DNA from: Paucimonas lemoignei | GTDB taxonomy: Bacteria; Pseudomonadota; Gammaproteobacteria; Burkholderiales; Burkholderiaceae_D | Length of the DNA stretch: 64,000 bases | Direction: 5' to 3' | NCBI RefSeq assembly: GCF_004342585.1 | Contig: NZ_SLZQ01000008.1 | Coordinates: 1-64,000, forward strand | Shown: piece after piece, positions 1 to 64,000 of the stretch | How the letters are laid out: each line of letters starts with the position of its first letter | Numbering within the stretch: position 1 is the first letter of the stretch | Translations under genes and position numbers: made by a program | Notes under the pieces: generated by a model | Told to the model about the DNA's origin: nothing | Databases searched by the model: none | Seen by the model: only the letters and a program-made list of their open reading frames with translations

Positions 1-470
1 CACTTATCGGCTGTTAATTGTTAAAGATCATCCTACCTGCCCCGCTGTGCTTTCAGCGTTGCTGCGAAGCGTCGTGTTCGTCAGCAGCAGAGAAATGAGA
101 TTATGCAGGGCTTTCTTCCTACTGTCAAGACCCGCTGTCAGAAACTGTCGCCACCTTGGTAACTCCTTTTATCTGACGCGTGATCTAAACAGCATCTTCC
201 GACATCCTTTATCTCCACGAAGTTCCAGGCGCGCTATATTGCACTGCCAAATTCTCTTTCCAGCCTGAATCGACTGAACTGAGATTTAACTTCAGGAGAG
301 ATACTGCAAGGAGGACGAAAGACCAACCTACTGCAAACCACTTCTCGCCTTCACCGCTTAATCCGTCTGGTGACGGCAGCAGCGAAGGACACGAATTATG
401 GGGCTTTTGGCATTGGCCGTCTAGGCCTTTGGCAGATATTTTTGAATCTTTTGCTGCCATTGGCAATGTG
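1..470. other. Left-edge stretch with no recognised gene
   Basis: No convincing coding region, RNA gene or repeat is visible here. The short open frames have no plausible ribosome binding site and no family resemblance, and one of them overlaps the end of the ClpP-like gene in another frame. The stretch may contain the downstream untranslated region of the ClpP-like gene. Confidence 0.4.
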
Positions 471-1028
471 TTAAATGTTAATGAGCTTTGCGCCTCGCGG
501 TGGCGAGAAATCGGCGATTTCGTCAATCAAGCCGTATTGAAGCGCCTCTTCTGCTGTAATGAACAGATCGACGAAACGGTGTGCTTCCCAGCGCTCTTCA
601 GGCATGCGGATATATTCCTTCAGGATGCGCTCGATGCGGTCGTCATCCACCTTGAGCGATTGGGTCGCTGCGCTGAGCTGAACGGAAGTGGTCGGCGCGC
701 TGGAGTAGAAGGTTGCCTTATGGATCATGAACGTCGCGCTTCTGGAGGCCTTTCTTTTCTTTGCTGCAAGAAAGATGCTGACAGCAATGGATTGTACGGT
801 GCCTGCGTTATAGGTGGTCAGATCGATCGGCAGTTGTCTCAAGTAATTGTAGAGTGCGATGCCATCGTTAATGATGCCGCCGGTCGACTGCAGCATCAGG
901 TGAAAGCTTTCCACTCCGTCCGATATGGCGCTTGCCATCTGATTCAATACTCTTTGAACGACCGTGTCGTCGATTCTGCCAGCCAGCGTTGCATATATGG
1001 CGTTTTCCGCTTTTTCGTTGGCTTTCAT
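471..1028 (-). CDS. ClpP-like serine protease (stand-alone)
   Basis: This 185-residue protein has the ClpP/crotonase fold pattern of the S14 protease family. The glycine-rich strand QSTGGIINDG near residue 50, the candidate nucleophile in TVQSIAVSIFLAA (about residues 78-90) and the candidate histidine in MIHKATF (about residue 102) match the family layout. A final Asp near DLFITAEEAL is plausible for the triad. Normal ClpP has a Ser-Met-Ala context at the nucleophile; here it is Ser-Ile-Ala. It lacks the usual clpX/lon neighbours, so it resembles the divergent stand-alone ClpP-like proteins of proteobacteria rather than the housekeeping enzyme. A purine-rich AAGGT lies about 8 nt before the ATG. 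The substrate and the ATPase partner are unknown. The family call is solid; activity is inferred. Confidence 0.8.
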   Translation of the reverse strand: MKANEKAENAIYATLAGRIDDTVVQRVLNQMASAISDGVESFHLMLQSTGGIINDGIALYNYLRQLPIDLTTYNAGTVQSIAVSIFLAAKKRKASRSATFMIHKATFYSSAPTTSVQLSAATQSLKVDDDRIERILKEYIRMPEERWEAHRFVDLFITAEEALQYGLIDEIADFSPPRGAKLINI

Positions 1029-1434
1029 CGCTTTACCTTTTTCATCGACAAGCTTTTACACTCGGCTTGCCGTTGATCCCAGGTTACTTCAATATACAGC
1101 GCATATCGGGTAAGGAAATATTGCGGAAACCGAGGTCTTCATGATGAATAGAGCATTCATGAGGATGAAGTGTTCGCTGCACTGCTGATGAAACGATCCT
1201 GCATGTCTATGTTTTATTAGATGCAGTTCGTATGAATCGTGTTTTGACTTTGACGCTTTGCATGCGCTAAATCAGGCATGAGGAATAGCGAATGCAAGCG
1301 CTGGTGCGGACCGGGTATCGTAAGTAAATTTCCTATTGCCACATGTGAAGGTCGGCTAACGGAACCGGCCCGCTTCCGGGCCGGTAAGAGTGCCGACAAA
1401 ACTGTCGGCTAGAGACAAATGCCGCTTGCTTGCG
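1029..1434. other. Intergenic region without recognised gene
   Basis: This stretch separates two minus-strand genes. It should contain the promoter of the ClpP-like gene on its left side and the 3' region of the Q/N-rich gene on its right. Short open frames here lack ribosome binding sites and family features. Confidence 0.4.
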
Positions 1435-1686
1435 TTATTGATTCTGTTGGCCTTGCTTGCTTGAGCTTTGCTGACCTGAGCTCGTGCTGCTTTGACCCTG
1501 GTTCAGGTTCTGGCCTTGGGTTTGGCTCTGGTCCTGATTTTGACCCTGGTTCAGGTTCTGACTTTGGTCCTTGTTTTGACCTTGGTTCAGATTCTGCTGG
1601 CCAGAACTTTGCTGATTCGGGCTTTGCTGGCTTTGACCGCTTTGCTGCCCCATGTTTTGATTTTGCTGGTTATCCTGAATTGCCAT
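1435..1686 (-). CDS. Gln/Asn-rich low-complexity small protein
   Basis: This 83-residue protein is made almost entirely of Gln, Asn, Ser and Gly. An imperfect repeat built on NLNQGQ and DQSQ recurs three times between about residues 32 and 65, and the DNA shows matching direct repeats. A good Shine-Dalgarno (AGGAGA) lies 7 nt upstream of the ATG, which supports a real gene rather than a chance frame. There is no signal peptide, membrane segment, cysteine or double-glycine leader. The composition is prion-like or intrinsically disordered. Similar Q/N-rich small proteins occur in betaproteobacteria with no assigned function. It lies about 360 bp downstream of the HlyD gene on the same strand, but no operon link is evident. 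No function is proposed. Confidence 0.65.
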   Translation of the reverse strand: MAIQDNQQNQNMGQQSGQSQQSPNQQSSGQQNLNQGQNKDQSQNLNQGQNQDQSQTQGQNLNQGQSSTSSGQQSSSKQGQQNQ

Positions 1687-2048
1687 AATCGTCTCCTAAG
1701 ACATATATAACAACACCGGCAAATGACCGGTACATATCGGCACGCATGAGATATGCCAATGTTGGATCGCTGTGTTTTTGTATTGAAAAACCACCCTGAA
1801 CCCGGCGCTTAGACGGATTAGGTGACGTGGCGATGTCCTTGGTGCCATCTGCTTATGTAATTTCTACTTGTAAAACGTACATGGAATAACAAGATAGAGA
1901 CGCGAGCCGCGTAGAAGCTGGTGCAAGAGCGCCATGATCATGCGCAACGCCGGCAAGTTTTAAGTTTTTTATGAAACGTCAGCAATGCTTCCGGATTGCC
2001 ATAACTACGCAGGAGGTCAAATTCCATGGTCTCCAGGTCTTGGCTGAT
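1687..2048. other. Intergenic region without recognised gene
   Basis: This stretch lies between the stop of the HlyD gene and the start of the Q/N-rich gene, both on the minus strand. It must hold the promoter of the Q/N-rich gene and probably the end of the secretion operon transcript. I saw no clear terminator hairpin or coding region. Confidence 0.35.
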
Positions 2049-3428
2049 TTAACCACTGACGTCCCGGAATGGATCTAGCGCCAGGTCGATTAGGCGACGC
2101 TCGCGCACCACCGTCTCGGTAATGGCGGTCATGCCATAACGAAGCGGATATTTGCGGTCACCAATCTGAAAGTAATCGCGTTCGAGCGTGACCCGGCCTT
2201 CGTACACAGGTTGCTTCGTTTCCGGGGATGGCTTGGTCGCTGGCGAGATGTATTCCAGCGTTCCGTTGATCAAGCCGTAACGCTGATAGGGGAAAGCATT
2301 GAATTTCAATTTGACTGGCAAGCCTTCTTTAAGAAAAGCCCTGTCGTGCTCCGCGATTTCGACTTTGACAATCGGCTTTGCTTCTTTAGGAGCAATTCCG
2401 CCCAGTGGCGCATTCGCGGCGATCTTGTCGCCCGGCTGGGTAGAAGTGACATCGGTGACGACGCCATCCACAGGCGCGATAATCAGGAGAAAATTATCCT
2501 TGTCGATATTCTCGAACTTGATCCGTCGCGCCGCGTCGGCAACCAGGCGGGCTGTCTGCAGTTGCAGGCGCAGCTTTTCCTCGACATTGGCGACTTCGCG
2601 CTCCGCCGCTTCCTGCTGCAACCGCAGGCTGGTCAGTTGCTGACCGCTGGTTTCGAGTTGCGACTTTGCCTGTGTGGACTCCAGGCTTTGCCGCGCGCTC
2701 AGTTCGCTGACGCGTGATTGCGCCACGCGCAAGGCGTTTTCGGCCGCCTGCAAGGCATTCTTCTTGGACTCGACCTGCAATTGCGATACGCCGCCTCCGC
2801 CTGGCATGGCGAACAGGCGCTGGAACTTGTCGGCTTCGAGCTTGGCCGCGTCGCGCGCGCGGCGGGCTTCGTCTACGTTGGCGCGGGCTTCCTGCAATTG
2901 CGCCTGCTGTCCCTGGGCCAGCTTGCTGGTACCCTCGGCCAGGCGCTGCCGATGCTGGCGTTCTTCGACTGCTACAGCCTCCTTGAGTGCATCGGCGCGA
3001 CGCTGCAAGAGCGCCTTCTTTTCCGGGAACTCGCGCCATTCGCGCTCGGCGGCTTCCAGCTTGAGCTGGGCATCCAGCGCATTGGTGGCGGCTTCGATGG
3101 CGCCGCGCGCGTTCAGGCGCGCCATGACATCGCCCTTGAGCACCGGCTGCCCTTCGGCGATATAGATATTGGCAAGTTCGCCGTCGATCGGCGCATAGAA
3201 GCGCCGCACCTCCGACTTCGGCCACAAGGTGCCTTGCGCAGTCACGACGACGTCGGCGTGGCCGAAAAAGGACCATAGCAACGCCACGACGATCAGCGCC
3301 GCCATGGCCAGTACGGCGGCATGGATATAGCGCGACGGTTCGGCAGTCAGGATGGCGATGCCTTCGGCGCTATGGTCTTCCAGCGCTTCAGTGAGCGGCT
3401 TCAGACGGCTGCTGCTGTTGTTCGCCAT
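2049..3428 (-). CDS. HlyD-family periplasmic adaptor of type I secretion
   Basis: This 459-residue membrane fusion protein would link an inner membrane ABC exporter to an outer membrane channel. It has a cytoplasmic N-terminus, one transmembrane helix near residues 36-56, a lipoyl half-motif (YAPIDGELANIYI followed by EGQPVLKGDVM), a long Ala/Glu/Arg/Gln-rich coiled coil (about 115-300), the second lipoyl half (IIAPVDGVV) and a C-terminal beta-barrel ending in RYGMTAITETVVRER, typical of HlyD/NHLM-type adaptors. Its start lies inside the upstream FHA gene (41-nt overlap), implying translational coupling. The natural partners are the TolC-like lipoprotein two genes upstream and the C39 ABC exporter at 28.3-31.3 kb, because no other exporter is encoded in this operon. 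Confidence 0.92.
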   Translation of the reverse strand: MANNSSSRLKPLTEALEDHSAEGIAILTAEPSRYIHAAVLAMAALIVVALLWSFFGHADVVVTAQGTLWPKSEVRRFYAPIDGELANIYIAEGQPVLKGDVMARLNARGAIEAATNALDAQLKLEAAEREWREFPEKKALLQRRADALKEAVAVEERQHRQRLAEGTSKLAQGQQAQLQEARANVDEARRARDAAKLEADKFQRLFAMPGGGGVSQLQVESKKNALQAAENALRVAQSRVSELSARQSLESTQAKSQLETSGQQLTSLRLQQEAAEREVANVEEKLRLQLQTARLVADAARRIKFENIDKDNFLLIIAPVDGVVTDVTSTQPGDKIAANAPLGGIAPKEAKPIVKVEIAEHDRAFLKEGLPVKLKFNAFPYQRYGLINGTLEYISPATKPSPETKQPVYEGRVTLERDYFQIGDRKYPLRYGMTAITETVVRERRLIDLALDPFRDVSG

Positions 3429-5190
3429 TGGCGGACTCTCCTTTCGCTTTCTGGCCGCTGACCAGCGCCAGCTTGCGCACGTGGCTCAATGACTGCGCGT
3501 ACTGGTCGCGGAATTCCGGAACATAGGATGAAATCGTATTGAAGGCCTGCTGGTGGCCAAGCGTGTCATCGTCCCATTGCTTGAGCAGGCGGCGGATGCG
3601 TTCATCGTCCACCTGATCACGCACCGGCTGATCCGCGCCTCCGCGTGCCACGACGAATTGTTCCAGCTGACCGACCCATTGCAATTCATCCAGCAGCGGC
3701 TGGACGTCGGCATTGTGGCGCGCCTGCTGCTTCATCTGCGCCAGCAAGGCATCGGCACCCTGGAACTGGTGAGCATGCAGCTGCGCCTGCCATTGCGGGA
3801 CGCGCGCCTTGAGCAGGGCTTCGGTGCCGAGCGCTTTCAGCTTGGCCTGCTCCGGCTTGCGGGCGAGATAGCGGGCGGCGGCATCGGCGGCCTGGGCGTA
3901 GTGACCGTCGGCCAGCATGCTGCGCACCTCCCGTTCCGGATCGTTGGAGAGATAGGCGCCGACGGCGATCAGCAGCAAGATTGCAGCCAGTGCCGGCATG
4001 CGCCACCACTTTTTTCCCATGCCGAGATGACGCTCGCCGCCGCTGAAGGCATCGGCCAGCTCGCCCGCGAATATCGCCAGTTTGCCGCGACGCCCCTGTT
4101 TTTCGGGCAAGGCAGGGGCCGGGCCATTGGCGGCATCGCCGTTGCCGGCTTGCTGCGCATCGCGATTGATATCGTCATCGCGGCGCTGGACATGGTCGAC
4201 GCAAAAAATGTCGAGAAAGGAACCGGCCGCCGCAACGAACGTCGTCTTGTCCGTGTCTCCCGCGGCCGCCGCAGCCGTGGGCGCACCCGGGTTCGCCGCC
4301 ATCGGCGGAGACGTATCCGAGGTGCCGGCGGTCGCGCCAGTTTCCTTCGTCCCGGATTTGACCTGGATTGGCGCCTTGGCGGCGGCAGAAGCGACAAGAC
4401 CTGTTACGGCAGCGCTTCGCAGGGCCGCGTCCAGTCTGGTCACCGTCGGCTCCAGCGTCGCCGCATCCTTTTGCACACTGAGCTTATAGACGAAATGATG
4501 GCCGCCGATAGCCAGCACATCGTCATCCTGCAGAGGAACGGCATGTTCATCCAGTCGCTTGCCGTTGACGAAGGTGCCGTTGGTGCTGCCGAGATCTTCG
4601 ATATAGGGTTGCCCACCCTTGATGAAAATATGGGCGTGCCGGCGCGAGAGGTAATTTACCTGTTCGGGATGATCCAGCTTGTATCGGGAAAATACATCGT
4701 CGGTCTTGCTGATCAAAAAAGGAAAGCGTGAAATGACGATGGGTTGCAATCCAAGGTCGCCACGCTCCGGGCTCAGCGTCAGGCTAAGTATCCGCGCACT
4801 GCGCACCGCCGAGCCTTCGGCTTGCTGCAGCTTGACGCGGTAGGACAACCGGCCGGCAAAGCAGATTTCGTCCCCCTCATGCAGGCGCGTGATTTTCTGG
4901 TTGATGCTGACGCCATTGACCGTGGTGCCGTTTTTACTGTCCAGGTCGGCGATATACACAGCTCCCGATTCGATAAAGATCCTGGCGTGGCGCCGCGACA
5001 GGTCGGACACCGCCTGCGGCGGATAGGAATCGAACGGCGCTTCGGTACGGCCGATGGCGAACAGGTTATCGTCGATGCGAATCTCACCCAGATCAGGATG
5101 AGAAATGGGTAGCAGGACGATAGCACTGGTCTGCCGATGCGGCAGGTCGGCGCGTGCCGCATTGTTGAGGGCAATGGTCGGCTGTGCCAT
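3388..5190 (-). CDS. Double-FHA-domain membrane protein
   Basis: This 600-residue protein carries two forkhead-associated domains that should bind phosphothreonine. The first (about residues 30-115) has IGRTE, LSRRHARI and SKNGTTVNG; the second (about 150-240) has LSRRHAHI and STNGTFVNG. A low-complexity Ala/Thr/Pro linker is followed by a single transmembrane segment near residue 400 (MPALAAILLLIAVGAYL) and a roughly 180-residue helical, Gln-rich and probably periplasmic region. The FHA domains therefore face the cytoplasm. The gene sits between the OM channel gene (12-nt gap) and the HlyD gene (overlap). The most economical reading is a phospho-dependent scaffold that attaches the secretion apparatus to the Ser/Thr kinases encoded at 11.0-20.5 kb. 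The partner assignment is inference. Confidence 0.88.
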   Translation of the reverse strand: MAQPTIALNNAARADLPHRQTSAIVLLPISHPDLGEIRIDDNLFAIGRTEAPFDSYPPQAVSDLSRRHARIFIESGAVYIADLDSKNGTTVNGVSINQKITRLHEGDEICFAGRLSYRVKLQQAEGSAVRSARILSLTLSPERGDLGLQPIVISRFPFLISKTDDVFSRYKLDHPEQVNYLSRRHAHIFIKGGQPYIEDLGSTNGTFVNGKRLDEHAVPLQDDDVLAIGGHHFVYKLSVQKDAATLEPTVTRLDAALRSAAVTGLVASAAAKAPIQVKSGTKETGATAGTSDTSPPMAANPGAPTAAAAAGDTDKTTFVAAAGSFLDIFCVDHVQRRDDDINRDAQQAGNGDAANGPAPALPEKQGRRGKLAIFAGELADAFSGGERHLGMGKKWWRMPALAAILLLIAVGAYLSNDPEREVRSMLADGHYAQAADAAARYLARKPEQAKLKALGTEALLKARVPQWQAQLHAHQFQGADALLAQMKQQARHNADVQPLLDELQWVGQLEQFVVARGGADQPVRDQVDDERIRRLLKQWDDDTLGHQQAFNTISSYVPEFRDQYAQSLSHVRKLALVSGQKAKGESANGEQQQQPSEAAH

Positions 5191-5201
5191 GCAATTCCCG
5201 C

Positions 5202-6623
5202 CTACCTGCTTTTGACGGCATCGCCCGATGCCTCGTTGGCGACTTCGACGGTTGGCCAGCCGCCGCCGAGGGCCTTGTACAGCGTCACGGTATCCGACAG
5301 CAATTGCTGGTGATTAGCCAGCAGCGCAAGCTGCGCCCCCAGCAGCGAGCGCTCGGTTTCGAAAAGCTCGAGCTGCGACACCAGGCCTTCCTTGAGTTGC
5401 GCCTGAATTTGCGCGGCGACCACGTTCAGGCTATCCACTTGCTGTTGCAGCTCTATCCGCTGCTTTTTATGGGAATCCAGATTGACCAGGGCGTTTTCGA
5501 CTTCTTCGAAGGCTCCCATGACGGTACGCCGGTATTCCTGTTGCGCCACCTCCCCTTGCGCTTCGCTGGTCTTGATGCGCGCTTTCACTCCGGAATCAAA
5601 GATCGGGAAATTGATGCTTGGCAGAAGGCCAAGCGTGAAGGACTTGAGCAGGCTGCCAAGTCCGAAACTGGCCGTGCCGCCACGGCCAGTCAAGCTGACC
5701 GAAGGCAGCTGGGCCAGCTTGGCTTGCCCCACCAGGTCGTACGCCGACAACACCCGGTATTCGGCAGCGACGATATCGGGACGGCGCTTGAGCAGATCCG
5801 AAGGCAGGCCGGCCGGCACCGGCGGCAATTGCACCTTTTGCTGCAGCTGGCCGGTCGGCAGATTGAATTCGCCTGCCGGCACGCCCAGCAAGGTGGATAG
5901 TGCATTGCCGGCGAGTTTGCGCAAGCGATCCAGTTCCAGCAGATCATTGCTCAGCCTATTGATCTCGGCGCGCTGCTGCAGCACCCGCGTTTGCGGCACC
6001 AGGCCATTCTGCAGCATGGCTTCAAAGGTCGACAAAATCTGGCGGTTTTTGTCCAGCGTCTTTTTTTGCTGAGCGATCTGTTCGTCGAATTGGAGGATCT
6101 GGAAATAGGTCGTGGCGACATCCGATACCAGCGTCAGATAGCCGGCGCGCCAGTCGGCTTCCGTCGCGCGGTATTCAGCGGTCTGGGCCTGCGCGCCCTT
6201 TTCCACTTTTCCCCAGATGTCGATATCCCAATTGACCTGGGTGCCGAGATTGAATTGCTTGGAAAACTTCTGGCCCGTGCTTTTTTCGAAACTGGCGCCG
6301 GCGCCGGCTTCCAGTGTCGGCAAGGCGCCTGCTCTCGCCTCGCCGATCTGGGCCTGCGCCACGCGAATGCGCGACGCGAGAACCTTGACGTCGAAGTTGC
6401 CGGCAATGGCGCGCTCCACCAATGAATCCAGCACAGGGTCCTGGAATTCCTTCCACCACTCGGGTGAAATCGCTGCCGGCGCCGTGACGGTCGCTTCGGC
6501 TTGCTGCGATTGCGACCAGCCCGTCTTGACCGGCGCTTCCGGCTGACGGTAGGCTGGCATGCTGACATCGGCGCATGCGGCCAGCATCACGATGCATGCG
6601 CTGCTGGATAAGAGCGTCCTCAT
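5202..6623 (-). CDS. TolC/NodT-type outer membrane efflux lipoprotein
   Basis: This 473-residue protein is an outer membrane channel-tunnel subunit of the RND/T1SS factor family. Its N-terminus (MRTLLSSSACIVMLAACADVS) carries a lipobox with Cys after LAA, so it should be lipidated. Two outer membrane efflux repeats follow, with signatures such as DIWGKVEKGAQ near residue 130 and FDSGVKARIKTSEAQ near residue 345. I chose the ATG at 6623 because it starts at the lipoprotein signal and overlaps the stop of the upstream FHA-GAF-HD-GYP gene by ATGA. A longer upstream extension would bury the signal peptide. In this operon it is the outer membrane exit duct for the HlyD adaptor and, by inference, for the C39 exporter at 28.3 kb. 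Confidence 0.92.
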   Translation of the reverse strand: MRTLLSSSACIVMLAACADVSMPAYRQPEAPVKTGWSQSQQAEATVTAPAAISPEWWKEFQDPVLDSLVERAIAGNFDVKVLASRIRVAQAQIGEARAGALPTLEAGAGASFEKSTGQKFSKQFNLGTQVNWDIDIWGKVEKGAQAQTAEYRATEADWRAGYLTLVSDVATTYFQILQFDEQIAQQKKTLDKNRQILSTFEAMLQNGLVPQTRVLQQRAEINRLSNDLLELDRLRKLAGNALSTLLGVPAGEFNLPTGQLQQKVQLPPVPAGLPSDLLKRRPDIVAAEYRVLSAYDLVGQAKLAQLPSVSLTGRGGTASFGLGSLLKSFTLGLLPSINFPIFDSGVKARIKTSEAQGEVAQQEYRRTVMGAFEEVENALVNLDSHKKQRIELQQQVDSLNVVAAQIQAQLKEGLVSQLELFETERSLLGAQLALLANHQQLLSDTVTLYKALGGGWPTVEVANEASGDAVKSR

Positions 6624-8563
6624 GCCGCCGCCCATGCCTTGGATTCGACAAAGACATTGAATAGGCGCGGGTCGAGATGCCCGGCCCGGCACTCGAGCCA
6701 CATCAGGTCAATCGCCTGCTCCACCGGAACCGACTTCTTGTACGGCCGATCCGCCGCGGTGAGCGCATCGTAGATATCGCAAATCGTCAGCATGCGCGTT
6801 TGCACGCAAATCTGGTCACCCTTCAGTCCCATCGGGTAGCCGGAACCATCCAGCTTTTCGTGATGCCCGTGCGCAATGGACGGCACGCCGGCGAGGTCGT
6901 TGGTCCAGGGAATCAGGATGAGGAAGGAATAGGAGTCGACGACATGCTCCTCGATCTGCTTGCGCTCGTCCGCGGTCAGGCAGCCTTTCGTGATGCTCAG
7001 AGCGAGAAATTCATCCTTGCTCAGCAGCGGCGTGGTATTGCAGTTGTGTTCCGGATAGGCGTAATCCAGTACCTCGCGCAATTCCCCGGTATCCTCGGTC
7101 ACGGAAATGGCAGGCTCATTGGCTCGATGGATCGTCTCCAGGAAGCCGTCGAGGCGAGCGGATTCCTGCGCCAGCTCTTGCTCGATACGCTCCTTCTCGG
7201 CACGGAAGGCCGCCATGCTCAAGCCGCGCTCCATATGCAGCTCGGTCAGGCGGCGCCAGGCCTCGCGCTCCAGGCAGGCGCGCGCGTGGCGAAAGCGCTG
7301 TTCCAGCATGCGCATATCGGCATGATGCAGCTTTTTCTCCTTGCGCAATACATGTTCACGCACACCAACCTTGCCGAAATCGTGCAGCAGCGCGGCGTAA
7401 CGGATTTCGCGCAACTGGTCCTTGGTAAAGCTAATCTGCCGCATTTCCGGACTGTCGGCACGATCGACGGCGGCGGCAAAGTGCTCGGCATAGGCCGCCA
7501 CGCGGAATGAGTGGCCGGCGGTCACCGGGTCGCGTTCCTCGATGGCTTGCACCGAGGCGCGCACGAAACCGTCCAGCAAGCGTTCGATATCGGAATACAA
7601 CTGGAAGTTTTTCAGGGCAACCGCCGCTTCGGCGCATACCCCGGTGAGCATTTCCAGGTCCTGTTCCTTGAAGGCATACGGGTCGGACGAGGTATCGACC
7701 TGGATGAGACCCAGGCACTCGCCTTCAAGCAGGAGAGGCACGCACATCACGCTGCGTATCGCCTGGGAGATGATGGATTCCTGCGTGCCGAAATGACGGT
7801 CGGCCAGCGTATCGACGGAAAGAATGGCTTGCTTCTTGTTGACGACCTCGTTGACGATCGTATGCGAGATGCGCACCCGCTCCGGGTCTTCGATGGTGCC
7901 GTCGCGCCGGCGCGCCGCCACCGGCACCAGCGTATCGCCCTCGCTTTTCTTCAGCAGGATAAAGGCGCGTTCGGCCAGTGGAAAAAGATCGAAAATGAAA
8001 TTCATGATCTTTTCCGTCAGCGTGGCGCGATCGGTCACGGCGCCCAATGCGATGCCGACCTGGGCCATGGCGTGCAGCTTGCGCACCAGTCTTTGCATAT
8101 CCGTCTGGCTGGCATCGCGACTCGGCTGCATGGTTTGCGCATACTGCGTGGCATCGACCATCTTGGTGATGATGGTCGGCAAGCTTTCCTGCGCCGGGAC
8201 GATCAGTGAGTGGAATACCATTTGCGCAGCTGGCACCGACACCTCGTCGCCGTCGTGCAAGGCTCGCCATTCGCCCGGAGCCAGGCGGTTGCCCAGGACA
8301 TAGGTGCCATTGAAGGAATGCAGGTCTTCTATATAGTAGGTATCGCCGCGTCGCAGGATGCGGGCATGGCGCCGGCTGATGGTATGCTCGGGAATGCAGA
8401 GAAACTTGTCGGCTTCGAGAGAGTCCTGAAGTTCACGACCGATCACGACTTCGTCGTGCAGCGGAAATACCGACGACTTCACCGTACCGGCGCCCGTCAC
8501 CTCAAGGTAGGCCATGACCGCACCCTGCTGGTTTTGTATCCGTGTCCGCGTCGTGGTATCCAT
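6620..8563 (-). CDS. FHA-GAF-HD-GYP signalling protein
   Basis: This protein of about 647 residues combines three signalling modules. An N-terminal FHA domain (about 20-100; IGREL, ISRRHARI, SFNGTYVLGN) should read phosphothreonine. A GAF domain (about 165-325) should sense a small ligand. A C-terminal HD-GYP domain (about 335-640) shows HSFRVAAYAE, the metal-binding ALLHDFGKVG and HHEKLDGSGYP, as in cyclic-di-GMP phosphodiesterases. Between HD and GYP there is an unusual insert of about 100 extra residues with coiled-coil character. The start at 8563 is favoured by AAGGA 7 nt upstream; in-frame starts exist at 8569 and 8620. It is the first gene of the secretion operon, coupled to the OM channel gene by ATGA. 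It may connect c-di-GMP and kinase signals to secretion. Confidence 0.9.
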   Translation of the reverse strand: MDTTTRTRIQNQQGAVMAYLEVTGAGTVKSSVFPLHDEVVIGRELQDSLEADKFLCIPEHTISRRHARILRRGDTYYIEDLHSFNGTYVLGNRLAPGEWRALHDGDEVSVPAAQMVFHSLIVPAQESLPTIITKMVDATQYAQTMQPSRDASQTDMQRLVRKLHAMAQVGIALGAVTDRATLTEKIMNFIFDLFPLAERAFILLKKSEGDTLVPVAARRRDGTIEDPERVRISHTIVNEVVNKKQAILSVDTLADRHFGTQESIISQAIRSVMCVPLLLEGECLGLIQVDTSSDPYAFKEQDLEMLTGVCAEAAVALKNFQLYSDIERLLDGFVRASVQAIEERDPVTAGHSFRVAAYAEHFAAAVDRADSPEMRQISFTKDQLREIRYAALLHDFGKVGVREHVLRKEKKLHHADMRMLEQRFRHARACLEREAWRRLTELHMERGLSMAAFRAEKERIEQELAQESARLDGFLETIHRANEPAISVTEDTGELREVLDYAYPEHNCNTTPLLSKDEFLALSITKGCLTADERKQIEEHVVDSYSFLILIPWTNDLAGVPSIAHGHHEKLDGSGYPMGLKGDQICVQTRMLTICDIYDALTAADRPYKKSVPVEQAIDLMWLECRAGHLDPRLFNVFVESKAWAAA

Positions 8564-8719
8564 TTCCATATCCTTAGCCCTCGCGCGCATTTGCCGATGC
8601 GGCAGCCGCGCGGAGAACATCGAGGCTTCGACCGTTGCTCAAAACGCCAGTTCCGGCATAGCGCTGCCTCGAATCATTCAATTAACTCATCAAAGGCATC
8701 CACCAGTATTCAGTGCGTA

Positions 8720-9151
8720 CTATTTGACGGTAATCGTTATCTTCCTGGAATAGACAGGTGGGTTATGGGGGATATGCTTGTCGTCGCCCATCAGTAATTG
8801 CAAGGTGTGCTTACCGGGCGGTAATTCGATCATCGTCTCCGTCTCGCCGGTGCCGAAATGAAGATGGTTGCGGTCGGACGGAATGGGCTCGTCCATCGAT
8901 GGCAACGGGGTATCGATCAGCAGGTGATGATGACCGGTATTCGGAAACTTCACGTCTTTCGGCGCGACGCCCATGTTACGCAAGCCGAACCAGACGCGAA
9001 ACGGCTTGCCGGCTTCAATCACTTCGCCATTGTTGGGCCAGCCGATGTACACCTCGGCATTGCGCGGCGCCGGCGTCTCTCCGGCAAAAGCAAAGGCGCA
9101 CAGCACGAGCCCCGAAAGCGATACCACTAAACGCTGGCAGATGGAAAACAT
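8720..9151 (-). CDS. DUF4399 secreted protein, copy 1
   Basis: This 143-residue protein has a Sec signal peptide (MFSICQRLVVSLSGLVLCAFAFA) and one DUF4399 domain. Family hallmarks are WPNNGEVI, FRVWFGLRNMGVAP, the strongly conserved NTGHHHLLID, RNHLHFGTGETET and LPPGKHTLQLLMGD. The function of DUF4399 is not known; it is usually a single periplasmic beta-sandwich domain. The start at 9151 has GGAGG 6 nt upstream; a start 12 nt further up lacks this spacing. It forms a tandem pair with the gene at 9177-9611 (25-nt gap), clearly a duplication. The His-rich loop might bind metal, but this is speculation. Confidence 0.85.
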   Translation of the reverse strand: MFSICQRLVVSLSGLVLCAFAFAGETPAPRNAEVYIGWPNNGEVIEAGKPFRVWFGLRNMGVAPKDVKFPNTGHHHLLIDTPLPSMDEPIPSDRNHLHFGTGETETMIELPPGKHTLQLLMGDDKHIPHNPPVYSRKITITVK

Positions 9152-9176
9152 AGCAGCCTCCACTAGGTCGGCATGA

Positions 9177-9611
9177 TCAGCGCACGATCACCGTAATCTT
9201 TTTCGAATACACGGGAGGATCATGCGGTTTATGGTCTTGGTCGCCCAGCAGGAGCTGCAGGGTATGCTTACCGGGCGGCAGTTCGATACGCGCCTCGGTC
9301 TCTCCTGCACCAAAGTGCAAATGGTTGCGATCCGAGGGAATAGGCTCATCCAATGGCGGCAGATCGGTATCGATCAGCAAATGGTGATGCCCGGTATTCG
9401 GCAGCGTTACTCCTTTTGGGGCTACTCCCATGTTGCGCAAGCCCATGCGCACCCAGAATTTCCCGCCATGGATCACGGTGCCGTTCTGCGGCCAGATGAA
9501 ATAGACTTGCGCATCCTTGGGAGCCGGCGTTCCGGCGGCATAGGCAAATTGCGTAACCAGTATCGCCGCGGACAAGGTAACGGAAAAGACCAGCTTCAAT
9601 ATTCTCGGCAT
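9177..9611 (-). CDS. DUF4399 secreted protein, copy 2
   Basis: This 144-residue paralogue of the following gene has a signal peptide (MPRILKLVFSVTLSAAILV, cleavage probably after AYA) and the same domain signatures: WPQNGTVI, GLRNMGVAPKG, NTGHHHLLID, RNHLHFGAGETEA and PPGKHTLQLLLGD. The two mature proteins are very similar along their whole length. An AAGAGG Shine-Dalgarno precedes the ATG. It is transcribed divergently from the FGE-like gene at 9822, so the shared 210-bp intergenic region holds both promoters. The role is unknown. Confidence 0.85.
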   Translation of the reverse strand: MPRILKLVFSVTLSAAILVTQFAYAAGTPAPKDAQVYFIWPQNGTVIHGGKFWVRMGLRNMGVAPKGVTLPNTGHHHLLIDTDLPPLDEPIPSDRNHLHFGAGETEARIELPPGKHTLQLLLGDQDHKPHDPPVYSKKITVIVR

Positions 9612-9821
9612 GTTGCACCTCTTGTGAGTGAGGAGGCAAGAAACAAACCGCGAGAAATTTTCTTCCCGTGAGCACTTACGGCGGACGCGTGATGGCCTGC
9701 TACGCTTGCACTACACTGAATTTATCAAACGATTGCGCCTTCACTTTGATATAAACAAGGTTGTGCGCAATCGATCAACGATAGATTGGCACCCAGACAT
9801 TTTCCAAACCGAGGTCCGGAA

Positions 9822-11042
9822 ATGAGGCGATTGTTCGCGGTGACATGCATTGTCGCAAGCCTGTTCACACAAATTGCCGGCGCTACCGTCGACATGGATA
9901 GCGATACTCCTGCAATAAAACGCTTCACGCCGGATAGCAATCATCATCAGTCATCGCCCGCTGCGGATATTCGACTGGCAGGCGTATTGCCAAAGGATAG
10001 TGCCGAGCAATATGAACTGACATTCTGGGAATCGATCAAGGACAGCTCCGACCCCGCCGACTACGAAGCTTACCTGCAAGCCTATCCCAAAGGCCGTTTT
10101 ACCGCGCTGGCGCGCGCGCGCATCGCCAGGCTGCAGGCATCGCCGCCAAAGACGGCGCCACCTGCGAAAAAAGCAGAGCCAGCGTCGCCCGCCACATCAT
10201 CAAGCACTTCTCCTCCGACCACTTCCACCCAGGCTCCTCCATCCAAAGCGACAAAACCGAAGAGCAGCGAACATGCGGCCCCGGCAGAAGCTGCTGAAGG
10301 CGCCTCGCCTGCAACCGCGGCTGGCCTTGCCGAAATCAAGGATTGCAAGGATTGTCCGACGCTGATTTCCTTGCCGGCGGGTAGTTTCATCATGGGGAGC
10401 AATACCGGCGATCCATCCGAGCGCCCTGCTCATCGGGTATCGATTGGGGACTCCTTCGCGATCGGCAAGTTCGAAGTCACGGTGGAGCAGTGGAATGCCT
10501 GTGTCAATGCCGGCGGATGTCCCCGCGTTCCCAGCAGCGATACTGCACCGAAAGAAGCACCGATGCGCGATGTCAGCTGGGAAGATGCGCAGCAATACGT
10601 GAAATGGCTGAGCAAAACCAGCGGCAAGACCTATCGCCTGCCGACCGAGGCGGAATGGGAGTATGCCGCACGCGGCGGCACGGCCACGCCTTACTGGTGG
10701 GGACGGCAAATGCGCACGGGCACTGCCAATTGCAAGGAATGCGGCGACCCCTGGAGCCAGGAAGCGCCCGCCAAGAGCGGCTCCTTTGCCGCCAATCCCT
10801 ACAAGCTGCACGACATGAACGGTAGCGTCTGGGAATGGGTGGCCGATTGTTGGCATAACAACTTTAAGGGCGCGCCGGCGGATGGGAAGACGTGGGATGA
10901 ATCGACATGCCGGGCACGTGTCATTCGCGGCGGCTCGTGGCGCGATGGCGCATCCTACATGACGTCCACCACCCGCTTCAAATACGATGCCAGCGTGCGC
11001 CAGAATCAGAATGGCTTGCGCGTGGCGCGCGACGTCAAGTAA
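9822..11042 (+). CDS. Secreted FGE/SUMF1-like domain protein with YL-YP-G repeat
   Basis: This protein of about 406 residues has a signal peptide ([21 protein letters not shown]) and one repeat unit near residues 65-105 ([19 protein letters not shown] then [19 protein letters not shown]). A Pro/Ala/Ser/Thr linker follows, then a C-terminal formylglycine-generating-enzyme-like domain ([69 protein letters not shown]). The two C-terminal cysteines of true formylglycine-generating enzymes are absent from the final [12 protein letters not shown] segment, so sulfatase activation is unlikely and a binding or structural role fits better. The same repeat occurs twice in the MORN kinase at 17.3-20.5 kb, which ties this protein to the signalling group. 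The start is at the ATG with GAGG upstream. Confidence 0.85.
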
Positions 11043-11047
11043 TTCGC

Positions 11048-13213
11048 CTACTTTTTACGCGGCCTGGTCGTGATCTGCACGAAATCGGCGACGATATGCT
11101 CGCTGCCCGGCTTTGCAGACATTTCCTTCAACTGCTTTTGCAATAGTTGCAAGTAGGCCGCGCGCGACTCGACTTCCGGACGAACCGGGATGAACAAGGG
11201 TGAAGGCGTCAACAGCAGCACGATCAGTTCGGTGCCGAAAGGCGCGGAAATCACCCAATTGCCCAGGCTGCCGATGGCCGCCTCGTAGTTGGCCGGCGCC
11301 TGGTTTGCGCGCGAACGTTGATTGGGAACGAGATGGGCGACGCTGCCGTCCAGGACGAAATAGTCGACATAGACATAGGATCCGTATGACGGTGTTTTAA
11401 CATCGACGATCAGGGGATCGCCTTCATTCAGTATGGCATTGCGCGCGCGTGTCCGGATCGTTGCTGCACGTTTAGCTTCCTGGTTGCGCTTCCAGTACGG
11501 CGCGAAAATCTCGACCACCGGACAATCGTTATCCGCAACTGCTTGCGTGTCGACGTTGATGGTCTTTGCGCCGGGAATGTCGGCCATCATGCTCTTTAAC
11601 TGATTCGTGCCGATGCGCTTGTCAAGAAAACCGCGAACTTGCAGTTCTGTGCCTTTGACTGACGCAGCCAGCGCCGAGCACGGCACTTTATCCAGGACGG
11701 GCGTCACGGCGGCAAGGCTGAGCACGGGAGGCTGCGTCGTCGGCGTTGGCGTTGTTGGAGGTGAGGTTGTGGGAGCTTGGGTCGAACGAGGCGGTGTCGT
11801 GGGAGTTCGGGTAACAGGGGCTTGCGACTCCGTGGAAGGCGTTGTTGCCGCCGGCGAGGAATCCCGACCTTCCGGCGTGACCGACGGTGACGTTTGCTCG
11901 CTTTGCGCCACCGTGGACGAGCCGCTCGATATCGGGCTTTCCGGCCGCGATGCCAGGTAAAACGTCAGGCCGACTAACGCCAGCACCAGCAGCGTCACGC
12001 CGGATGCGGCGGCCGCCGCGATCAGGACCGGCTTGTTGGTTTCGCCGCTGAACTCGTGCAAAAACTCCATGACTGCCGGCGTTCTGCCGTGACGGTCGAA
12101 TGCCAGCGCCGCCTTGAGGGCGCGCCATTGCCGGTTGCCGATCTTCGGCGGACGTTCCGGCCGCATGCCGTTGCTGCGCGCCTGGGTCGCGGACATGCGA
12201 TTGAATGGATGCTTGCCTGTCAATAACTCGTACGTAATGCATGCCAGCGCATAAATATCATCGCGCGGATCCGGATCGAGGTGCTCGATCATTTCCGGGC
12301 TGGCATACGCCGGCGTCATGCCGCCCAGGCTGCCTGGATCGAATACGGTGGCCTCCGAATCTTCTTCGGTCTTATGAAAGACCCGGGCGATGCCGAAATC
12401 GATGACCTTGACTTCGCCGTTATCCAGAAGGAAAACATTCGCCGGCTTGAGGTCGCAATGAACGAAACCGCGCTCGTGCGCATAGGCGAGTGCGCGGCAG
12501 ATGCCGGTCACGATGTGCAACACTTCGGAAAACGGCAATCCGCTGAAGCCCGGCGCTCGGACGATGTGGCTGAGGGGCTTGCCCGACAAGTATTCCATCG
12601 TCAGATAAACCATGGCCCCATCGCGGTCGAAATCGTAGACGGTGACGATGTTGGGATGCGCCAGCGTCTGCGCCTTGCGTGCCTCGCGTTGCAAGGCGAT
12701 GAGCGATTTCGGGTGTCCGCGGAACTGGACGTTCAAGACCTTGATGGCGATGTAGGGCTTGCGGTCCGATGCTTCCAGTTTGCGCAGGTCGAGTGCCTTG
12801 TACACCGTGCCCATGCCGCCGAAGCCGATGCATTCCTCCAGCACGAAGCGGCCATTGAGCGTATCGCCGACGCCCTTCATCCGCTCCAGGCCATCGCCCG
12901 GCATGCTGTTGTCGTTGTCGCTCATCGAACCTGTCGTTTGCGTCCAGCGCTGCTCGCCGGGGCGGGTCTGCACACGGGTTTCTTCGGCGCCGAGAGCCTG
13001 CGTGGCTTCGGCTCGCCGCTCGATGCGCTGCTTCAAGGCGGCATAGACATCCGGCGGCAGCGGTATCCTGGCATTCTCCTCGCTCAGAATGTCGAGCAGG
13101 CGTTCCGGGCTGGCTTGCTCAAGTTCCAGCGCGCGATCAACCCGTGCATAGAACTCACCATGCGACAAGCCGCTACCGTAGAAGCTACGAATCGCATCCG
13201 CAAAATTAGCCAT
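11048..13213 (-). CDS. Membrane Ser/Thr protein kinase with DUF4384-like periplasmic domain
   Basis: This 721-residue protein has an N-terminal helical region, a Hanks-type kinase domain (about residues 120-375), one transmembrane helix (about 390-412, ASGVTLLVLALVGLTFYLA), a long Thr/Pro-rich linker and a C-terminal domain resembling DUF4384 (GDPLIVDVKTP, YVYVDYFVLDG, FGTELIVLLL). Kinase motifs are the Gly loop GFGGMGTVYKA, the catalytic lysine in IAIKVLN, HCDLKPANV and DFGIA followed by ASPEM. The Arg of HRD is Cys, so it is a non-RD kinase that may not need activation-loop phosphorylation. It should phosphorylate Thr/Ser on cytoplasmic partners such as the FHA proteins, with the periplasmic domain as possible sensor. 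It is convergent with the FGE-like gene (5-nt gap). Confidence 0.93.
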   Translation of the reverse strand: MANFADAIRSFYGSGLSHGEFYARVDRALELEQASPERLLDILSEENARIPLPPDVYAALKQRIERRAEATQALGAEETRVQTRPGEQRWTQTTGSMSDNDNSMPGDGLERMKGVGDTLNGRFVLEECIGFGGMGTVYKALDLRKLEASDRKPYIAIKVLNVQFRGHPKSLIALQREARKAQTLAHPNIVTVYDFDRDGAMVYLTMEYLSGKPLSHIVRAPGFSGLPFSEVLHIVTGICRALAYAHERGFVHCDLKPANVFLLDNGEVKVIDFGIARVFHKTEEDSEATVFDPGSLGGMTPAYASPEMIEHLDPDPRDDIYALACITYELLTGKHPFNRMSATQARSNGMRPERPPKIGNRQWRALKAALAFDRHGRTPAVMEFLHEFSGETNKPVLIAAAAASGVTLLVLALVGLTFYLASRPESPISSGSSTVAQSEQTSPSVTPEGRDSSPAATTPSTESQAPVTRTPTTPPRSTQAPTTSPPTTPTPTTQPPVLSLAAVTPVLDKVPCSALAASVKGTELQVRGFLDKRIGTNQLKSMMADIPGAKTINVDTQAVADNDCPVVEIFAPYWKRNQEAKRAATIRTRARNAILNEGDPLIVDVKTPSYGSYVYVDYFVLDGSVAHLVPNQRSRANQAPANYEAAIGSLGNWVISAPFGTELIVLLLTPSPLFIPVRPEVESRAAYLQLLQKQLKEMSAKPGSEHIVADFVQITTRPRKK

Positions 13214-13639
13214 GAGTTTTCCGTGTCATCGTCCGGATTCGTTGTCTGCCAGCCTGAGTGGCTCACGCACTGAAAACATCGTATGACGGCACTTGCATCC
13301 CATCATTGAGCTAGCTTGAACAGGTTGCCAAAGCCATTTCAGGAATGCATCGCCCTTGTCATCAACAAGACATGCGGCATGGCGATAAACCGTCATTCAC
13401 TCATTCACTGTGCAAGTCGTGCCATGAGTTCCTGCGTCTGACATATCTGGCGCGGGGAAATTCATGTAGGGCGCAAGCGCGAACACAAACTGCAGGCACG
13501 GCACGCAGCAGGTTGAGGAAGCTTGTCGGTCGGCTGCAAACAATCGCTTTTTTGTGTTTGGCATGGACCAACAGGCGGCAAGGCGGAAATTAGCCCTTGC
13601 ATTCGTAAAAATAGGCAACCCAATAAAATTTCTTATAAA

Positions 13640-13654
13640 TTTCAGTGACTTACA
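13640..13654 (+). promoter_or_regulatory. Conserved upstream element 1
   Basis: The sequence TTTCAGTGACTTACA lies 41 nt before the -24 box. Near-identical elements occur at exactly the same distance in the two other peptide operons, although the DNA between element and promoter differs. It is preceded by AT-rich DNA. It could be an activator site or part of an IHF site. Confidence 0.6.
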
Positions 13655-13680
13655 GATCGGTGGCGAGTATAGATATCCGC

Positions 13681-13696
13681 TGGCACGGTCGATGCT
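13681..13696 (+). promoter_or_regulatory. Sigma54 promoter of first peptide operon
   Basis: The sequence TGGCACGGTCGATGCT matches the -24/-12 consensus TGGCACG-N4-TTGCW at all positions but the first of the -12 box, with the obligatory 10 nt between GG and GC. The ATG of the first peptide lies 87 nt downstream of its first base, the same distance as in the other two copies. The sigma54 activator encoded at 26.9-28.3 kb is the likely regulator (inference). Confidence 0.8.
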
Positions 13697-13767
13697 CTAT
13701 ACCCTGCGAGCGCAACAGATTGCCTCACGCAGTAAATCCAACTCAATGACACTTAAGGAGAATGACC

Positions 13768-14055
13768 ATGAAATCCCTGACCATCAAAGACCTGGCCCGC
13801 ACCACCGAACTCGACCGTCACGCCATGGCTGGCGTATCCGGCGGCGGCAGCAAGGAGTACAAAGGCATGATGCCCTACTCTGTGTATAGCGTCGACGCTT
13901 CGAAGGATTCCTTCTCGTTCGATGCGACGCAGCTCGTCAGCCAGAACCAGGCAACCACCGTCAACAACGGCAACAACGTTGCATTCGCCTGCGACATCTC
14001 AGCCTGCGTCAAGCCGACTCAGAAAGCTGACAACACCATCAACTTCGGCCATTGA
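13768..14055 (+). CDS. Double-glycine leader peptide 1 (Asn-rich core, type A)
   Basis: This is a 95-residue precursor. Residues 1-26 form a leader with IKDL and ELDRHAMAGVSGG; Leu -12, Met -7, Val -4 and Gly-Gly at -2/-1 match leaders cut by C39 peptidases. The core of about 69 residues contains SFSFDATQ, NQATTVNNGNNVAF and a C-terminal NTINFGH, with two Cys residues near the end. The start at 13768 is set by AAGGAG 7 nt upstream; the ATG two codons earlier sits only 1 nt from that Shine-Dalgarno. It is the first gene of a two-peptide operon behind a sigma54 promoter. Export by the C39 ABC transporter at 28.3-31.3 kb is inferred. The core activity is unknown. Confidence 0.85.
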   Translation: MKSLTIKDLARTTELDRHAMAGVSGGGSKEYKGMMPYSVYSVDASKDSFSFDATQLVSQNQATTVNNGNNVAFACDISACVKPTQKADNTINFGH

Positions 14056-14080
14056 ACTGCTGAAATTCAGGAGAGCGAAC

Positions 14081-14344
14081 ATGTCCGCTATTAAGATAGA
14101 TAACCTGGCGCAAAGCCGCGAACTTGATCACAAGACCATGGCAGCGGTGCGCGGCGGGAATTCATGGCTCAAGGGCCTCGGCCCGGTCGCCAACGTGAAT
14201 GTCGGCATCAGCCAGAACATCAACCAGTTCCAGAATGTCGAGGTGAACGCATTGAATAATGTTGGCGTGATTGGCGCAGGCTTCGGTCCGCTTGCCTTGA
14301 ATGTCAACCCGAGCCAATACGCCAATGCCGCAGCAATGCTGTAA
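14081..14344 (+). CDS. Double-glycine leader peptide 2 (QNINQFQ core, type B)
   Basis: This is an 87-residue precursor. The 26-residue leader ends in ELDHKTMAAVRGG, and the 61-residue core starts NSWLKGLGPVANVNVG. The core alternates polar Asn/Gln with Val (QNINQFQNVEVNALNNVGV) and then a Gly/Leu-rich stretch, a pattern reminiscent of beta-strand-forming, curlin-like repeats. The start has GGAGAG about 6 nt upstream. It lies 25 nt after peptide 1 and is closely related to peptide 5, which has exactly the same length. A perfect terminator hairpin follows, so peptides 1 and 2 form one transcription unit. Confidence 0.85.
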   Translation: MSAIKIDNLAQSRELDHKTMAAVRGGNSWLKGLGPVANVNVGISQNINQFQNVEVNALNNVGVIGAGFGPLALNVNPSQYANAAAML

Positions 14345-14370
14345 GCCGTAACTTCAACGGCTTACAGCCA

Positions 14371-14401
14371 GGCAGCCAGATTGATTTCTGGCTGCCTTTT
14401 T
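14371..14401 (+). terminator. Rho-independent terminator after peptides 1-2
   Basis: There is a perfect 10-bp stem (GGCAGCCAGA with TCTGGCTGCC) with a 6-nt loop, followed by five T. It ends the first peptide operon and separates it from peptide 3. Confidence 0.9.
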
Positions 14402-14457
14402 GCGTTCTTTGGCCGGTTTCATCCCGAAGCGCGAACTCGGGCGGCATGACTCACTCT

Positions 14458-14496
14458 AAATGCAACTTTAAAGGAATCATTATTCATGTTGCATTT
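14458..14496. repeat. Inverted repeat upstream of peptide 3
   Basis: The arms AAATGCAAC (14458-14466) and GTTGCATTT (14488-14496) are perfect 9-bp inverted repeats separated by 21 nt. They lie just upstream of the peptide 3 start. This could be an operator or an RNA hairpin in the leader. No sigma54 site was found before this gene. Confidence 0.55.
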
Positions 14497-14513
14497 GAAA
14501 AGGAAGCATAGTC

Positions 14514-14711
14514 ATGTCAGCCATTACCATCAAAGACCTTTCCGATAGCATCGACCTGGATCGAAAAGCGATGCTGGCGATCGTCGGCGGCGCCCGGCGC
14601 GGCGGCTTTCCGGTCGCCTTCCAGCCCCAGCCGCAATCCGAATTCAGGCTGGTGACGTATCCCGCCGGCTTCACTCCTGTGAAGCTGGCATTGACCCAAC
14701 CCGGCAAGTGA
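14514..14711 (+). CDS. Double-glycine leader peptide 3 (short basic core)
   Basis: This is a 65-residue precursor with the standard 26-residue leader (IKDL, DLDRKAMLAIVGG). The core of about 39 residues (ARRGGFPVAFQPQPQ and onward) differs from the others: it is short, basic, Pro/Gln-rich and has no Asn repeats. An AGGA sits 9 nt before the ATG. It has its own upstream region between the terminator and an inverted repeat, so it is probably transcribed separately. The shared leader argues for export by the same transporter, while the distinct core suggests a different role. Confidence 0.82.
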   Translation: MSAITIKDLSDSIDLDRKAMLAIVGGARRGGFPVAFQPQPQSEFRLVTYPAGFTPVKLALTQPGK

Positions 14712-15045
14712 CGACTGGGCATGCCTGCATGCCCGGGCCGCTTGCTTTCTAATCCAATCCGCTTTCCCGCGGCGCCTGCTTGCCACATCAGGCGTCGTGC
14801 TGCCCTTTCTTTTTAGCAGACGCATTAAGGCGTCGCTGTCGTTCAAGGCGCCGCAGTGCGTCGTCCTTCTTCTCTTCTTGACATCCGTTAGATAAGTTTC
14901 GGCCATTCGATCCGATTGAATCGCTAGCTGTTGGAACAAGCCCGACATGCATGTTTTCACGTGTTGGCACCAATCCGTCACCTGCCACAGCCATCAGGCG
15001 CGATGCATTTGCAAAAGCATCTACAATTTAATTTTTATCTTTTAT

Positions 15046-15060
15046 TTTCAACGACTTACA
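15046..15060 (+). promoter_or_regulatory. Conserved upstream element 2
   Basis: The sequence TTTCAACGACTTACA lies 41 nt before the -24 box of the second peptide operon and matches the elements at 13640 and 20846. It is preceded by an AT-rich run (TTTAATTTTTATCTTTTATT). Confidence 0.6.
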
Positions 15061-15079
15061 AAACCACACATACAACACG

Positions 15080-15316
15080 AAAAGGCTGGCACGGTCGATG
15101 CTCTATACCCTGTGAGCGCAACAGATTGCCTCACGCAGTAAATCCAACTCAATGACACTTTAGGAGAATGACCATGAAATCCCTGACCATCAAAGACCTG
15201 GCCCGCACCACCACCGAACTCGACCGTCACGCCATGGCTGGCGTTTCCGGCGGTACCTATCAAGGCTGCAAAGCCCCGAAAGGCTACGAAGGCTGGATGC
15301 CATCCTTTACTTCGAT
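15080..15316 (+). repeat. Duplicated promoter-leader block, copy A
   Basis: This 237-bp block is identical to 20880-21116 except at two positions (15113 T versus C; 15245 T versus A). It covers the sigma54 promoter, the 5' untranslated region, the leader and the first part of the core of peptide 4. It points to recent duplication or ongoing gene conversion. Confidence 0.85.
15087..15102 (+). promoter_or_regulatory. Sigma54 promoter of second peptide operon
   Basis: The site TGGCACGGTCGATGCT is identical to those at 13681 and 20887. The start codon of peptide 4 lies 87 nt after its first base. It should drive peptides 4, 5 and 6 and possibly the PP2C phosphatase gene behind them. Confidence 0.8.
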
Positions 15317-15476
15317 GGACAAGTCCTCGCACGACTTCTCGTTCGACGCGACGCAATTGATCAGCCAGAACCAGGCGACGACCGTCAACAACGGCAACAA
15401 CGTCGCCTTCTCATCCGGCATCACGGCCAACGTCAACCCGGACCAGAAAGCGCACAACACCATCAACTTCGGTTGA
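15174..15476 (+). CDS. Double-glycine leader peptide 4 (Asn-rich core, type A)
   Basis: This is a 100-residue precursor, a paralogue of peptides 1 and 7. The leader is 27 residues because of one extra Thr codon and ends in ELDRHAMAGVSGG. The 73-residue core starts TYQGCKAPKGYEGWMP and contains SFDATQ, NQATTVNNGNNVAF, ITANVNPDQ and a terminal NTINFG. It has one Cys near the core N-terminus. The start is set by TAGGAG 7 nt before the ATG. It heads an operon with peptides 5 and 6. Confidence 0.85.
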   Translation: MKSLTIKDLARTTTELDRHAMAGVSGGTYQGCKAPKGYEGWMPSFTSMDKSSHDFSFDATQLISQNQATTVNNGNNVAFSSGITANVNPDQKAHNTINFG

Positions 15477-15553
15477 TCCGGCGCGCAGGCGGTGGCGGCC
15501 ACGCTGCCACCGCTTTGCATGCCACCGACGTCAATTACAACAGGAGAATGAAC

Positions 15554-15817
15554 ATGTCCACCTTATCGATCCATAACCTGCCGCAAAGTCGCGAGCTCGA
15601 CCGTGAAGCGCTGACGTCCATCCGCGGCGGGAATTCCTGGTTGCGCGGACTCGGTCCTGTGGCGAATGTCAACATTGCTATCGACCAGAACATTAACCAG
15701 TTTCAGAATGTCGAAGTCAGTGCGTTGAATAATGTGGGTGTGATCGGCGCCGGTTTTGGTCCGCTCAGTTTCGATGTCAGCCCCGGCCAGTTCGCACAAG
15801 CCGTCGCGAAAGTGTAA
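15554..15817 (+). CDS. Double-glycine leader peptide 5 (QNINQFQ core, type B)
   Basis: This is an 87-residue precursor matching peptide 2 nearly residue for residue: leader end ELDREALTSIRGG and core start NSWLRGLGPVANVN, then QNINQFQNVEV, ALNNVGVIGAGFGPL and a variable C-terminus. The ATG at 15554 is 7 nt from AGGAG; the earlier in-frame ATG at 15548 is too close. It lies 77 nt after peptide 4, repeating the type A plus type B pairing seen in the first operon. Confidence 0.85.
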   Translation: MSTLSIHNLPQSRELDREALTSIRGGNSWLRGLGPVANVNIAIDQNINQFQNVEVSALNNVGVIGAGFGPLSFDVSPGQFAQAVAKV

Positions 15818-15940
15818 AGCCACGTGACGACATGGATGCCCGGCCAACGGCCTGGGCAGCATGCGGCACGATGACAGGATATTGACGACATTCAAAGCGA
15901 TGTTTCGACCTACATCGGCACGAATTTTTGGAGAACCATG

Positions 15941-16222
15941 ATGGCTGCCCTGACGATCAAGGATTTGCGCGCCAGCCGCGAACTGGACCGAAAAGCGATG
16001 TCCGGCATTATGGGCGGCGGCGCCCCCTGGGTATATGGCTGGATCAGACCCTACTCCCCCGCTTCCGGCAGCTTCGGCACGGTGGTGAATTACTACCAGA
16101 TCAATAACTACGCCGACCAGATGGTCAACCAGTTCCAGACAGTCGAGGTGAACAACTCCGGCGCTAACAGCAACATCAGCGTCGGCCTTGACCAGAATGG
16201 CGGCAACGACAAGCAGATGTAA
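15941..16222 (+). CDS. Double-glycine leader peptide 6 (NQFQTVEV core)
   Basis: This is a 93-residue precursor. The leader carries IKDL and ELDRKAMSGIMGG. The core of about 67 residues has an aromatic, Gly/Pro-rich start (GAPWVYGWIRPYSP), then YYQINNYADQ, VNQFQTVEVNNSG and a hydrophilic end with GLDQNGGNDKQM. The QFQxVEV segment is shared with peptides 2 and 5. The ATG at 15941 has GGAGAA 7 nt upstream; the ATG at 15938 is less well placed. The phosphatase gene starts 41 nt downstream, suggesting co-transcription. Confidence 0.83.
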   Translation: MAALTIKDLRASRELDRKAMSGIMGGGAPWVYGWIRPYSPASGSFGTVVNYYQINNYADQMVNQFQTVEVNNSGANSNISVGLDQNGGNDKQM

Positions 16223-16263
16223 TCCGCCAGGCGTGTCATGTCATTCACCACGCAGAGTCCGGC

Positions 16264-17034
16264 ATGATCTGTGAAACCCGTTTCCGCTGGACCTCGGCCG
16301 CCATGTCGCATGTCGGCCTGGTGCGCCAGGTGAATGAAGACGCCTGCCTCGAACAGGCTGAACGCGGCTTGTGGGCAGTGGCGGATGGCATGGGCGGACA
16401 TGCGCGCGGCGACGTCGCCAGCAGCATGGTGGTTGATGCGCTGGCCAAGATGCCACCCGCCGAATCCCTTGCGGAATTCACCGACGAAGCACGCCGCCGG
16501 CTACAAGCGGTGAATGCCCAATTGCGCACCGAAGCGGCGATGCGCGATGCCTACATCATCGGCAGCACCGTTGTCGTGCTGCTGGTATGCGGCGAGCGTT
16601 GCAACTATCTCTGGGCCGGCGACAGCCGCCTCTACCTGTACCGGAATGGCCTTCTGCGCCAGCTGAGCCGCGACCATAGCCAGGTCGAGGAAATGCGCTC
16701 CAGCGGACAGATCAGCGCCGAAGATGCGCAACACCATCCGGCCCGCAATCTCATTACCCGCGCCGTCGGCGCCGCCGATACGCTGGATCTCGAAGAGGAC
16801 GGCATCGACGTCAGGGATGGCGACATGTTCCTCCTGTGTAGCGATGGCGTCAGCAATGAAGTCACCGAACAGGAAATGTGCGACGCCCTCGTCTGCGGCA
16901 ACTGCCGGCAGGCCGCGGAAGCGCTGCTGGCCCTGGCCCTGCATGGCGGCGGACGCGACAACATTTCCGCTGTGGTGGTGCGCGCGGAGGACTTGAACAG
17001 TCCCGAAAAAACCGTGCTCAATCCAGCCCTGTAA
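16264..17034 (+). CDS. PP2C-family Ser/Thr protein phosphatase
   Basis: This 256-residue cytoplasmic protein of the PPM/Stp1 type should remove phosphate from Ser/Thr residues modified by the neighbouring kinases. The metal-binding motifs are all present: QVNEDA (about residue 22), VADGMGGHARGD (about 39), GSTVV, AGDSRLYLYR (about 120), LCSDGVSNEV (about 193) and GRDNISAVVV (about 236). It has no signal peptide or transmembrane segment. It follows peptide 6 by 41 nt and precedes the MORN kinase on the same strand, so kinase, phosphatase and peptide genes are physically interleaved. Confidence 0.95.
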   Translation: MICETRFRWTSAAMSHVGLVRQVNEDACLEQAERGLWAVADGMGGHARGDVASSMVVDALAKMPPAESLAEFTDEARRRLQAVNAQLRTEAAMRDAYIIGSTVVVLLVCGERCNYLWAGDSRLYLYRNGLLRQLSRDHSQVEEMRSSGQISAEDAQHHPARNLITRAVGAADTLDLEEDGIDVRDGDMFLLCSDGVSNEVTEQEMCDALVCGNCRQAAEALLALALHGGGRDNISAVVVRAEDLNSPEKTVLNPAL

Positions 17035-17180
17035 TGGCATGGCTTCCGGCATTTCCCAACACTTGTTGCATTTGCACAGACAGGCGCGGAAAAATTCCCG
17101 CAATTGCGACACAGATCAATTTGCCCGCGCGTGGCCCGACGATCATGACATGAAGTGCGCGGGCACCGGGCCGCTGCTGC

Positions 17181-17196
17181 TGGCATCGATGATGCT
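17181..17196 (+). promoter_or_regulatory. Possible sigma54 promoter of MORN kinase
   Basis: The sequence TGGCATCGATGATGCT keeps GG-N10-GC spacing and resembles the peptide promoters (TGGCA at -24, ATGCT at -12). It lies 91 nt before the kinase start. The conserved upstream element is not present here, so this is a weaker candidate. Confidence 0.35.
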
Positions 17197-17271
17197 TAGG
17201 TTTGTCCTGCAGCGCAGGCGACAGCGCCGGCCGGGTTATCCGTGCTGGCTTACACACGATGAGCAAATTTC

Positions 17272-20200
17272 ATGATGAACCAAAATCAGGACAACGCACA
17301 ATCGGCGGTGCGCACCCGCAGACTGGTGCTCAGACCGGACATGCAGGGCGATGAAGAGATCAGCACCAATGTTTTGCCGGTCGGGACGCATCTCGGCGAA
17401 TTCGAGATCAAGGCTTTGATCGGCGAAGGCGGCTTCGGCATCGTCTACCTGGCCTACGACCACTCGCTGGAACGGCTGGTCGCGCTGAAGGAATACATGC
17501 CGTCCGGACTTGCTTCGCGCACGACCAGGATGGCGGTCAGCGTGCGGTCTCAAAAGAAGCTCGATACCTTCACTGCCGGCCTGAAGAGTTTCATCAATGA
17601 AGCCCGCATGCTGGCGCAATTCGATTCACCGTCGCTGGTGAAGGTGCACAGCTTCTGGGAAGGCAATGGCACCGCCTACATGGTCATGCCTTATTACGAA
17701 GGCGTCACGCTCAAGCAGGCCTTGCAGTCGCATAAGATCAAACCGACCGAAGGCTGGATCCGCATGTTGCTGGCCGACCTGTGCGATGCCATCGACATCC
17801 TGCATCGCGCCCATTGCCTGCATCGCGATATTGCACCCGACAATATCCTGCTGCTCAAGGATGGCCGCCCACTGCTGCTGGATTTCGGCGCGGCACGCCG
17901 CGTCATCGGTGACCTGACGCAGTGCTTCACTGCCATCCTGAAACCTGGCTTTGCGCCTATCGAGCAATATGCCGATATCGCCGGCCTGCGCCAGGGCGCC
18001 TGGACCGATATCTATGCGCTGGCGGCCGTGGTGTATTACCTCATTACCGGCAAGGCGCCACCGCCATCGGTGGCCCGCATGGTGCACGATGAATTGGTGC
18101 CGGCGCGCGAAGCCGGCAAGGGCCGCTACAGCGAAGCCTTTCTGAGCACGATCGACAAGGCGCTGTCCGTGCGGCCGGAACATCGCTTCCATTCGATAGA
18201 CGAATTGCGCCATGCGCTCAACATCACGGAACCGGAACCACGCACTGTCCCCTATCCCGGAGGCGAATGGTCGACGACGGTGGCACGTACCGAGCCGGTG
18301 GCAACCCAGCTTGCCGGCAAACCGATGCCTGCGCACGCAGCGCCGTCCGGCGCGCCAGGCGCTGATGCCGGCGACGACATGACGGCGATAGCGCCACCCG
18401 GACAAACGAACAAGCCTGCACCGCTCCGGCCAGCCGCTGCTTCATCTGCCGGCAAGGCAGCGCCTGTCAAGACACCTGCTCCCGAGGCACGGCAAGGCCG
18501 CCAGCAATTCAACGCGCATGCAAGCAAGGCTCCGCCATCGTTCGATACCCCGCCTGTGCCGCCACGCGAACCGATCTCGCCGGCGCCGTTCTCGGCGGCG
18601 GTGCCACGCTCGTCCCGCAAGGCCCCTGCCGACTCCTCCATGCGCATCGAGCCGGAGCTGCACCCGACCCAAATGGCATCGAACTGGCATGCCACCGGCG
18701 AGGAACCGCCCATGCCACCGCCGATCCCGCCGCACCTTCACGAGCAAGACGTCTCGCTTCCACGCCGCCGGAACAAGCAGGGATGGCTGATATTTGCATT
18801 GCTGTTTGCAGCCGGCATCGGTTCAGGCATCTACCTGGGCACCAACCATAGCTGGGATGGATTGAGCGGCAGCGCCGTCGATTCCGACACGCCCGACGCA
18901 GCAGCTGCAGCCAGCAGCGGGCGGGATCCAGCCGGAGACGCATCCGATCAAGCGCTGGCGGCGCGTTCCGCGCCCAATGCCGATGGCAATGCGTCATCGG
19001 GATCGTCCGACTCTTCGGCGGCATCAGGAAGCGCCGGCTCACTCGGCGCGCCGGATGAATCGCAGGATTCGGTAAAGCGGCTGCGATCCGAAATCGAATT
19101 ATGGAAATCTGCCAGCAAGAGCAACCAGGCTAGCGACTATGCGCGCTACCTGCGCGAATATCCGCAGGGTCTCTATGCCGCCATCGCCAAGTTAAGGCTG
19201 GAACGCTTGCAAGCTTCGGCGGCGCCGAAGCCCGCCACGCCGGAACCCAAACCTGCCGCGCCCGCACCGAAAACCGCCGCTCAGGATGCGAAGCCAGCGG
19301 CCCCGGATGCGAAGCTTGCGGAAGCCGCCAAGCCCACGCCTGAAGCACCGGCGCTGAAAACCAGGCCGGAAGAAGCAGCCTGGACCAGGGCCACGTCAAT
19401 CAACAGTGCTGCCGCATACCAGGATTACCTGCGCAAATACCCGAAAGGAGGCTATTCGGCTCTGGCGCGCGACCGCCTGGCCAACATAAAACTGGCTGAG
19501 GCAGGCAAGGCTACTTCGCCGCAACCGGAAATCAGGCTTGCACCTTCCGCGACATTAGCCCCGGCAACACCTGCAACGCAAACCGAAGCCAAAGCTGCCA
19601 AGCCGGATGCGCCGCTGCTCAGCGCGGCCACGTCGAAACCGCAGGAAAGCGCTGCAATCGCCGATTCGGCCAATTCCTCCTCAGGAGGCGAGTCAAAGTC
19701 GGCATCGGCAGCGAGCGGCACGTCAGCACAACCGGTGACCACGCCTACACCGACGACAGCGCCATCGGCACAGCCCCCTGCTTCGCAGACTGTTGCGGCG
19801 TCCACCACCTCGAGTACGGCGTCGTCCGCGCCAGCGGCCTCTTCTCAGGCTGCCGTCAAAGCGCCGCCTGCGCTGCCGCCACAGGCATCGCTCAAGCACC
19901 AGGATCGCGACTCGGGTAGCGATACCGGTTCCGATGCATCCGGCCATCGCTCCATCAAGGTGGACGATCAAACCATGACAGGCAACTTCACGGTAGATAA
20001 AAATACCGGGCTGGTATCCGGCAAGGGAAAAGTTTCGTGGAGCAACGGCAACCAGTTTGAAGGCACCCTGGTTCAGGGAAGCAAGGAAGGCAAAGGCCGG
20101 TTCGTCTGGAACAGCGGCCAGCGCTATAGCGGCGACTGGGCGCATGATGCGCCAAACGGCAAAGGCACTTTCCTGTTCCCGGATGGCAGCCGCTATGACG

Positions 20201-20493
20201 GCGAAGTAAAGGATGGCCTGCCGCACGGCCAGGGCACGACCAAGTTCAAGAATGGCGTCGTCTATACCGGAAACTGGGTACGCGGTAAAAGCCATGGGCA
20301 TGGCCGCTATATCTGGACAGACGGCAGTTACTGGGAAGGTGAGTTCCGGGACGATAAGCGCACTGAAAACGGCAAGATGTATTACCCCAGCAAAAACACG
20401 CCCACAACCGGAAGCGTCGCACCATCCTTGTCATCAACAGAAACTCAGCGCGCGGCGGCATTGAGCGCCGAGAAAACGAACGAAGAACAATAG
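17272..20493 (+). CDS. Membrane Ser/Thr kinase with MORN repeats
   Basis: This 1073-residue protein has a Hanks-type kinase (about residues 42-320: GEGGFGIVYLAYD, VALKEYMPSG, HRDIAPDN, LLDFGAAR), a Pro/Ala-rich linker, one transmembrane helix near 503-523 (GWLIFALLFAAGIGSGIYLG), two repeats of the YL-YP-G type (about 605-645 and 700-740) separated by Ala/Pro-rich spacers, and about five C-terminal MORN repeats (about 917-1045; GKGKVSWSNGNQFEG, GKGRFVWNSGQRYSG and similar). The usual HRDLK is HRDIA, a substitution seen in a known bacterial kinase subgroup. The periplasmic part may bind lipid, glycan or the FGE-like protein. It sits between two peptide operons and follows the PP2C gene. Confidence 0.93.
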   Translation: MMNQNQDNAQSAVRTRRLVLRPDMQGDEEISTNVLPVGTHLGEFEIKALIGEGGFGIVYLAYDHSLERLVALKEYMPSGLASRTTRMAVSVRSQKKLDTFTAGLKSFINEARMLAQFDSPSLVKVHSFWEGNGTAYMVMPYYEGVTLKQALQSHKIKPTEGWIRMLLADLCDAIDILHRAHCLHRDIAPDNILLLKDGRPLLLDFGAARRVIGDLTQCFTAILKPGFAPIEQYADIAGLRQGAWTDIYALAAVVYYLITGKAPPPSVARMVHDELVPAREAGKGRYSEAFLSTIDKALSVRPEHRFHSIDELRHALNITEPEPRTVPYPGGEWSTTVARTEPVATQLAGKPMPAHAAPSGAPGADAGDDMTAIAPPGQTNKPAPLRPAAASSAGKAAPVKTPAPEARQGRQQFNAHASKAPPSFDTPPVPPREPISPAPFSAAVPRSSRKAPADSSMRIEPELHPTQMASNWHATGEEPPMPPPIPPHLHEQDVSLPRRRNKQGWLIFALLFAAGIGSGIYLGTNHSWDGLSGSAVDSDTPDAAAAASSGRDPAGDASDQALAARSAPNADGNASSGSSDSSAASGSAGSLGAPDESQDSVKRLRSEIELWKSASKSNQASDYARYLREYPQGLYAAIAKLRLERLQASAAPKPATPEPKPAAPAPKTAAQDAKPAAPDAKLAEAAKPTPEAPALKTRPEEAAWTRATSINSAAAYQDYLRKYPKGGYSALARDRLANIKLAEAGKATSPQPEIRLAPSATLAPATPATQTEAKAAKPDAPLLSAATSKPQESAAIADSANSSSGGESKSASAASGTSAQPVTTPTPTTAPSAQPPASQTVAASTTSSTASSAPAASSQAAVKAPPALPPQASLKHQDRDSGSDTGSDASGHRSIKVDDQTMTGNFTVDKNTGLVSGKGKVSWSNGNQFEGTLVQGSKEGKGRFVWNSGQRYSGDWAHDAPNGKGTFLFPDGSRYDGEVKDGLPHGQGTTKFKNGVVYTGNWVRGKSHGHGRYIWTDGSYWEGEFRDDKRTENGKMYYPSKNTPTTGSVAPSLSSTETQRAAALSAEKTNEEQ

Positions 20494-20845
20494 AGGCTTC
20501 TTGCCTTCCTCATTACCGTTCAGTCGGTTATTGCTGCTTCATTTCATTAGCAGGCGCACAGGCGGATATCGCCTTGTGCGCCTGTCTGTTTTGGCGTGCC
20601 TTCCTCAGTCGATACCTTTGACGAGTATCGCATGCCGGCGATGGCACCAATCCAGGACAAGGGCAGCTTCCCAAGCTGCTGCTCATTCAAGCCCATCCAA
20701 ACCCATCTAACGTCGCGCGAGGCAAGGCCTGTTGGATCTCTGCGCACAAGCCATTTTTTCTGTTGGCTGTAGCCCGACAAGCCGTGAGCGCCATTTCGAT
20801 CATTTGCAATGACAATCCCGACAACAATCAAAATTAATCATTTAA

Positions 20846-20860
20846 TTTCAATGAGTTATA
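20846..20860 (+). promoter_or_regulatory. Conserved upstream element 3
   Basis: The sequence TTTCAATGAGTTATA is 41 nt before the -24 box, at the same distance as the elements at 13640 and 15046. It follows AT-rich DNA (AAAATTAATCATTTAA). Confidence 0.6.
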
Positions 20861-20879
20861 CGCACACACCCACGGCGCA

Positions 20880-21116
20880 AAAAGGCTGGCACGGTCGATG
20901 CTCTATACCCTGCGAGCGCAACAGATTGCCTCACGCAGTAAATCCAACTCAATGACACTTTAGGAGAATGACCATGAAATCCCTGACCATCAAAGACCTG
21001 GCCCGCACCACCACCGAACTCGACCGTCACGCCATGGCTGGCGTATCCGGCGGTACCTATCAAGGCTGCAAAGCCCCGAAAGGCTACGAAGGCTGGATGC
21101 CATCCTTTACTTCGAT
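20880..21116 (+). repeat. Duplicated promoter-leader block, copy B
   Basis: This block is the second copy of the 237-bp repeat at 15080-15316, at a constant offset of 5800 bp, with two mismatches. The sequences diverge just downstream, within the core-coding region. Confidence 0.85.
20887..20902 (+). promoter_or_regulatory. Sigma54 promoter of third peptide operon
   Basis: The site TGGCACGGTCGATGCT is identical to the other two peptide promoters and lies 87 nt before the peptide 7 start. It should drive peptides 7 and 8, which end at the terminator at 21589-21608. Confidence 0.8.
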
Positions 21117-21276
21117 CGATGCTTCTTCGAACAGCTTCTCGTTCGATGCCACTCAGGGCATTGCGCAAGACCAGAAGACGCTCGTCAATAATGGCAACAA
21201 CGCAGCCTTCGTGTCCGGCATTACGGCCAACGTCAACCCGGACCAGAAAGCGCACAACACCATCAACTTCGGCTGA
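20974..21276 (+). CDS. Double-glycine leader peptide 7 (Asn-rich core, type A)
   Basis: This is a 100-residue precursor whose leader is identical to that of peptide 4 and whose core starts with the same residues (TYQGCKAPKGYEGWMP). The middle of the core differs (IDASSNSFSFDATQGIAQDQ, LVNNGNNAAF), while the end (ITANVNPDQ, NTINFG) is again the same. The pattern of identical ends and a variable middle suggests recombination between paralogues. The start is set by TAGGAG 7 nt upstream. It pairs with peptide 8 in an operon that ends at a clear terminator. Confidence 0.85.
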   Translation: MKSLTIKDLARTTTELDRHAMAGVSGGTYQGCKAPKGYEGWMPSFTSIDASSNSFSFDATQGIAQDQKTLVNNGNNAAFVSGITANVNPDQKAHNTINFG

Positions 21277-21346
21277 TCGATGGCGGAAGGTGGTGAAGGC
21301 TGACTTCCGCTTTCACCACCAGATAAATGAAAGAAGGAGACTGACA

Positions 21347-21556
21347 ATGAAAATTCTGATTATTAAGGACCTGTCATCCTTTAGCCAGGATCTCGAGAAA
21401 GAAGCCATGACAGCAATCCTGGGCGGACGCATGAAATTGCCATTTCAGCGCGCTAATGCCAGCGACCTGTTGACCGATGCCAGCGGCGACCCTGTTTCGG
21501 TATATGTCGATGGTGTCTTGGTCAACTCGGTGACCACCGGCTATGCGCCGCGCTGA
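21347..21556 (+). CDS. Double-glycine leader peptide 8 (short core)
   Basis: This is a 69-residue precursor with the most divergent leader of the set, but all key positions are kept: IKDL, then DLEKEAMTAILGG with Leu -12, Met -7, Ile -4 and Gly-Gly. The core of about 42 residues (RMKLPFQRANASDLL and onward, ending TTGYAPR) has no Asn/Gln repeats and is mildly amphipathic. AAGGAG lies exactly 7 nt before the ATG. It follows peptide 7 by 70 nt, so again a type A peptide is paired with a different second peptide. Confidence 0.8.
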   Translation: MKILIIKDLSSFSQDLEKEAMTAILGGRMKLPFQRANASDLLTDASGDPVSVYVDGVLVNSVTTGYAPR

Positions 21557-21588
21557 CAACAGATTTAACAAGCAATCTTCACAAACAG

Positions 21589-21608
21589 GCCCGCAATCGC
21601 GGGCTTTT
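21589..21608 (+). terminator. Rho-independent terminator after peptides 7-8
   Basis: The stem GCCCGC/GCGGGC with an AATC loop is followed by TTTT. It closes the third peptide operon before aroG. Confidence 0.85.
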
Positions 21609-21789
21609 GTTTCTCATCATCGATAATTGCAGGAAATGCCTGCACTATTTGGAGTGCACTCGCTATGGCATGACAGAGCATTATTATTTCGAAAAAATCA
21701 TTACTTTCATACAAAGCGTTCTGCATACGCCACAGCTTTCCTGAAAACAAAGAGCTAAAATACGTACACTGACATTACCATCATTCCCC

Positions 21790-22845
21790 ATGAAGCAACT
21801 CATCAACGCCCGCATCCTCTCCCAGGAAAACCTGCCCTCACCAGCCGCCATCCAGAATGAAATTCCGCATACCAAGAAATCTCTGGCCACCGTCCTGAAC
21901 GGGCGCGCCACGCTGGAAGACATCCTGGACAGAAAGGACGCGCGCCGTTTCATCGTCGTCGGCCCCTGCTCGATTCACGATCCCGTCGCCGCGCTCGACT
22001 ATGCACGCCGTCTCAAGGAACTGGCTGAAGAAGTGTCCGATGCGCTGGTCCTGGTCATGCGCGTGTACTTCGAAAAGCCTCGCACCACGGTCGGCTGGAA
22101 AGGCTTGATCAACGATCCTGACCGCGATGATTCCTTCAACATGGTCAAAGGCATCCGGCTCGCGCGCAACCTGCTGCGGGATATCAGCGAAATGGGTTTG
22201 CCCATCGGCACGGAAGCCCTGGACCCGATGATGCCGCAATACCTCGGCGACCTCGTCAGCTGGAATGCGATCGGCGCGCGCACCACCGAATCGCAGACGC
22301 ATCGCGAAATGGCAAGCGGCCTGTCGACTCCGGTCGGCCTGAAAAACGGCACGGACGGCAGCCTGACCGTCGCCATCAACGCCATGCAATCCGCTCGCAC
22401 GCCGCACGCCTTCCTCGGCATCGATGCCGACGGGCTCAGCTCGGTGATCCGCACGGCGGGCAACCCGCATGCCCATCTCATCTTGCGCGGCGGCCATTCG
22501 CCCAACTATGGCGCCGAATCGGTGGCGCAGGCGGAAGCAATGCTGACCAAGGTTGACCTCCCCGCTTCCATCGTGATCGATTGCAGCCACGGCAATTCGA
22601 ACAAGGATCACAAGCGCCAGGTCGGCGTGCTGCAAGACGTCGTCAAGCAAATCCGCGACGGCAACCGCAGCCTGGTTGGCATGATGCTGGAGTCCAACAT
22701 TGTCGAAGGCGCGCAGAAAATCCAGGCGGACCTGTCCAAGCTGGTATACGGACAATCCGTGACGGATGCCTGCATCGGCTGGGAAGACACCGTCAGCGCG
22801 ATCCGCGAAGCGGCGGCCGTGCTGCGCGATACCGTCAATCGCTAA
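21790..22845 (+). CDS. aroG: 3-deoxy-7-phosphoheptulonate synthase (class I DAHP synthase)
   Basis: This 351-residue enzyme should condense phosphoenolpyruvate and erythrose 4-phosphate in the first step of the shikimate pathway. Length and motifs match the AroG/AroF/AroH family: VGPCSIHDP (about residue 57), MRVYFEKPRTTVGWKGLINDP (about 90), GTEALDPMMPQY, GARTTESQTHREMASGL, VGLKNGTDG, LRGG, IVIDCSHGNSNKDHKRQ and a C-terminal TDACIGWEDT. Which aromatic amino acid inhibits it cannot be told from sequence alone. It follows the peptide terminator and is unrelated to the secretion system. Confidence 0.96.
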   Translation: MKQLINARILSQENLPSPAAIQNEIPHTKKSLATVLNGRATLEDILDRKDARRFIVVGPCSIHDPVAALDYARRLKELAEEVSDALVLVMRVYFEKPRTTVGWKGLINDPDRDDSFNMVKGIRLARNLLRDISEMGLPIGTEALDPMMPQYLGDLVSWNAIGARTTESQTHREMASGLSTPVGLKNGTDGSLTVAINAMQSARTPHAFLGIDADGLSSVIRTAGNPHAHLILRGGHSPNYGAESVAQAEAMLTKVDLPASIVIDCSHGNSNKDHKRQVGVLQDVVKQIRDGNRSLVGMMLESNIVEGAQKIQADLSKLVYGQSVTDACIGWEDTVSAIREAAAVLRDTVNR

Positions 22846-22883
22846 GTCGCCCTCCGTCGCCATTCAACCTGTCGCCGCGACTT

Positions 22884-22909
22884 GAGGTCAGCATCATGAT
22901 GCTGACCTC
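22884..22909. repeat. Perfect 26-bp palindrome downstream of aroG
   Basis: The half-site GAGGTCAGCATCA is followed directly by its exact reverse complement, with no spacer. It lies 38 bp after the aroG stop. It would form a strong hairpin in RNA but no T-run follows, so it may be a terminator variant or a dyad operator for the next gene. Confidence 0.6.
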
Positions 22910-22962
22910 TCGTTATCGGGCAAATCGGCCGGACGTGATCGTGCTCAACGTCCGGCCCATGG

Positions 22963-23925
22963 ATGCAACTACATTGTTGCACTATGGGTCTCGACACAAG
23001 GTGGATTCGCCGGTGGACGCCGAAGCGCCTGTTCAGGCATACGGCCACGATGCTGGCAGCGTTATTCTTCATGTTAGCCGGCAGTTGCATGCTGGCTCAT
23101 GCACAGACACTTTCCCCCCATGCCACCGCGCTGGAGGCCAAGCGCCTCGACCTGCAAGCGCAATTGCGAAACAACGTTTTCAAGGAGCCGCTGTATCTCA
23201 GCTCCCGAGAAGAAAAGCGCCGCGTGGAAGGCGATATCTTCGCCGAGATTCCCGGCTCCTTGAGCGAAGTCACTGCGGCGTTCAAGTCGGCTAGTACCGT
23301 CTGCGACCTGGTTATCCTCCATCTCAACGTTCGCGCCTGCCGTCCATCCGGCAGAGAAGGCAATGAATCGGTAACCATTGCGCTCGGCCCCAAGCGTGCC
23401 ATGACTTCGGGTGAGCTTTACCACATCACCTATAGCCTACGAATCGAAGCCGCGGAGCCGGCCTATTTCAAGGCAACCATGCAAGCGCCCAAGGGGCCGC
23501 TCGGCACCCAGGATTACCGCATCGTTTTTGAAGCAATGCCGATTGGCGGCAAACAGTCGTTCGTGCACTTCGGTTATGCCTATGGCTACGGCACCGTGGC
23601 GAAAATGGCGATGGACCTCTACCTGTCGACGGCAGGCCGCAACAAAATCGGCTTCACTATCATCGGACATGGCGCAGATGGTAAGCCGATTCACGTCGGC
23701 GGCGAACGAGGTTCGCTCGAACGCAATGTCATGCGCTATTACCTCGCCTTGCTGGCATACAGCAGCGTCACCGCCGGGACAACGGAAGAAAGAATGAATA
23801 TGCGGCTAAGAAAATGGTTCGCCCTGACTGAACGCTATCCCGCGCAGCTGCATGAGCTGGACCTTGCGGAGTATCTCGCAGAAAAGCGGAGCGAACTGGC
23901 AAGGTCTGCCGGCGCGGAAAAGTAG
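22963..23925 (+). CDS. Hypothetical exported protein
   Basis: I do not recognise the family of this 320-residue protein. The N-terminus has a basic region (RWTPKRLFRHTATM) and a hydrophobic stretch (LAALFFMLAGSCMLAHAQ) that looks like a signal peptide cut after AHA, leaving a mature protein of about 270 residues. The mature part starts with a helical region (ALEAKRLDLQAQLRNNVF), contains two Cys that may form a disulfide (VCDLVILHLNVRAC) and a mixed alpha/beta body, and ends in a charged helix. No Shine-Dalgarno is obvious, and starts at 22984 or 23050 are also possible. It resembles polyketide cyclase-like or START-like secreted proteins only vaguely; no function is assigned. Confidence 0.65.
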   Translation: MQLHCCTMGLDTRWIRRWTPKRLFRHTATMLAALFFMLAGSCMLAHAQTLSPHATALEAKRLDLQAQLRNNVFKEPLYLSSREEKRRVEGDIFAEIPGSLSEVTAAFKSASTVCDLVILHLNVRACRPSGREGNESVTIALGPKRAMTSGELYHITYSLRIEAAEPAYFKATMQAPKGPLGTQDYRIVFEAMPIGGKQSFVHFGYAYGYGTVAKMAMDLYLSTAGRNKIGFTIIGHGADGKPIHVGGERGSLERNVMRYYLALLAYSSVTAGTTEERMNMRLRKWFALTERYPAQLHELDLAEYLAEKRSELARSAGAEK

Positions 23926-24222
23926 CGCTGTTTTCCGCCTGCTATTCGATGTCAAAGGCATTACCCCGGCGCGGATACAATCTTCGCCGCTATCGAGTCA
24001 GCTAGCCGCCACTCCCCCGTACTCCCATATTCATGGGAAGTATTCCTTACCTCATCGATATAACATTTTGCCTCTTGAATATTATTAAATTCACAATCAA
24101 TTGAAATTGCAATAAAATTAATAAAAAGCAATAACTTAATTCCCTTCCTTTGTCTCTGCTTCATGCTTAGCTGAACTACAGGCAGAAGGCATGTTGATGC
24201 TCCACTTAATTTCAATCCTCAT

Positions 24223-25428
24223 ATGACAACGCATAACAACAACCTGGAAAAAGAAGACGTCATTCCACCTGGCGTGATTGCGCCGATCAAGATGATCAAT
24301 GGTGTGGTCGATGAAACTGCCACCCTGCTGCAAGATAGCGGCTCGATGAAATTTGGCGAAGGCGTCATTGCCGGATCAATCGGCTTCACGCTTGGACTGC
24401 TGTGCCTGCTAGGCGTGATCGCCTTTCATTTCCCGGAATACCTGACGACTCCGGAATTGCGCAAGCAGTATTCAGTCGATCTGCTGCGGCAAATCCTGTT
24501 TTACTCATTGATTGTCGCCGGCGGCATTTCATTGGGAAGCATCATTCTCCGCAAGCAGCGAGGCTTGAGCATCACCACTTTATGCATGGTCCTGATCGCC
24601 ATTGCCCTGGGCGGGTCACGCGTTCCTGTAGGTGACTTTCCGGACAATACCCCGTACATCGGCCTCGACTGGTTCATCCTGGATTTGCTGGGTTCGACGC
24701 TGATCTTTGTCTTGCTCGAAAAGCTGTTCCCGCTTTATAAGAAACAGGCTGTATTCAGAAAAGAATGGCAGACCGACCTGGTGCACTTCCTGGTGAACCA
24801 CTTCCTGGTCGGCTTGATCCTGCTGATCGTGAACTTCCTGATCCACAAGGTCTTCGGCTGGATGGTGCACAGCGAATTTCAATCGTGGGTTCGCGCCATC
24901 CATTTCCTGCCGCAGCTTTTGCTCTGCATCCTGGTGGCCGACTTCATGCAATACTGGGTGCACCGCGCCTATCACGAGATCCCCTTCCTCTGGAAATTCC
25001 ATGCCGTGCACCACAGCGCCAAGACCATGGACTGGATCGCCGGCTCGCGCATGCATGTGCTCGAACTGATTTTCACGCGCGTCTGCGTGCTCGGCCCCCT
25101 CTATGTCTTCGGCTTTGAAAAATCGGTGATGGATGCCTACATTATCGTGGTTGGCTTCCAGGCGGTATTCAATCACGCCAACGTTCACATCCCCTGGGGA
25201 CCGTTGAAATACCTGGTGGTTACGCCGGACTTCCATCATTGGCATCATTCTTCGGATGACGCCGCCATCGACAAGAATTACGCCGCGCACTACGCATTTC
25301 TTGATCATATTTTCAGAACCGCCGTTAAGACGGACCGCCAGTTCCCAGAAAAATACGGTGTCGTAGGGGACTATGTGCCAAACGGTTTCGTCAAGCAGCA
25401 ACTATTTCCCTTCAAGCGCCAGACGTAA
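24223..25428 (+). CDS. Sterol desaturase/fatty acid hydroxylase family membrane protein
   Basis: This 401-residue integral membrane di-iron enzyme has about eight hydrophobic segments. The C-terminal half carries the three histidine clusters of the family: HRAYHEIP (about residue 247), HAVHHSAKTMDW (about 259) and, later, HANVHIPWGP with FHHWHHSSDD (about 340-350). These bind two irons for O2-dependent hydroxylation or desaturation of a lipid. The substrate is unknown. The N-terminal 100 residues form an extra four-helix membrane part not needed for catalysis. No strong ribosome binding site precedes the ATG. A bidirectional terminator follows. Confidence 0.92.
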   Translation: MTTHNNNLEKEDVIPPGVIAPIKMINGVVDETATLLQDSGSMKFGEGVIAGSIGFTLGLLCLLGVIAFHFPEYLTTPELRKQYSVDLLRQILFYSLIVAGGISLGSIILRKQRGLSITTLCMVLIAIALGGSRVPVGDFPDNTPYIGLDWFILDLLGSTLIFVLLEKLFPLYKKQAVFRKEWQTDLVHFLVNHFLVGLILLIVNFLIHKVFGWMVHSEFQSWVRAIHFLPQLLLCILVADFMQYWVHRAYHEIPFLWKFHAVHHSAKTMDWIAGSRMHVLELIFTRVCVLGPLYVFGFEKSVMDAYIIVVGFQAVFNHANVHIPWGPLKYLVVTPDFHHWHHSSDDAAIDKNYAAHYAFLDHIFRTAVKTDRQFPEKYGVVGDYVPNGFVKQQLFPFKRQT

Positions 25429-25521
25429 ATAGCTGAAGTGAAGCGGCACTAGCGAGCCATTGCAGGAATTGACCTGAACTTTATTGGCCAGGCCTTTTCT
25501 CTCAACCGGGATACAAATGCA

Positions 25522-25552
25522 AAAGGGGCTGTGATCTTTTCACAGCCCCTTT
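25522..25552. terminator. Bidirectional terminator
   Basis: A 13-bp stem (AAAGGGGCTGTGA with TCACAGCCCCTTT) and a 5-nt loop lie between the convergent hydroxylase and J-domain genes. A and T runs on either side fit termination on both strands. Confidence 0.85.
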
Positions 25553-25624
25553 CATTTGCAGCGAGCCTTGTCAGTCTTCCATCGGCATGCGCATTCTTAG
25601 CCAGGGCAGACTTCCCTTCCGGTT

Positions 25625-26611
25625 TTAAAATTGCGTCACCTGCAAGCCAATGCTTTCCATGCTGGTGCCGGTTGCGCTATCCAGCCTGACCGTCACCTGG
25701 GTTTGCGCAGCGCTGCCTGCGTCTTCATGGATGACAATTTTCTCCCGCGCCTGCCTGCCATAATCCAGGCTGACATAACGCAGATCATAGCGGCCCGGAC
25801 TTACATTCCTGAGAGTGAACTCGCCATGTGCAGGAATATAGAATTCGCGTACCGGTAGTTCATAAAGTCCCCGCACTTCGATCAGCTTGGCATAAACATC
25901 GCTAGTATTGTCGGCATTGGCGACTACCATGGTGATATTTCCGTCGTCATTGAGGATCGGCGCATCCTTCAGGTAAGCGGCACCATTCGGCCATGCCTGT
26001 CCATTTGGCGCCTGATGCGGGCGAACATATCTTGCGGACGCCGCATTCGGCAGCGAAATGGAAGTCGCCTTGGCCAGCACTAGTTGCGGAGAGCTTGATG
26101 GCGCATGACGCGGCTCCAACGTCACGGGAGCCGGCGCCTCTTGCGGCCAATCTACCCCTGCTTGAAACGGCTGCTCTTCCGGATATGTTACGGCTATGGC
26201 TGTTAGGACCATTGTCGCCACAGCGATGGCATACACTCCCGCGTGCTGCCAGACGTGCGAAGCACCAGTCTGCAGAAGCCTGTTGGCGAATGCGTATCTG
26301 AACCTTGTTATTGGCAGCCTGGAAGCGAGCTGCAACGCCAGGCTTTTCCAAGTGGGAAGAATGGTTGCGATAAGTCCATGCAGGCTTTCCTGTTCGGCTA
26401 GCCAGTCGTCGTAAGCCTTGCGCTTGGATGAAGAAGACAATATGTCGTAGGACACGTTGATGATTGCCATGGTGCGATTCGTGTCGGCCGATCCGGCGTT
26501 AAGGTCAGGATGGTATTGCCGGCACAGCGCCTTGTAGGCAGCGCGAATTACTTCATGGGGTGCGTCGCGGGTGACATTCAGAATGTCATAGTGGGTCAGA
26601 GCCAGCTTCAT
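25625..26611 (-). CDS. J-domain (DnaJ-like) membrane protein
   Basis: This 328-residue protein has an N-terminal J-domain (about 5-70) containing the HPD motif in CRQYHPDLNAG, which should stimulate a DnaK-type ATPase. A transmembrane helix (about 140-160, GVYAIAVATMVLTAIAVTY) is followed by a C-terminal domain of about 120 residues rich in beta strands (FTLRNVSPGRYDLRYVSLDYG), resembling carboxypeptidase-like regulatory or DUF-type beta-sandwiches. There are no Gly/Phe or zinc-finger regions, so this is a class C J-protein. It lies between the exporter locus and the hydroxylase but shares no obvious operon with either. Confidence 0.88.
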   Translation of the reverse strand: MKLALTHYDILNVTRDAPHEVIRAAYKALCRQYHPDLNAGSADTNRTMAIINVSYDILSSSSKRKAYDDWLAEQESLHGLIATILPTWKSLALQLASRLPITRFRYAFANRLLQTGASHVWQHAGVYAIAVATMVLTAIAVTYPEEQPFQAGVDWPQEAPAPVTLEPRHAPSSSPQLVLAKATSISLPNAASARYVRPHQAPNGQAWPNGAAYLKDAPILNDDGNITMVVANADNTSDVYAKLIEVRGLYELPVREFYIPAHGEFTLRNVSPGRYDLRYVSLDYGRQAREKIVIHEDAGSAAQTQVTVRLDSATGTSMESIGLQVTQF

Positions 26612-26929
26612 GGAAGGCTCACTCGCGTATCAAGCATTGTCTGTCTCCCATCGCCGCACTATTCAACTGTCGATCCGCTTTTATCAGCCGCAGTTGATAT
26701 TCATGTTATTAGGGCGCTTACTACATCAATGTCACACCTGCCAAATTGCTTCAAACTTAGGTGTAGATCAGCAATCCTACTGATATGTCGATTGCGTGAA
26801 TATGATTAAAAGCAAAATGAAAGTGCAATCACGACGTTTTTATTAGCTGGCGATAATTATCATTTCTGCCGGCAAATCCAGGAGGCGATCAGATTTAGCG
26901 ATTAGACTTGCGAGCTTTCCGCTCATTCG
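26612..26929. other. AT-rich intergenic region
   Basis: This stretch lies between the stop of the sigma54 activator gene and the start of the J-domain gene, both on the minus strand. It probably holds the J-domain gene promoter. No coding sequence or clear terminator is seen. Confidence 0.4.
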
Positions 26930-28252
26930 TCACACCCGGTTTCCTTCATGTGGCGGCACATCACGCCGGCGAAAATCCTTGGAATGGATGCCATGCTTTT
27001 TTAGCAGCATTTGCAAATGCGAGCGGTTCATGTCGCAACGCCGCGCCAGTTCGGATACCGTACCGCCCACTTCGCGCAAGCCACGTTCCAGGAAAGCACG
27101 TTCGGCTTCATCGCTGGCGGCACGCTTGGCATCGCTGAGCGATATCGCCGCGCCGGCAATGATGGCAGCGGCGGCAGCCGTACTGTCGGCGGCTGATTCG
27201 TTACTGCTTTGCGGACGCGGACGTATATCGACCGGCAAATGTTCGATGCCGGCAGTATCGCCGGCCAGGCAGGTAATCCGGTAGATCAGGTTGCGCAATT
27301 CGCGGATATTGCCCGGGTAGGCATAATTCAGCAGGAAGTCACGCAGGCGAGGCGTCATTTTCACCGGTCGGCGTTTCAGGGCTTCGGCAGCCTCATCGCA
27401 GAAATAGGAAAACAGCAGCGGGATTTCATCCTTGCGTTCGCGCAGCGGCGGCAAGCTGACATGGATGACGCTCAGCCGATAAAACAGGTCTTCCCGAAAC
27501 AGGCCCTGCTCCGAAAGCTTACGCAGGTTTTTGTTGGTGGCGGCGACGATGCGCGTATCGACGGCAATCGCCTCGTCGGCCCCGACGCGCTGGATTTCCT
27601 GCGATTGCAACACGCGCAAGAGCTTCACCTGCCCGGTCAGCGGCAATTCGCCGATCTCATCCAGGAAGATGGTGCCGTGATGCGCGCTTTCGAATTTGCC
27701 CTTGCGGTCGTTAGCCGCGCCCGTGAAGGCGCCCTTCTTGTGGCCGAACAGTTCCGACTCCAGCAGGTTTTCGGGAATGGCGCCGCAGTTGACGGAGATG
27801 AATGGCTTGTCGGCGCGCGAACCATTGGCATGGATCACCTTCGCCATCAATTCCTTGCCGGTGCCGGATTCACCATCGATCAGGACAGGCAAGTCGGTCG
27901 GCGCGGCTTTTTCCGCGACTTCCAATGCATCCAGCAAGCGGGGATTGTCGCCGAAGGTTCCTTCGAATACGAAGCTGCGCGCCAGCAGCGCGCGCCGCCG
28001 CTCGCCCGGCGATTGCACGACCTTGACACCCTCGCCGCTTGCCGCCTGCACGAAGCGTTCCTTGTGCGACAGCTGCATGACTTCGTCGCGCAAGCCATTG
28101 GCCTGCCGCAGCAGCTTTTCGATTTCCGGCCTGTCCAGCTTGGAAGCCCAGCGCAGGCGCGAACGCAGGATCTCGATTTTTTCGAGCAAGCCGGCATAAG
28201 ACAATGCCGAGCTGCCCTGCTGCACTTCCTGGTCGAGTATCTTCATTGCCAC
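26930..28252 (-). CDS. Sigma54-dependent transcriptional activator without receiver domain
   Basis: This is a 440-residue enhancer-binding protein. The N-terminal region (about 1-85) is coiled-coil-like and has no phosphoacceptor domain. A complete AAA+ domain follows (about 95-330): Walker A GESGTGKE, the sigma54-contacting GAFTGA loop, Walker B GTIFLDEIGE and the arginine-finger region. The C-terminus carries a Fis-type helix-turn-helix (VSELARRCDMNRSHLQMLLKKHG). The best start is GTG at 28252, with GAGG 7 nt upstream. The gene is 18 nt downstream of the C39 exporter gene and appears co-transcribed with it and the prolyl isomerase gene. It is the natural candidate for activating the sigma54 promoters of the peptide operons; this link is inferred. 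Confidence 0.93.
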   Translation of the reverse strand: MAMKILDQEVQQGSSALSYAGLLEKIEILRSRLRWASKLDRPEIEKLLRQANGLRDEVMQLSHKERFVQAASGEGVKVVQSPGERRRALLARSFVFEGTFGDNPRLLDALEVAEKAAPTDLPVLIDGESGTGKELMAKVIHANGSRADKPFISVNCGAIPENLLESELFGHKKGAFTGAANDRKGKFESAHHGTIFLDEIGELPLTGQVKLLRVLQSQEIQRVGADEAIAVDTRIVAATNKNLRKLSEQGLFREDLFYRLSVIHVSLPPLRERKDEIPLLFSYFCDEAAEALKRRPVKMTPRLRDFLLNYAYPGNIRELRNLIYRITCLAGDTAGIEHLPVDIRPRPQSSNESAADSTAAAAAIIAGAAISLSDAKRAASDEAERAFLERGLREVGGTVSELARRCDMNRSHLQMLLKKHGIHSKDFRRRDVPPHEGNRV

Positions 28253-28270
28253 TATTGCACCTCGTCGCTG

Positions 28271-31200
28271 TTACCCTGCGCTGCTCAATTGCTTTTGCAC
28301 CAGCTGGTAATACATGCCCTTCCTCGCCACCAGTTCTTCGTGCCTGCCCTGTTCCACCACGCCGCCTTCGTACAAAACGAGGATCTTATCGGCCCGCATG
28401 ATGGTGGAAAGGCGGTGAGCAATGATCACGGCAGTGCGGCCCTTGAGAATCTCGCTCATGTTGCCGATGATATTGCTCTCAGACTGGGTATCCAGCGCCG
28501 AAGTTGCCTCATCAAAGATCAGCAGGCGAGGATCGTGGTAAAGCGCGCGCGCAATACACAGCCGCTGAATCTGACCGCCTGACAAGCCGACGCCCCGCTC
28601 GCCCACCACCTGCTCATATCGCAGGGGCAGCTTGCTGATGAAGGCATGCGCATCGGCCATCTTGGCCACTTCCTCGATGCGGCGACGATCCGGGCTGTCG
28701 TCACCGCTGGCGATGTTTTCCGCGATGGTGCCGGAAAACAGCAGGTTACTCTGCATGACATAGCCGACCTGGGCGCGGTAATACTCCTTGTCGATCAGGC
28801 TCATGTCATAGCCATCCACCAGCATCTTGCCTTCGGTCGGCGGATAGAATCCGACCAAGAGCTTGGCCAATGTCGTCTTGCCGGAACCGCTGCGGCCGAC
28901 GATGGCGACCAATTCACCCGGCTTGATGTCGAGATTGATGTTTTCCAGTACGTACGCGGTCTCTTCGCCGCCGTAGCGGAAGTAGATGCCTTCCAGCTTG
29001 ATCTCACCCTGCAAGTCCGGAAGCAATATCCGTGACGGCATATCTTCGGGCTTTTGTTCTGGTTCCATGTCCAGCACATCGCCCAGGCGCTCCATCGCCA
29101 CGCCGGCATCATTCAACTGGTTCCACAGATTGACCAGGCCCATCAGCGGCGCCAGCACGCTGCCCATCAAGGCATTGAATGCCATCAGCTGACCAATCGT
29201 GAGTTCCCGTGCCAGCACCAGGCTTGCCCCCATCCATAGAATGGCGATGGTGGTAGCGGAATTCAGTATCTGGCCGATCAGCGAAACAAAAATATGGAAG
29301 GTTTGCGCGCGGTACTGCACCTCCAGCGCCTTGGCATACTTGCGTTCCCATTTCAACCGCACCGGCCGCTCGATCCCCATGCCCTTGACGGTTTCCACGC
29401 CGCCCAGCGCTTCCATCAAAAAAGACTGGGCATCGGTAGAGACGTTGAACACTTCGCGCGCATATCCCTTGAGCCTGGGTGTGGCCAGTACCGTCAGCGC
29501 AATGATGGGAATAACAAAAGCAATCAGCAGCAGCGTCAGCTTGACGTTATAGAAAAACATGATGGTGAAGTAGATAAACACCATCAAGAGATTCAGCACC
29601 GTCGTCACTGTCGATTCTGTGAGAAAGGCGCGAATGGTCTGATTTTCCTGGAAGCGCGCCAGGATATCGCCGGTCTTGCGCTTGGCAAAAAAGGAAAATG
29701 GCAGCGACATCGCATGCTTGAAAAAATGCGACATCATGGAGAAATCCAGGTTGCGCACCATGAAGCTGGCCAGGAAGGAGCGGATGGTGCTCATCACCTG
29801 GGTAAAGATGTTGGAGATCACCAGACCCAGGATCAGCAGATGCAGCAGGCTGACATTCTGGTGCACGATCACGCCATCCAGGATGTTCTGGATAATAATC
29901 GGCGGCACCAGCCCCAGCACCTGGATGACGAAGGTCGCGAGGAACAGGTGCGCGAGAATCTTGCGATAAGGCTGGAGATAGGCGACAAAGCGTACCCATG
30001 GCGAACGCGCGGCCGCCATCTGCACCAGGTTCTGTCCCGGACTGAACAACAGGCAGGTGCCGCTCCAGCCGCGCTCGAATTCCGCGATGCCCATCTTCCG
30101 GAATCCCACAGCCGGGTCGGCAAGCCATACCTGGTCCTTGGAGACGCCGTACACCACCACGTAGTGATAGCCTTCCCAGTGAATGATGAATGGCAGCTCG
30201 AAACCCTGCAGCGCATCGAAAGTACATTGCACGCCACGCGTGGTAAAGCCTAGCGATTCTCCAGCACGCGCCAGGCTGTCGAGCGTGGCGCCCTGCGTAG
30301 TGACATTGGCCAGTTCGCGCAACTTACCCAGCGTCATGGAAATGCCATAGTGCTTGCACATCATCGCCAGGCAAGCGGCGCCGCAATCCATTTCCTCGGC
30401 CTGTTCGATCCAGGCAAAGCGTTTGATCACTTTCTCGCCGAATTTCGGCTGCGATTTCAAGTCCAGCACCACCGGGCGCTTGCGGCGCTCGGCGAGCTTC
30501 TTTTGCCGCTCCAGCTCGCGCTCGACGGCGCGCATGCGCTCTTCCAGGATGTCGCGCAGCTTGGGATTGCGCTCCAGGATCAGGTGCACGGTCTTTTCGG
30601 GAATGACCAGCAACGTGGCATCGCTCACGGCGCTGGCCGTGGCGAATTGTTCCTGCCGCATCAGGCAGGCTTTTTCACCGAAGATGTCGCCAGGACCAAG
30701 CGCGGCGAGCGCAAACTCATCGCCGCCTTCGCTGCGCGAGATTTTCACCTGGCCATGCCGGATCACATACAGGCGCCGGTCTTCGCGCGCATCCTGCCTG
30801 AGGATTTCGCGGCCGGCGGGTATGCGCTTGATGCCGACGCTTCTGACGAACTCTTCGAGTTCCTTGCGGTCGACCTTGCCTTTCAGGTCGAACAGCCGCG
30901 CCACCACGCCGCCGGCGGAACTGATCGCGACGTAACTCGCAATGAAATCCTGCGCCGCCGGGTTTTGCGCCAGCATGGGCGCGATCGCCGCACGTGGAAT
31001 GAACAGCAACTCGGTCTTGCCGGAAGAACGCACCGAATACTCGTGGCGATGTTCGCGCAGCATGGCGAGTTCGGCAAACACTTCCCCCGTCTTGCGTACG
31101 CCCAGGCTGCTTTCCTTGCCGCGCTCTTCGGTAAAGACGCGCACCGAGCCTGATTTCACCACATACAAGCCATCGGCCGGTTCGCCTGCCTTGCAGATAT

Positions 31201-31345
31201 TGTCGCCAAATGCATAAAAGCGCGACTGGGCCTGGGTCGCCAATTGTTCCAGTGCCGTACGCGAGAACGATGCCAGAAGCTCGACGGTGCCGAGAAAATC
31301 AGCAAGGGCTGGCGCGCTGGTTGCTGGGGTCGAAGGGACATCCAT
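28271..31345 (-). CDS. C39-peptidase ABC exporter with two cyclic-nucleotide-binding-type domains
   Basis: This 1024-residue peptidase-containing ABC transporter should cleave double-glycine leaders and export the cores. Domain order: two CRP-like cNMP-binding domains (about 15-135 and 150-265), C39 peptidase (about 305-440; Gln and Cys in EQAEEMDCGAAC, His in GYHYVVVYG, Asp in LADPA), a six-helix transmembrane domain (about 460-740) and an ATPase (Walker A GRSGSGKTT near 818, signature LSGGQIQR, Walker B LLIFDEATSALD). All catalytic residues are present. This architecture is known from NHLM-type and cyanobacterial peptide exporters. It lies 23 nt downstream of the prolyl isomerase gene. The eight peptides are the obvious substrates; HlyD and TolC partners are at 2.0-6.6 kb. 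Confidence 0.95.
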   Translation of the reverse strand: MDVPSTPATSAPALADFLGTVELLASFSRTALEQLATQAQSRFYAFGDNICKAGEPADGLYVVKSGSVRVFTEERGKESSLGVRKTGEVFAELAMLREHRHEYSVRSSGKTELLFIPRAAIAPMLAQNPAAQDFIASYVAISSAGGVVARLFDLKGKVDRKELEEFVRSVGIKRIPAGREILRQDAREDRRLYVIRHGQVKISRSEGGDEFALAALGPGDIFGEKACLMRQEQFATASAVSDATLLVIPEKTVHLILERNPKLRDILEERMRAVERELERQKKLAERRKRPVVLDLKSQPKFGEKVIKRFAWIEQAEEMDCGAACLAMMCKHYGISMTLGKLRELANVTTQGATLDSLARAGESLGFTTRGVQCTFDALQGFELPFIIHWEGYHYVVVYGVSKDQVWLADPAVGFRKMGIAEFERGWSGTCLLFSPGQNLVQMAAARSPWVRFVAYLQPYRKILAHLFLATFVIQVLGLVPPIIIQNILDGVIVHQNVSLLHLLILGLVISNIFTQVMSTIRSFLASFMVRNLDFSMMSHFFKHAMSLPFSFFAKRKTGDILARFQENQTIRAFLTESTVTTVLNLLMVFIYFTIMFFYNVKLTLLLIAFVIPIIALTVLATPRLKGYAREVFNVSTDAQSFLMEALGGVETVKGMGIERPVRLKWERKYAKALEVQYRAQTFHIFVSLIGQILNSATTIAILWMGASLVLARELTIGQLMAFNALMGSVLAPLMGLVNLWNQLNDAGVAMERLGDVLDMEPEQKPEDMPSRILLPDLQGEIKLEGIYFRYGGEETAYVLENINLDIKPGELVAIVGRSGSGKTTLAKLLVGFYPPTEGKMLVDGYDMSLIDKEYYRAQVGYVMQSNLLFSGTIAENIASGDDSPDRRRIEEVAKMADAHAFISKLPLRYEQVVGERGVGLSGGQIQRLCIARALYHDPRLLIFDEATSALDTQSESNIIGNMSEILKGRTAVIIAHRLSTIMRADKILVLYEGGVVEQGRHEELVARKGMYYQLVQKQLSSAG

Positions 31346-31368
31346 GTGGGCGCCTGTTCAGGTTACCG

Positions 31369-32121
31369 TCAATGCGTCTCGATAATGTGCTCCTGCGCCC
31401 TTGCCGCCAGCCATTCCTCGCGCAGCAGCCGGCGTACTTCGGTAGCGGTATCCTCGTCGAGCGTGGCAGGATGCTTGGCGTTGACTGCGAATATTTCGTA
31501 AAACTCCCCATCGGGAGAAGGAAACGGCCCGAGCAGGTCACCGACATCGGCATTGAAGACCTTTGCCTCGACATCGGTTTTCAGCGAGCCGCGCAAGACC
31601 TTGCCGATGACGCCGCCGTGTTCGCGCGTATCGGCAATGGAATGCTCACGCGCCATTTCGGCAAAACTGTCCGGCTCTTCTTCAAGATAGGAAATCATTT
31701 CCTTGGCTTTGTCCTCGGTATCCAGGACGATGTGGCTGACCTCGATGCTATCGAAGCGCGGGGAATGCAGCTTGAAGTATTCCTCCACCGCGCTGTCGCT
31801 GCACACCTTTTCCATCATTTTTTCCTGGTACAGGCTGTCGGTGATGAAGGCCTCGAAGTCATCCAGCGTGATGCCCAGGGCATCGAAATAGTGGTTGGTG
31901 TCGGCGGCGCGGTGCAGGCCCTGCACGCGGCGGAACTGGTCGGCGCGCTCCTGTATCTCATCGGGCGTGACGACGATGCCCTGGCGTTTGGCGGCCCGCA
32001 CCGTCAGCTTGTCGCGCACCAGCTGCTCGATCAGCCCCTGGAACTGCCCGGTGAGCTTCAGTATCTTGACGAAATCTTCGACGCCTACGACTTCATCGTC
32101 GATCCGCACTATTGCCGTCAT
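31369..32121 (-). CDS. Parvulin-type peptidyl-prolyl isomerase (SurA/PpiC-like)
   Basis: This 250-residue protein starts MTAIVRIDDEVV with a strong GGAGAAGAG Shine-Dalgarno just upstream; a longer in-frame extension was rejected for that reason. An N-terminal SurA-like helical chaperone region (about 10-110) is followed by a PpiC domain (about 120-225; VSHIVLDTEDKAKEMI, FAEMAREHSIADTREHGGVIG, FPSPDGEFYEIFAV). It has no signal peptide, so it probably works in the cytoplasm. Parvulin-like proteins often sit beside C39 exporters of the NHLM and cyanobacterial types, where they are thought to keep precursors export-competent. It is the first gene of the exporter operon. Confidence 0.9.
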   Translation of the reverse strand: MTAIVRIDDEVVGVEDFVKILKLTGQFQGLIEQLVRDKLTVRAAKRQGIVVTPDEIQERADQFRRVQGLHRAADTNHYFDALGITLDDFEAFITDSLYQEKMMEKVCSDSAVEEYFKLHSPRFDSIEVSHIVLDTEDKAKEMISYLEEEPDSFAEMAREHSIADTREHGGVIGKVLRGSLKTDVEAKVFNADVGDLLGPFPSPDGEFYEIFAVNAKHPATLDEDTATEVRRLLREEWLAARAQEHIIETH

Positions 32122-32461
32122 ATTCTCTTCTCCTTGGCCTGATCCCTCCATTCCGGCGAATGCTTCCGGATGAAGCCACCCTGTTTGCTTACCGGCACAG
32201 AAGATGTACTCGCGTGATGAAATATTTTGAATTCCCGCAATTGGATTTAGACGGCTTGCCATTGAAACCGGTTCATCTCCCTGTCAGAGAATTGGAGGCC
32301 GCGCAATCGAAAGGCATTTAACCAAGCCGCCTTGTGGCAATTGCAAAGAAAATCCGGGCTGAGCCAATGAAAAAATCGGGTAAAAAATCTTGCGAACTCT
32401 TCTTCGTTCCAGCGTCTATCTTTTACAATGAAAATGTTTAATGCCATGGAACAAGACAGGG

Positions 32462-34096
32462 ATGGAATCCATTGAAATTGTATTGGCAATGCTGTTGGCC
32501 GTCGTCGCCAGCGGCTACCTGGTGCGCGCGCTGCCAATCTCTTTGCCGCTACCGCTCGTGCAAATCGCCCTGGGCGCCGTCATATCGGGCGTATTCAAAC
32601 AAGGCGTCATCCTCGAACCACACATCTTCTTCCTGCTCTTTCTGCCGCCATTGCTATTTCTCGACGGCTGGCGCATCCCCAAGGATGGGCTCTTTCGCGA
32701 CAAGGCAACGATCCTGGAGCTTGCATTTGGACTGGTCATATTCACCGTGCTCGGCATCGGCTTGCTGGTGCACTGGATGATTCCGTCCATGCCGCTGCCG
32801 GTGGCGTTTGCGCTGGCGGCAATCGTCTCGCCGACCGACCCGGTGGCGGTCTCTTCCATCACGACGCGGGTGCCGATTCCTCGCCGGCTGATGCACATCC
32901 TGGAAGGCGAATCGCTGCTGAACGATGCTTCCGGCCTGGTCTGCTTCCGCTTCGCAGTAGCAGCGGCGATGACCGGGAGCTTTTCGCTGGCCAGCGCGTC
33001 ACTGACTTTTCTGTGGGTGGCCCTGGCGGGGCTGGGAATCGGCGCCGGAATCACGATGGGTATCAGCATTGCGCAACGCTGGCTGTCACACCACTTCGGC
33101 GAAGATGACGGCTCGTCGATCCTGGTCAGCTTGTTGACCCCGTTTGCCGCTTATCTTGCGGCGGAAACATTGCAAGCCTCCGGCATCCTCGCCGCCGTCG
33201 CCGCCGGCGTCACGATGAGCTACGTGGAATTGACCGGCCGCGCACTGGCCACCACGCGGCTGCATCGTTCAGCGGTCTGGGATACCGTGCAATTTTCTCT
33301 GAACGGCATCATGTTCGTCCTGCTGGGCGAACAGTTGCCCGGCATTGTGCACGGCGCCATGCAGACCGTTGAAACAGGTGAACATCTGGCGCCCGTGTGG
33401 CTGTTCGGTTATGCCCTGGCCATTTGCCTGGGATTGATCGTGCTGCGCTTTATCTGGGTATGGGCTTCTTTGCGCCTTACCCTGTTCCGTCGGCAGGGCG
33501 AGAATCATGAGCCGGTCAAATCGCACTGGCGCTTGCTGCTGGCGACATCCGTTGCCGGCGTGCGTGGCGCCATCACGCTGGCCGGCGTGCTGACCTTGCC
33601 GTTGCTGCTGCCGGATGGCACGCCTTTTCCCGCGCGAGATCTGGCGATTTTCCTTGCCACCGCGGTCATTCTGCTGACGCTGACCGTAGCCAGCATCGCC
33701 CTGCCCCGGCTGTTACGCGGGCTCGAAATCCCTCAGGAGGCCACCGCCTTGCAGGAAGAAGACCTGGCGCGCCAACATGCCGCCAGGGCCGCGATCGCCG
33801 CCATTGAAAGAACCCGGCGTCGCATGGCACGCGATGCGGCCGACGCCGATATCCATACCAAGGCAGCCTCCCGTGTCATTGGCGTATACCAGCACCGGCT
33901 CGAACAAAGTGCCGGCGGCGAAGGGGAAGCCAACCAATTGCGCCGGGCGGATCAGGCCGAGCGGACGTTGCGGCTGGCGGCGCTGGAAGCCGAGCGCAAT
34001 GAAGTATTCAAGCTGGCGCGGGAGCAGCGCATCTCTGATGCCACGTCCCGCAAGCTGGTACGCGAAATCGATCTGGTCGAGTCGCGCTATCGATAG
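32462..34096 (+). CDS. CPA1-family Na+/H+ antiporter
   Basis: This 544-residue membrane protein has about 12 transmembrane helices and the NhaP/YjcE-type signatures FLPPLLFLDGWRIP and IVSPTDPVAVSS, with the ion-binding Asp in SPTDP and the ND pair in GESLLNDASGLV. A hydrophilic cytoplasmic tail (about 425-544) is rich in Ala, Glu and Arg and probably regulatory. The start at 32462 follows a short AGG; an earlier in-frame ATG at 32441 lies seven codons upstream. It would exchange Na+ (or K+) for protons in pH or salt homeostasis. It is divergent from the exporter operon and not evidently linked to it. Confidence 0.93.
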   Translation: MESIEIVLAMLLAVVASGYLVRALPISLPLPLVQIALGAVISGVFKQGVILEPHIFFLLFLPPLLFLDGWRIPKDGLFRDKATILELAFGLVIFTVLGIGLLVHWMIPSMPLPVAFALAAIVSPTDPVAVSSITTRVPIPRRLMHILEGESLLNDASGLVCFRFAVAAAMTGSFSLASASLTFLWVALAGLGIGAGITMGISIAQRWLSHHFGEDDGSSILVSLLTPFAAYLAAETLQASGILAAVAAGVTMSYVELTGRALATTRLHRSAVWDTVQFSLNGIMFVLLGEQLPGIVHGAMQTVETGEHLAPVWLFGYALAICLGLIVLRFIWVWASLRLTLFRRQGENHEPVKSHWRLLLATSVAGVRGAITLAGVLTLPLLLPDGTPFPARDLAIFLATAVILLTLTVASIALPRLLRGLEIPQEATALQEEDLARQHAARAAIAAIERTRRRMARDAADADIHTKAASRVIGVYQHRLEQSAGGEGEANQLRRADQAERTLRLAALEAERNEVFKLAREQRISDATSRKLVREIDLVESRYR

Positions 34097-34105
34097 AAGA
34101 TCAGC

Positions 34106-35248
34106 CTATTTTTGCATGAAATCGGAAAACCGCCGGGCGACGACGATAGACAGCGTTTCCACGTGCCGGAAGAAATGCGCGATGGTGAAACATACCAACA
34201 GGCTGGCAAGCACCGTCATATGCACGGCGCGCTCTCCATGGCCAAATTCTGACGCATTCAGAAATAACAGCATGCCGCTGGAGAATGAGCAGATCACGAT
34301 GAAATGCGTCAGGTAGATGGGAAAGGAAATGCTGCCCAGGTAGCGCGATAGCGGGCTTTCCAGGAAGCGGCGAAACGGCGCGTAAAAGGCAGCCACGAAG
34401 ACCATGCCGGACGCCGCTGCGATCGACAGGAAGTCGGCGCGCGCAATATGCGACACGGAAAGACCCTGCCCGCGCAGGCTCACCGTGGAGTAGTACACGA
34501 CGGCTATTCCCAGAAGCGGCAAGGCAAGACGGAGCTTGCGGAAAACCGGCTTGTCGCGATGGTGATAACACAAAGCGATAGCCAGGCCGCAGATAAACGA
34601 CAGGTAGTAAATGTTTTTTGTCAGGATAAAGTACAGCATCAATGCGCCGACGAAAAACAGCCGCTTTTTCAAATGCATCAGCAATGCGCAAACCGCGAAT
34701 ATCACGAACGAACCATACAGCTCGACCGGCATGGTCCAGAGGATCGGATTATACGAGCGGGCGGCATCGCGATGGGTGAATACGTCATACAGGCTGAACC
34801 TGATGCTGTCGAACAGGCCCGGCGCAAAAGTATAGAAATTGGCAAGCCATTGATTGCCGTGCGCGCGGCCGGCATCGACGTTATACAGCAAGCCGCCCGC
34901 ATGCAAGGCATAGGCCAGCAAGGATGCGCAAAGAATGGGAATGGCCAGGCGGAGATACCGGCGCACGCACAATGCGGTGAGGATGCTCAGGCGCCCTGTC
35001 TGGATATAGCCGATCGATAGCGCAAATCCGGAAAGAACGAAAAAGATGAATACGGCCAGATTGCCGTCAGTCGGAAACGCCCAGTACCAGCCCTTGTAGG
35101 CTTGCGACGCGCTGCCGACAAAAAATACCAGCAAGTGGCTCAACACCACCATCAGCGCGGCCCACCCTCGCAACCCATCCAGAAAAACCAATCGATCCTG
35201 AGCCGCCGGTGATTCGACGACGACATTGACATTTAATGCTTGGGTCAT
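34106..35248 (-). CDS. Acyltransferase 3 family membrane protein (OafA/YrhL-like)
   Basis: This 380-residue protein has about ten hydrophobic segments and the family start motif LDGLRGWAALMVVLSH with its conserved His. The FIFFVLSGFALS and PILWTMPVELYGSF signatures also fit. Members transfer acetyl or other acyl groups to surface sugars or lipids from the cytoplasm. The start at 35248 begins MTQALNVNV; a longer frame to 35350 adds 34 unconserved residues. It is convergent with the antiporter gene (9-nt gap). The target polymer is unknown. Confidence 0.9.
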   Translation of the reverse strand: MTQALNVNVVVESPAAQDRLVFLDGLRGWAALMVVLSHLLVFFVGSASQAYKGWYWAFPTDGNLAVFIFFVLSGFALSIGYIQTGRLSILTALCVRRYLRLAIPILCASLLAYALHAGGLLYNVDAGRAHGNQWLANFYTFAPGLFDSIRFSLYDVFTHRDAARSYNPILWTMPVELYGSFVIFAVCALLMHLKKRLFFVGALMLYFILTKNIYYLSFICGLAIALCYHHRDKPVFRKLRLALPLLGIAVVYYSTVSLRGQGLSVSHIARADFLSIAAASGMVFVAAFYAPFRRFLESPLSRYLGSISFPIYLTHFIVICSFSSGMLLFLNASEFGHGERAVHMTVLASLLVCFTIAHFFRHVETLSIVVARRFSDFMQK

Positions 35249-35725
35249 GATGAAGGCAGCTTGGCGCCTGCTGGAAAATATTGCGATGCGCCGAAGCGGC
35301 ACATAAAGATAGGTGAAAACGCTGTCAACGCGAAGCCAGTCAGCATACAAGACAGCAGTTCTTCACGTCAATGAATGCAAAATACTGCGCTATCTTGTTT
35401 ATAACGATTGTTGTATCAATGCAGTTTTTAAGCAGGATTTTAACAAGAAGTATAAATCGACCTGGTCGCTAGACGCAAATATCGAATCAAGATAAGTCAT
35501 TGAATTGAATTGGTATTCCGTATAAAAATCCGAGAATACCGTGTCAATTTAGACAAGCAGATATATAAATGTTGCATAACTGTTATCACAACCAAAAAGC
35601 ACAAAACAGTTGCTAAACAATCTATATTCTTCCTGCAAATAGTGCAGCGCAACATAGGCCGTTAAACGAGCGTAATGAATGCGGTTGAGCCGCTGCAATA
35701 AAACATTAAATCAGGGAGTTTGCTA
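35249..35725. other. AT-rich divergent promoter region
   Basis: This region separates the acyltransferase gene (minus) and the secreted multidomain protein gene (plus). It is markedly more AT-rich than its surroundings and presumably holds both promoters. No gene or repeat was recognised. Confidence 0.45.
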
Positions 35726-37294
35726 ATGAAAGTCTTGCGCCTACGGAATGCGGCTGCACTGTTAATGTCGTACGTTTTTATCACTTCTGCGGGTGTAGCC
35801 AACGCCCAAAGCACTGCACAGACACACAACCTGTCACTTCCCTATCTAGGCTGGGCATATCCGGGCACGCCAGCCACGCTCGAGACCGACCTGAAATTCC
35901 TGGCCGATCCCGGTCCGACCACGCCCTGGTTCCTGTCCCATCAATTTGTCCTGGAAGATGCAAACGGTGCCTACAGCAGCGGCGGCTACATTGGCATGCA
36001 AACCAATATGATGGGCTCGAATGCCAAGGGCGTCATGTTTTCGATCTGGAATGCGACTTCCGCCAAGCCCGGCAATGGCGCAACCTGCCAGCCTTTCGGC
36101 GGAGAAGGCGTCGGCATGCAATGCTACCTGGCCTACCCCTGGGTTGCCGGCAAAACCTACCGACTGCGTGTGGTCAATGACCGCGGTTCGGCATACAGCG
36201 CCTATGTGATCGATACGAGCACCGCCACGCCGACGGTCACCTACATTGGTCAGATTCAAGCGCCAGTCAGCGCCGTCAATCTCGGCCGCAACAGCGTGCA
36301 GTGGGCGGAATACTATGGTCAGGCTCCCGCGAACTGCGCCGATTTCCCCTACGTGAAAGCACAATGGTCGCGTCCAAAAGGCGATAACGGCGTCATCCTC
36401 GCTGACAAGCCGACGATCCAGTATGCCGAAACCGCGTATTGCCGTAACACCGCGGTGATCGCCAGTGGCAGCGATTACCTCATGGAAGGCGGCAATCCGG
36501 CAGCGGGCAACCGGCAACATCTGACAAATTCGACCGGCAAGTACCTGAACCAGGTCACCACCAACGGCGCATGCGGCGGCGCCGGCGTCAAAGCCGATGC
36601 CGGCACCATCACGGCATGTACCGGCCTGACTCGGATTCCGCTCGGCGGCGGCAAGGTCGCCCTGCAGGCGGAAAACGGCCTTTACCTGAGCTGTGACAAT
36701 GGTGGCGGTGCCGGGGTCAGTGCGAATGAAAGAACGGTTTCCACCTATGCGACTTTCACCGAGACACTTGCCTCGGGCAAGGTGTCATACAAGAGCAGCG
36801 GCGGCCGTTACCTGACCGTCGCCAGCTGGGGTACGCTCGACCTGAAATGCAGTGCCTATCTGGCCAGCACGACGGAGAAATTCACTCCGTTCGCCAACAA
36901 AGCAAGCAGCGCGACAGTCACTGCGTCAAGCGACAACCCGTCGACCGGCCAGACCGTTTCCAAGGCCATCGATGGCGCAGCTACCGGCTACCCGAACGAT
37001 TACACGCGGGAATGGACGACCAATGGCGAAAATGTAGGAGCCTGGATTCAGCTGAAGTGGCCGACGACGACTTCCGTCAAACAAGTGATCCTGTATGATC
37101 GTCCCAACATGAACGACCAGATCCTCGGCGGCACCCTGCTTTTCAGCGATGGTTCCAGCCTCAAGGTCGGCGCCTTGCCGAATGACGGCTCGCCATTGTC
37201 GATCAGCTTCACGGCGAAGAATGTCACCTGGATCAAGTTTCGCGTCGACCAGGCGACTGGCTGGATCGGGCTGTCTGAGTTCGAAGTTTTCTAA
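35726..37294 (+). CDS. Secreted protein with DUF3472-like and discoidin-like domains
   Basis: This 522-residue protein has a signal peptide ending in GVANAQ (about residue 28). The N-terminal domain (about 35-250) resembles DUF3472 (YLGWAYPG, FVLEDANGAYSSGGYIGMQTN, KTYRLRVVNDRG). The middle (about 265-395) looks like a beta-trefoil or fascin-like unit (TNSTGKYLNQVTTN, QAENGLYLSCDNGG, YKSSGGRYLTVASWG). The C-terminus (about 400-522) is an F5/8 type C-like sandwich (SSDNPSTGQTVSKAIDG, WIQLKW, VKQVILYDRP, WIGLSEFEVF). Such modules bind carbohydrates. AGGGAG sits 8 nt before the ATG; an in-frame TTG two codons upstream is less likely. It is probably a secreted glycan-binding protein; the target is unknown. 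Confidence 0.8.
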   Translation: MKVLRLRNAAALLMSYVFITSAGVANAQSTAQTHNLSLPYLGWAYPGTPATLETDLKFLADPGPTTPWFLSHQFVLEDANGAYSSGGYIGMQTNMMGSNAKGVMFSIWNATSAKPGNGATCQPFGGEGVGMQCYLAYPWVAGKTYRLRVVNDRGSAYSAYVIDTSTATPTVTYIGQIQAPVSAVNLGRNSVQWAEYYGQAPANCADFPYVKAQWSRPKGDNGVILADKPTIQYAETAYCRNTAVIASGSDYLMEGGNPAAGNRQHLTNSTGKYLNQVTTNGACGGAGVKADAGTITACTGLTRIPLGGGKVALQAENGLYLSCDNGGGAGVSANERTVSTYATFTETLASGKVSYKSSGGRYLTVASWGTLDLKCSAYLASTTEKFTPFANKASSATVTASSDNPSTGQTVSKAIDGAATGYPNDYTREWTTNGENVGAWIQLKWPTTTSVKQVILYDRPNMNDQILGGTLLFSDGSSLKVGALPNDGSPLSISFTAKNVTWIKFRVDQATGWIGLSEFEVF

Positions 37295-37312
37295 GTTCGA
37301 AGTTTTCCAGAA

Positions 37313-37765
37313 CTAGAAAAATTCCAGGCGCATGCTGGCCCGGGTACTTTGCACAGCAAGGAAGATTTCGCGCAGAAAAGCGGCCAGGCCGCTGATAAAT
37401 GCCAGCATTGCCAGCACAAACAATCCTGCAATCCAGGTTGACAAGTTGATTGATACGATTGCATCGATGAATGCGCTGGCAATGATCACACCAACGGTCA
37501 AGCCGCAAGACACTTCACAGCTGAGCGCGATATAAATCGTACGCAAGCGGCGTCCCAGCAAGGCGAGCTCGATATAGCGGAAGTTTACCTCCTCCGCCGT
37601 CAGGGATTCGTGTTTCTTTTCCAGAACGCGGATGCGGTCGACGATGCGCGACAGACGATTGACCAGCACGCCAATGAAGGTACCCACCGCTGTCAGCAAA
37701 AATACCGGGGCAACTGCGAGTTGAATGACGTGCGTGACGTCGTTGACATTAACAAAGGGGAACAG
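37313..37765 (-). CDS. DUF2721 membrane protein with apparent CTG start
   Basis: This 150-residue protein has three hydrophobic segments and the DUF2721 pattern: THVIQLAVAPVFLLTAVG near the N-terminus, GVLVNRLSRIVDRIRVLE, then LLGRRLRTIYIAL and two further helices. The conserved N-terminal segment has no ATG, GTG or TTG upstream of it. The only fitting start is CTG at 37765, placed 6 nt after a perfect GGAAGGAG Shine-Dalgarno. A TTG at 37699 would cut off the first conserved helix and has no good ribosome binding site. The function of the family is unknown. Confidence 0.75.
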   Translation of the reverse strand: MFPFVNVNDVTHVIQLAVAPVFLLTAVGTFIGVLVNRLSRIVDRIRVLEKKHESLTAEEVNFRYIELALLGRRLRTIYIALSCEVSCGLTVGVIIASAFIDAIVSINLSTWIAGLFVLAMLAFISGLAAFLREIFLAVQSTRASMRLEFF

Positions 37766-37883
37766 AGGAAACTCCTTCCGGTGAATACGAGAGAACCATC
37801 ATTAGCTAGTGTAGCAATTTTTGGTAATCCAGCAACATGGGCAAGCGCCTTGGCCCTTGCCGGAAGGAGTATATATGCCGGGA

Positions 37884-38147
37884 TTAACGCCGATGACGTT
37901 GCACTCGCGGCGCTCCAGTGTGACGCGTTTCCAGATGACGGAACGTGATGCGTCCCTTTTGCAGATCGTAAGGTGACAATTCCAAGGTGACCTTGTCGCC
38001 GGCAAGAATGCGAATGTGATTCTGACGCATTTTGCCGGACGTATAAGCAATCAATCGATGTCCGTTTTCGAGATCGACGCGAAAGCGCGAGTCAGGCAAG
38101 ACTTCGATTACTTGGCCGCGCATTTCAAGAAGTTCTTCTTTAGCCAT
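37884..38147 (-). CDS. infA: Translation initiation factor IF-1
   Basis: This 87-residue S1/OB-fold protein starts [19 protein letters not shown] and contains the IF-1 signatures [35 protein letters not shown] and [10 protein letters not shown]-1 binds the ribosomal A-site during initiation. It has a longer basic C-terminal tail ([14 protein letters not shown]) than the usual 72-residue protein, as seen in second IF-1 copies of Burkholderiales. The start at 38147 has AGGA 6-7 nt upstream. It stands alone rather than in a ribosomal protein operon, consistent with an accessory copy. Confidence 0.93.
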
Positions 38148-38602
38148 TTTCATTCCTATCTCTATTTGCGACGGGCACCCGGAAATCGTTCTCGCAGTCA
38201 GGCCAATCTGGCCGCGAAAAGATAAAGTGCAAACCCGCCAGGGTCGTATTCCGGTTACCCGCCAAATTGCAGGGAAATTACAACGCATTGAAAAATGCGG
38301 TAATGCTGTCGCCTTCGTGCAGGCGATAAAAAGAGAATGTGGTGCGTTACGTTCGCGATGAAGGCAACACGTCACTTGAGGCTTCAGGAAGTTCAAGGTA
38401 TCGGCACCGGGAACTCATCTGAAGGAACATCTCATTATACCGCAGAATGCATTTGCGCATGAAAGACCGCCTTGGCGCACTTCAGCTGGCCGGCCTACAT
38501 TACGTCCTTGAACAACAAATTTTGTAAGCGGAAGTAATAAATCAAAACGATGGCAGTACGGATGCGTCAAAGTTGTCAGGGCTATTTTTTTGGAGTGCTG
38601 TC
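38148..38602. other. Divergent intergenic region, no gene recognised
   Basis: This stretch lies between infA (minus) and the Pro/Tyr-rich lipoprotein gene (plus) and should contain both promoters. The longer minus-strand frame running into it is an upstream extension of infA without coding features. Confidence 0.45.
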
Positions 38603-39118
38603 ATGAAACGCTTGCCCATTCTTGTGTTCCCGGCGATCCTCCTGGGAGGCTGCGTGGCGATGCCTTATGAGACTGACAGCGCAATCTATGCGGGTTATCC
38701 GGCAACGGTCACCGCACAGGCGGGCAGCGTTTATTATTACGATACCCAGCGAGTTTCCCCATACGGATACTCGTACCCCGCTCCCTATTACGGCAGACCG
38801 TATCCGCCACAAACCTATCCCTATCACCGACCGCCTGTCTATACGCCGCCGGCGCCGGTCATTGTGCCGCCTCCCATGGAATTCCACTACAGGCGGGATG
38901 CGCAGCCAGGCTGGCAAAACAGACCGCTTCCTCAACACGACCAGTTCCGCAACGGTCCGCAATCGAATTGGCGTCATCCCGGCACTCCGCCCTCCAACTT
39001 GGAACACCGGCGTGACGGACGATCCGATTCACAGCAACGTGAATGGGGGCGAAAGGACTGGGGGCAGCGCGACTATGGCTCGGGCAGCAATCATCGCGGT
39101 CATTCCTACCAGAGATAA
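38603..39118 (+). CDS. Tyr/Pro-rich lipoprotein
   Basis: This 171-residue protein has a lipoprotein signal (MKRLPILVFPAILLGGC) with Cys at about residue 17. The mature part is low complexity: Tyr/Pro-rich (about 35-95; YGYSYPAPYYGRPYPP) and then basic and Gln/Arg/Ser-rich to the end. A TGGAG motif lies 7 nt before the ATG. No domain is recognised. It is convergent with the ferredoxin-like gene of the formate dehydrogenase cluster (17-nt gap). Confidence 0.75.
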   Translation: MKRLPILVFPAILLGGCVAMPYETDSAIYAGYPATVTAQAGSVYYYDTQRVSPYGYSYPAPYYGRPYPPQTYPYHRPPVYTPPAPVIVPPPMEFHYRRDAQPGWQNRPLPQHDQFRNGPQSNWRHPGTPPSNLEHRRDGRSDSQQREWGRKDWGQRDYGSGSNHRGHSYQR

Positions 39119-39135
39119 TTGTTTGCCGTAGTCGC

Positions 39136-40854
39136 TTAGCGTCCCACCGAAGGCGGCTTCAATTCGACGATACGGGCTTCGCGCTGCCTCGTCATCATGT
39201 CAACCACCCGGCAATCGCCGCACATCTTAAGACGGTTGAGGTTGCCGGCAAACGCACCGTGCTGCGACAGCCTCTCCATCATATTCTCGATCATCTGCAC
39301 CGTGCCGAACGGCTTGCCGCAACGGATGCAGTTGAACGGCTGAGATTCGTTCAATACCACGGCCTTCTTCGATTCTTCGGTGAAGGCAACGCGCGGCACC
39401 AGCGTAATCGCATGCTCGGGGCAAGTCTTTTCGCACAGGCCGCACTGAACGCAGTTCTTTTCCACGAAGCGTAACTGCGGCGCATTCTGGCCATCCATCA
39501 GTGCCGATTCCGGGCAAGCACCGACGCATGACATGCAAAGCGTGCACGCTGCCTTATTGACGGCAATCGCGCCGAACGGCGACCCGGCTGGCATGGGAAT
39601 AATTTCCTTACGCGCAGGCGCGTGCCGGTAGAGATGGTCGAGCACGAAATCCAGTGTATTGCGCTTGTCGGCCGCCACGTGAAAGCTTGCCGGCTGCGCA
39701 GGCGCTTCTCCTTGCGGCGCACGGCGCAAATCTTCATCCAGCTCCGCCGGCGTCACTGCCTGGATGAGCGCCAGGTGAGCGCCCGCATAGCCCAGCTCTG
39801 ACAATATCGTTTGCGTGATATGCATTTGACGTCCGAGCGCTTCACGATACTGCGGCGCTTCCTCGTCTGTCGTCAGCACGGCGACGCCGCTTGCGCCATA
39901 AGCGATCGCCGCCAGCCACAGGTCGATGCCGATCGAGGCCGTATGGTGGACAGCGACAGGAATGACGCGTGCCGGGATGCCGTGTCGTCCATCTGTTGAT
40001 CCTTGCCGAGTCAATTCATTGATCAGCGTATTGCCACGCTTTTCGCTATGAAAAAGGATAAGCGGATAGCTGCCGCCATTGGTGATATATGCGGACAGCA
40101 TGGCTTTCAGGCGCCGCCCGATTTGCGGGGCATTCGGATAGGCATAAGTGAGCGCGCCGGACGGGCAAACCGTGGTGCAGGCGCCGCACCCCATGCATAG
40201 ATGCGGCTCCACGCGGATACGGTCGCCGGCCGGGCTGATCGCCGCCGTCGAGCATGTCTCGATGCAGGCATTGCAGCCTTCGATCTCATTGCGGCTATGG
40301 GCGCACAAGCGCTCCTTGTAATGGAAGTAGCGCGGCTTTTCGAATTCCCCCACCATCTGCGCCAACTGCACTGCGGCGCTCATCTGCGCCACCGGCTCAC
40401 GTCCAGCGGAAAAATAGCCTTGTGGCGGCTGGTGCAAGGAAATGAGCGGCACCGTGGACAGGTCGAGCACCAGATCAAAATTGCCGCGTCCATCCTCTTT
40501 GTTGTCGTCGGAGCCCTGTTCCGACGGCTGCCATTGCACTTCAAATGCGCCGAGCCAACCGTGAATGCGCATCACCTTTCCATGCAAAACCAGGCAGCCC
40601 GCTTGCCCGGAAAGCTCGGCTGCGCTGTTTTCCGGGCCTTCATCGGTGATCAATACGCATACGCTGAGGTTCTTGCTCAAGAGCCTGGCTAGCGGCAAGG
40701 CCTGGTCCGCGCTGCCGATAATCAGCGTTCGTCCGCGCGATGCATAAGTCACGGTTGCAACGGGGTCTGGCGGCGGCACTTCGGCATCAGCCAGCAGTGC
40801 CGCAGTCTTGGCGAGCGATTGCAGGCGTTCCGCCGCTTCACTAACTGGTGTCAC
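39136..40854 (-). CDS. Multi-cluster 4Fe-4S protein of the formate dehydrogenase locus
   Basis: This 572-residue protein has a first part (about 1-180) with no obvious cofactor site but a nucleotide-fold look (GRTLIIGSADQALPLARLL), then several Fe-S motifs: CNACIETC, CMGCGACTTVCP (about residue 222), CTLCMSCVGACP (about 438) and CVQCGLCEKTCP (about 470), plus a C-terminal CIRCGKPF...CGDC group that may bind zinc or another cluster. It could pass electrons between formate dehydrogenase and another acceptor or serve in maturation. It is the last gene of the cluster and overlaps the DUF3306 gene by 14 nt. Confidence 0.88.
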   Translation of the reverse strand: MTPVSEAAERLQSLAKTAALLADAEVPPPDPVATVTYASRGRTLIIGSADQALPLARLLSKNLSVCVLITDEGPENSAAELSGQAGCLVLHGKVMRIHGWLGAFEVQWQPSEQGSDDNKEDGRGNFDLVLDLSTVPLISLHQPPQGYFSAGREPVAQMSAAVQLAQMVGEFEKPRYFHYKERLCAHSRNEIEGCNACIETCSTAAISPAGDRIRVEPHLCMGCGACTTVCPSGALTYAYPNAPQIGRRLKAMLSAYITNGGSYPLILFHSEKRGNTLINELTRQGSTDGRHGIPARVIPVAVHHTASIGIDLWLAAIAYGASGVAVLTTDEEAPQYREALGRQMHITQTILSELGYAGAHLALIQAVTPAELDEDLRRAPQGEAPAQPASFHVAADKRNTLDFVLDHLYRHAPARKEIIPMPAGSPFGAIAVNKAACTLCMSCVGACPESALMDGQNAPQLRFVEKNCVQCGLCEKTCPEHAITLVPRVAFTEESKKAVVLNESQPFNCIRCGKPFGTVQMIENMMERLSQHGAFAGNLNRLKMCGDCRVVDMMTRQREARIVELKPPSVGR

Positions 40855-41437
40855 GATTCAGTTCTCCCTGTTTCTCTGTTGTCTGGCTTGTCGCCACAAT
40901 TTCTTCACCACAGTCAGCTGCGCATCCCTGCGCGTGCGTATCAGCCATGCCAGTCGGCTCGTGTTCATCCGGTGCCTCTTGCTCCTGCAGAAATCCCTGG
41001 GCTTGCCGCAGCGCCGCCAGCATCGGCGTTGGTAAAGGAATTGCCCGGTTGTAATCGCCCATGTAAATATCCAGGCCATCGGGCTGATTGAAATGCGGAT
41101 CAGTGAACAACTTTTTCAAGGCCAAGCGTCGCACACTTTTATCAACGCCTTTCGCCACGAAAGCCGAATAATCGGACTCCTGCGTCAAGTACATGGCGTC
41201 TTCCAGGGTTGGTACTCCTGGAGTGGAAGTGACAGCAGTGCCTGCGCCCGCCCGCGCAGGCGAACCGGATTCATTTTTCTTTTTGACACGCGCCACTTCA
41301 TGGCTGGCACGTTCGTCGTTTACTTCGTCACTGCCGACGGGTTGACGAACTTCCGCGCTGCCGCCGCTTTTCAGCCGCGACCAGCGTCGCAGGAATCCTT
41401 CACCTTCCACTTTTCCCCCTTGACCGGCATTCCCCAT
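40841..41437 (-). CDS. DUF3306 protein
   Basis: This 198-residue soluble protein carries the DUF3306 pattern. The N-terminus contains FLRRWSRLKSG, and the core (about 80-150) has LEDAMYLTQESDYSAFVAKGVD, ALKKLFTDPHFN and DGLDIYMGDYN. The C-terminus is acidic and disordered. DUF3306 is almost always encoded beside formate dehydrogenase with DUF3305 and the ferredoxin-like protein, as here, so a maturation or regulatory role is likely, but none is proven. It lies 14 nt after the DUF3305 gene. Confidence 0.9.
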   Translation of the reverse strand: MGNAGQGGKVEGEGFLRRWSRLKSGGSAEVRQPVGSDEVNDERASHEVARVKKKNESGSPARAGAGTAVTSTPGVPTLEDAMYLTQESDYSAFVAKGVDKSVRRLALKKLFTDPHFNQPDGLDIYMGDYNRAIPLPTPMLAALRQAQGFLQEQEAPDEHEPTGMADTHAQGCAADCGEEIVATSQTTEKQGELNRDTS

Positions 41438-41451
41438 AACCGATGCTCACC

Positions 41452-41913
41452 TTATCCATGCTGCCTGCCCCGCTTACCTTTAGGCGGCTGGTAATACATC
41501 TGCAGGTAACAGGTTAGCCAGGAACGGATTACCGCCGGCATCGGCACGCCATCTGCCGATTCGCCCGAATCGAGCATGCGGGTGCCTTCAGCATAACTGA
41601 CCGAGGCTTGCACGGGCATGGCGATGCCATCCTGCATGCGCCACATCACAAAAACCTTGGGTTCCGGCGCAACGCAATTTTCAAAATAGCCATCATTCTC
41701 GTCCGGATACAATTCGAGCGTAAGACCCGACACCAGGAAATGTCGGCGGCCATTACTTTCTTCACCTGTAGGGCTTTCCAGTTCCTGCACAGGCGGCAGT
41801 TCGCCACGATCCGGGACTATCCCTACCGCAGACCAGGCTTCATCATCCGCCCAGCGATGCTGAACGGTACGCCGCTGCATGATCACGGCAATCGGCATAC
41901 TGGCCATACGCAT
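41452..41913 (-). CDS. DUF3305 protein
   Basis: This 153-residue soluble protein is of the DUF3305 family. The start region MPIAVIMQRRTVQHRWADDEAWSAVGIVPD and the segment LELYPDENDGYFENCVAPEPKVFVMWR match the family pattern. The ATG at 41913 is 6 nt from GGGAG. It belongs to the formate dehydrogenase operon between a Pro/Ala-rich exported protein and DUF3306. The function is unknown; the association with formate dehydrogenase is well conserved in Burkholderiales. Confidence 0.9.
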   Translation of the reverse strand: MRMASMPIAVIMQRRTVQHRWADDEAWSAVGIVPDRGELPPVQELESPTGEESNGRRHFLVSGLTLELYPDENDGYFENCVAPEPKVFVMWRMQDGIAMPVQASVSYAEGTRMLDSGESADGVPMPAVIRSWLTCYLQMYYQPPKGKRGRQHG

Positions 41914-41927
41914 ACGATGCTCCCTTT

Positions 41928-42359
41928 TTATGACGATCCCGGCGGGCTGCCTGTCGGCTTCTTTTTGACGTTTTCGCTCGGCGGCGCCGTACCGGATTTT
42001 TCACTCTTCACCGGCGCCTCTTGTGCTGCACTACCCATGCGACCGCCCGGCTGCCCTGAAGCACTTGATTGCGCGGCAGGCGTACCTATGGCGGCAGCCG
42101 GCGCCGCCACCGGCGTTGGCGGATTCACTTTCTTGCCATGAGAGGGAGCATTCGCGCGCCAGCGGGCGGCAACGCTATCCATGGATGCCGCCAGGGCTTG
42201 CTTATCCTTTTCCGCCTGAGCGGCAGCCTTGGCTTTCTTATCTGCCGCAGCCTGTGCCTGGTCCGGTGTTGGCGCCGGTAGTTTGGCAAAGCCGAAACTC
42301 GATGCAGCAAGCATCAGGATGCCAAGCCCCGCATGTAAATATTTTCTCCATATTCCCAT
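41928..42359 (-). CDS. Small exported Ala/Pro-rich protein in the fdh operon
   Basis: This 143-residue protein starts MGIWRKYLHAGLGILML with AGGAGA 6 nt upstream, giving a signal peptide cut near GFA. The mature part is a charged Ala/Lys helix (QAQAAADKKAKAAAQAEKDK) followed by a disordered Pro/Ala/Ser tail. No known domain was found. A longer in-frame extension to 42563 overlaps the next gene and is rejected. The position 10 nt after the repeat-rich lipoprotein gene indicates co-transcription with the dehydrogenase genes. Confidence 0.7.
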   Translation of the reverse strand: MGIWRKYLHAGLGILMLAASSFGFAKLPAPTPDQAQAAADKKAKAAAQAEKDKQALAASMDSVAARWRANAPSHGKKVNPPTPVAAPAAAIGTPAAQSSASGQPGGRMGSAAQEAPVKSEKSGTAPPSENVKKKPTGSPPGSS

Positions 42360-42369
42360 CGCGGTTCTC

Positions 42370-42882
42370 CTAACGGCGGATAGTACTGGTTGTGCTCGAT
42401 GCCGAGCTTGCGCTCGTCGACGACCGGGTCGAAGCGGTAGAAGATGCTCCTCCAGACGGTGAAGCCTGCTCCGCGCTCTGCACACTGCCGCCAGTCGCGG
42501 CACCGCCAGTATTGCCGCCGCTTCCGCCGGGAATGCCCGGCGTGCCACTGGGTTGCGCGCCACCGGACTGCCCTGCCGATTGAGGGCTCACTCCCTGAGA
42601 CGGGCCGCGTCCGGATTCCTGCACGCTGCCGCCTGTGGCGGCACCGGACGTGTTGCCTCCGCTACCACCAGCAATGCCCGGAGTGCCGCCAGCATACGAA
42701 CCATCCGATTTCTGTGAGGAGCGTGCCATGACTTCGCCACTGGTGCCACCACCAGCCGTAATTTGTCCGGGAAACTTGGTTTGAGCCGCGCCGCTGCCTG
42801 ACCCGCTTTGCTCGCCACAGGCAGCTACGGAGGCCAGCATGGCTGTTGCGGTCAAATACATGAAGACTCGCCGTTTATCCAT
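42370..42882 (-). CDS. Gly/Ser-rich repeat lipoprotein in the fdh operon
   Basis: This 170-residue protein has a lipobox (MLASVAACGEQ, Cys near residue 22). The rest is low complexity and contains two near-identical copies of a unit with GTPGIAGGSGGNTSG and AATGGSVQ, about 50 residues apart, then a Ser/Thr-rich tail. AGGA lies 7 nt before the ATG at 42882. It lies 38 nt downstream of the cytochrome b subunit gene. No function is recognised; low-complexity lipoproteins are found in related fdh clusters. Confidence 0.7.
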   Translation of the reverse strand: MDKRRVFMYLTATAMLASVAACGEQSGSGSGAAQTKFPGQITAGGGTSGEVMARSSQKSDGSYAGGTPGIAGGSGGNTSGAATGGSVQESGRGPSQGVSPQSAGQSGGAQPSGTPGIPGGSGGNTGGAATGGSVQSAEQASPSGGASSTASTRSSTSASSASSTTSTIRR

Positions 42883-42920
42883 GTTGGTTTCCTTTGATAA
42901 AAGGGAATGCTGCTTTGCCA

Positions 42921-44012
42921 TCAATGATGGCGTGGATGCGGAGGGACATCGGCCGGTGGCGGCGCATGCGGCGGTACGCCGCCTCGCAGCTCGTCATACC
43001 AGTATTCGTGATGTTCCCGCGCCCACTCGGCATCCACGGTTCCGTGACGCATCGCCTTGTAAGCCAGCGGATCGGCCAGCGTTCCCATGTAGATATGGCC
43101 CAGCGCGCCGATGATATACAGTGTCGCGCCGCCGATGTGCAGATAGTTAGCCCACTGCAGCACGTAACGGGTTTGGCCGAAGGTGACGAAATCCAGGATC
43201 AGTCCCGTGATCGACATAACCAGGCCAAGCAATACCACGCCGCCCCAGAACCATAACTTTTCACCGGCATTGAAAAATCCTGCAGGTACATGCCGATGCG
43301 AGATCAATCCGCCACCCGACTTGATCCATTGCCAGTCGTGACGCTCGAAGAAGTTCCGGCTCAGGAAGGTAAAGAACATGAATAGCGAACAGACGATGAA
43401 CAGCGGCCCGACGAAGTTATGCAGGTATTTGGAAATGACCGCCACCCAGGAAAATACTTCATGTCCCATCCACGGCAACAACAGCTTCTTGCCGAACATG
43501 ATGATCAGGCCGGTGAAGGCGAGCACGAGGAAACTGATGGCAGTCGCCCAGTGCACGATGCGGTCCCATGCCGGAAAGCGGGTGATGCGCTGGCCGGTTT
43601 CCGGATGTTCGAGCCTTGCTGGACCTGTCAGCAGGTAAAAACCGAGGATCAGCAGCGGCACGACCAGCAGCGCAGTGCCGGCCACCATCGCGATGGGGCC
43701 ATCCCGCAGCGTGCGCCAGGTATTGCCCCCGCGCTGCAGGATGACTGTGCCTTCGGACGCGCCGTACTGGCCGAGATAATGGCGGTCGACATGCACCTTG
43801 CCTGATGACGCGGACGACCAGCCTGCCTCAGGCACATCCTTTTCCGCCTGGAGGATGGTCTGCTCTTCGGCATATGCGGGCACGGCATCCTTGTGCGGAA
43901 CCGCGGCGAATGCCATGGAGGCGCTCAGGAAGGCCAGCACCAGGAATAGCAGCACGCCGGAAATCCATTGCCGGCAAATAGTCATTGATCCCATTTCGCA
44001 CCTCTTCGTCAT
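42921..44012 (-). CDS. Formate dehydrogenase cytochrome b (gamma) subunit
   Basis: This 363-residue membrane subunit of the FdnI/FdoI type has a signal-like N-terminus (about 10-36), a periplasmic section and four transmembrane helices in the C-terminal two thirds. Heme-ligand histidines are visible in WDRIVHWATAISF, SKYLHNFVGPLF and YLHIGGATLYIIGALGHIYMG. It would anchor the catalytic and Fe-S subunits at the membrane and pass electrons to quinone. The start at 44012 overlaps the stop of the upstream lipoprotein gene (ATGA); a start at 43994, with AGAGG 6 nt upstream, is also possible. The tail is His/Pro-rich. Confidence 0.95.
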   Translation of the reverse strand: MTKRCEMGSMTICRQWISGVLLFLVLAFLSASMAFAAVPHKDAVPAYAEEQTILQAEKDVPEAGWSSASSGKVHVDRHYLGQYGASEGTVILQRGGNTWRTLRDGPIAMVAGTALLVVPLLILGFYLLTGPARLEHPETGQRITRFPAWDRIVHWATAISFLVLAFTGLIIMFGKKLLLPWMGHEVFSWVAVISKYLHNFVGPLFIVCSLFMFFTFLSRNFFERHDWQWIKSGGGLISHRHVPAGFFNAGEKLWFWGGVVLLGLVMSITGLILDFVTFGQTRYVLQWANYLHIGGATLYIIGALGHIYMGTLADPLAYKAMRHGTVDAEWAREHHEYWYDELRGGVPPHAPPPADVPPHPRHH

Positions 44013-44422
44013 GGCTTGACCTGCTTGCCCGCCCCACGATTGGCGTCAGCGGGAGAGGCTTGTGCCGGGGCAGTGCCTGTCGGGGCTGCCGTCGATGGCC
44101 GGGTCGCATTCGATTCCTGTGTTCCGGAATTCGTATCGGACGTTCCAGTCACGCCCAGCGTGCTGCGATTGGTAGAGGAAACGCCACCGACCGGCTCGAC
44201 ATCGCCCGGCCCGGTGCGTCCATATTCATTCTGTAAATGATTACGGTTTGCGATCGTGGCTGCCCACGCGAGTCTGTCTCCGTGGAAGTGGGATTGCGCC
44301 GGCCGGTCATCGCGCTTGCCGGCATATTCACCATTGACCCATTTCGGATGCTGCTCCACCTCCAGGCAGCCGCATAGCAACACGGCCGGCAGAACCAGAC
44401 TCAATATGCGAGACGTCTTCAT
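44009..44422 (-). CDS. Lipoprotein between formate dehydrogenase beta and gamma genes
   Basis: This 137-residue protein has a lipobox (LVLPAVLLCGC, Cys at residue 19). The segment HPKWVNGEYAGKRDDRPAQ and the following AWAATIANRNHLQNEYGRT look folded or heme-adjacent; the last 60 residues are Thr/Ser/Ala-rich and disordered. It overlaps its neighbours on both sides by ATGA, showing tight translational coupling with fdhB and the cytochrome b gene. It may be an accessory subunit. No family name is known to me. Confidence 0.78.
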   Translation of the reverse strand: MKTSRILSLVLPAVLLCGCLEVEQHPKWVNGEYAGKRDDRPAQSHFHGDRLAWAATIANRNHLQNEYGRTGPGDVEPVGGVSSTNRSTLGVTGTSDTNSGTQESNATRPSTAAPTGTAPAQASPADANRGAGKQVKP

Positions 44423-45102
44423 GACGGAAACTTTTTCGGGTTGTTTTGGAAATCGTCCCGGATCTGGTTGGGACGCGGACCGGTGCCCTTGTTTTGAATC
44501 TCGCCGCCGCGCTTGGGCTGGCCGTATGCAATTTGCCAGCCCCAGAGTTCGGGGCCATAGCCGCGCGTTTCGACGCGCTCGCGGTAGATGTTGGCAATGA
44601 TGTTGGCGTCGCCTCCCAACAGTGCCTTGGTGGCGCACTGCTCGGCGCAGACCGGCAGCTTGCCTTCGGCGATGCGGTTGCGGCCATACTTCTTGAATTC
44701 CACTTCCGAGGTATCCGGCTCCGGGCCGCCGGCGCAGAACGTGCATTTATCCATCTTGCCGCGGTGGTTGAACATCCCGGTTTCGGGGAATTGCGGCGCG
44801 CCGAACGGACAGGCATAGTAGCAATAGCCGCAACCGATGCATTGGTCCTTATCGTGCAGGACGATGCCATCCTCGGTGTGGTAGATGCAGTTGACCGGAC
44901 AGACCGCCAGGCAAGGCGCGTCGGTGCAATGCATGCATGCCACGGATATCGAATGCTCGCCCGGCACGCCATCGTTGATGGTCACCACGCGTCGCCGGTT
45001 AACGCCCCACGGCGTCTCATGCTCGTTCTTGCATGCCGTTACGCAGCCATTACAGTCGATGCAGCGCTCGGTATCGCAAATGAATTTCATCCTTGTCGCC
45101 AT
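44419..45102 (-). CDS. fdhB: Formate dehydrogenase iron-sulfur (beta) subunit
   Basis: This 227-residue electron-transfer subunit has four 4Fe-4S motifs: CIDCNGCVTAC (about residue 14), CMHCTDAPCLAVCP (about 56), CIGCGYCYYACP (about 88) and a split last motif CTFC...CAEQCATKAL. It would relay electrons from the catalytic subunit to cytochrome b. The start at 45102 has AGGAG upstream; an earlier in-frame ATG adds 14 unconserved residues. It lacks the C-terminal transmembrane anchor of E. coli FdnH. Confidence 0.96.
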   Translation of the reverse strand: MATRMKFICDTERCIDCNGCVTACKNEHETPWGVNRRRVVTINDGVPGEHSISVACMHCTDAPCLAVCPVNCIYHTEDGIVLHDKDQCIGCGYCYYACPFGAPQFPETGMFNHRGKMDKCTFCAGGPEPDTSEVEFKKYGRNRIAEGKLPVCAEQCATKALLGGDANIIANIYRERVETRGYGPELWGWQIAYGQPKRGGEIQNKGTGPRPNQIRDDFQNNPKKFPS

Positions 45103-45150
45103 CGTTATCTCCTGTCTCCTGTCGCCGTCCGGGCTACTGCGCATGCAGCG

Positions 45151-48027
45151 TCATGCGCGCGCCAGGCGGCATAGCGATACCTTGGTTTCCTGCATCATGG
45201 TCACGATGTCGTAACCGTAAGTCCAGCCGGTATTGACGGCTTCGCCCCGCACAATGGGCGCTGCGCCCTTCGGGTAATGTTCCAGCAAATCCTCGCCCAT
45301 CCACCAGCCGGCGAAATGGAATGGCATCCATACCATGCCCGATGCAACACGCTCGGTGACAAAAGCCATGACTTTCAGGCGTGCGCCCGTAGGCGTTTCC
45401 ACCCATACGTATTTGCCGGTGACCGCGCCAATCTGTGCCGCATCATGGGGATTCACTTCCACAAACATGTTTTGCTGCAGTTCCGCGAGCCATGGATTGG
45501 AACGCGTCTCATCGCCGCCGCCCTCATATTCCACCAGGCGGCCGGATGTCATGATGAGCGGGTAATCCTTGGAAAAATCTTTTGCCTGTACGGACTTGTA
45601 CAAGGTGGGCAGGCGCCAGAACGCTGCCTTGTCGTCATAGGTCGGATATTTCGCCACGAGGTCGCGCCGCGGCGACATCAGCGGTTCGCGATGTACCGGC
45701 ACCGGATCGGGGAAATTCCAGACGTGGCAGCGTGCCCGTGCATTGCCGAACGGCGCGCAACCATGGCCGATCACCACCCGGATAATGCCGCCCGAGTTAT
45801 CGGTCTTCCAGTTCTTGCCCTCGGCCTGCGCCTGCTCTTCCGGCGTCAGCTCGCTCCACCAGCCCAGCTTCTTCAGGAATACGTGATCGAACTCGGGATA
45901 GCCGGTATCGATCTCGCTATCCTTGGTGGTCGACCCATCCGCCGCCAGCAACGTTTTCCCATCATGCTCGACACCCCAGTTGGCGCGGAATGGCAAGCCG
46001 CCTTCGATCACCGGCTTGGAAAGATCATACAGCAGCGGCGTGCCCGGATGCTTCAGTTCCGGCGTGCCCCAGCATGGCCACGGCAAGCCGTAATAATCAC
46101 CCTTGCATGGGCCGGATTCGGCACGCAGCGTGGTGGGATTGAAGGTATGCTTGTTTTGCATGTGGAGCTTGAGACGCTCCGGGGAACAGCCTGTATAGCC
46201 GATGGTCCAGCATGAGCGGTTAATTTCACGCAGGATGTCTTCGATGACCGGCTCGTTATTGACTACCTTGATGTTCTTGCACAACTGCTCCGCGAAACCG
46301 AACTTCTTCGCGAACAGGTACATGATTTCCTGGTCGGTCTTGCATTCGTAAAGTGGCTGGATGACACGCTCGCGCCACTGGACACTGCGGTTACTGGCGG
46401 TAACCGAACCTGAAGTTTCGAACTGGGTCGTAGCCGGCAGCAGATACACGCCATCCTTGCGACCATGCATGGCAGCCGTCATGGTCGGGTATGGATCGAT
46501 GACCACCAGCATGTCCAGCTTCTGCATCGCCTCCTTCATGTCCGGCAGGCGGGTCTGGCTATTGGGCGCATGGCCCCAGTACAGCACGGCGCGCAGGTTG
46601 CTCGGCTGGTCCACGAATTCATTCTTTTCCAGGACGCCGTCGAACCAGCGCGATACCGTCAGACCCGGCTTTTCCATCAATTCCTTGGAAGCGAAGCGCG
46701 ACACCAGCCAGTTATAGTCTACCCCCCAGACGGTGGCGAAGTGCTTCCATGCCCCTTCGGCGATCCCATAGTAGCCCGGAAGGGAATCGGGATTGGGCCC
46801 GACATCCGTTGCGCCCTGCACATTGTCATGGCCACGGTAGATATTCGCGCCGCCCCCGGCAACGCCGATATTACCCAGTGCCAGCTGCAGAATCGATAGC
46901 GCGCGCACATTCGCAGTACCGACATGGTGCTGCGTGATGCCCATGCACCAGACTACCGACGATGGGCGGTTTTTCGCCAGAATTTCAGCGGCAAGCTTGA
47001 CGTGACCTTCGGATACACCGGTCACGTCCGTGACTTTCTCCGGTGTCCATTTGGCGACTTCCTTGCGGACTTCATCCATGCCGTAGGTGCGCTCGGCAAT
47101 AAATTTTTTGTCTTCCCAGCTGTTCTCGAAGATATGCCAGAGAATGCCCCATACCAGCGCGATATCCGTGCCCGGTCGAATACGCACGTAGTGATGCGCG
47201 AAACGCGCAGTACGCGTGAAGCGCGGATCGATGACGATCATCTTCGCGCCCAGTTCCTTCGCATGCAAGAAATGCAGCATGGAGATCGGGTGCGCTTCGG
47301 CGGGATTGGAGCCGATGAACAAGACGGCCTTGCTGTGGTGCAGGTCATTGAACGAATTCGTCATTGCCCCATACCCGTAGGTCTGGGCGACGCCCGCCAC
47401 CGTGGTCGAGTGACAGATGCGAGCCTGATGATCGCAATTGTTCGATCCCCACATCGAGATCCATTTGCGCATCAAATAGGATTGCTCATTGCTATGCTTG
47501 CTGCCGCCGATCATCATGATCGAATCCGGTCCGGCTTGCTGGCGCAATTGCAGCAGCCGGTCGCCGATTTCATTGATGGCCTGATCCCAGGAAATCCGCT
47601 GGTATTTACCATCGACGAGCTTCATCGGGTAACGCAAGCGATGTTCGCCATGGCCATGTTCGCGCACCGATGCGCCCTTGGCGCAGTGGGCTCCCATATT
47701 CAGCGGAGAGGCGAATGCCGTGTCCTGGCGAATCCAGACGCCGTTCTGCACTACCGCTTCGACGGAACAGCCGACGGAACAGTGAGTACAAACCGTATGC
47801 TTGACCTCCACCGCTCCTGTGGCAGCAGGCGGGGATTCCGCAGCCTGCGCCGGCTGGATCATGTTCAAGGGCAGATGGCGGGCCATGACGCCGGCGCCGG
47901 CTGCGACGCCAGCCCGCATCAGGAAGCCGCGCCGGTTCATGGTTGCGGCGCCGGCGCGCGCAATGCCTTCGAACAGAGCGGAACGCGTCGTGCCGTTACC
48001 GTCCCCGGATTTCTTCAGAAGTGACAT
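45151..48027 (-). CDS. fdhA: Formate dehydrogenase catalytic (alpha) subunit, Mo/W-bis-PGD
   Basis: This 958-residue enzyme of the DMSO reductase superfamily oxidises formate to CO2. It has a twin-arginine signal (NRRGFLMRAG, about 31-40), a 4Fe-4S motif (CTHCSVGCSVEAVV, about 80-93, with the distal Cys in GAHCAKGAS), and the active-site region ARICHSTTVAG with Cys as metal ligand instead of selenocysteine, followed by the catalytic His. The Tat signal places it in the periplasm. The ATG has AAGGAG 7 nt upstream. The neighbouring moeA, mobA, fdhD and tungstate transporter genes fit its cofactor needs; whether it uses Mo or W cannot be decided from the sequence. Confidence 0.97.
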   Translation of the reverse strand: MSLLKKSGDGNGTTRSALFEGIARAGAATMNRRGFLMRAGVAAGAGVMARHLPLNMIQPAQAAESPPAATGAVEVKHTVCTHCSVGCSVEAVVQNGVWIRQDTAFASPLNMGAHCAKGASVREHGHGEHRLRYPMKLVDGKYQRISWDQAINEIGDRLLQLRQQAGPDSIMMIGGSKHSNEQSYLMRKWISMWGSNNCDHQARICHSTTVAGVAQTYGYGAMTNSFNDLHHSKAVLFIGSNPAEAHPISMLHFLHAKELGAKMIVIDPRFTRTARFAHHYVRIRPGTDIALVWGILWHIFENSWEDKKFIAERTYGMDEVRKEVAKWTPEKVTDVTGVSEGHVKLAAEILAKNRPSSVVWCMGITQHHVGTANVRALSILQLALGNIGVAGGGANIYRGHDNVQGATDVGPNPDSLPGYYGIAEGAWKHFATVWGVDYNWLVSRFASKELMEKPGLTVSRWFDGVLEKNEFVDQPSNLRAVLYWGHAPNSQTRLPDMKEAMQKLDMLVVIDPYPTMTAAMHGRKDGVYLLPATTQFETSGSVTASNRSVQWRERVIQPLYECKTDQEIMYLFAKKFGFAEQLCKNIKVVNNEPVIEDILREINRSCWTIGYTGCSPERLKLHMQNKHTFNPTTLRAESGPCKGDYYGLPWPCWGTPELKHPGTPLLYDLSKPVIEGGLPFRANWGVEHDGKTLLAADGSTTKDSEIDTGYPEFDHVFLKKLGWWSELTPEEQAQAEGKNWKTDNSGGIIRVVIGHGCAPFGNARARCHVWNFPDPVPVHREPLMSPRRDLVAKYPTYDDKAAFWRLPTLYKSVQAKDFSKDYPLIMTSGRLVEYEGGGDETRSNPWLAELQQNMFVEVNPHDAAQIGAVTGKYVWVETPTGARLKVMAFVTERVASGMVWMPFHFAGWWMGEDLLEHYPKGAAPIVRGEAVNTGWTYGYDIVTMMQETKVSLCRLARA

Positions 48028-48048
48028 GGCCGGCTCCTTCGATCGGTG

Positions 48049-48273
48049 TTACCAGTAACGTGCGCTGCGGTAATACTCACGAATATGCTCCGTCTCGTGA
48101 TAGCCGCCGTCCGGCTGTTTATCGTCAGCCTTGGCTTGCTGTTGCGGCAGTGTCGGCGCCGCGGCGCCCTTGCCGAACAAGACCGCTATCGCCCCCAGTG
48201 CACCTGCGCCCTTTGCCGCATTCAGGAAGCGTCGCCGCCTGCCATCCACTTGCTCTGATTGCTTGTCTGCCAT
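48049..48273 (-). CDS. Small Tat-signal protein of the formate dehydrogenase region
   Basis: This 74-residue protein carries a twin-arginine-type signal (RRRRFLNAAKGAGALGAIAVLF) and ends in ETEHIREYYRSARYW. It matches the small formate-dehydrogenase-region Tat target proteins found directly upstream of fdhA. It may be a small subunit or assembly factor exported with the catalytic subunit. GGAGAAG lies just before the ATG. Confidence 0.88.
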   Translation of the reverse strand: MADKQSEQVDGRRRRFLNAAKGAGALGAIAVLFGKGAAAPTLPQQQAKADDKQPDGGYHETEHIREYYRSARYW

Positions 48274-48294
48274 AGCTCTTCTCCGTACCGCAAA

Positions 48295-48972
48295 TCAGTG
48301 GTCAACCATCTCCGATTCCATATCGAACGCTTCCGCATCGACGGCAAAAAACGCTTCGGTAAAATCCGCGAGCAGCCGATAGAAATTCGCTTCGGAGGCT
48401 ACCCGGATATCGTCACAGCACTTCCTGCTCCAGGATGCGATATGTTTTTCGAAGAATAGTTTCTGCCGGTGGAGTGATTGGCGCTTCACTCCCGGTGCCC
48501 CGGCAATCATGAGGCGCATGACTTCGCACAGCGCGCCAAGATGATCTTCGGTTTCACCCACGCCGCCGATGCGAGCCAGTCCAAGCTGGGTCAGTTCATC
48601 CCGCAAGCCGGCAAGCGGCTTCTCATTGAGAAATCCGGCAAGGTACAGCGAAGCGTAAGGATTGATTTTTGGCGTGCCGACGCTGATGAACAGCGCATTG
48701 AATTCTTCCTCGACCGCATCCGGTTCGAGGATACCGGCGGCGAGAACCAGTTTTTCCCACGCTGAATCCAGCGGGTGCTGGCTTGCTTGGCTGCCGAGCA
48801 TATCGGCTGAAGCAAGGCGAGTCAGGAGTTCGCCATCCGGCGCCGCAATCCAGAGCCGTGCCAGCAACGCATAGAAATCAGCGCGCGCCTGCTCTTCCTG
48901 CGGCAAAGGCGACAAAACCATGCCCTGGCCAGGCATCGCCTCGGCGCCACAATGTGCATGACTTGCTTGCAT
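48295..48972 (-). CDS. TorD/DmsD-family chaperone
   Basis: This 225-residue protein (start at 48972, MQASHAH) is a TorD-like helical chaperone. ARADFYALLARLWIAAPD near the N-terminus and EEEFNALFISVGTPKINPYASLYLAGF are typical. It should bind the Tat signal of the formate dehydrogenase alpha subunit and prevent export before cofactor insertion. It is the first gene of the operon, followed by the small Tat protein and fdhA. Confidence 0.92.
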   Translation of the reverse strand: MQASHAHCGAEAMPGQGMVLSPLPQEEQARADFYALLARLWIAAPDGELLTRLASADMLGSQASQHPLDSAWEKLVLAAGILEPDAVEEEFNALFISVGTPKINPYASLYLAGFLNEKPLAGLRDELTQLGLARIGGVGETEDHLGALCEVMRLMIAGAPGVKRQSLHRQKLFFEKHIASWSRKCCDDIRVASEANFYRLLADFTEAFFAVDAEAFDMESEMVDH

Positions 48973-49261
48973 CTGTCTCCACCCAATTATGACTGGCTTG
49001 TGCCACGTTGGTGCATTTTTAGGCTGCCTCACAGCATAGACAGAATCTTGCACAACGTTCTACATGATCAATCCAGAATTCGATGCGAATCAAATATGTG
49101 TCGGATCGAGAATTTGGCGGGAACTTTTATGAGGCAACTCCCGCAAGGGGTTACGTTGCCACGCCATGCGGCAAGGCATATAGCAGCGCTTCCCGCTGCA
49201 TGTATTTCGGGAGGTAGTGATGATTTGGCAGACCTGTCGGTCTTGCCGTTAGCTTGATGGT

Positions 49262-50548
49262 TTACACCAGGCCGTCGAACAGGATCACGTCAACCAGGTC
49301 ATCGGCTTTCACGCCACCCTGCTCATGCGACAGGACGATCATGCAGTTTGCCTCGGACATGGAACGCAGCACGCCGGAACCCTGCGACCCGGTGATGCGG
49401 ACTTGCATGCGTCCGTCCACCCCTGGCGACAACATGCCGCGCTGGTATTCGGTACGTCCGGGCTTTTTGCGGATATCGGACTGCGACACTGCCTGCATCA
49501 TCGGCAAAGGGGTTTGCTCGGCACCCATCATCCGCAACAAGGCTGCACGGGCAAAAAAATAAAACGTCACCATGACGGCCACCGGGTTGCCCGGCAAGCC
49601 GAACAGCCAGGCGCTTTTTCCGCCGGAAGTGATTTGTCCGAAAGCCATCGGGCGTCCCGGGCGCATGGCGATTTTCCAGAACAAGACTTCGCCCAGGCGC
49701 GCCATGATCTCCTTGGTGTAATCTGCTTCGCCGACCGACACGCCGCCCGAAGTGATCACCACGTCTGCGTTTTCGCAAGCCGACCGCAAGGCGGCTTCGA
49801 GCGCGACCGGATCATCCCTCACCACGCCCATATCGAGCAATTCGCAGCCGAGACGCGTCAGCATGCCGTAGAGCGTGTAACGATTGCTGTCATACACGCA
49901 GCCGCTTTCCAACGGCTCGCCAAGCGAACGCAATTCGTCGCCGGTCGAAAAAAAAGCCACGCGCAATCGCCGGTGCACCGGAACTTCGGCAATCCCCAGC
50001 GAGGCAATCAAGCCCAGGTCAGCTGGCTTGAGAATCCTGCCTTTATGCAAGGCCGGCGCGCCAGCACGCAAGTCCTCGCCCTGCAGGCGGCGGTTATCGC
50101 CAAGCCTCACCACACCTGCCGGAATGGCGACACCGGTATCGCCTTCAACTTGCACCAATTCCTGCGGCACCACGGTATCGCATCCCGGCGGCATCGGCGC
50201 GCCGGTCATGATCCGCACACATTCACCGGATGCGACTTTCCCGGTGAATCCTCCGCCTGCGAATGCGCTGCCGATAACACGAAGAGTCAGCGGAGCATTC
50301 GCCTGCAAATCAGCGCCGCGCAAGGCATAACCATCCATGGCGGAATTGTCATGCGCCGGAACGTGAATCGGCGAGATGATATCCTCGGCCAGCACACGGC
50401 CCAGCGCACTCCGCACGGCCAGCCTTTCGATACCGCTGACCGGCGACAGGCATTGCTGTATGAATTGCTGAGCCTGCTCTACCGGCAAGGCATTAGGGTC
50501 ATAGTCCGACAGGCAGCTGGCCGCTGCGGCAAGAGAAAATGGCTGCAT
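49262..50548 (-). CDS. moeA: Molybdopterin molybdotransferase
   Basis: This 428-residue MoeA inserts molybdate (or tungstate) into adenylated molybdopterin. Motifs include PVPAHDNSAMDGYA-type AHDNSAMDGYALRG, RIMTGAPMPPGCDTVVPQE, FSTGDEL, DSNRYTLYGML, VITSGGVSVGEADYTKEIM and LPGNPVAVMVTF. The C-terminal domain (about 350-428) is the MoeA domain IV type. It lies upstream of the formate dehydrogenase operon on the same strand and next to mobA, consistent with a dedicated cofactor supply. Confidence 0.96.
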   Translation of the reverse strand: MQPFSLAAAASCLSDYDPNALPVEQAQQFIQQCLSPVSGIERLAVRSALGRVLAEDIISPIHVPAHDNSAMDGYALRGADLQANAPLTLRVIGSAFAGGGFTGKVASGECVRIMTGAPMPPGCDTVVPQELVQVEGDTGVAIPAGVVRLGDNRRLQGEDLRAGAPALHKGRILKPADLGLIASLGIAEVPVHRRLRVAFFSTGDELRSLGEPLESGCVYDSNRYTLYGMLTRLGCELLDMGVVRDDPVALEAALRSACENADVVITSGGVSVGEADYTKEIMARLGEVLFWKIAMRPGRPMAFGQITSGGKSAWLFGLPGNPVAVMVTFYFFARAALLRMMGAEQTPLPMMQAVSQSDIRKKPGRTEYQRGMLSPGVDGRMQVRITGSQGSGVLRSMSEANCMIVLSHEQGGVKADDLVDVILFDGLV

Positions 50549-50609
50549 GGTAGATAAGCTTATTCTGGCGCTATAAGGCGCTAATTATGGCTAGCGATCA
50601 TGAGAAATA

Positions 50610-51209
50610 TTATTTTGCCTGATATTGCTGCAATTCATCCAGCGTATTGATGTTCCGAAATGCCGCTTCATCATCGAACGTCACTTCAGTCACGCGCAAC
50701 GAGGCATACCATGCATCGACTTTGCGCCCTCCCTTTGCAAGATAGGCCTCGAGATTCTGCAAGAGCGAGCACTTCATCAGGCAAAACACCGGGTGCGGCT
50801 GACGGCTGGCACCGCTGCCGGTTACGGCGACCGCCACATCGGCATCGTCATCAACCAGCGCATCGCCCAAGCGCTGCACCAGATCGGCCGGCAAAAACGG
50901 CGAATCGCACGGCGCGCTGACCAGATACGGTGTGGTGCAATGCGCCAGCCCGGCCTGCATTCCCGCCAGCGGCCCGGCGAAGCCCTCTACCTCGTCTGCC
51001 CAGACCGGGAAGCCAAACGAGCGGTACGTTTCCAGGTTTTGATTGGCATTGATCAGCACGCCAGCCACCTGAGGCGCCAGCCGTTCGATGACATGCGCAA
51101 CCATGGGCTTGCCGCGAAACTCCTGCAAGCCTTTGTCAACCGTGCCCATGCGTGTGCCGCGCCCACCTGCGAGAATCAGTCCCGAAATCGATGAAGTGTC
51201 TATTTTCAT
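50610..51209 (-). CDS. mobA: Molybdenum cofactor guanylyltransferase
   Basis: This 199-residue MobA joins GMP to molybdopterin to make the guanine dinucleotide form used by formate dehydrogenase. The nucleotide-binding start LILAGGRGTRMGTVDKGL, PMVAHVIERL, AGPLAGMQAGL and SAPCDSPFLPADLV are present. The start at 51209 (MKIDTSS) begins just before the conserved core. It is separated from moeA by 61 bp on the same strand. Confidence 0.95.
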   Translation of the reverse strand: MKIDTSSISGLILAGGRGTRMGTVDKGLQEFRGKPMVAHVIERLAPQVAGVLINANQNLETYRSFGFPVWADEVEGFAGPLAGMQAGLAHCTTPYLVSAPCDSPFLPADLVQRLGDALVDDDADVAVAVTGSGASRQPHPVFCLMKCSLLQNLEAYLAKGGRKVDAWYASLRVTEVTFDDEAAFRNINTLDELQQYQAK

Positions 51210-51421
51210 GCCCGCAGTATAGTGTGAACGGCACCATGCCACCATGACCTCTTCCGCCAGGATCGCTATTCGGCAAAAGAATTAGTTGATGCCGATCAAC
51301 CGCGCAAAGAAACCGATAAGGAATTCTGATCCAGACTGATTACACTTGTTGAACGACAAGCGCTTTTGCGCGTCGAAACATCGGGTTGCAAAAACCTCGT
51401 CCCATTCACCGATTCCACACC

Positions 51422-52264
51422 ATGCCCTATCGCCCGCAACTGTCCAGTGCAAGCGCTGTTCTGACCCGGGAAGTCGAAGCCATCGACGAGCGTGGCAGGA
51501 TTTCCCTCATTTCGATTCCGGCAGAACGTCCGCTGACCGTATATGTCGACCGGCGCGAACTCGTGACGCTCATGACGCTGGGAGCGGCACCTGAAGCACT
51601 GACACTCGGCTATTTGCGTAACCAGCGGCTGGTGCGTTCGCTGGACGACATCGATTCCATCCAGGTGGATTGGGATGTCGATGCCGTCGCCGTGAAGACA
51701 CGGCACGGCATTGCCGATATCGCCGAACGCACTTCCAAGAAAGTGGTGACGACAGGGTGCGGTCAGGGATCGGTATTCGGCGGCCTGATGGACGACATCG
51801 AACAAATCTCCCTGCCCCCGGATGCTAGGCTGCACCAATCGGTGCTGTACCAAATCGTCGACACCGTCCGCACCTATCCTTCCGTCTACAAGCAGGCAGG
51901 CTCGGTGCATGGCTGCGCACTGTTTTCCTCTGAAGGCGAACTGCTTTATTTCATCGAGGACGTCGGCCGGCACAATGCCGTCGATGCAATCGCCGGAAAG
52001 ATGTGGCTGGATGGTGTCACCGGCGGCGACAAGGTGTTCTACACCACCGGCAGGCTGACCTCGGAAATGGTGATCAAGGGTGCGCAGATGGGCATTCCCT
52101 TCCTGCTGTCGCGTTCAGGCACCACGCAAATGGGCCACATGGTAGCCCAGCGCCTGGGCATGTCGCTGCTGGCACGCTGCACGGGCAAGCATTTCCTGCT
52201 CCTGGCAGGCAAAGAGCGTCTCATCATGGATCCGACTCTTCTCGATGCCTTGCGCATCGCCTGA
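51422..52264 (+). CDS. fdhD: Formate dehydrogenase accessory sulfurtransferase
   Basis: This 280-residue FdhD passes sulfur from IscS to the molybdenum cofactor of formate dehydrogenase. Family segments are RPLTVYVDRREL, LGYLRNQRLV, GSVHGCALF, EDVGRHNAVDAIAGKMWL and GRLTSEMVIKGAQMGIPFLLSRSGTT. The cysteine region reads TTGCGQGS with a single Cys rather than the CxxC of the E. coli protein. It is divergent from mobA, and tupB follows 11 nt downstream. Confidence 0.95.
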   Translation: MPYRPQLSSASAVLTREVEAIDERGRISLISIPAERPLTVYVDRRELVTLMTLGAAPEALTLGYLRNQRLVRSLDDIDSIQVDWDVDAVAVKTRHGIADIAERTSKKVVTTGCGQGSVFGGLMDDIEQISLPPDARLHQSVLYQIVDTVRTYPSVYKQAGSVHGCALFSSEGELLYFIEDVGRHNAVDAIAGKMWLDGVTGGDKVFYTTGRLTSEMVIKGAQMGIPFLLSRSGTTQMGHMVAQRLGMSLLARCTGKHFLLLAGKERLIMDPTLLDALRIA

Positions 52265-52275
52265 GTTTACTTGCC

Positions 52276-52983
52276 ATGTCCATTCTTGCAGCCATCCGCG
52301 ATGCGTTTAGCCTGCTGTTTTCCGGCGACGCGGCGCTCCTCGAGATCATCGGCGTCTCGCTTAAAACCTCTCTGGTGGCCCTGGTCTTCGCAGCGCCGCT
52401 TGCCATCGGCATCGGCTATGCCATCGCCCAGCATGATTTCCCGGGCCGACGTATCGCCATCTGGCTGACACAGGCCTCCATGGCCATGCCGACCGTGCTG
52501 ATCGGCCTGCTGCTTTACCTGACCCTGTCACGCCAGGGGCCGCTCGGCGAACTGGAATGGCTGTTTGCACAGTCCGGCGTGATAGTCGGCCAAATCCTGA
52601 TTGCGCTGCCGGTGCTGACGGCGTTTTCACTGGCGGCCATTCAAGCCGTCGACCCGCGGATCGCCGAAACCGCCGTTACGCTGGGCGCATCGCGTCTTGC
52701 CATCATGCGCACCGTGCTGCATGAAGTGCGCTTTGGCGTGATGGCGGCGATCATCAGTGGCTTCGGCCGGGTGATTGCCGAAGTCGGTTGCGCGCTCATG
52801 GTGGGTGGCAACATCAAGGGGGAGACGCGCACCATCACCACCGCGATTGCCCTGGAAACCAGCAAGGGGGAATTCGCCCAGGGCATCGCGCTTGGCATAG
52901 TGCTGGTCAGCATTGCCCTGTTGATCAACGCGCTGCTGGTATGGCTGCAGGGAGACACGCGATTGAGCAGGAGCGCCACATGA
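52276..52983 (+). CDS. tupB: Tungstate ABC transporter permease
   Basis: This 235-residue inner membrane permease has about five helices and the EAA-type loop [21 protein letters not shown], which contacts the ATPase. The sequence pattern and the single-permease layout fit TupB of the TupABC tungstate system. It lies 11 nt behind fdhD and overlaps tupC by ATGA. The tungstate assignment rests mainly on the TupA protein encoded at 53671-54504. Confidence 0.9.
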
Positions 52984-53654
52984 ATCCCCTGCTCTCCATG
53001 TATCGACTGCGCAAGCAATTCGGCCAGCGCCAGTTATTCGATATCGATGCGCTGGTTGTCTGTACTGCCAGTGCCTATGCGCTGACCGGTCTGAACGGTA
53101 GCGGCAAATCGACGCTGCTAAAGATTCTTGCCGGCCTGGAGAAAGCGGATATCGGCGAAGCCTGTTTTCATGGGCATCGAATCGAACTCCATCCCTATCC
53201 GCAGGAAATGCGCAATGCGATAGTTTATGTGCACCAGCATCCCGTCATGTTTTCAACCAGTGTTGCCGACAATATCGGCTATGGCCTGGCGAGACGCGGA
53301 TTTTGCAAGCGCGACATCGAGCACTTGGTCGCCGAAGCTATCGACTGGGCGGATATCGCGCACCTGTTAAAGAGTAATCCGCTGACTCTTTCCGGCGGCG
53401 AAAAACAACGGGTGGCGCTCGCACGTGCGAAGGTATTGAAGCCGGAATTGCTGCTACTCGACGAACCCACCGCCAGTCTGGACGGAGCAGCGCGCGAACA
53501 GGTGATTTCCCTGATCTCCGATCTGACTGCCGCTGGCGGCAGCGTCATGATGGCCACGCACGACCGTGACCTGATCAGACTGCGCGGCGTCCAGCGCCTG
53601 AAGCTGCAGGATGGCCGGCTTCAGGCGCGGCAAAACCGCATCCGGGTGGCGTGA
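52980..53654 (+). CDS. tupC: Tungstate ABC transporter ATP-binding protein
   Basis: This 224-residue ATPase has Walker [10 protein letters not shown] (about residue 37), signature [15 protein letters not shown] and Walker [13 protein letters not shown], with a downstream His in MMATHDRD. There is no C-terminal molybdate-binding (TOBE/MOP) domain as in ModC, which favours TupC. The start overlaps the tupB stop. The binding-protein gene tupA is convergent just downstream. Confidence 0.92.
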
Positions 53655-53670
53655 AGATAGTGCCTCGGCG

Positions 53671-54504
53671 TCACTTACCTGGTTCAGCATTCGGATAGAA
53701 CACTTGCTGACCATCGATCGTAAAGGATTTGATTTTTTGCTGGCCTGCCGGCGATGTCATCCAATCGATCAGACGCATTGCCGCCCTATATTTCGCATGC
53801 TTGTGTTTGGCTGGATTGACGGCAATGATGCCGTACGGGTTGAACATTTTAGGGTCGCCCTCCAGTACGATAGCCAGTCCCGTCTTGGCACGATACGCCA
53901 AGTAGGTCGCGCGATCCGTCAGCGTATAGGCCTGCATCTGCGCCGCCATGTTCAGCACCTCTCCCATGCCAAGCCCTGCCGAGACGTAGGCGCTGCCGGA
54001 CGGCTTGGCGCCCAGTTGCTTCCAATACCCCTGCTCCATCAGGTCGGTCCCTGAATTGTCGCCGCGCGATATGAACTTGCTCTTCGTTTCGACGATGCGC
54101 TGCAAGCCTTTCAGCACATCCTTGCCTGCCTTGCGCACGCCTGCAGGATCACCCTTCGGCCCCACCAGGATGAAGTCGTTGTACATTACATCGCGACGAT
54201 TGACGCCATAACCCTCTTGCACGAATTTGTCTTCCGACTCGCGGGCGTGGACAAGCGTGACATCGACATCGCCGTTTTTCGCCAGCTCCAATGCCTTGCC
54301 CGTACCCACTGCAATCACCTGGACCTTGATTCCGGTTTCGGATTCGAATTGCGGAAGAAGATATGCCAGCAGGCCGGAGTTTTCCGTGCTTGTCGTCGTC
54401 GACATTTTCAGGACATCATTTCCCTCTTGCGCCCATCCCCATGACGGCACCATTAGGATCGCAGCCAACAGGCCGAGAAATTTACGACGAATCCTTGCAT
54501 GCAT
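53671..54504 (-). CDS. tupA: Tungstate-binding periplasmic protein
   Basis: This 277-residue solute-binding protein has a signal peptide (MHARIRRKFLGLLAAILMV, cut near GWA). The mature start LKMSTTTSTENSGLLAYLLP contains the TTTS motif characteristic of TupA, and VIAVGTGKALELAKNGDVDVTLVHARESE is likewise typical. AAGGAG lies 6 nt before the ATG. Unlike most tup operons, tupA is on the opposite strand, convergent with tupBC (16-nt gap), so it must have its own promoter. Confidence 0.93.
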   Translation of the reverse strand: MHARIRRKFLGLLAAILMVPSWGWAQEGNDVLKMSTTTSTENSGLLAYLLPQFESETGIKVQVIAVGTGKALELAKNGDVDVTLVHARESEDKFVQEGYGVNRRDVMYNDFILVGPKGDPAGVRKAGKDVLKGLQRIVETKSKFISRGDNSGTDLMEQGYWKQLGAKPSGSAYVSAGLGMGEVLNMAAQMQAYTLTDRATYLAYRAKTGLAIVLEGDPKMFNPYGIIAVNPAKHKHAKYRAAMRLIDWMTSPAGQQKIKSFTIDGQQVFYPNAEPGK

Positions 54505-54726
54505 CGATGTCTCCTTTCGCTCGGCTATAGGGTTACATGCAGGCGTGTTTATCCTCATTCGCATGAGCAAATTTGAGAAAGTGTGGAGACAATTTCAATC
54601 CTCGCTTTGCCACTTATCAATTAAGCGCTTTCGAAATGCCATGAGAACTCGCGACAACTTATTTGGACAAGCTGCCATCCATAGAAGCGCTATGCTGTAA
54701 TCAATACAGACAATGAGGATAGCGGC

Positions 54727-55203
54727 ATGAAAAGGCATCTCGCTCTTGCAGCATATTTATCTGCTGCCCTGGTGGTTGGGATCACACCGTCGCGCATGGA
54801 TGCGCAGGATATTTCAAGCTTTGCCTTCGTGCGCGGAGACGGTGCGTTGAGCATCGACGGCAGGCTTGTCTACCTTTACGGCATTTATATTCCACCGACC
54901 GAGCAGACCTGTTACACCTTTGTCCGGCCGGTGCAATGCGGCAGCCGTGCTCTCCTGGCGCTTGAATTCAAGGTCAGCGGCGACTTTGTTCGTTGTCAGC
55001 CGCGCTTTGCCAATCCGGATGGCAGCCTCGTAGCCAGTTGCCGGTCCGGAGAAGATGATTTGAGCGAATGGATGCTGCAAAGAGGCTGGGCTTTGGCGCT
55101 GCCCGATGCGCCGTTTTCCTATGCCGCGATGGAACGGATTGCTCAGTCCCGCGGACTGGGCATCTGGGGCATTCCCGTTGAAATTCCCCAAAGACGGCGT
55201 TGA
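54727..55203 (+). CDS. Secreted nuclease-like (SNase-fold) protein
   Basis: This 158-residue protein has a signal peptide (MKRHLALAAYLSAALVVG, cut near RMDAQ). The mature part resembles thermonuclease/TNase-like beta-barrels: DGALSIDGRLVYLYGIYIPP, C-containing segments forming two likely disulfides, and LSEWMLQRGWALALPDAPFSYAAMERIAQSRGLGIWG, which matches the end of SNase domains. The usual catalytic Arg/Glu pair is not clearly present, so enzymatic activity is uncertain. It lies alone, convergent with the CHRD gene. Confidence 0.78.
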   Translation: MKRHLALAAYLSAALVVGITPSRMDAQDISSFAFVRGDGALSIDGRLVYLYGIYIPPTEQTCYTFVRPVQCGSRALLALEFKVSGDFVRCQPRFANPDGSLVASCRSGEDDLSEWMLQRGWALALPDAPFSYAAMERIAQSRGLGIWGIPVEIPQRRR

Positions 55204-55226
55204 AGGATGTTTCACTGAATATGTAA

Positions 55227-55260
55227 AGGGGTTACGGATCCTGGCATTTCCGTAACCCCT
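55227..55260. terminator. Stem-loop between convergent genes
   Basis: A perfect 12-bp stem (AGGGGTTACGGA with TCCGTAACCCCT) with a 10-nt loop lies between the nuclease-like and CHRD genes. No strong T-run follows on either strand, so termination efficiency is uncertain. Confidence 0.65.
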
Positions 55261-55290
55261 CATACCCGCTTTCTTTACCAGGCTACGTCT

Positions 55291-56148
55291 TTACCCCGTA
55301 ATGCCACCGATGCCGAAGACTGTCGATGTGGTAGTGCTGCCAATCGATGTCGAGGTGCCGGGAAGCGTCGAGGTTGTGCCGCCGATAGCGGTACTCGTGG
55401 TCGTACCACCCAGGCTGGAAGTCGTCGTGCCGCCACCAATTACGGTAGTCGTGGTTATGCCGCCTGCCAGCGTGGTGGTCGTAGCCGCCGTGCTTGAGGT
55501 GGTTGCCACGCTGCTGGTGGTCACAGCGGCACTGGACGTGGTTGCAGCGCTGCTGGTAGTGGTAGCGCCAGCTGCAGTGCTGGTCGTGGTGCCGCCAGCT
55601 GCAGTGGTGGTAGTCGTACCGCCAGCCGCAGTGGTAGTCGTCGTGCCGCCTGCGCTTGTAGTAGTGGTGCTGCCGCCGCTGGTGGTAGTGCTGCCGGTGA
55701 ACTGGTCAGAGCGAATCTGGCCACGGATCTCACCATCCGGGAATGCATCGGAATGCACTTCGAAATAGTAATTACCGGCACGGAGCGAGGCGAGTTGCTC
55801 GTCAGTGATCGTAGCGGCAGCTACCCACACGCCGCTACCCGGGGCCGTTTGTGTCAATGGAATAATGATCGGCCCATTCTGCCCTGGAGCAGCATCATGG
55901 ATATGTGCGGATGTACCGGCGATGCCAGTCGTATTCACGGTCGCCGCCAGGAGACGCGTATCGGGATTCACTGTTACGACACCGGTACCGGTTGCAGTGC
56001 TATTCGTGGGCGGCACCATTTCATTACCAGACAAAGTAGCAGAGAATCTCGATGCTTCCGACTCGAAAGAGCCACCGCATGCGGCGAGGATCAGCATTGA
56101 AGCACACGCGATCCACCATCCAGCCAGCCATTTGTTAATCTTTTTCAT
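55291..56148 (-). CDS. CHRD-domain lipoprotein with Thr-rich repeat tail
   Basis: This 285-residue protein has a lipobox (ASMLILAACGG, Cys near residue 24). A CHRD domain (about 33-150) shows FSATLSGNEMVPP, GTGVVTVNPDTRLLAATVNTTG, SAHIHDAAPGQNGPIIIPL, GNYYFEVHSDAFPDGEIRGQI. The C-terminal 125 residues are a Thr/Ala/Gly/Ser repeat region (units like GGTTTTTAA), probably an extended stalk or glycosylation target. CHRD domains are thought to have surface or binding roles. The encoding DNA has matching short tandem repeats prone to length change. Confidence 0.88.
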   Translation of the reverse strand: MKKINKWLAGWWIACASMLILAACGGSFESEASRFSATLSGNEMVPPTNSTATGTGVVTVNPDTRLLAATVNTTGIAGTSAHIHDAAPGQNGPIIIPLTQTAPGSGVWVAAATITDEQLASLRAGNYYFEVHSDAFPDGEIRGQIRSDQFTGSTTTSGGSTTTTSAGGTTTTTAAGGTTTTTAAGGTTTSTAAGATTTSSAATTSSAAVTTSSVATTSSTAATTTTLAGGITTTTVIGGGTTTSSLGGTTTSTAIGGTTSTLPGTSTSIGSTTTSTVFGIGGITG

Positions 56149-56700
56149 GGGAACATCTCCTTAAAAGGTCATAGAAAGCGAGATCTCCCGGGCCGGCGGC
56201 ATGCGCCATCCTGTTTTGCCATGACTGTGCCCTCACTCCTTGGCGCAGTCTTACCACCTGAATTTTTAATCCCCCAACGAACGTCTATGCGTTCTGCCTG
56301 GAAGCATTAACGATGACGGAACAAACCGTATCGGACCCTGGAAGCTGTCTCGATGGGTCACAATGCATGGGGCGTGCCGACTTGCTTAAAGATTAACTAA
56401 ATGAAGCTTTTGAAGCGCTGCCATTTTTTCAATAATATTAAGCAAGCATTTTTACTGTTGGTTATGAAAAGCGGTAACTCATTACAAGTTAATTTTCATC
56501 GACACATGCTTATTTATGAATGTCATTGCAGCTGTTTTATTCAATGCCATGACAGCAAATCGCTTAACTTATTGAAATCAGTAAAAAGTTCATGAGATAT
56601 GTAAAAAATTCCAATTTGCGAAAATCAAATGAATGGAGAAACTACAAATAAAAAAGGGCCTCTGCGGCCCTTTTTTATTTTGCGATTAGTGCTATGACGA
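56149..56700. other. Intergenic region with terminator, no gene supported
   Basis: The region between two minus-strand genes is AT-rich. An open frame at 56401-56595 has no ribosome binding site or family resemblance. The only clear element is the terminator hairpin at 56651-56677. Confidence 0.5.
56651..56677 (-). terminator. Rho-independent terminator
   Basis: GGGCC and GGCCC form a short stem with flanking A and T runs that extend it. On the minus strand it ends the stress-protein gene at 56701; the symmetrical A/T runs could make it work in both directions. Confidence 0.85.
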
Positions 56701-57252
56701 TTACGAGTAAATCTGTTCGCCGTTGGACTGTCTCCAGGACTGGCTCAGGTAGTCAGCATCTTCTCGCGAGCGTGGACGGACACCCATCAGGATCCCGCCT
56801 TCCTTGATTCCGGACTCATAATGCTTCACGCGCTCTTCCGGAATACCGGCACCGACAAGCGCGCCCACCAGGCCGCCGGTCAGGCCGCCGGCACCTGCGC
56901 CAGCCAATGCTGCTGCCAGCGGTCCTGCGACTACGAGGCCGAGACCCGGTATCGCTACGGAAGTCCCGACAGCGGCAATCGCGGCAGCGATGGCGCCCAA
57001 TGTGCCGCCAATCGCGCCGCCTACGCCAGCACCTTCGGCTGCCTTGTTGCCGAGTTCGGTCTGCGTGCCGCCGGTATTGGCAAAATGACGCTTGCGGGTT
57101 TCATCGGACATGACAAGGTTAACATCATTGCTGGCATAGCCGCGTTCCGTTACTGCACGATATGCGCGTTCCGCGCTATCACGATCACGGAACAAGCCAG
57201 TCACCATGCCAGGCTGCGTCGACGTCGTATTCGTATATTGAGTATCAACCAT
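56701..57252 (-). CDS. General-stress-protein-17M-like glycine-zipper protein
   Basis: This 183-residue protein has an N-terminal domain (about 15-55) resembling the general stress protein 17M/YflT type (VTGLFRDRDSAERAYRAVTERGY, VNLVMSDETR). A Gly/Ala-rich hydrophobic central region (about 75-140; GAGVGGAIGGTLGAIAAAIAAV) looks like a glycine zipper or membrane-inserting hairpin. The C-terminal part (VKHYESGIKEGGILMGVRPRSREDADY) matches the second half of such proteins. It is likely a stress-induced membrane-associated protein. The neighbouring csbD-like gene fits a stress locus. Confidence 0.85.
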   Translation of the reverse strand: MVDTQYTNTTSTQPGMVTGLFRDRDSAERAYRAVTERGYASNDVNLVMSDETRKRHFANTGGTQTELGNKAAEGAGVGGAIGGTLGAIAAAIAAVGTSVAIPGLGLVVAGPLAAALAGAGAGGLTGGLVGALVGAGIPEERVKHYESGIKEGGILMGVRPRSREDADYLSQSWRQSNGEQIYS

Positions 57253-57325
57253 TCGTATATCCTTTCAGTTATGAAAGTGCGCGATTAGACTTGCTTCAGC
57301 TAATTAGTTGAAGCAATAAGAGAAG

Positions 57326-57358
57326 GCTGTCTTGTCACACGAGCGTGTGCAAGACAGC
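57326..57358 (-). terminator. Stem-loop after csbD-like gene
   Basis: The stem GCTGTCTTG/CAAGACAGC is extended by CACAC/GTGTG after a single-base bulge, with a GAGC loop. It lies just downstream of the CsbD stop on the minus strand; the following T-run is weak. Confidence 0.6.
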
Positions 57359-57384
57359 TAAAGGAAGTCAGGCAAGATGCAAAC

Positions 57385-57576
57385 TTAGTGTCCCTTTGGC
57401 GACGTAGCTTTACGTACAGTCTCCTTGGCATCACCAAACCCTTCCTGGGTTTTACCTGCGGCTTGTTTAGCCAGGCCCTTTGCCTGTTGGCTTTCATTTC
57501 CCACTGCGCGACCGGCCTGTTCCTGGACCTTGCCAGCCAAGTCTTTCGCCTTACCTTTGATTTGGTCCTTGTTCAT
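57385..57576 (-). CDS. CsbD-family stress protein
   Basis: This 63-residue hydrophilic helical protein starts MNKDQIKGKAKDLAGKVQEQ, the CsbD hallmark, followed by AGRAVGNESQQAKGLAKQAAGK. Family members are induced by general stress; the molecular role is unclear. The start at 57576 removes six unconserved residues of a longer frame. Promoter and regulator are not evident. Confidence 0.92.
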   Translation of the reverse strand: MNKDQIKGKAKDLAGKVQEQAGRAVGNESQQAKGLAKQAAGKTQEGFGDAKETVRKATSPKGH

Positions 57577-57926
57577 GATAGCTCCTGTCTTCACAAGTTA
57601 AATTTCCAAAACCATGTGTGACCAATGTAGATTAATAGGCAAGACTCATCTGTGCGCCACCCCACATAACAACTGGAAGACTTATACAAAAGACTGCGTA
57701 TAGATCTATGAAATTAAAGCCAAGATAAAAATAATTGCATTCAGAAATGGAATGAATTCGGTGTGCATCTTCTTATTCATTGAGATGCATCAATCCTGGT
57801 TGGCACATTTTTCATCGTCGCTCAGTAAAATACTGGGCCCTTTTGATTTTTGCGCAAAGTACAAATCGATACAGCAATTACATTGGCATCTGTTTTCCTA
57901 TCAGTCGGCATCTGCTCCCAGAAATC
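57577..57926. other. Divergent intergenic region
   Basis: This region lies between csbD (minus) and the histidine kinase gene (plus). It is AT-rich and probably holds both promoters. An upstream in-frame extension of the kinase starts at 57780 but has no good ribosome binding site or membrane signal. Confidence 0.4.
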
Positions 57927-59963
57927 ATGAACCCTAATTCCATCGGACGCCGCCTTTTCAATATTCGACTGATCTCCATTCTCGTCGCATTCATCCTGTC
58001 TATCGGAGGAGCGGCGCTGATGTTGGACATGGAAACATCCCTTTTTGCTTCTGTGCCAGACAATCAAAGTCTATTTTTACCTGCTACCCGTACCTTCACC
58101 GCGGCAGCGATATTGCTATCCGGATTGTCGCTCGGCTTGCAAATCGAACCGTCGATTTTCAAGTCCGCCCAAGTGAACCGACTACTGCGCATTGCTGCAC
58201 GAAGCTTTGCTGGCTTGATGATTTTTCTGGGAATTGTTTCCTTGGTCGATATCGCGATCAGCAAAAACTTCATTCCCTACCTGAGCACTTCGATTTTTTC
58301 CATTAATGTCGACCTGCATGCAATGTCATTTCTGACGGCATTAACCGCCATCCTTGCTGGATGGGGACTGTACCGCCTTGACGACGTTACGCATAACAAA
58401 CACTTTTCCGCTGAATACTGTGCGGTAGCCGTCCTGGCGCTGATGTCCGTTCCGGTCATCGGCTATTTATTTAATCTGCCGATGCTGGCTAGCCCAGGTC
58501 CCTCACCAGCCATTTCCCGGGAAACACCATGGGCGTTCATTGCGTTGGCGATTGGGATGTTGCTCGCTCGCCCTCAACACTCGATGATGGCTGTCTTATT
58601 CAGTAAGGCGCCAGGAGGTCGACTGTTACGCAGCGTTTTACCTGCAACAATCATTTTGCTGGTGGGCTTGGCCCTGCTTGCGAAATGGGGTGAAAGCCAG
58701 GGCTTCTACGGCAAAGAAATGATTTCGCCACTGGCGCTACTGGCTGGCTGCGCCCTGCTATTGGTGTTGTACTGGCGCGCGGCGTTAATACTGAATCAGG
58801 AATACGGCACTCGCGTCAAGGGAGAAGCCGAGCTGGCGCAAACCAATCACCTGATTCGCATCGTAAGCGACTTCACGACTGATGCCATCTGCGTCAAGGA
58901 TCGCAGGGGGCGCTATATCTTCGCCAACCCCATGGCATTGAAGATCTTTGGCAGACAATTGAATAAAGTCGTCGGCTTTACGAGTGTCCAGATACTCGAA
59001 GGTCAGGAAGAAGCCGCAGCCGCCATCGAGGCGAACCACCGGACCGTTCTTAGCGAAGAAAAAGCCAATGCGATCGAATTCACGCTGAAATCTGCCGTCG
59101 GTAAGCGCACGTATTATGTGACTACCGCTCCCTGGTTCGGCAAGCATGGAAAAATCATGGGAACGGTAGGCATCGCCACCGACATCACCGACAGAAAACG
59201 CAGCGAAGATGCATTGCGCGCGCAGGAAGCCCGCCTTGAAAAACTGGTGGAGGCGAGGACGCAGGAAGTGCGGGAACTGATCGGCCATCTTGAAACGATG
59301 CGCGAAGAAGAAAAGCGCGCCATTGCGCGCGAGCTGCATGATGACATGGGCGCATCCCTGACCGCACTCAACATGCACTTGGCAATTATGTTCCAGCAGA
59401 TTTCAAACGAACCGGGCATGGCCGAACGGATCGTGCAAATCAAGGCCTTGCTGGGCTCGATAACGGCGACCAAGCGTCGCATCCAGAACGGACTGCGCCC
59501 TGACAAGCTCGATATCTTCGGCATCAAGACGGCAATTACCGATCAGGCAATGGATTTCGAAAACTATACCGGCCTAAGCTGCTCTGTCAGTTTGCCGGAT
59601 GAAGAGGTGAAGTATTCCTCCCAAGTGGAAACGTCCCTCTTCCGGATGGTCCAGGAGGCGCTCAACAATATCGCCAAGCATGCCAAGGCATCTCACGTGG
59701 ATATCATCCTGGACGATGATGGCGACTACATCTATCTGACCATTCGCGACAATGGCGTTGGCATTCCACCTGCGGTTCACCCCTATACCCTGACGCATGG
59801 CTTGCGGGGCATGCGCGAGCGCGCCGCCTATCTGGGCGGCAGCATAGCCATCGATAGCAAGCCGGGAGCTGGCACCCGCATCAGCATTACCCTGCCAAAG
59901 ACCCATATCATCAGTCCGGCCGAATCCGCAACCATCCTGGATTTTCCAAAGCACCCGGCATAA
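57927..59963 (+). CDS. Membrane sensor histidine kinase (NarL-type, PAS domain)
   Basis: This 678-residue protein has an N-terminal membrane region with about eight hydrophobic helices (about 12-285), a PAS domain (about 300-415; IVSDFTTDAICVKDRRGRYIFANPMALKIFG), then a HisKA_3 dimerisation domain with the phosphoacceptor in AIARELHDDMGASL (about 465) and an HATPase domain (FRMVQEALNNIAKHAKASHVD, NGVGIPP, GLRGMRERAAYLGGS). The HisKA_3 type pairs with NarL/FixJ regulators; the one at 61650-62282 is the best local candidate, though on the opposite strand. The signal is unknown. The start at 57927 is chosen at the first Met before the membrane region; it has a weak Shine-Dalgarno. Confidence 0.92.
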   Translation: MNPNSIGRRLFNIRLISILVAFILSIGGAALMLDMETSLFASVPDNQSLFLPATRTFTAAAILLSGLSLGLQIEPSIFKSAQVNRLLRIAARSFAGLMIFLGIVSLVDIAISKNFIPYLSTSIFSINVDLHAMSFLTALTAILAGWGLYRLDDVTHNKHFSAEYCAVAVLALMSVPVIGYLFNLPMLASPGPSPAISRETPWAFIALAIGMLLARPQHSMMAVLFSKAPGGRLLRSVLPATIILLVGLALLAKWGESQGFYGKEMISPLALLAGCALLLVLYWRAALILNQEYGTRVKGEAELAQTNHLIRIVSDFTTDAICVKDRRGRYIFANPMALKIFGRQLNKVVGFTSVQILEGQEEAAAAIEANHRTVLSEEKANAIEFTLKSAVGKRTYYVTTAPWFGKHGKIMGTVGIATDITDRKRSEDALRAQEARLEKLVEARTQEVRELIGHLETMREEEKRAIARELHDDMGASLTALNMHLAIMFQQISNEPGMAERIVQIKALLGSITATKRRIQNGLRPDKLDIFGIKTAITDQAMDFENYTGLSCSVSLPDEEVKYSSQVETSLFRMVQEALNNIAKHAKASHVDIILDDDGDYIYLTIRDNGVGIPPAVHPYTLTHGLRGMRERAAYLGGSIAIDSKPGAGTRISITLPKTHIISPAESATILDFPKHPA

Positions 59964-60025
59964 ATCACGAGCATCGCGGCGCTCCATCACCGAGCAAAGC
60001 CTAAAACGGAAGCATGTCGGATTGC

Positions 60026-60907
60026 TTATTTCTGTGCCGAGGCGCCGGAATCCATCTTCGTCGGCAGCAATCGTTCGTATTCGCTTTTCAGATCGGCGTA
60101 GCATTCACATACCTTGTGCTCCAGGCCCTCGCGATCCAGGATCGTGATGTGACCGCGGCTGTAATGGATCAGCTTTTCATCCTGCAGCCGCCCCGCTGCT
60201 TCAGCCACACTCTCGCGCCTGACCCCCAGCATGTTGCCGATCAATTCCTGGGTCATGGTCAGCTCATTGGATGGCAGGCGATCAAGCCGCAGCAACAGCC
60301 AGCGACATAATTGCTGGGCGACGCTGTGGTGACGGTTGCATACTGCAGACTGCGACATCTGCGTCAGCAATGCCTGGGTAAACCGTAATAAATGCTTTTG
60401 CAGCGCACCGCCCCGATCGAATTCTTCTTTCAATTGTGCGGCGCCAAGGCGAAAGCCGTAACCGGCGCTGGTCACCACTGCCCTGCTGGACATGGCGCCG
60501 CCGCCCATCCACTGCGCTACGCCGACCAATCCTTCATGACCGATTACCGCAGTTTCCGCCGACGCGCCATCCCGTGTATCGTGCAGGATCGAGACGATGC
60601 TACTGGTAGGGAAATAAACATACGGCATAGCGGCGCCGGCTTCCGCCACCACCATCCCCAAGGGCATGGATGCAAGTTCCAGGAAAGGGCTGAGCCGTTC
60701 ATATTCGCCATTAGGTAACGATGCCAGGATATGATTCTGTTGCGGATTATGTCCATACAGACCGGCAATTCGCACCGGCATGTCAGCTTGCCGAGCCCTG
60801 ACCTGCTGTCGCTGTTCGTTACCGTACTTTTTGAATGTATTGAGGACGTGAGAACTTACCGGCCGCAAAGCGGAAGCACCTGTAAAAGAACTGCTCTTCT
60901 GCCCCAT
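60026..60907 (-). CDS. Crp/Fnr-family transcriptional regulator
   Basis: This 293-residue protein has a cNMP-binding-like beta-roll (about 60-180; LSPFLELASMPLGMVVAEAG, YFPTSSIVSILHD) and a C-terminal helix-turn-helix (about 215-265; MTQELIGNMLGVRRESVAEAAGRLQ). It lacks the Fnr cysteine set, and the cAMP-binding Arg/Ser pattern is not clear, so the ligand is unknown. The start at 60907 has AGGAG 7 nt upstream. It is convergent with the histidine kinase gene (62-bp gap). Confidence 0.92.
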   Translation of the reverse strand: MGQKSSSFTGASALRPVSSHVLNTFKKYGNEQRQQVRARQADMPVRIAGLYGHNPQQNHILASLPNGEYERLSPFLELASMPLGMVVAEAGAAMPYVYFPTSSIVSILHDTRDGASAETAVIGHEGLVGVAQWMGGGAMSSRAVVTSAGYGFRLGAAQLKEEFDRGGALQKHLLRFTQALLTQMSQSAVCNRHHSVAQQLCRWLLLRLDRLPSNELTMTQELIGNMLGVRRESVAEAAGRLQDEKLIHYSRGHITILDREGLEHKVCECYADLKSEYERLLPTKMDSGASAQK

Positions 60908-61124
60908 GAACGTCTCCTGGCTTGTCCAATACCCTGTCTGCATGCCGTCAACACTACGTTTTCGGGATGCACTGTTCTGAACTAGTTGTGGGATTGCAGA
61001 GGCAGCGGGAAGTTGCGCATAGCATCAGCATTCTGAAGAAGAACTGACATGTCGCCAAACGACACCATGAATTCGTACGTAAGCCTGCTTGAAATTCTTA
61101 AGAAACGGCTTTGCCCGATTTCAA

Positions 61125-61562
61125 TCAAGAAATCGTAATCGAGGATGCGAGCTTGTTCATCAAAGAACGAAGCTGCAGGAAGTCGGTGGATTTATCAAAA
61201 AAATGCGCAACGCCATATTGCGTACATGCCCGTCGGTAAGTATCGCTGGCATTATTGGTGAAGATAACTTTGACGTTGATATTAATATTGGGCAGGCTGT
61301 TCAAGGAACGCAAAAGATTTACGCCGTTTCCCTGCTTGAGACGTATATCAAGAATCAATACGTCGCAGTGATTGGAAGATAGTTGCTCTAATGCATCGTT
61401 TTCCCCATCCGCATAGCCAACGAGTTCAATACCTGGAATATTAGTCAGGTTTTGAATCAACAAGTCCCGAACCGCCTTTGAATCTTCCACCAGGAAAATT
61501 CGGAGGCAACGTGGCGCGGTCACCGTGGATACGGGGGCATGAGAACGATTCATTGCATACAT
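61125..61562 (-). CDS. Single-domain response regulator
   Basis: This 145-residue receiver domain has the phosphoacceptor Asp in VLILDIRLKQGNG (about residue 72), acidic residues in FLVEDSKAV, the Thr/Ser switch in IFTNNAS and the Lys in FFDKSTDF. There is no output domain, so it probably acts by protein interaction, like CheY-type proteins. Its start has no clear Shine-Dalgarno. It lies between the Crp-type and NarL-type regulator genes on the same strand. Confidence 0.9.
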   Translation of the reverse strand: MYAMNRSHAPVSTVTAPRCLRIFLVEDSKAVRDLLIQNLTNIPGIELVGYADGENDALEQLSSNHCDVLILDIRLKQGNGVNLLRSLNSLPNININVKVIFTNNASDTYRRACTQYGVAHFFDKSTDFLQLRSLMNKLASSITIS

Positions 61563-61649
61563 TAAGTGAAGTTAAGCTTCTCCCTGAAACTGCAAGTACA
61601 TTCCATTTATCAACATTATTACATTGCTTACTAAAATGCAATTAAATTG

Positions 61650-62282
61650 CTAATCGATCAGTTTTTCTTTAATTGCGTAATAGATCAGGTCGGCATTGGT
61701 TGCCATGTTCATTTTTTGCAATATCCGCGTACGGTAAGTACTGACGGTTTTTACGCTGAGACACAAAGTATCGGCAATTTTCGTGACCCCTTCGCCCTGG
61801 CTCAACTTGCAAAAAATTTCATATTCCCTGCGCGACAAAGTTTCATGCAAGGCTTTACTGCCTTCATTTTCCTTTTGCGTGGTCAGCAATTCAGCAACGC
61901 CGTAGCTGATATATTTTCTGCCGCTTCTGACGGTATTGATGGCGTTTACCAGTTCCTCCGCCAGCGCCTCCTTCTGCACATAACCAGCTGCTCCGCTGCG
62001 AAGCATATGTACGGCATAGCGGTTCTCCGGATGCATGCTGAGTATGAGTACAGGCAAGTTGGGCTTTTCCCTCTTAATCTGTCGCAACACTTCCAGCCCG
62101 CTTTTATCCGGCATCGCGATATCCAGAAGAACGACATCCCAGTCTTGAGTGCGAATCAGTCGGATCGCTTCGTCGGCGGTTGCCGCCTCCCCGCCAATGC
62201 GCATGTCTGGCAGGCTATCGATAATATAGTGGACGCCGGCGCGCACCACGGCATGATCATCGACTACCAGAATATTTACCAT
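61650..62282 (-). CDS. NarL/FixJ-family response regulator
   Basis: This 210-residue regulator has an N-terminal receiver (VVDDHAVVRAG, phosphoacceptor in VVLLDIAMPDKSG near residue 54, switch LSMHPE, Lys in YVQKEA) and a LuxR-type helix-turn-helix (about 148-205; LSRREYEIFCKLSQGEGVTKIADTL and VKTVSTYRTRIL). It would bind DNA when phosphorylated, most likely by a HisKA_3 kinase such as the one encoded at 57.9-60.0 kb. Confidence 0.94.
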   Translation of the reverse strand: MVNILVVDDHAVVRAGVHYIIDSLPDMRIGGEAATADEAIRLIRTQDWDVVLLDIAMPDKSGLEVLRQIKREKPNLPVLILSMHPENRYAVHMLRSGAAGYVQKEALAEELVNAINTVRSGRKYISYGVAELLTTQKENEGSKALHETLSRREYEIFCKLSQGEGVTKIADTLCLSVKTVSTYRTRILQKMNMATNADLIYYAIKEKLID

Positions 62283-62317
62283 ATATTAACTACCTTGCTA
62301 TGCTTGAAGGCGCCACC

Positions 62318-63418
62318 TTACCCGGCACCACTTGGTTTAGATTCATACTCTTTTAAACGATTGTACAAAGTCTTCAGACTGACGCCCAATACTGCGGCAG
62401 CCAAAGTTTTATTACCGTTATAGTGCCCCAGCGTTGCGCAAATCAGCTTGCGCTGCGCTTCTTCCAGGGTACTGCCCACCTGCAGCGTCACGCAGTCTCC
62501 CGACTCTTCTCGGTCCGCCTGGACCGCCTCGGACAAAGCCGGGCTCGGCGCCGTCATGGCTGCAGTCAAATCCAGTTCGCGATCCGCCAAAATGAACGCG
62601 CGCTGAACGGCATTCTTCAATTCCCTCACATTCCCCGGCCAATGATAGGTCTGCATGAATTGCCGCGAAGCCTGTGAAAAGACCTTGTTCGTGTGGTCTT
62701 CGCGATTCAAGCGATCCAGAAACACATTGGCGATCAATTCGATATCTTCCCCTCGCTCGCGCAGCGCCGGCACCTGCAAGGGAAAAACCGACAATCTGTA
62801 ATACAGATCACTGCGCAGGATGCCATCCCGTACAGCCTGTTTCGGACACCGGTTGGTGGCGGCAATCACCCTAACCTTTACTTCCGTTTCCGAATCGGCG
62901 CCGACCCGGCAAAACCGCCCGGTCTCCAGGATACGCAGCAACTTGATCTGCATATCCATCGGCATTTCCGTGACTTCATCCAGGAACAGGATGCCGCCAT
63001 CGGCACGCTCGAAACACCCCTTGCGGCTACGCACAGCGCCGGTAAAGCTCCCGCGCTCATGCCCGAACAGCTCCGCCTCCATCAGGTTCGGGGAAATCGC
63101 CCCACAATTTACCGCCACAAATGGCTGGCCGGCACGTCCGCTCATCAGGTAGATCGTATTGGCTACCAATTCCTTACCCGTACCGCTTTCCCCCTCGATT
63201 AATACATTGGCCTGAGTCGGCGCCACCTTGGCGATCATGCGAAAAAGCTGCCGCATAGGCCGCGATGCGCCATACAGATCGCCGAATCTTGCCAGAACTT
63301 GGGGCTGGGGTTTTTGTGTCTCGTCAGAAATCGTTGCAATAACTGGAATACGAGGTTCACAGGCGAGGTAGCGCACAGCGGCCTGAGGCGTGTCACTAAT
63401 TCGGTAATCGTTAAGCAT
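62318..63418 (-). CDS. Sigma54-dependent activator with GSFTGA loop
   Basis: This 366-residue enhancer-binding protein has no receiver domain. The AAA+ core (about 45-280) has Walker A GESGTGKE, GSFTGA in place of GAFTGA, Walker B GILFLDEVTE and the arginine finger region RSDLYYRLSVFPLQ. A Fis-type helix-turn-helix ends the protein (NGNKTLAAAVLGVSLKTLYNRLKEYE). The Ala-to-Ser change in the sigma54 loop occurs in some functional activators. It lies 35 bp upstream of the NarL-type gene on the same strand and divergent from prkA. Confidence 0.93.
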   Translation of the reverse strand: MLNDYRISDTPQAAVRYLACEPRIPVIATISDETQKPQPQVLARFGDLYGASRPMRQLFRMIAKVAPTQANVLIEGESGTGKELVANTIYLMSGRAGQPFVAVNCGAISPNLMEAELFGHERGSFTGAVRSRKGCFERADGGILFLDEVTEMPMDMQIKLLRILETGRFCRVGADSETEVKVRVIAATNRCPKQAVRDGILRSDLYYRLSVFPLQVPALRERGEDIELIANVFLDRLNREDHTNKVFSQASRQFMQTYHWPGNVRELKNAVQRAFILADRELDLTAAMTAPSPALSEAVQADREESGDCVTLQVGSTLEEAQRKLICATLGHYNGNKTLAAAVLGVSLKTLYNRLKEYESKPSGAG

Positions 63419-63812
63419 AGGACACTCCTTGTTCTATTGCATGTTGATTTCAACAATATTTACACAACCGGAAAATATGACGCATCCGTGTTTCTCCGAT
63501 TTTCGTGTAGGACGACACCGACTTACTTGCTTAATTTTTTCATCGGCATATGAACAATTGATTTCTCTCAAATGTCTTAGAGAGTAAAAATAGGCAAACG
63601 TGCGTACGACGATGCTGTCGTTATACGCAGATCGAAAAAAAGCCGCTGCTGAAGCGGTGTGACATTTCTCCAAAAAATGTCTCGCGAAGGAGAAAGAATT
63701 GGCACAGTATGAGAAATATGGGCGTATGATTAAATCGTTGCCCTACACTAATTTGCTGTATGGCAGACGGTACCGTCATGCTTGCAAAAAGTTTTCTGCG
63801 TAAAGGATCATT
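63419..63812. other. Divergent intergenic region between sigma54 activator and prkA
   Basis: This region holds the promoters of both genes. A perfect 12-bp palindrome GACGGTACCGTC (63766-63777) lies 35 bp before the prkA start and could be an operator. No sigma54 -24/-12 site with correct spacing was found by eye, and no gene is supported. Confidence 0.45.
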
Positions 63813-64000
63813 ATGAGTATCTTTGAAAACTACGCTTCACGTTATGAACGTACCCGGGAAGAAGAATATTCCATGAAGGAATATCTCGAGATTTGCAAGC
63901 GCGATCATCTGGCGTATGCAAGTGCGGCTGAACGCATGCTGCATGCGATCGGCGAACCCGAGCTTGTGGACACCCGCAACGATCCGCGCCTGTCGCGTAT
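63813..64000 (+). CDS. prkA: PrkA serine protein kinase, 5' part (runs off window)
   Basis: The visible 62 codons (MSIFENYASRYERTREEE, then YLEICKRDHLAYASAAERML and IGEPELVDTRNDPRLSR) match the N-terminus of the PrkA/YeaG AAA+-type protein kinase. The gene continues past the end of the window. AAAGGA lies about 5 nt before the ATG. In other bacteria prkA heads an operon with yeaH and spoVR-like genes and is tied to general stress and sigma54 or RpoS control. Confidence 0.9.
   Translation, partial: MSIFENYASRYERTREEEYSMKEYLEICKRDHLAYASAAERMLHAIGEPELVDTRNDPRLSR

Follow-up and report, generated by a model that had tools for sequence, protein, structure and literature searches.

In the sampled relatives of Paucimonas lemoignei, genomes that encode an FDH3-type formate dehydrogenase (FDH) nearly always encode a TupABC transporter as well, so that tungsten, and not molybdenum, is most probably the metal of this enzyme. 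The window analyzed here (64,000 nt of contig NZ_SLZQ01000008.1) carries a locus that probably encodes a periplasm-facing, membrane-anchored FDH3-type FdhABC, whose Cys-ligated bis-MGD would normally be loaded with tungsten, together with a supply and maturation line for this metal. This kind of system is already known; the near-obligate pairing of FDH3 and Tup is the useful new result.

An earlier note on this DNA had placed fdh structural genes, moeA, mobA, fdhD and tupB/C/A together in one block, and every one of these genes was found in its place (Table 1). A minus-strand run consists of mobA, moeA, torD, a TAT-target gene, fdhA, fdhB, fdhC, DUF3305, DUF3306, and a ferredoxin gene; 140 bp lie between it and the plus-strand fdhD-tupB-tupC operon, the two facing each other. 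Since fdhD lies immediately upstream of tupB, the sulfurtransferase that acts on FDH is probably expressed together with the metal importer. The fdhD product scored below both of its NCBIfam cut-offs; the gene adjoined tupB in 34 of the 38 tupB loci among our named relatives, which are the 80 top-scoring stretches out of at least 564 confirmed. The 42 loci without tupB among these 80 include one with a TupC-like match (L052) and several with short flanks. Homologues of the polyferredoxin were located close to fdhA in L057, L062, and L110, again within this set of 80, and in the phylum genome G489. Cultivable relatives whose examined loci hold FDH3 together with tup include Noviherbaspirillum denitrificans (L057), N. 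autotrophicum (L062), and Massilia aurea (L104). For tupA, position 54504 is an in-frame ATG within the mechanical open reading frame 53671–54570. Rfam returned no match at the gathering threshold in the window, and two sub-threshold matches within 38000–56000 (mir-1893 and SECIS_3) were taken as chance. Promoter-like sites in the window showed no excess (2 vs 3.3 in shuffles), and terminator-like sites were slightly above shuffles (11 vs 7.6, sd 2.5).

Table 1 Genes of the formate dehydrogenase and tup block in the window, with supporting matches.
Feature	Coordinates	Strand	Support
572-aa polyferredoxin of FDH3 cluster, several 4Fe-4S motifs	39136..40854	-	Pfam Fer4 models
DUF3306 protein	40841..41437	-	PF11748, 96.9 bits
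DUF3305 protein	41452..41913	-	PF11749, 121.5 bits
fdhC, cytochrome b (gamma) subunit, N-terminal extension	42921..44012	-	TIGR01583, 159.2 bits (cut-off 115.85); PF01292
fdhB, FDH3-type iron-sulfur subunit	44419..45144	-	NF038355 FDH3_beta, 337.2 bits (cut-off 240)
fdhA, catalytic subunit, twin-arginine signal, Cys205 metal ligand	45151..48027	-	9vap_A, 1310 bits, 59% identity; Pfam Molybdopterin, Molydop_binding, Molybdop_Fe4S4
Formate dehydrogenase region TAT-target protein	48049..48273	-	TIGR02811, 47.1 bits (slightly below cut-off 48.45)
torD-like maturation chaperone	48295..49053	-	PF02613, 82.5 bits
moeA, molybdopterin metal insertase, Arg299/Ala324 type	49262..50548	-	NF007960, 586.8 bits (cut-off 440)
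mobA, guanylyltransferase	50610..51245	-	TIGR02665, 232.5 bits (cut-off 151.85)
fdhD, FDH sulfurtransferase, opens fdhD-tupB-tupC	51386..52264	+	NF001943, 132.3 bits (cut-off 269); TIGR00129, 118.5 bits (cut-off 140.9)
tupB, permease, 11 bp downstream of fdhD	52276..52983	+	NF038017, 210.8 bits (cut-off 100); NF041773 TupB, 196 bits (cut-off 320)
tupC, ATPase, ATGA overlap with tupB	52980..53654	+	PF00005, 98 bits
tupA, periplasmic tungstate-binding protein, convergent with tupC	53671..54504	-	3lr1, 277 bits, 58% identity; NF041772, 233.6 bits (cut-off 400)

The enzyme was assigned to the FDH3 type because its beta and gamma subunits both exceed curated cut-offs (NF038355 and TIGR01583). Its catalytic subunit is a full-length homologue of Shewanella oneidensis FdhA (PDB 9VAP), with residues 27–958 aligned and 552 of 928 aligned residues identical. 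The Cys metal ligand proposed earlier was borne out: Cys205 aligns with Sec140 of E. coli FDH-H, and a Cys occupies this position in all 27 aligned FdhA rows, the window and its own locus copy counted. The S. oneidensis MR-1 enzyme, FdhAB, shares this ligand; it is oxygen-tolerant and is given as Cys-W in a 2026 review. Equivalents of its tunnel residues H653, V666, and T927 are found in the window FdhA, whereas Met784 takes the place of its gate residue Y776, which has been linked to oxygen tolerance. Aligned rows of the window subtype show Met, Leu, Val, or Ala at that position, and those of a second subtype Tyr (3/4) or Phe (1/4). S. oneidensis itself carries TupA and TupB (SO_4719/4720). 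The P. lemoignei genome holds four PF00384 matches, one of them NuoG-like by appearance.

Transporters of the TupABC class are distinguished by picomolar affinity for tungstate and a large selectivity over molybdate. The window TupA has the TTTS motif that had been reported for it, at residues 58–61 (numbered in the full open reading frame), and its H108, R169, T175, and D219 align with, and are identical to, the published pocket residues H59, R118, T124, and D170; motif and pocket are shared with TupA of Desulfovibrio alaskensis. For TupC (224 aa), only ATPase-type Pfam models matched at E 0.001, with no TOBE or Mop domain reported at that threshold, which agrees with the earlier statement that it lacks a molybdate-type regulatory domain; the ATPases of the D. 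alaskensis and Campylobacter jejuni TupABC systems are likewise without a reported one. Both TupA and TupB scored under their NCBIfam equivalog cut-offs (233.6 vs 400 and 196 vs 320 bits). However, the aligned part (249 aa) of the D. alaskensis TupA, a biochemically studied protein, also stayed below 400, at 352.8, and that of Geobacter sulfurreducens TupA reached 237.3, so that these cut-offs act as naming thresholds, not defining features, and do not exclude the two proteins. The TTTS motif and a TupC without regulatory domain would alone be insufficient for the tungsten reading.

Co-occurrence is a further line of support for this reading. In a family sample of 195 genomes, tupB was present in 71/71 FdhA-positive genomes (Fisher 1.5e-36), and in a phylum sample of 398 genomes TupA was present in 60 of 61 (Fisher 2.4e-56), with both Fisher values overstated since the sampled genomes are related, and with at least four genomes (G000, G013, G018, and G028) shared between samples. 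Shuffling within genera (20,000 permutations) gave 9.8 expected violations with a minimum of 4, and none was observed. For the family count, 104 genomes had TupB at E 1e-20, of which 15 with weak matches only (76–86 bits, ModB-like) were removed, leaving 89; G088, G091, and G183, with TupB but no TupA match, were counted as tup genomes, and G276 and G504, with TupA matches below 120 bits, were dropped ahead of the phylum count. The single exception, G489, has an FDH3 cluster with moeA, mobA, and fdhD in a genome without TupA at threshold, and neither TupA nor TupB was found in 100 kb around this cluster. Conversely, 18/89 family and 14/74 phylum tup genomes had no FDH3 match, i.e., either Tup has a further client or an FDH3 escaped detection. 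At most four (family) or two (phylum) FdhA candidates were scored in each genome. Some FDH3 genes may therefore have been overlooked in genomes counted as negative, an error that could not produce the result that FDH3 implies Tup.

This pairing far exceeds physical linkage, a result that is new here. The window-subtype fdhA was within 15 kb of tupB in only 5 of 34 family genomes and thus usually apart, against 25 of 47 for the second subtype; in the phylum sample, 27 of 60 co-positive genomes had an FDH3-type fdhA within 30.5 kb of tupA, on a scale where 30 kb is <1% of a 4–5 Mb genome. These distances bear on the reading in which the FDH is a molybdenum enzyme, tup lies nearby through shared cofactor genes, with TupABC acting as an additional molybdenum importer or supplying another tungsten enzyme. 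Such shared genes do exist (fdhD, moeA, and mobA), the 18 family tup genomes without an FDH3 match are compatible with another client, and a paper on Cupriavidus necator assigns a molybdenum cofactor to its membrane-bound FDHs; these sit beside the soluble Fds enzyme and are described there as not being the principal path for growth on formate, and their likeness to the window enzyme lies in being membrane-bound. Yet co-occurrence persists in the 29/34 window-subtype genomes that gave no fdhA match at 15 kb or less from tupB (24 of them with fdhA on another contig), ModA is already present, and the homologue SoFdhAB carries tungsten according to the review, all of which makes this reading very improbable.

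ModA was found in 88/89 tup genomes and in 99/106 tup-less ones (187 genomes at E 0.001, 185 exceeding the curated cut-off), and Tup therefore does not replace Mod. The P. lemoignei genome has modA too, with a modB-like neighbor detected as a weak TupB match adjoining it, and this Mod system probably supplies the molybdenum enzymes of the same cell separately. A dual-metal enzyme, taking molybdenum or tungsten by supply while TupABC merely raises activity by bringing the better metal, would fit the presence of modA, the nanomolar binding of molybdate by D. alaskensis TupA, and the title of a C. jejuni study according to which tungstate stimulates FDH activity. A dispensable supplier should, however, sometimes vanish, and Tup was absent from 0/71 family and 1/61 phylum FDH3 genomes; we thus consider this option unlikely, if the most serious competitor of habitual tungsten loading. 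The proposal of the earlier note, in which tungsten is used by the Cys-ligand membrane FDH or is at least usable by it, accordingly gains from its 59% identity to the Cys-W SoFdhAB, the conserved TupA pocket, and near-perfect FDH3-Tup co-occurrence despite ModA, and appears well founded as a prediction.

In the tungsten-loaded system favored here, homology suggests that TupA would capture periplasmic tungstate and TupBC import it. Judging by their families, MoeA and MobA would make the bis-MGD, and TorD and FdhD would see to loading and sulfuration of the apo-enzyme, and Tat would export it. Electrons would pass from formate through FdhB and FdhC to the quinone pool.

Extending this to the FDH3 type as a whole, we lean modestly toward regarding these enzymes as a tungsten clade for which TupABC is near-obligatory across Pseudomonadota; tungsten use would then be common in ordinary proteobacteria and not peculiar to archaea and anaerobic organisms. 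The presence of tup could in that case serve to assign the metal. FDH3-positive genomes made up 61/398 (about 15%) of the phylum sample, many of them presumably from aerobes. As the metal of an FDH can rarely be deduced from sequence, the near-obligate pairing offers a simple, testable rule: it singles out many proteobacteria as probable users of tungsten, and shows which CO2/formate enzymes should be produced with tungstate, not molybdate.

A further reading, compatible with tungsten loading, takes the window MoeA as a tungsten-specific insertase like MoeA1 of Methylorubrum extorquens, the block as a separate tungsten-cofactor pathway, and the second MoeA as the maker of Moco. In M. extorquens, the tungsten pathway of MeFDH1 requires FdhD and has Tup clustered with a moeA, as in the window, in the order moeA1-mobB-tupBCA; no mobB was recognized in the window block, and MeFDH1 is described as a CO2-reducing, NAD-linked FDH of another type, unlike the window enzyme. 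Two residues made the idea convincing: at the positions of MoeA1 Arg291 and Ala312, the window MoeA carries Arg299 and Ala324, whereas Lys and Ser, as in E. coli, occupy them in the second MoeA of the same genome (C8:112637), and the MoeAs adjoining FDH in the phylum genomes G206 and G489 are Arg/Ala too. The control rejected it. Among 70 of 192 MoeA-positive genomes, chosen by score and tup status and not randomly, an Arg/Ala orthologue was present in 48/48 tup genomes (P. lemoignei included) and in 21/22 tup-less ones, the remaining one being Lys/Ala. Because the pair is also present in tup-less genomes, and G489 of the phylum sample likewise has it without tup, it is no marker of tungsten here, in contrast to what MoeA1 would suggest, and a tungsten-specific MoeA appears unlikely.

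The convergent orientation of tupA had been called unusual, and comparison supports this. The stop codons of tupA and tupC lie 16 bp apart, while the TupABC genes of D. alaskensis and C. jejuni form one co-directional cluster. The neighborhood of tupB yielded no tupA in 37 of 86 family genomes: 5 had both genes on one contig, 0.4–2.1 Mb apart, and 32 had them on separate contigs, some of which may be contig-edge effects. A candidate regulator, a protein with LysR-HTH and PBP_like domains, adjoins solitary tupA in relatives, and the P. lemoignei genome has no match to it at E 1e-20. We had expected such an 'orphan' tupA to have moved next to tupBC; the TupA tree does not separate capture from inversion, as the convergent clade sits inside a poorly resolved region mixing orphan and operon tupA. 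The four convergent rows of the tree form one clade (100/98, bootstrap not settled), two of them (G103 and L040, UBA8502) being identical and possibly one genome. Convergent tupA occurs in 3/86 family genomes, all of the genus of the window and of one clade; it is a peculiarity of that genus with a single origin.

The locus belongs to an already known kind of system, and the gene set described in the earlier note (fdh genes, moeA, mobA, fdhD and tupB/C/A together) was recovered in full, the recognized genes reaching from 39136 to tupA on contig C8 of the 4.2 Mb genome. A 140-bp gap separates the minus-strand run from fdhD, tupB and tupC, with 11 bp between fdhD and tupB and an ATGA overlap between tupB and tupC, and tupA faces these three genes with stop codons 16 bp apart. 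The same order was seen, over the extent of its 10-kb flank, in the Oxalobacteraceae MAG UBA8502, the closest named relative by TupA among the matches listed (best 80 of at least 564 stretches).

Features of the window, its genome (contig C8) and related loci
Feature	Position	Strand	Remarks
mobA, moeA, TorD-like chaperone, TAT-target protein, fdhA, fdhB, fdhC, DUF3305, DUF3306, 572-aa polyferredoxin	51245 down to 39136	minus	in this order
MoeA	49262-50548	minus	
fdhD, tupB, tupC		plus	
tupA		minus	faces fdhD-tupB-tupC
Small secreted or lipoprotein-like ORFs	41928-42924, 44009-44418		within fdh run; no Pfam match at 0.001
Protein with long low-complexity tail	55291-56148		near tupA; tail rich in Thr/Ser/Gly
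FHA-domain proteins; HlyD and OEP components; sigma-54 activator; Ser/Thr kinases, one with MORN repeats; C39-peptidase ABC exporter with cyclic-nucleotide-binding domains	2049-31345		
Second MoeA of the genome	C8:112637-113143		
fdh-moeA-mobA-fdhD block, phylum-sample genome G489	G489:C11:667145-682245		FDH3 cluster
LysR-HTH + PBP_like protein, relative's locus L041	L041:8645-9748		

Profile scores placed FdhB above the curated cut-off for FDH3-beta and FdhC above that for FDH-gamma. Residues 27–958 of FdhA matched chain A of PDB 9VAP with 1310 bits and 59% identity (552/928 aligned residues), against 308 bits for the next solved structure. 9VAP is SoFdhAB of Shewanella oneidensis, reported as Cys-W and oxygen-tolerant and listed as a membrane formate dehydrogenase (2026 Chemical Reviews, PMC13397495), and the Cys ligand was present in all 27 aligned FdhA rows (25 from relatives, plus the window and the copy from its own locus). 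However, the Tyr776 gate linked to oxygen tolerance in SoFdhAB (PMC13397495) is Met784 in the window FdhA, so oxygen tolerance should not be assumed; Tyr occupied this position in none of the aligned rows of the window subtype (82–92% FdhA identity, own copy aside) and in 3 of 4 rows of a second subtype (64–68%).

For the transporter, TupA was closest to 3lr1 (277 bits, 58% identity), with further matches to 3muq, 5my5 and 3kn3, all solved TupA-type structures. The tungstate-pocket residues assigned in PMC5517513 are conserved in the alignment and shared with D. alaskensis TupA, for which that study reports affinities of 6.3 pM for tungstate and 6.1 nM for molybdate. TupA and TupB score below their NCBIfam cut-offs; in a control, D. 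alaskensis TupA, scored over its aligned portion, likewise fell below the TupA cut-off.

Across 195 genomes from the window's family, TupA was detected in 86, TupB in 89 (leaving out 15 genomes with solely weak, ModB-like matches) and FDH3-type FdhA in 71, including 34 with the window subtype, 47 with the second and 10 with both. All 71 FdhA-positive genomes encoded tupB, while 106 genomes had neither gene. When the FDH3 label was permuted within genera (20,000 shuffles; 8 genera vary internally in FDH3), FDH3-without-tup genomes averaged 9.8 and never fell below 4, versus 0 observed. In a phylum sample of 398 genomes (at least G000, G013, G018 and G028 belong to both samples), FdhA was found in 61 genomes, 60 of them with TupA (≥120 bits); TupA and TupB were absent from the 100 kb examined around the FDH3 cluster of the lone exception, G489. 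Together with the SoFdhA homology and the retained TupA pocket, this pairing lends good support to the earlier note's proposal that the predicted Cys-ligand membrane enzyme would use tungsten or be able to. Counting against a tungsten-FDH reading, Tup occurred without an FDH3 match in 18 of 89 family and 14 of 74 phylum genomes, and the membrane FDHs of Cupriavidus necator, possibly FDH3-type, have been assigned the molybdenum cofactor in a published study.

Since ModA was found in 88 of the 89 tup genomes (187/195 family-wide), Tup is additional to Mod. The window's own genome carries modA, and its other molybdenum candidates are NAD-FDH-like and assimilatory-nitrate-reductase-like proteins, so named from sequence appearance alone. 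TupABC has been reported in 18.6% of Mo-using bacteria (PMC6147048), and earlier Tup/FDH links were reported case by case, among them M. extorquens (moeA1-mobB-tupBCA), C. jejuni (by title) and SoFdhAB (as Cys-W). No statement of an FDH3–Tup rule was found in the literature searched, which covered few subscription papers; this is weak evidence of absence. The near-obligate pairing is what lifts this locus above the ordinary, turning a local guess into a testable rule.

In M. extorquens MoeA1, tungsten choice has been tied to Arg291 and Ala312 (PMC13197769). The corresponding residues are likewise Arg and Ala in the window MoeA, and Lys and Ser in the genome's second MoeA. However, an Arg/Ala orthologue also occurred in 21 of 22 sampled tup-less family genomes, and the pair was therefore rejected as a tungsten signature in this family.

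Among the best 80 of at least 564 stretches, fdhD adjoined tupB in 34 of 38 tupB-showing loci, making fdhD–tupBC a conserved core there. tupB lay within 15 kb of fdhA in 25 of 47 genomes for the second subtype and 5 of 34 for the window subtype (3 of these 5 from the window's genus); in the phylum sample, fdhA and tupA were ≤30.5 kb apart in 27 of 60 co-positive genomes. For the 86 family genomes with both tup genes, tupA was downstream of tupB on the same strand in 44, upstream in 2, convergent in 3 and not found within 5 kb in 37, of which 5 were certainly apart (0.4–2.1 Mb on one contig) and 32 had the genes on different contigs. The convergent rows (window, G030, and the identical rows G103 and UBA8502, possibly one genome) formed one clade in the TupA tree (support 100/98). 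Convergent tupA is thus unusual, as had been suggested, and most simply arose once.

Divergent from solitary tupA, 16 of 42 loci without tupB (again best 80 of at least 564) encoded a LysR-HTH + PBP_like (PF12727) protein, 13 of the 16 with ≥50% identity to the L041 copy; it was divergent from tupA in 1 of 37 co-directional loci and had no match in the window's own genome at E 1e-20. This protein is a candidate oxyanion-sensing, perhaps tungstate/molybdate-sensing, regulator, and its PBP domain may be akin to the PBP-like domain reported as fused to MoeA and co-occurring with TupA (PMC11733289).
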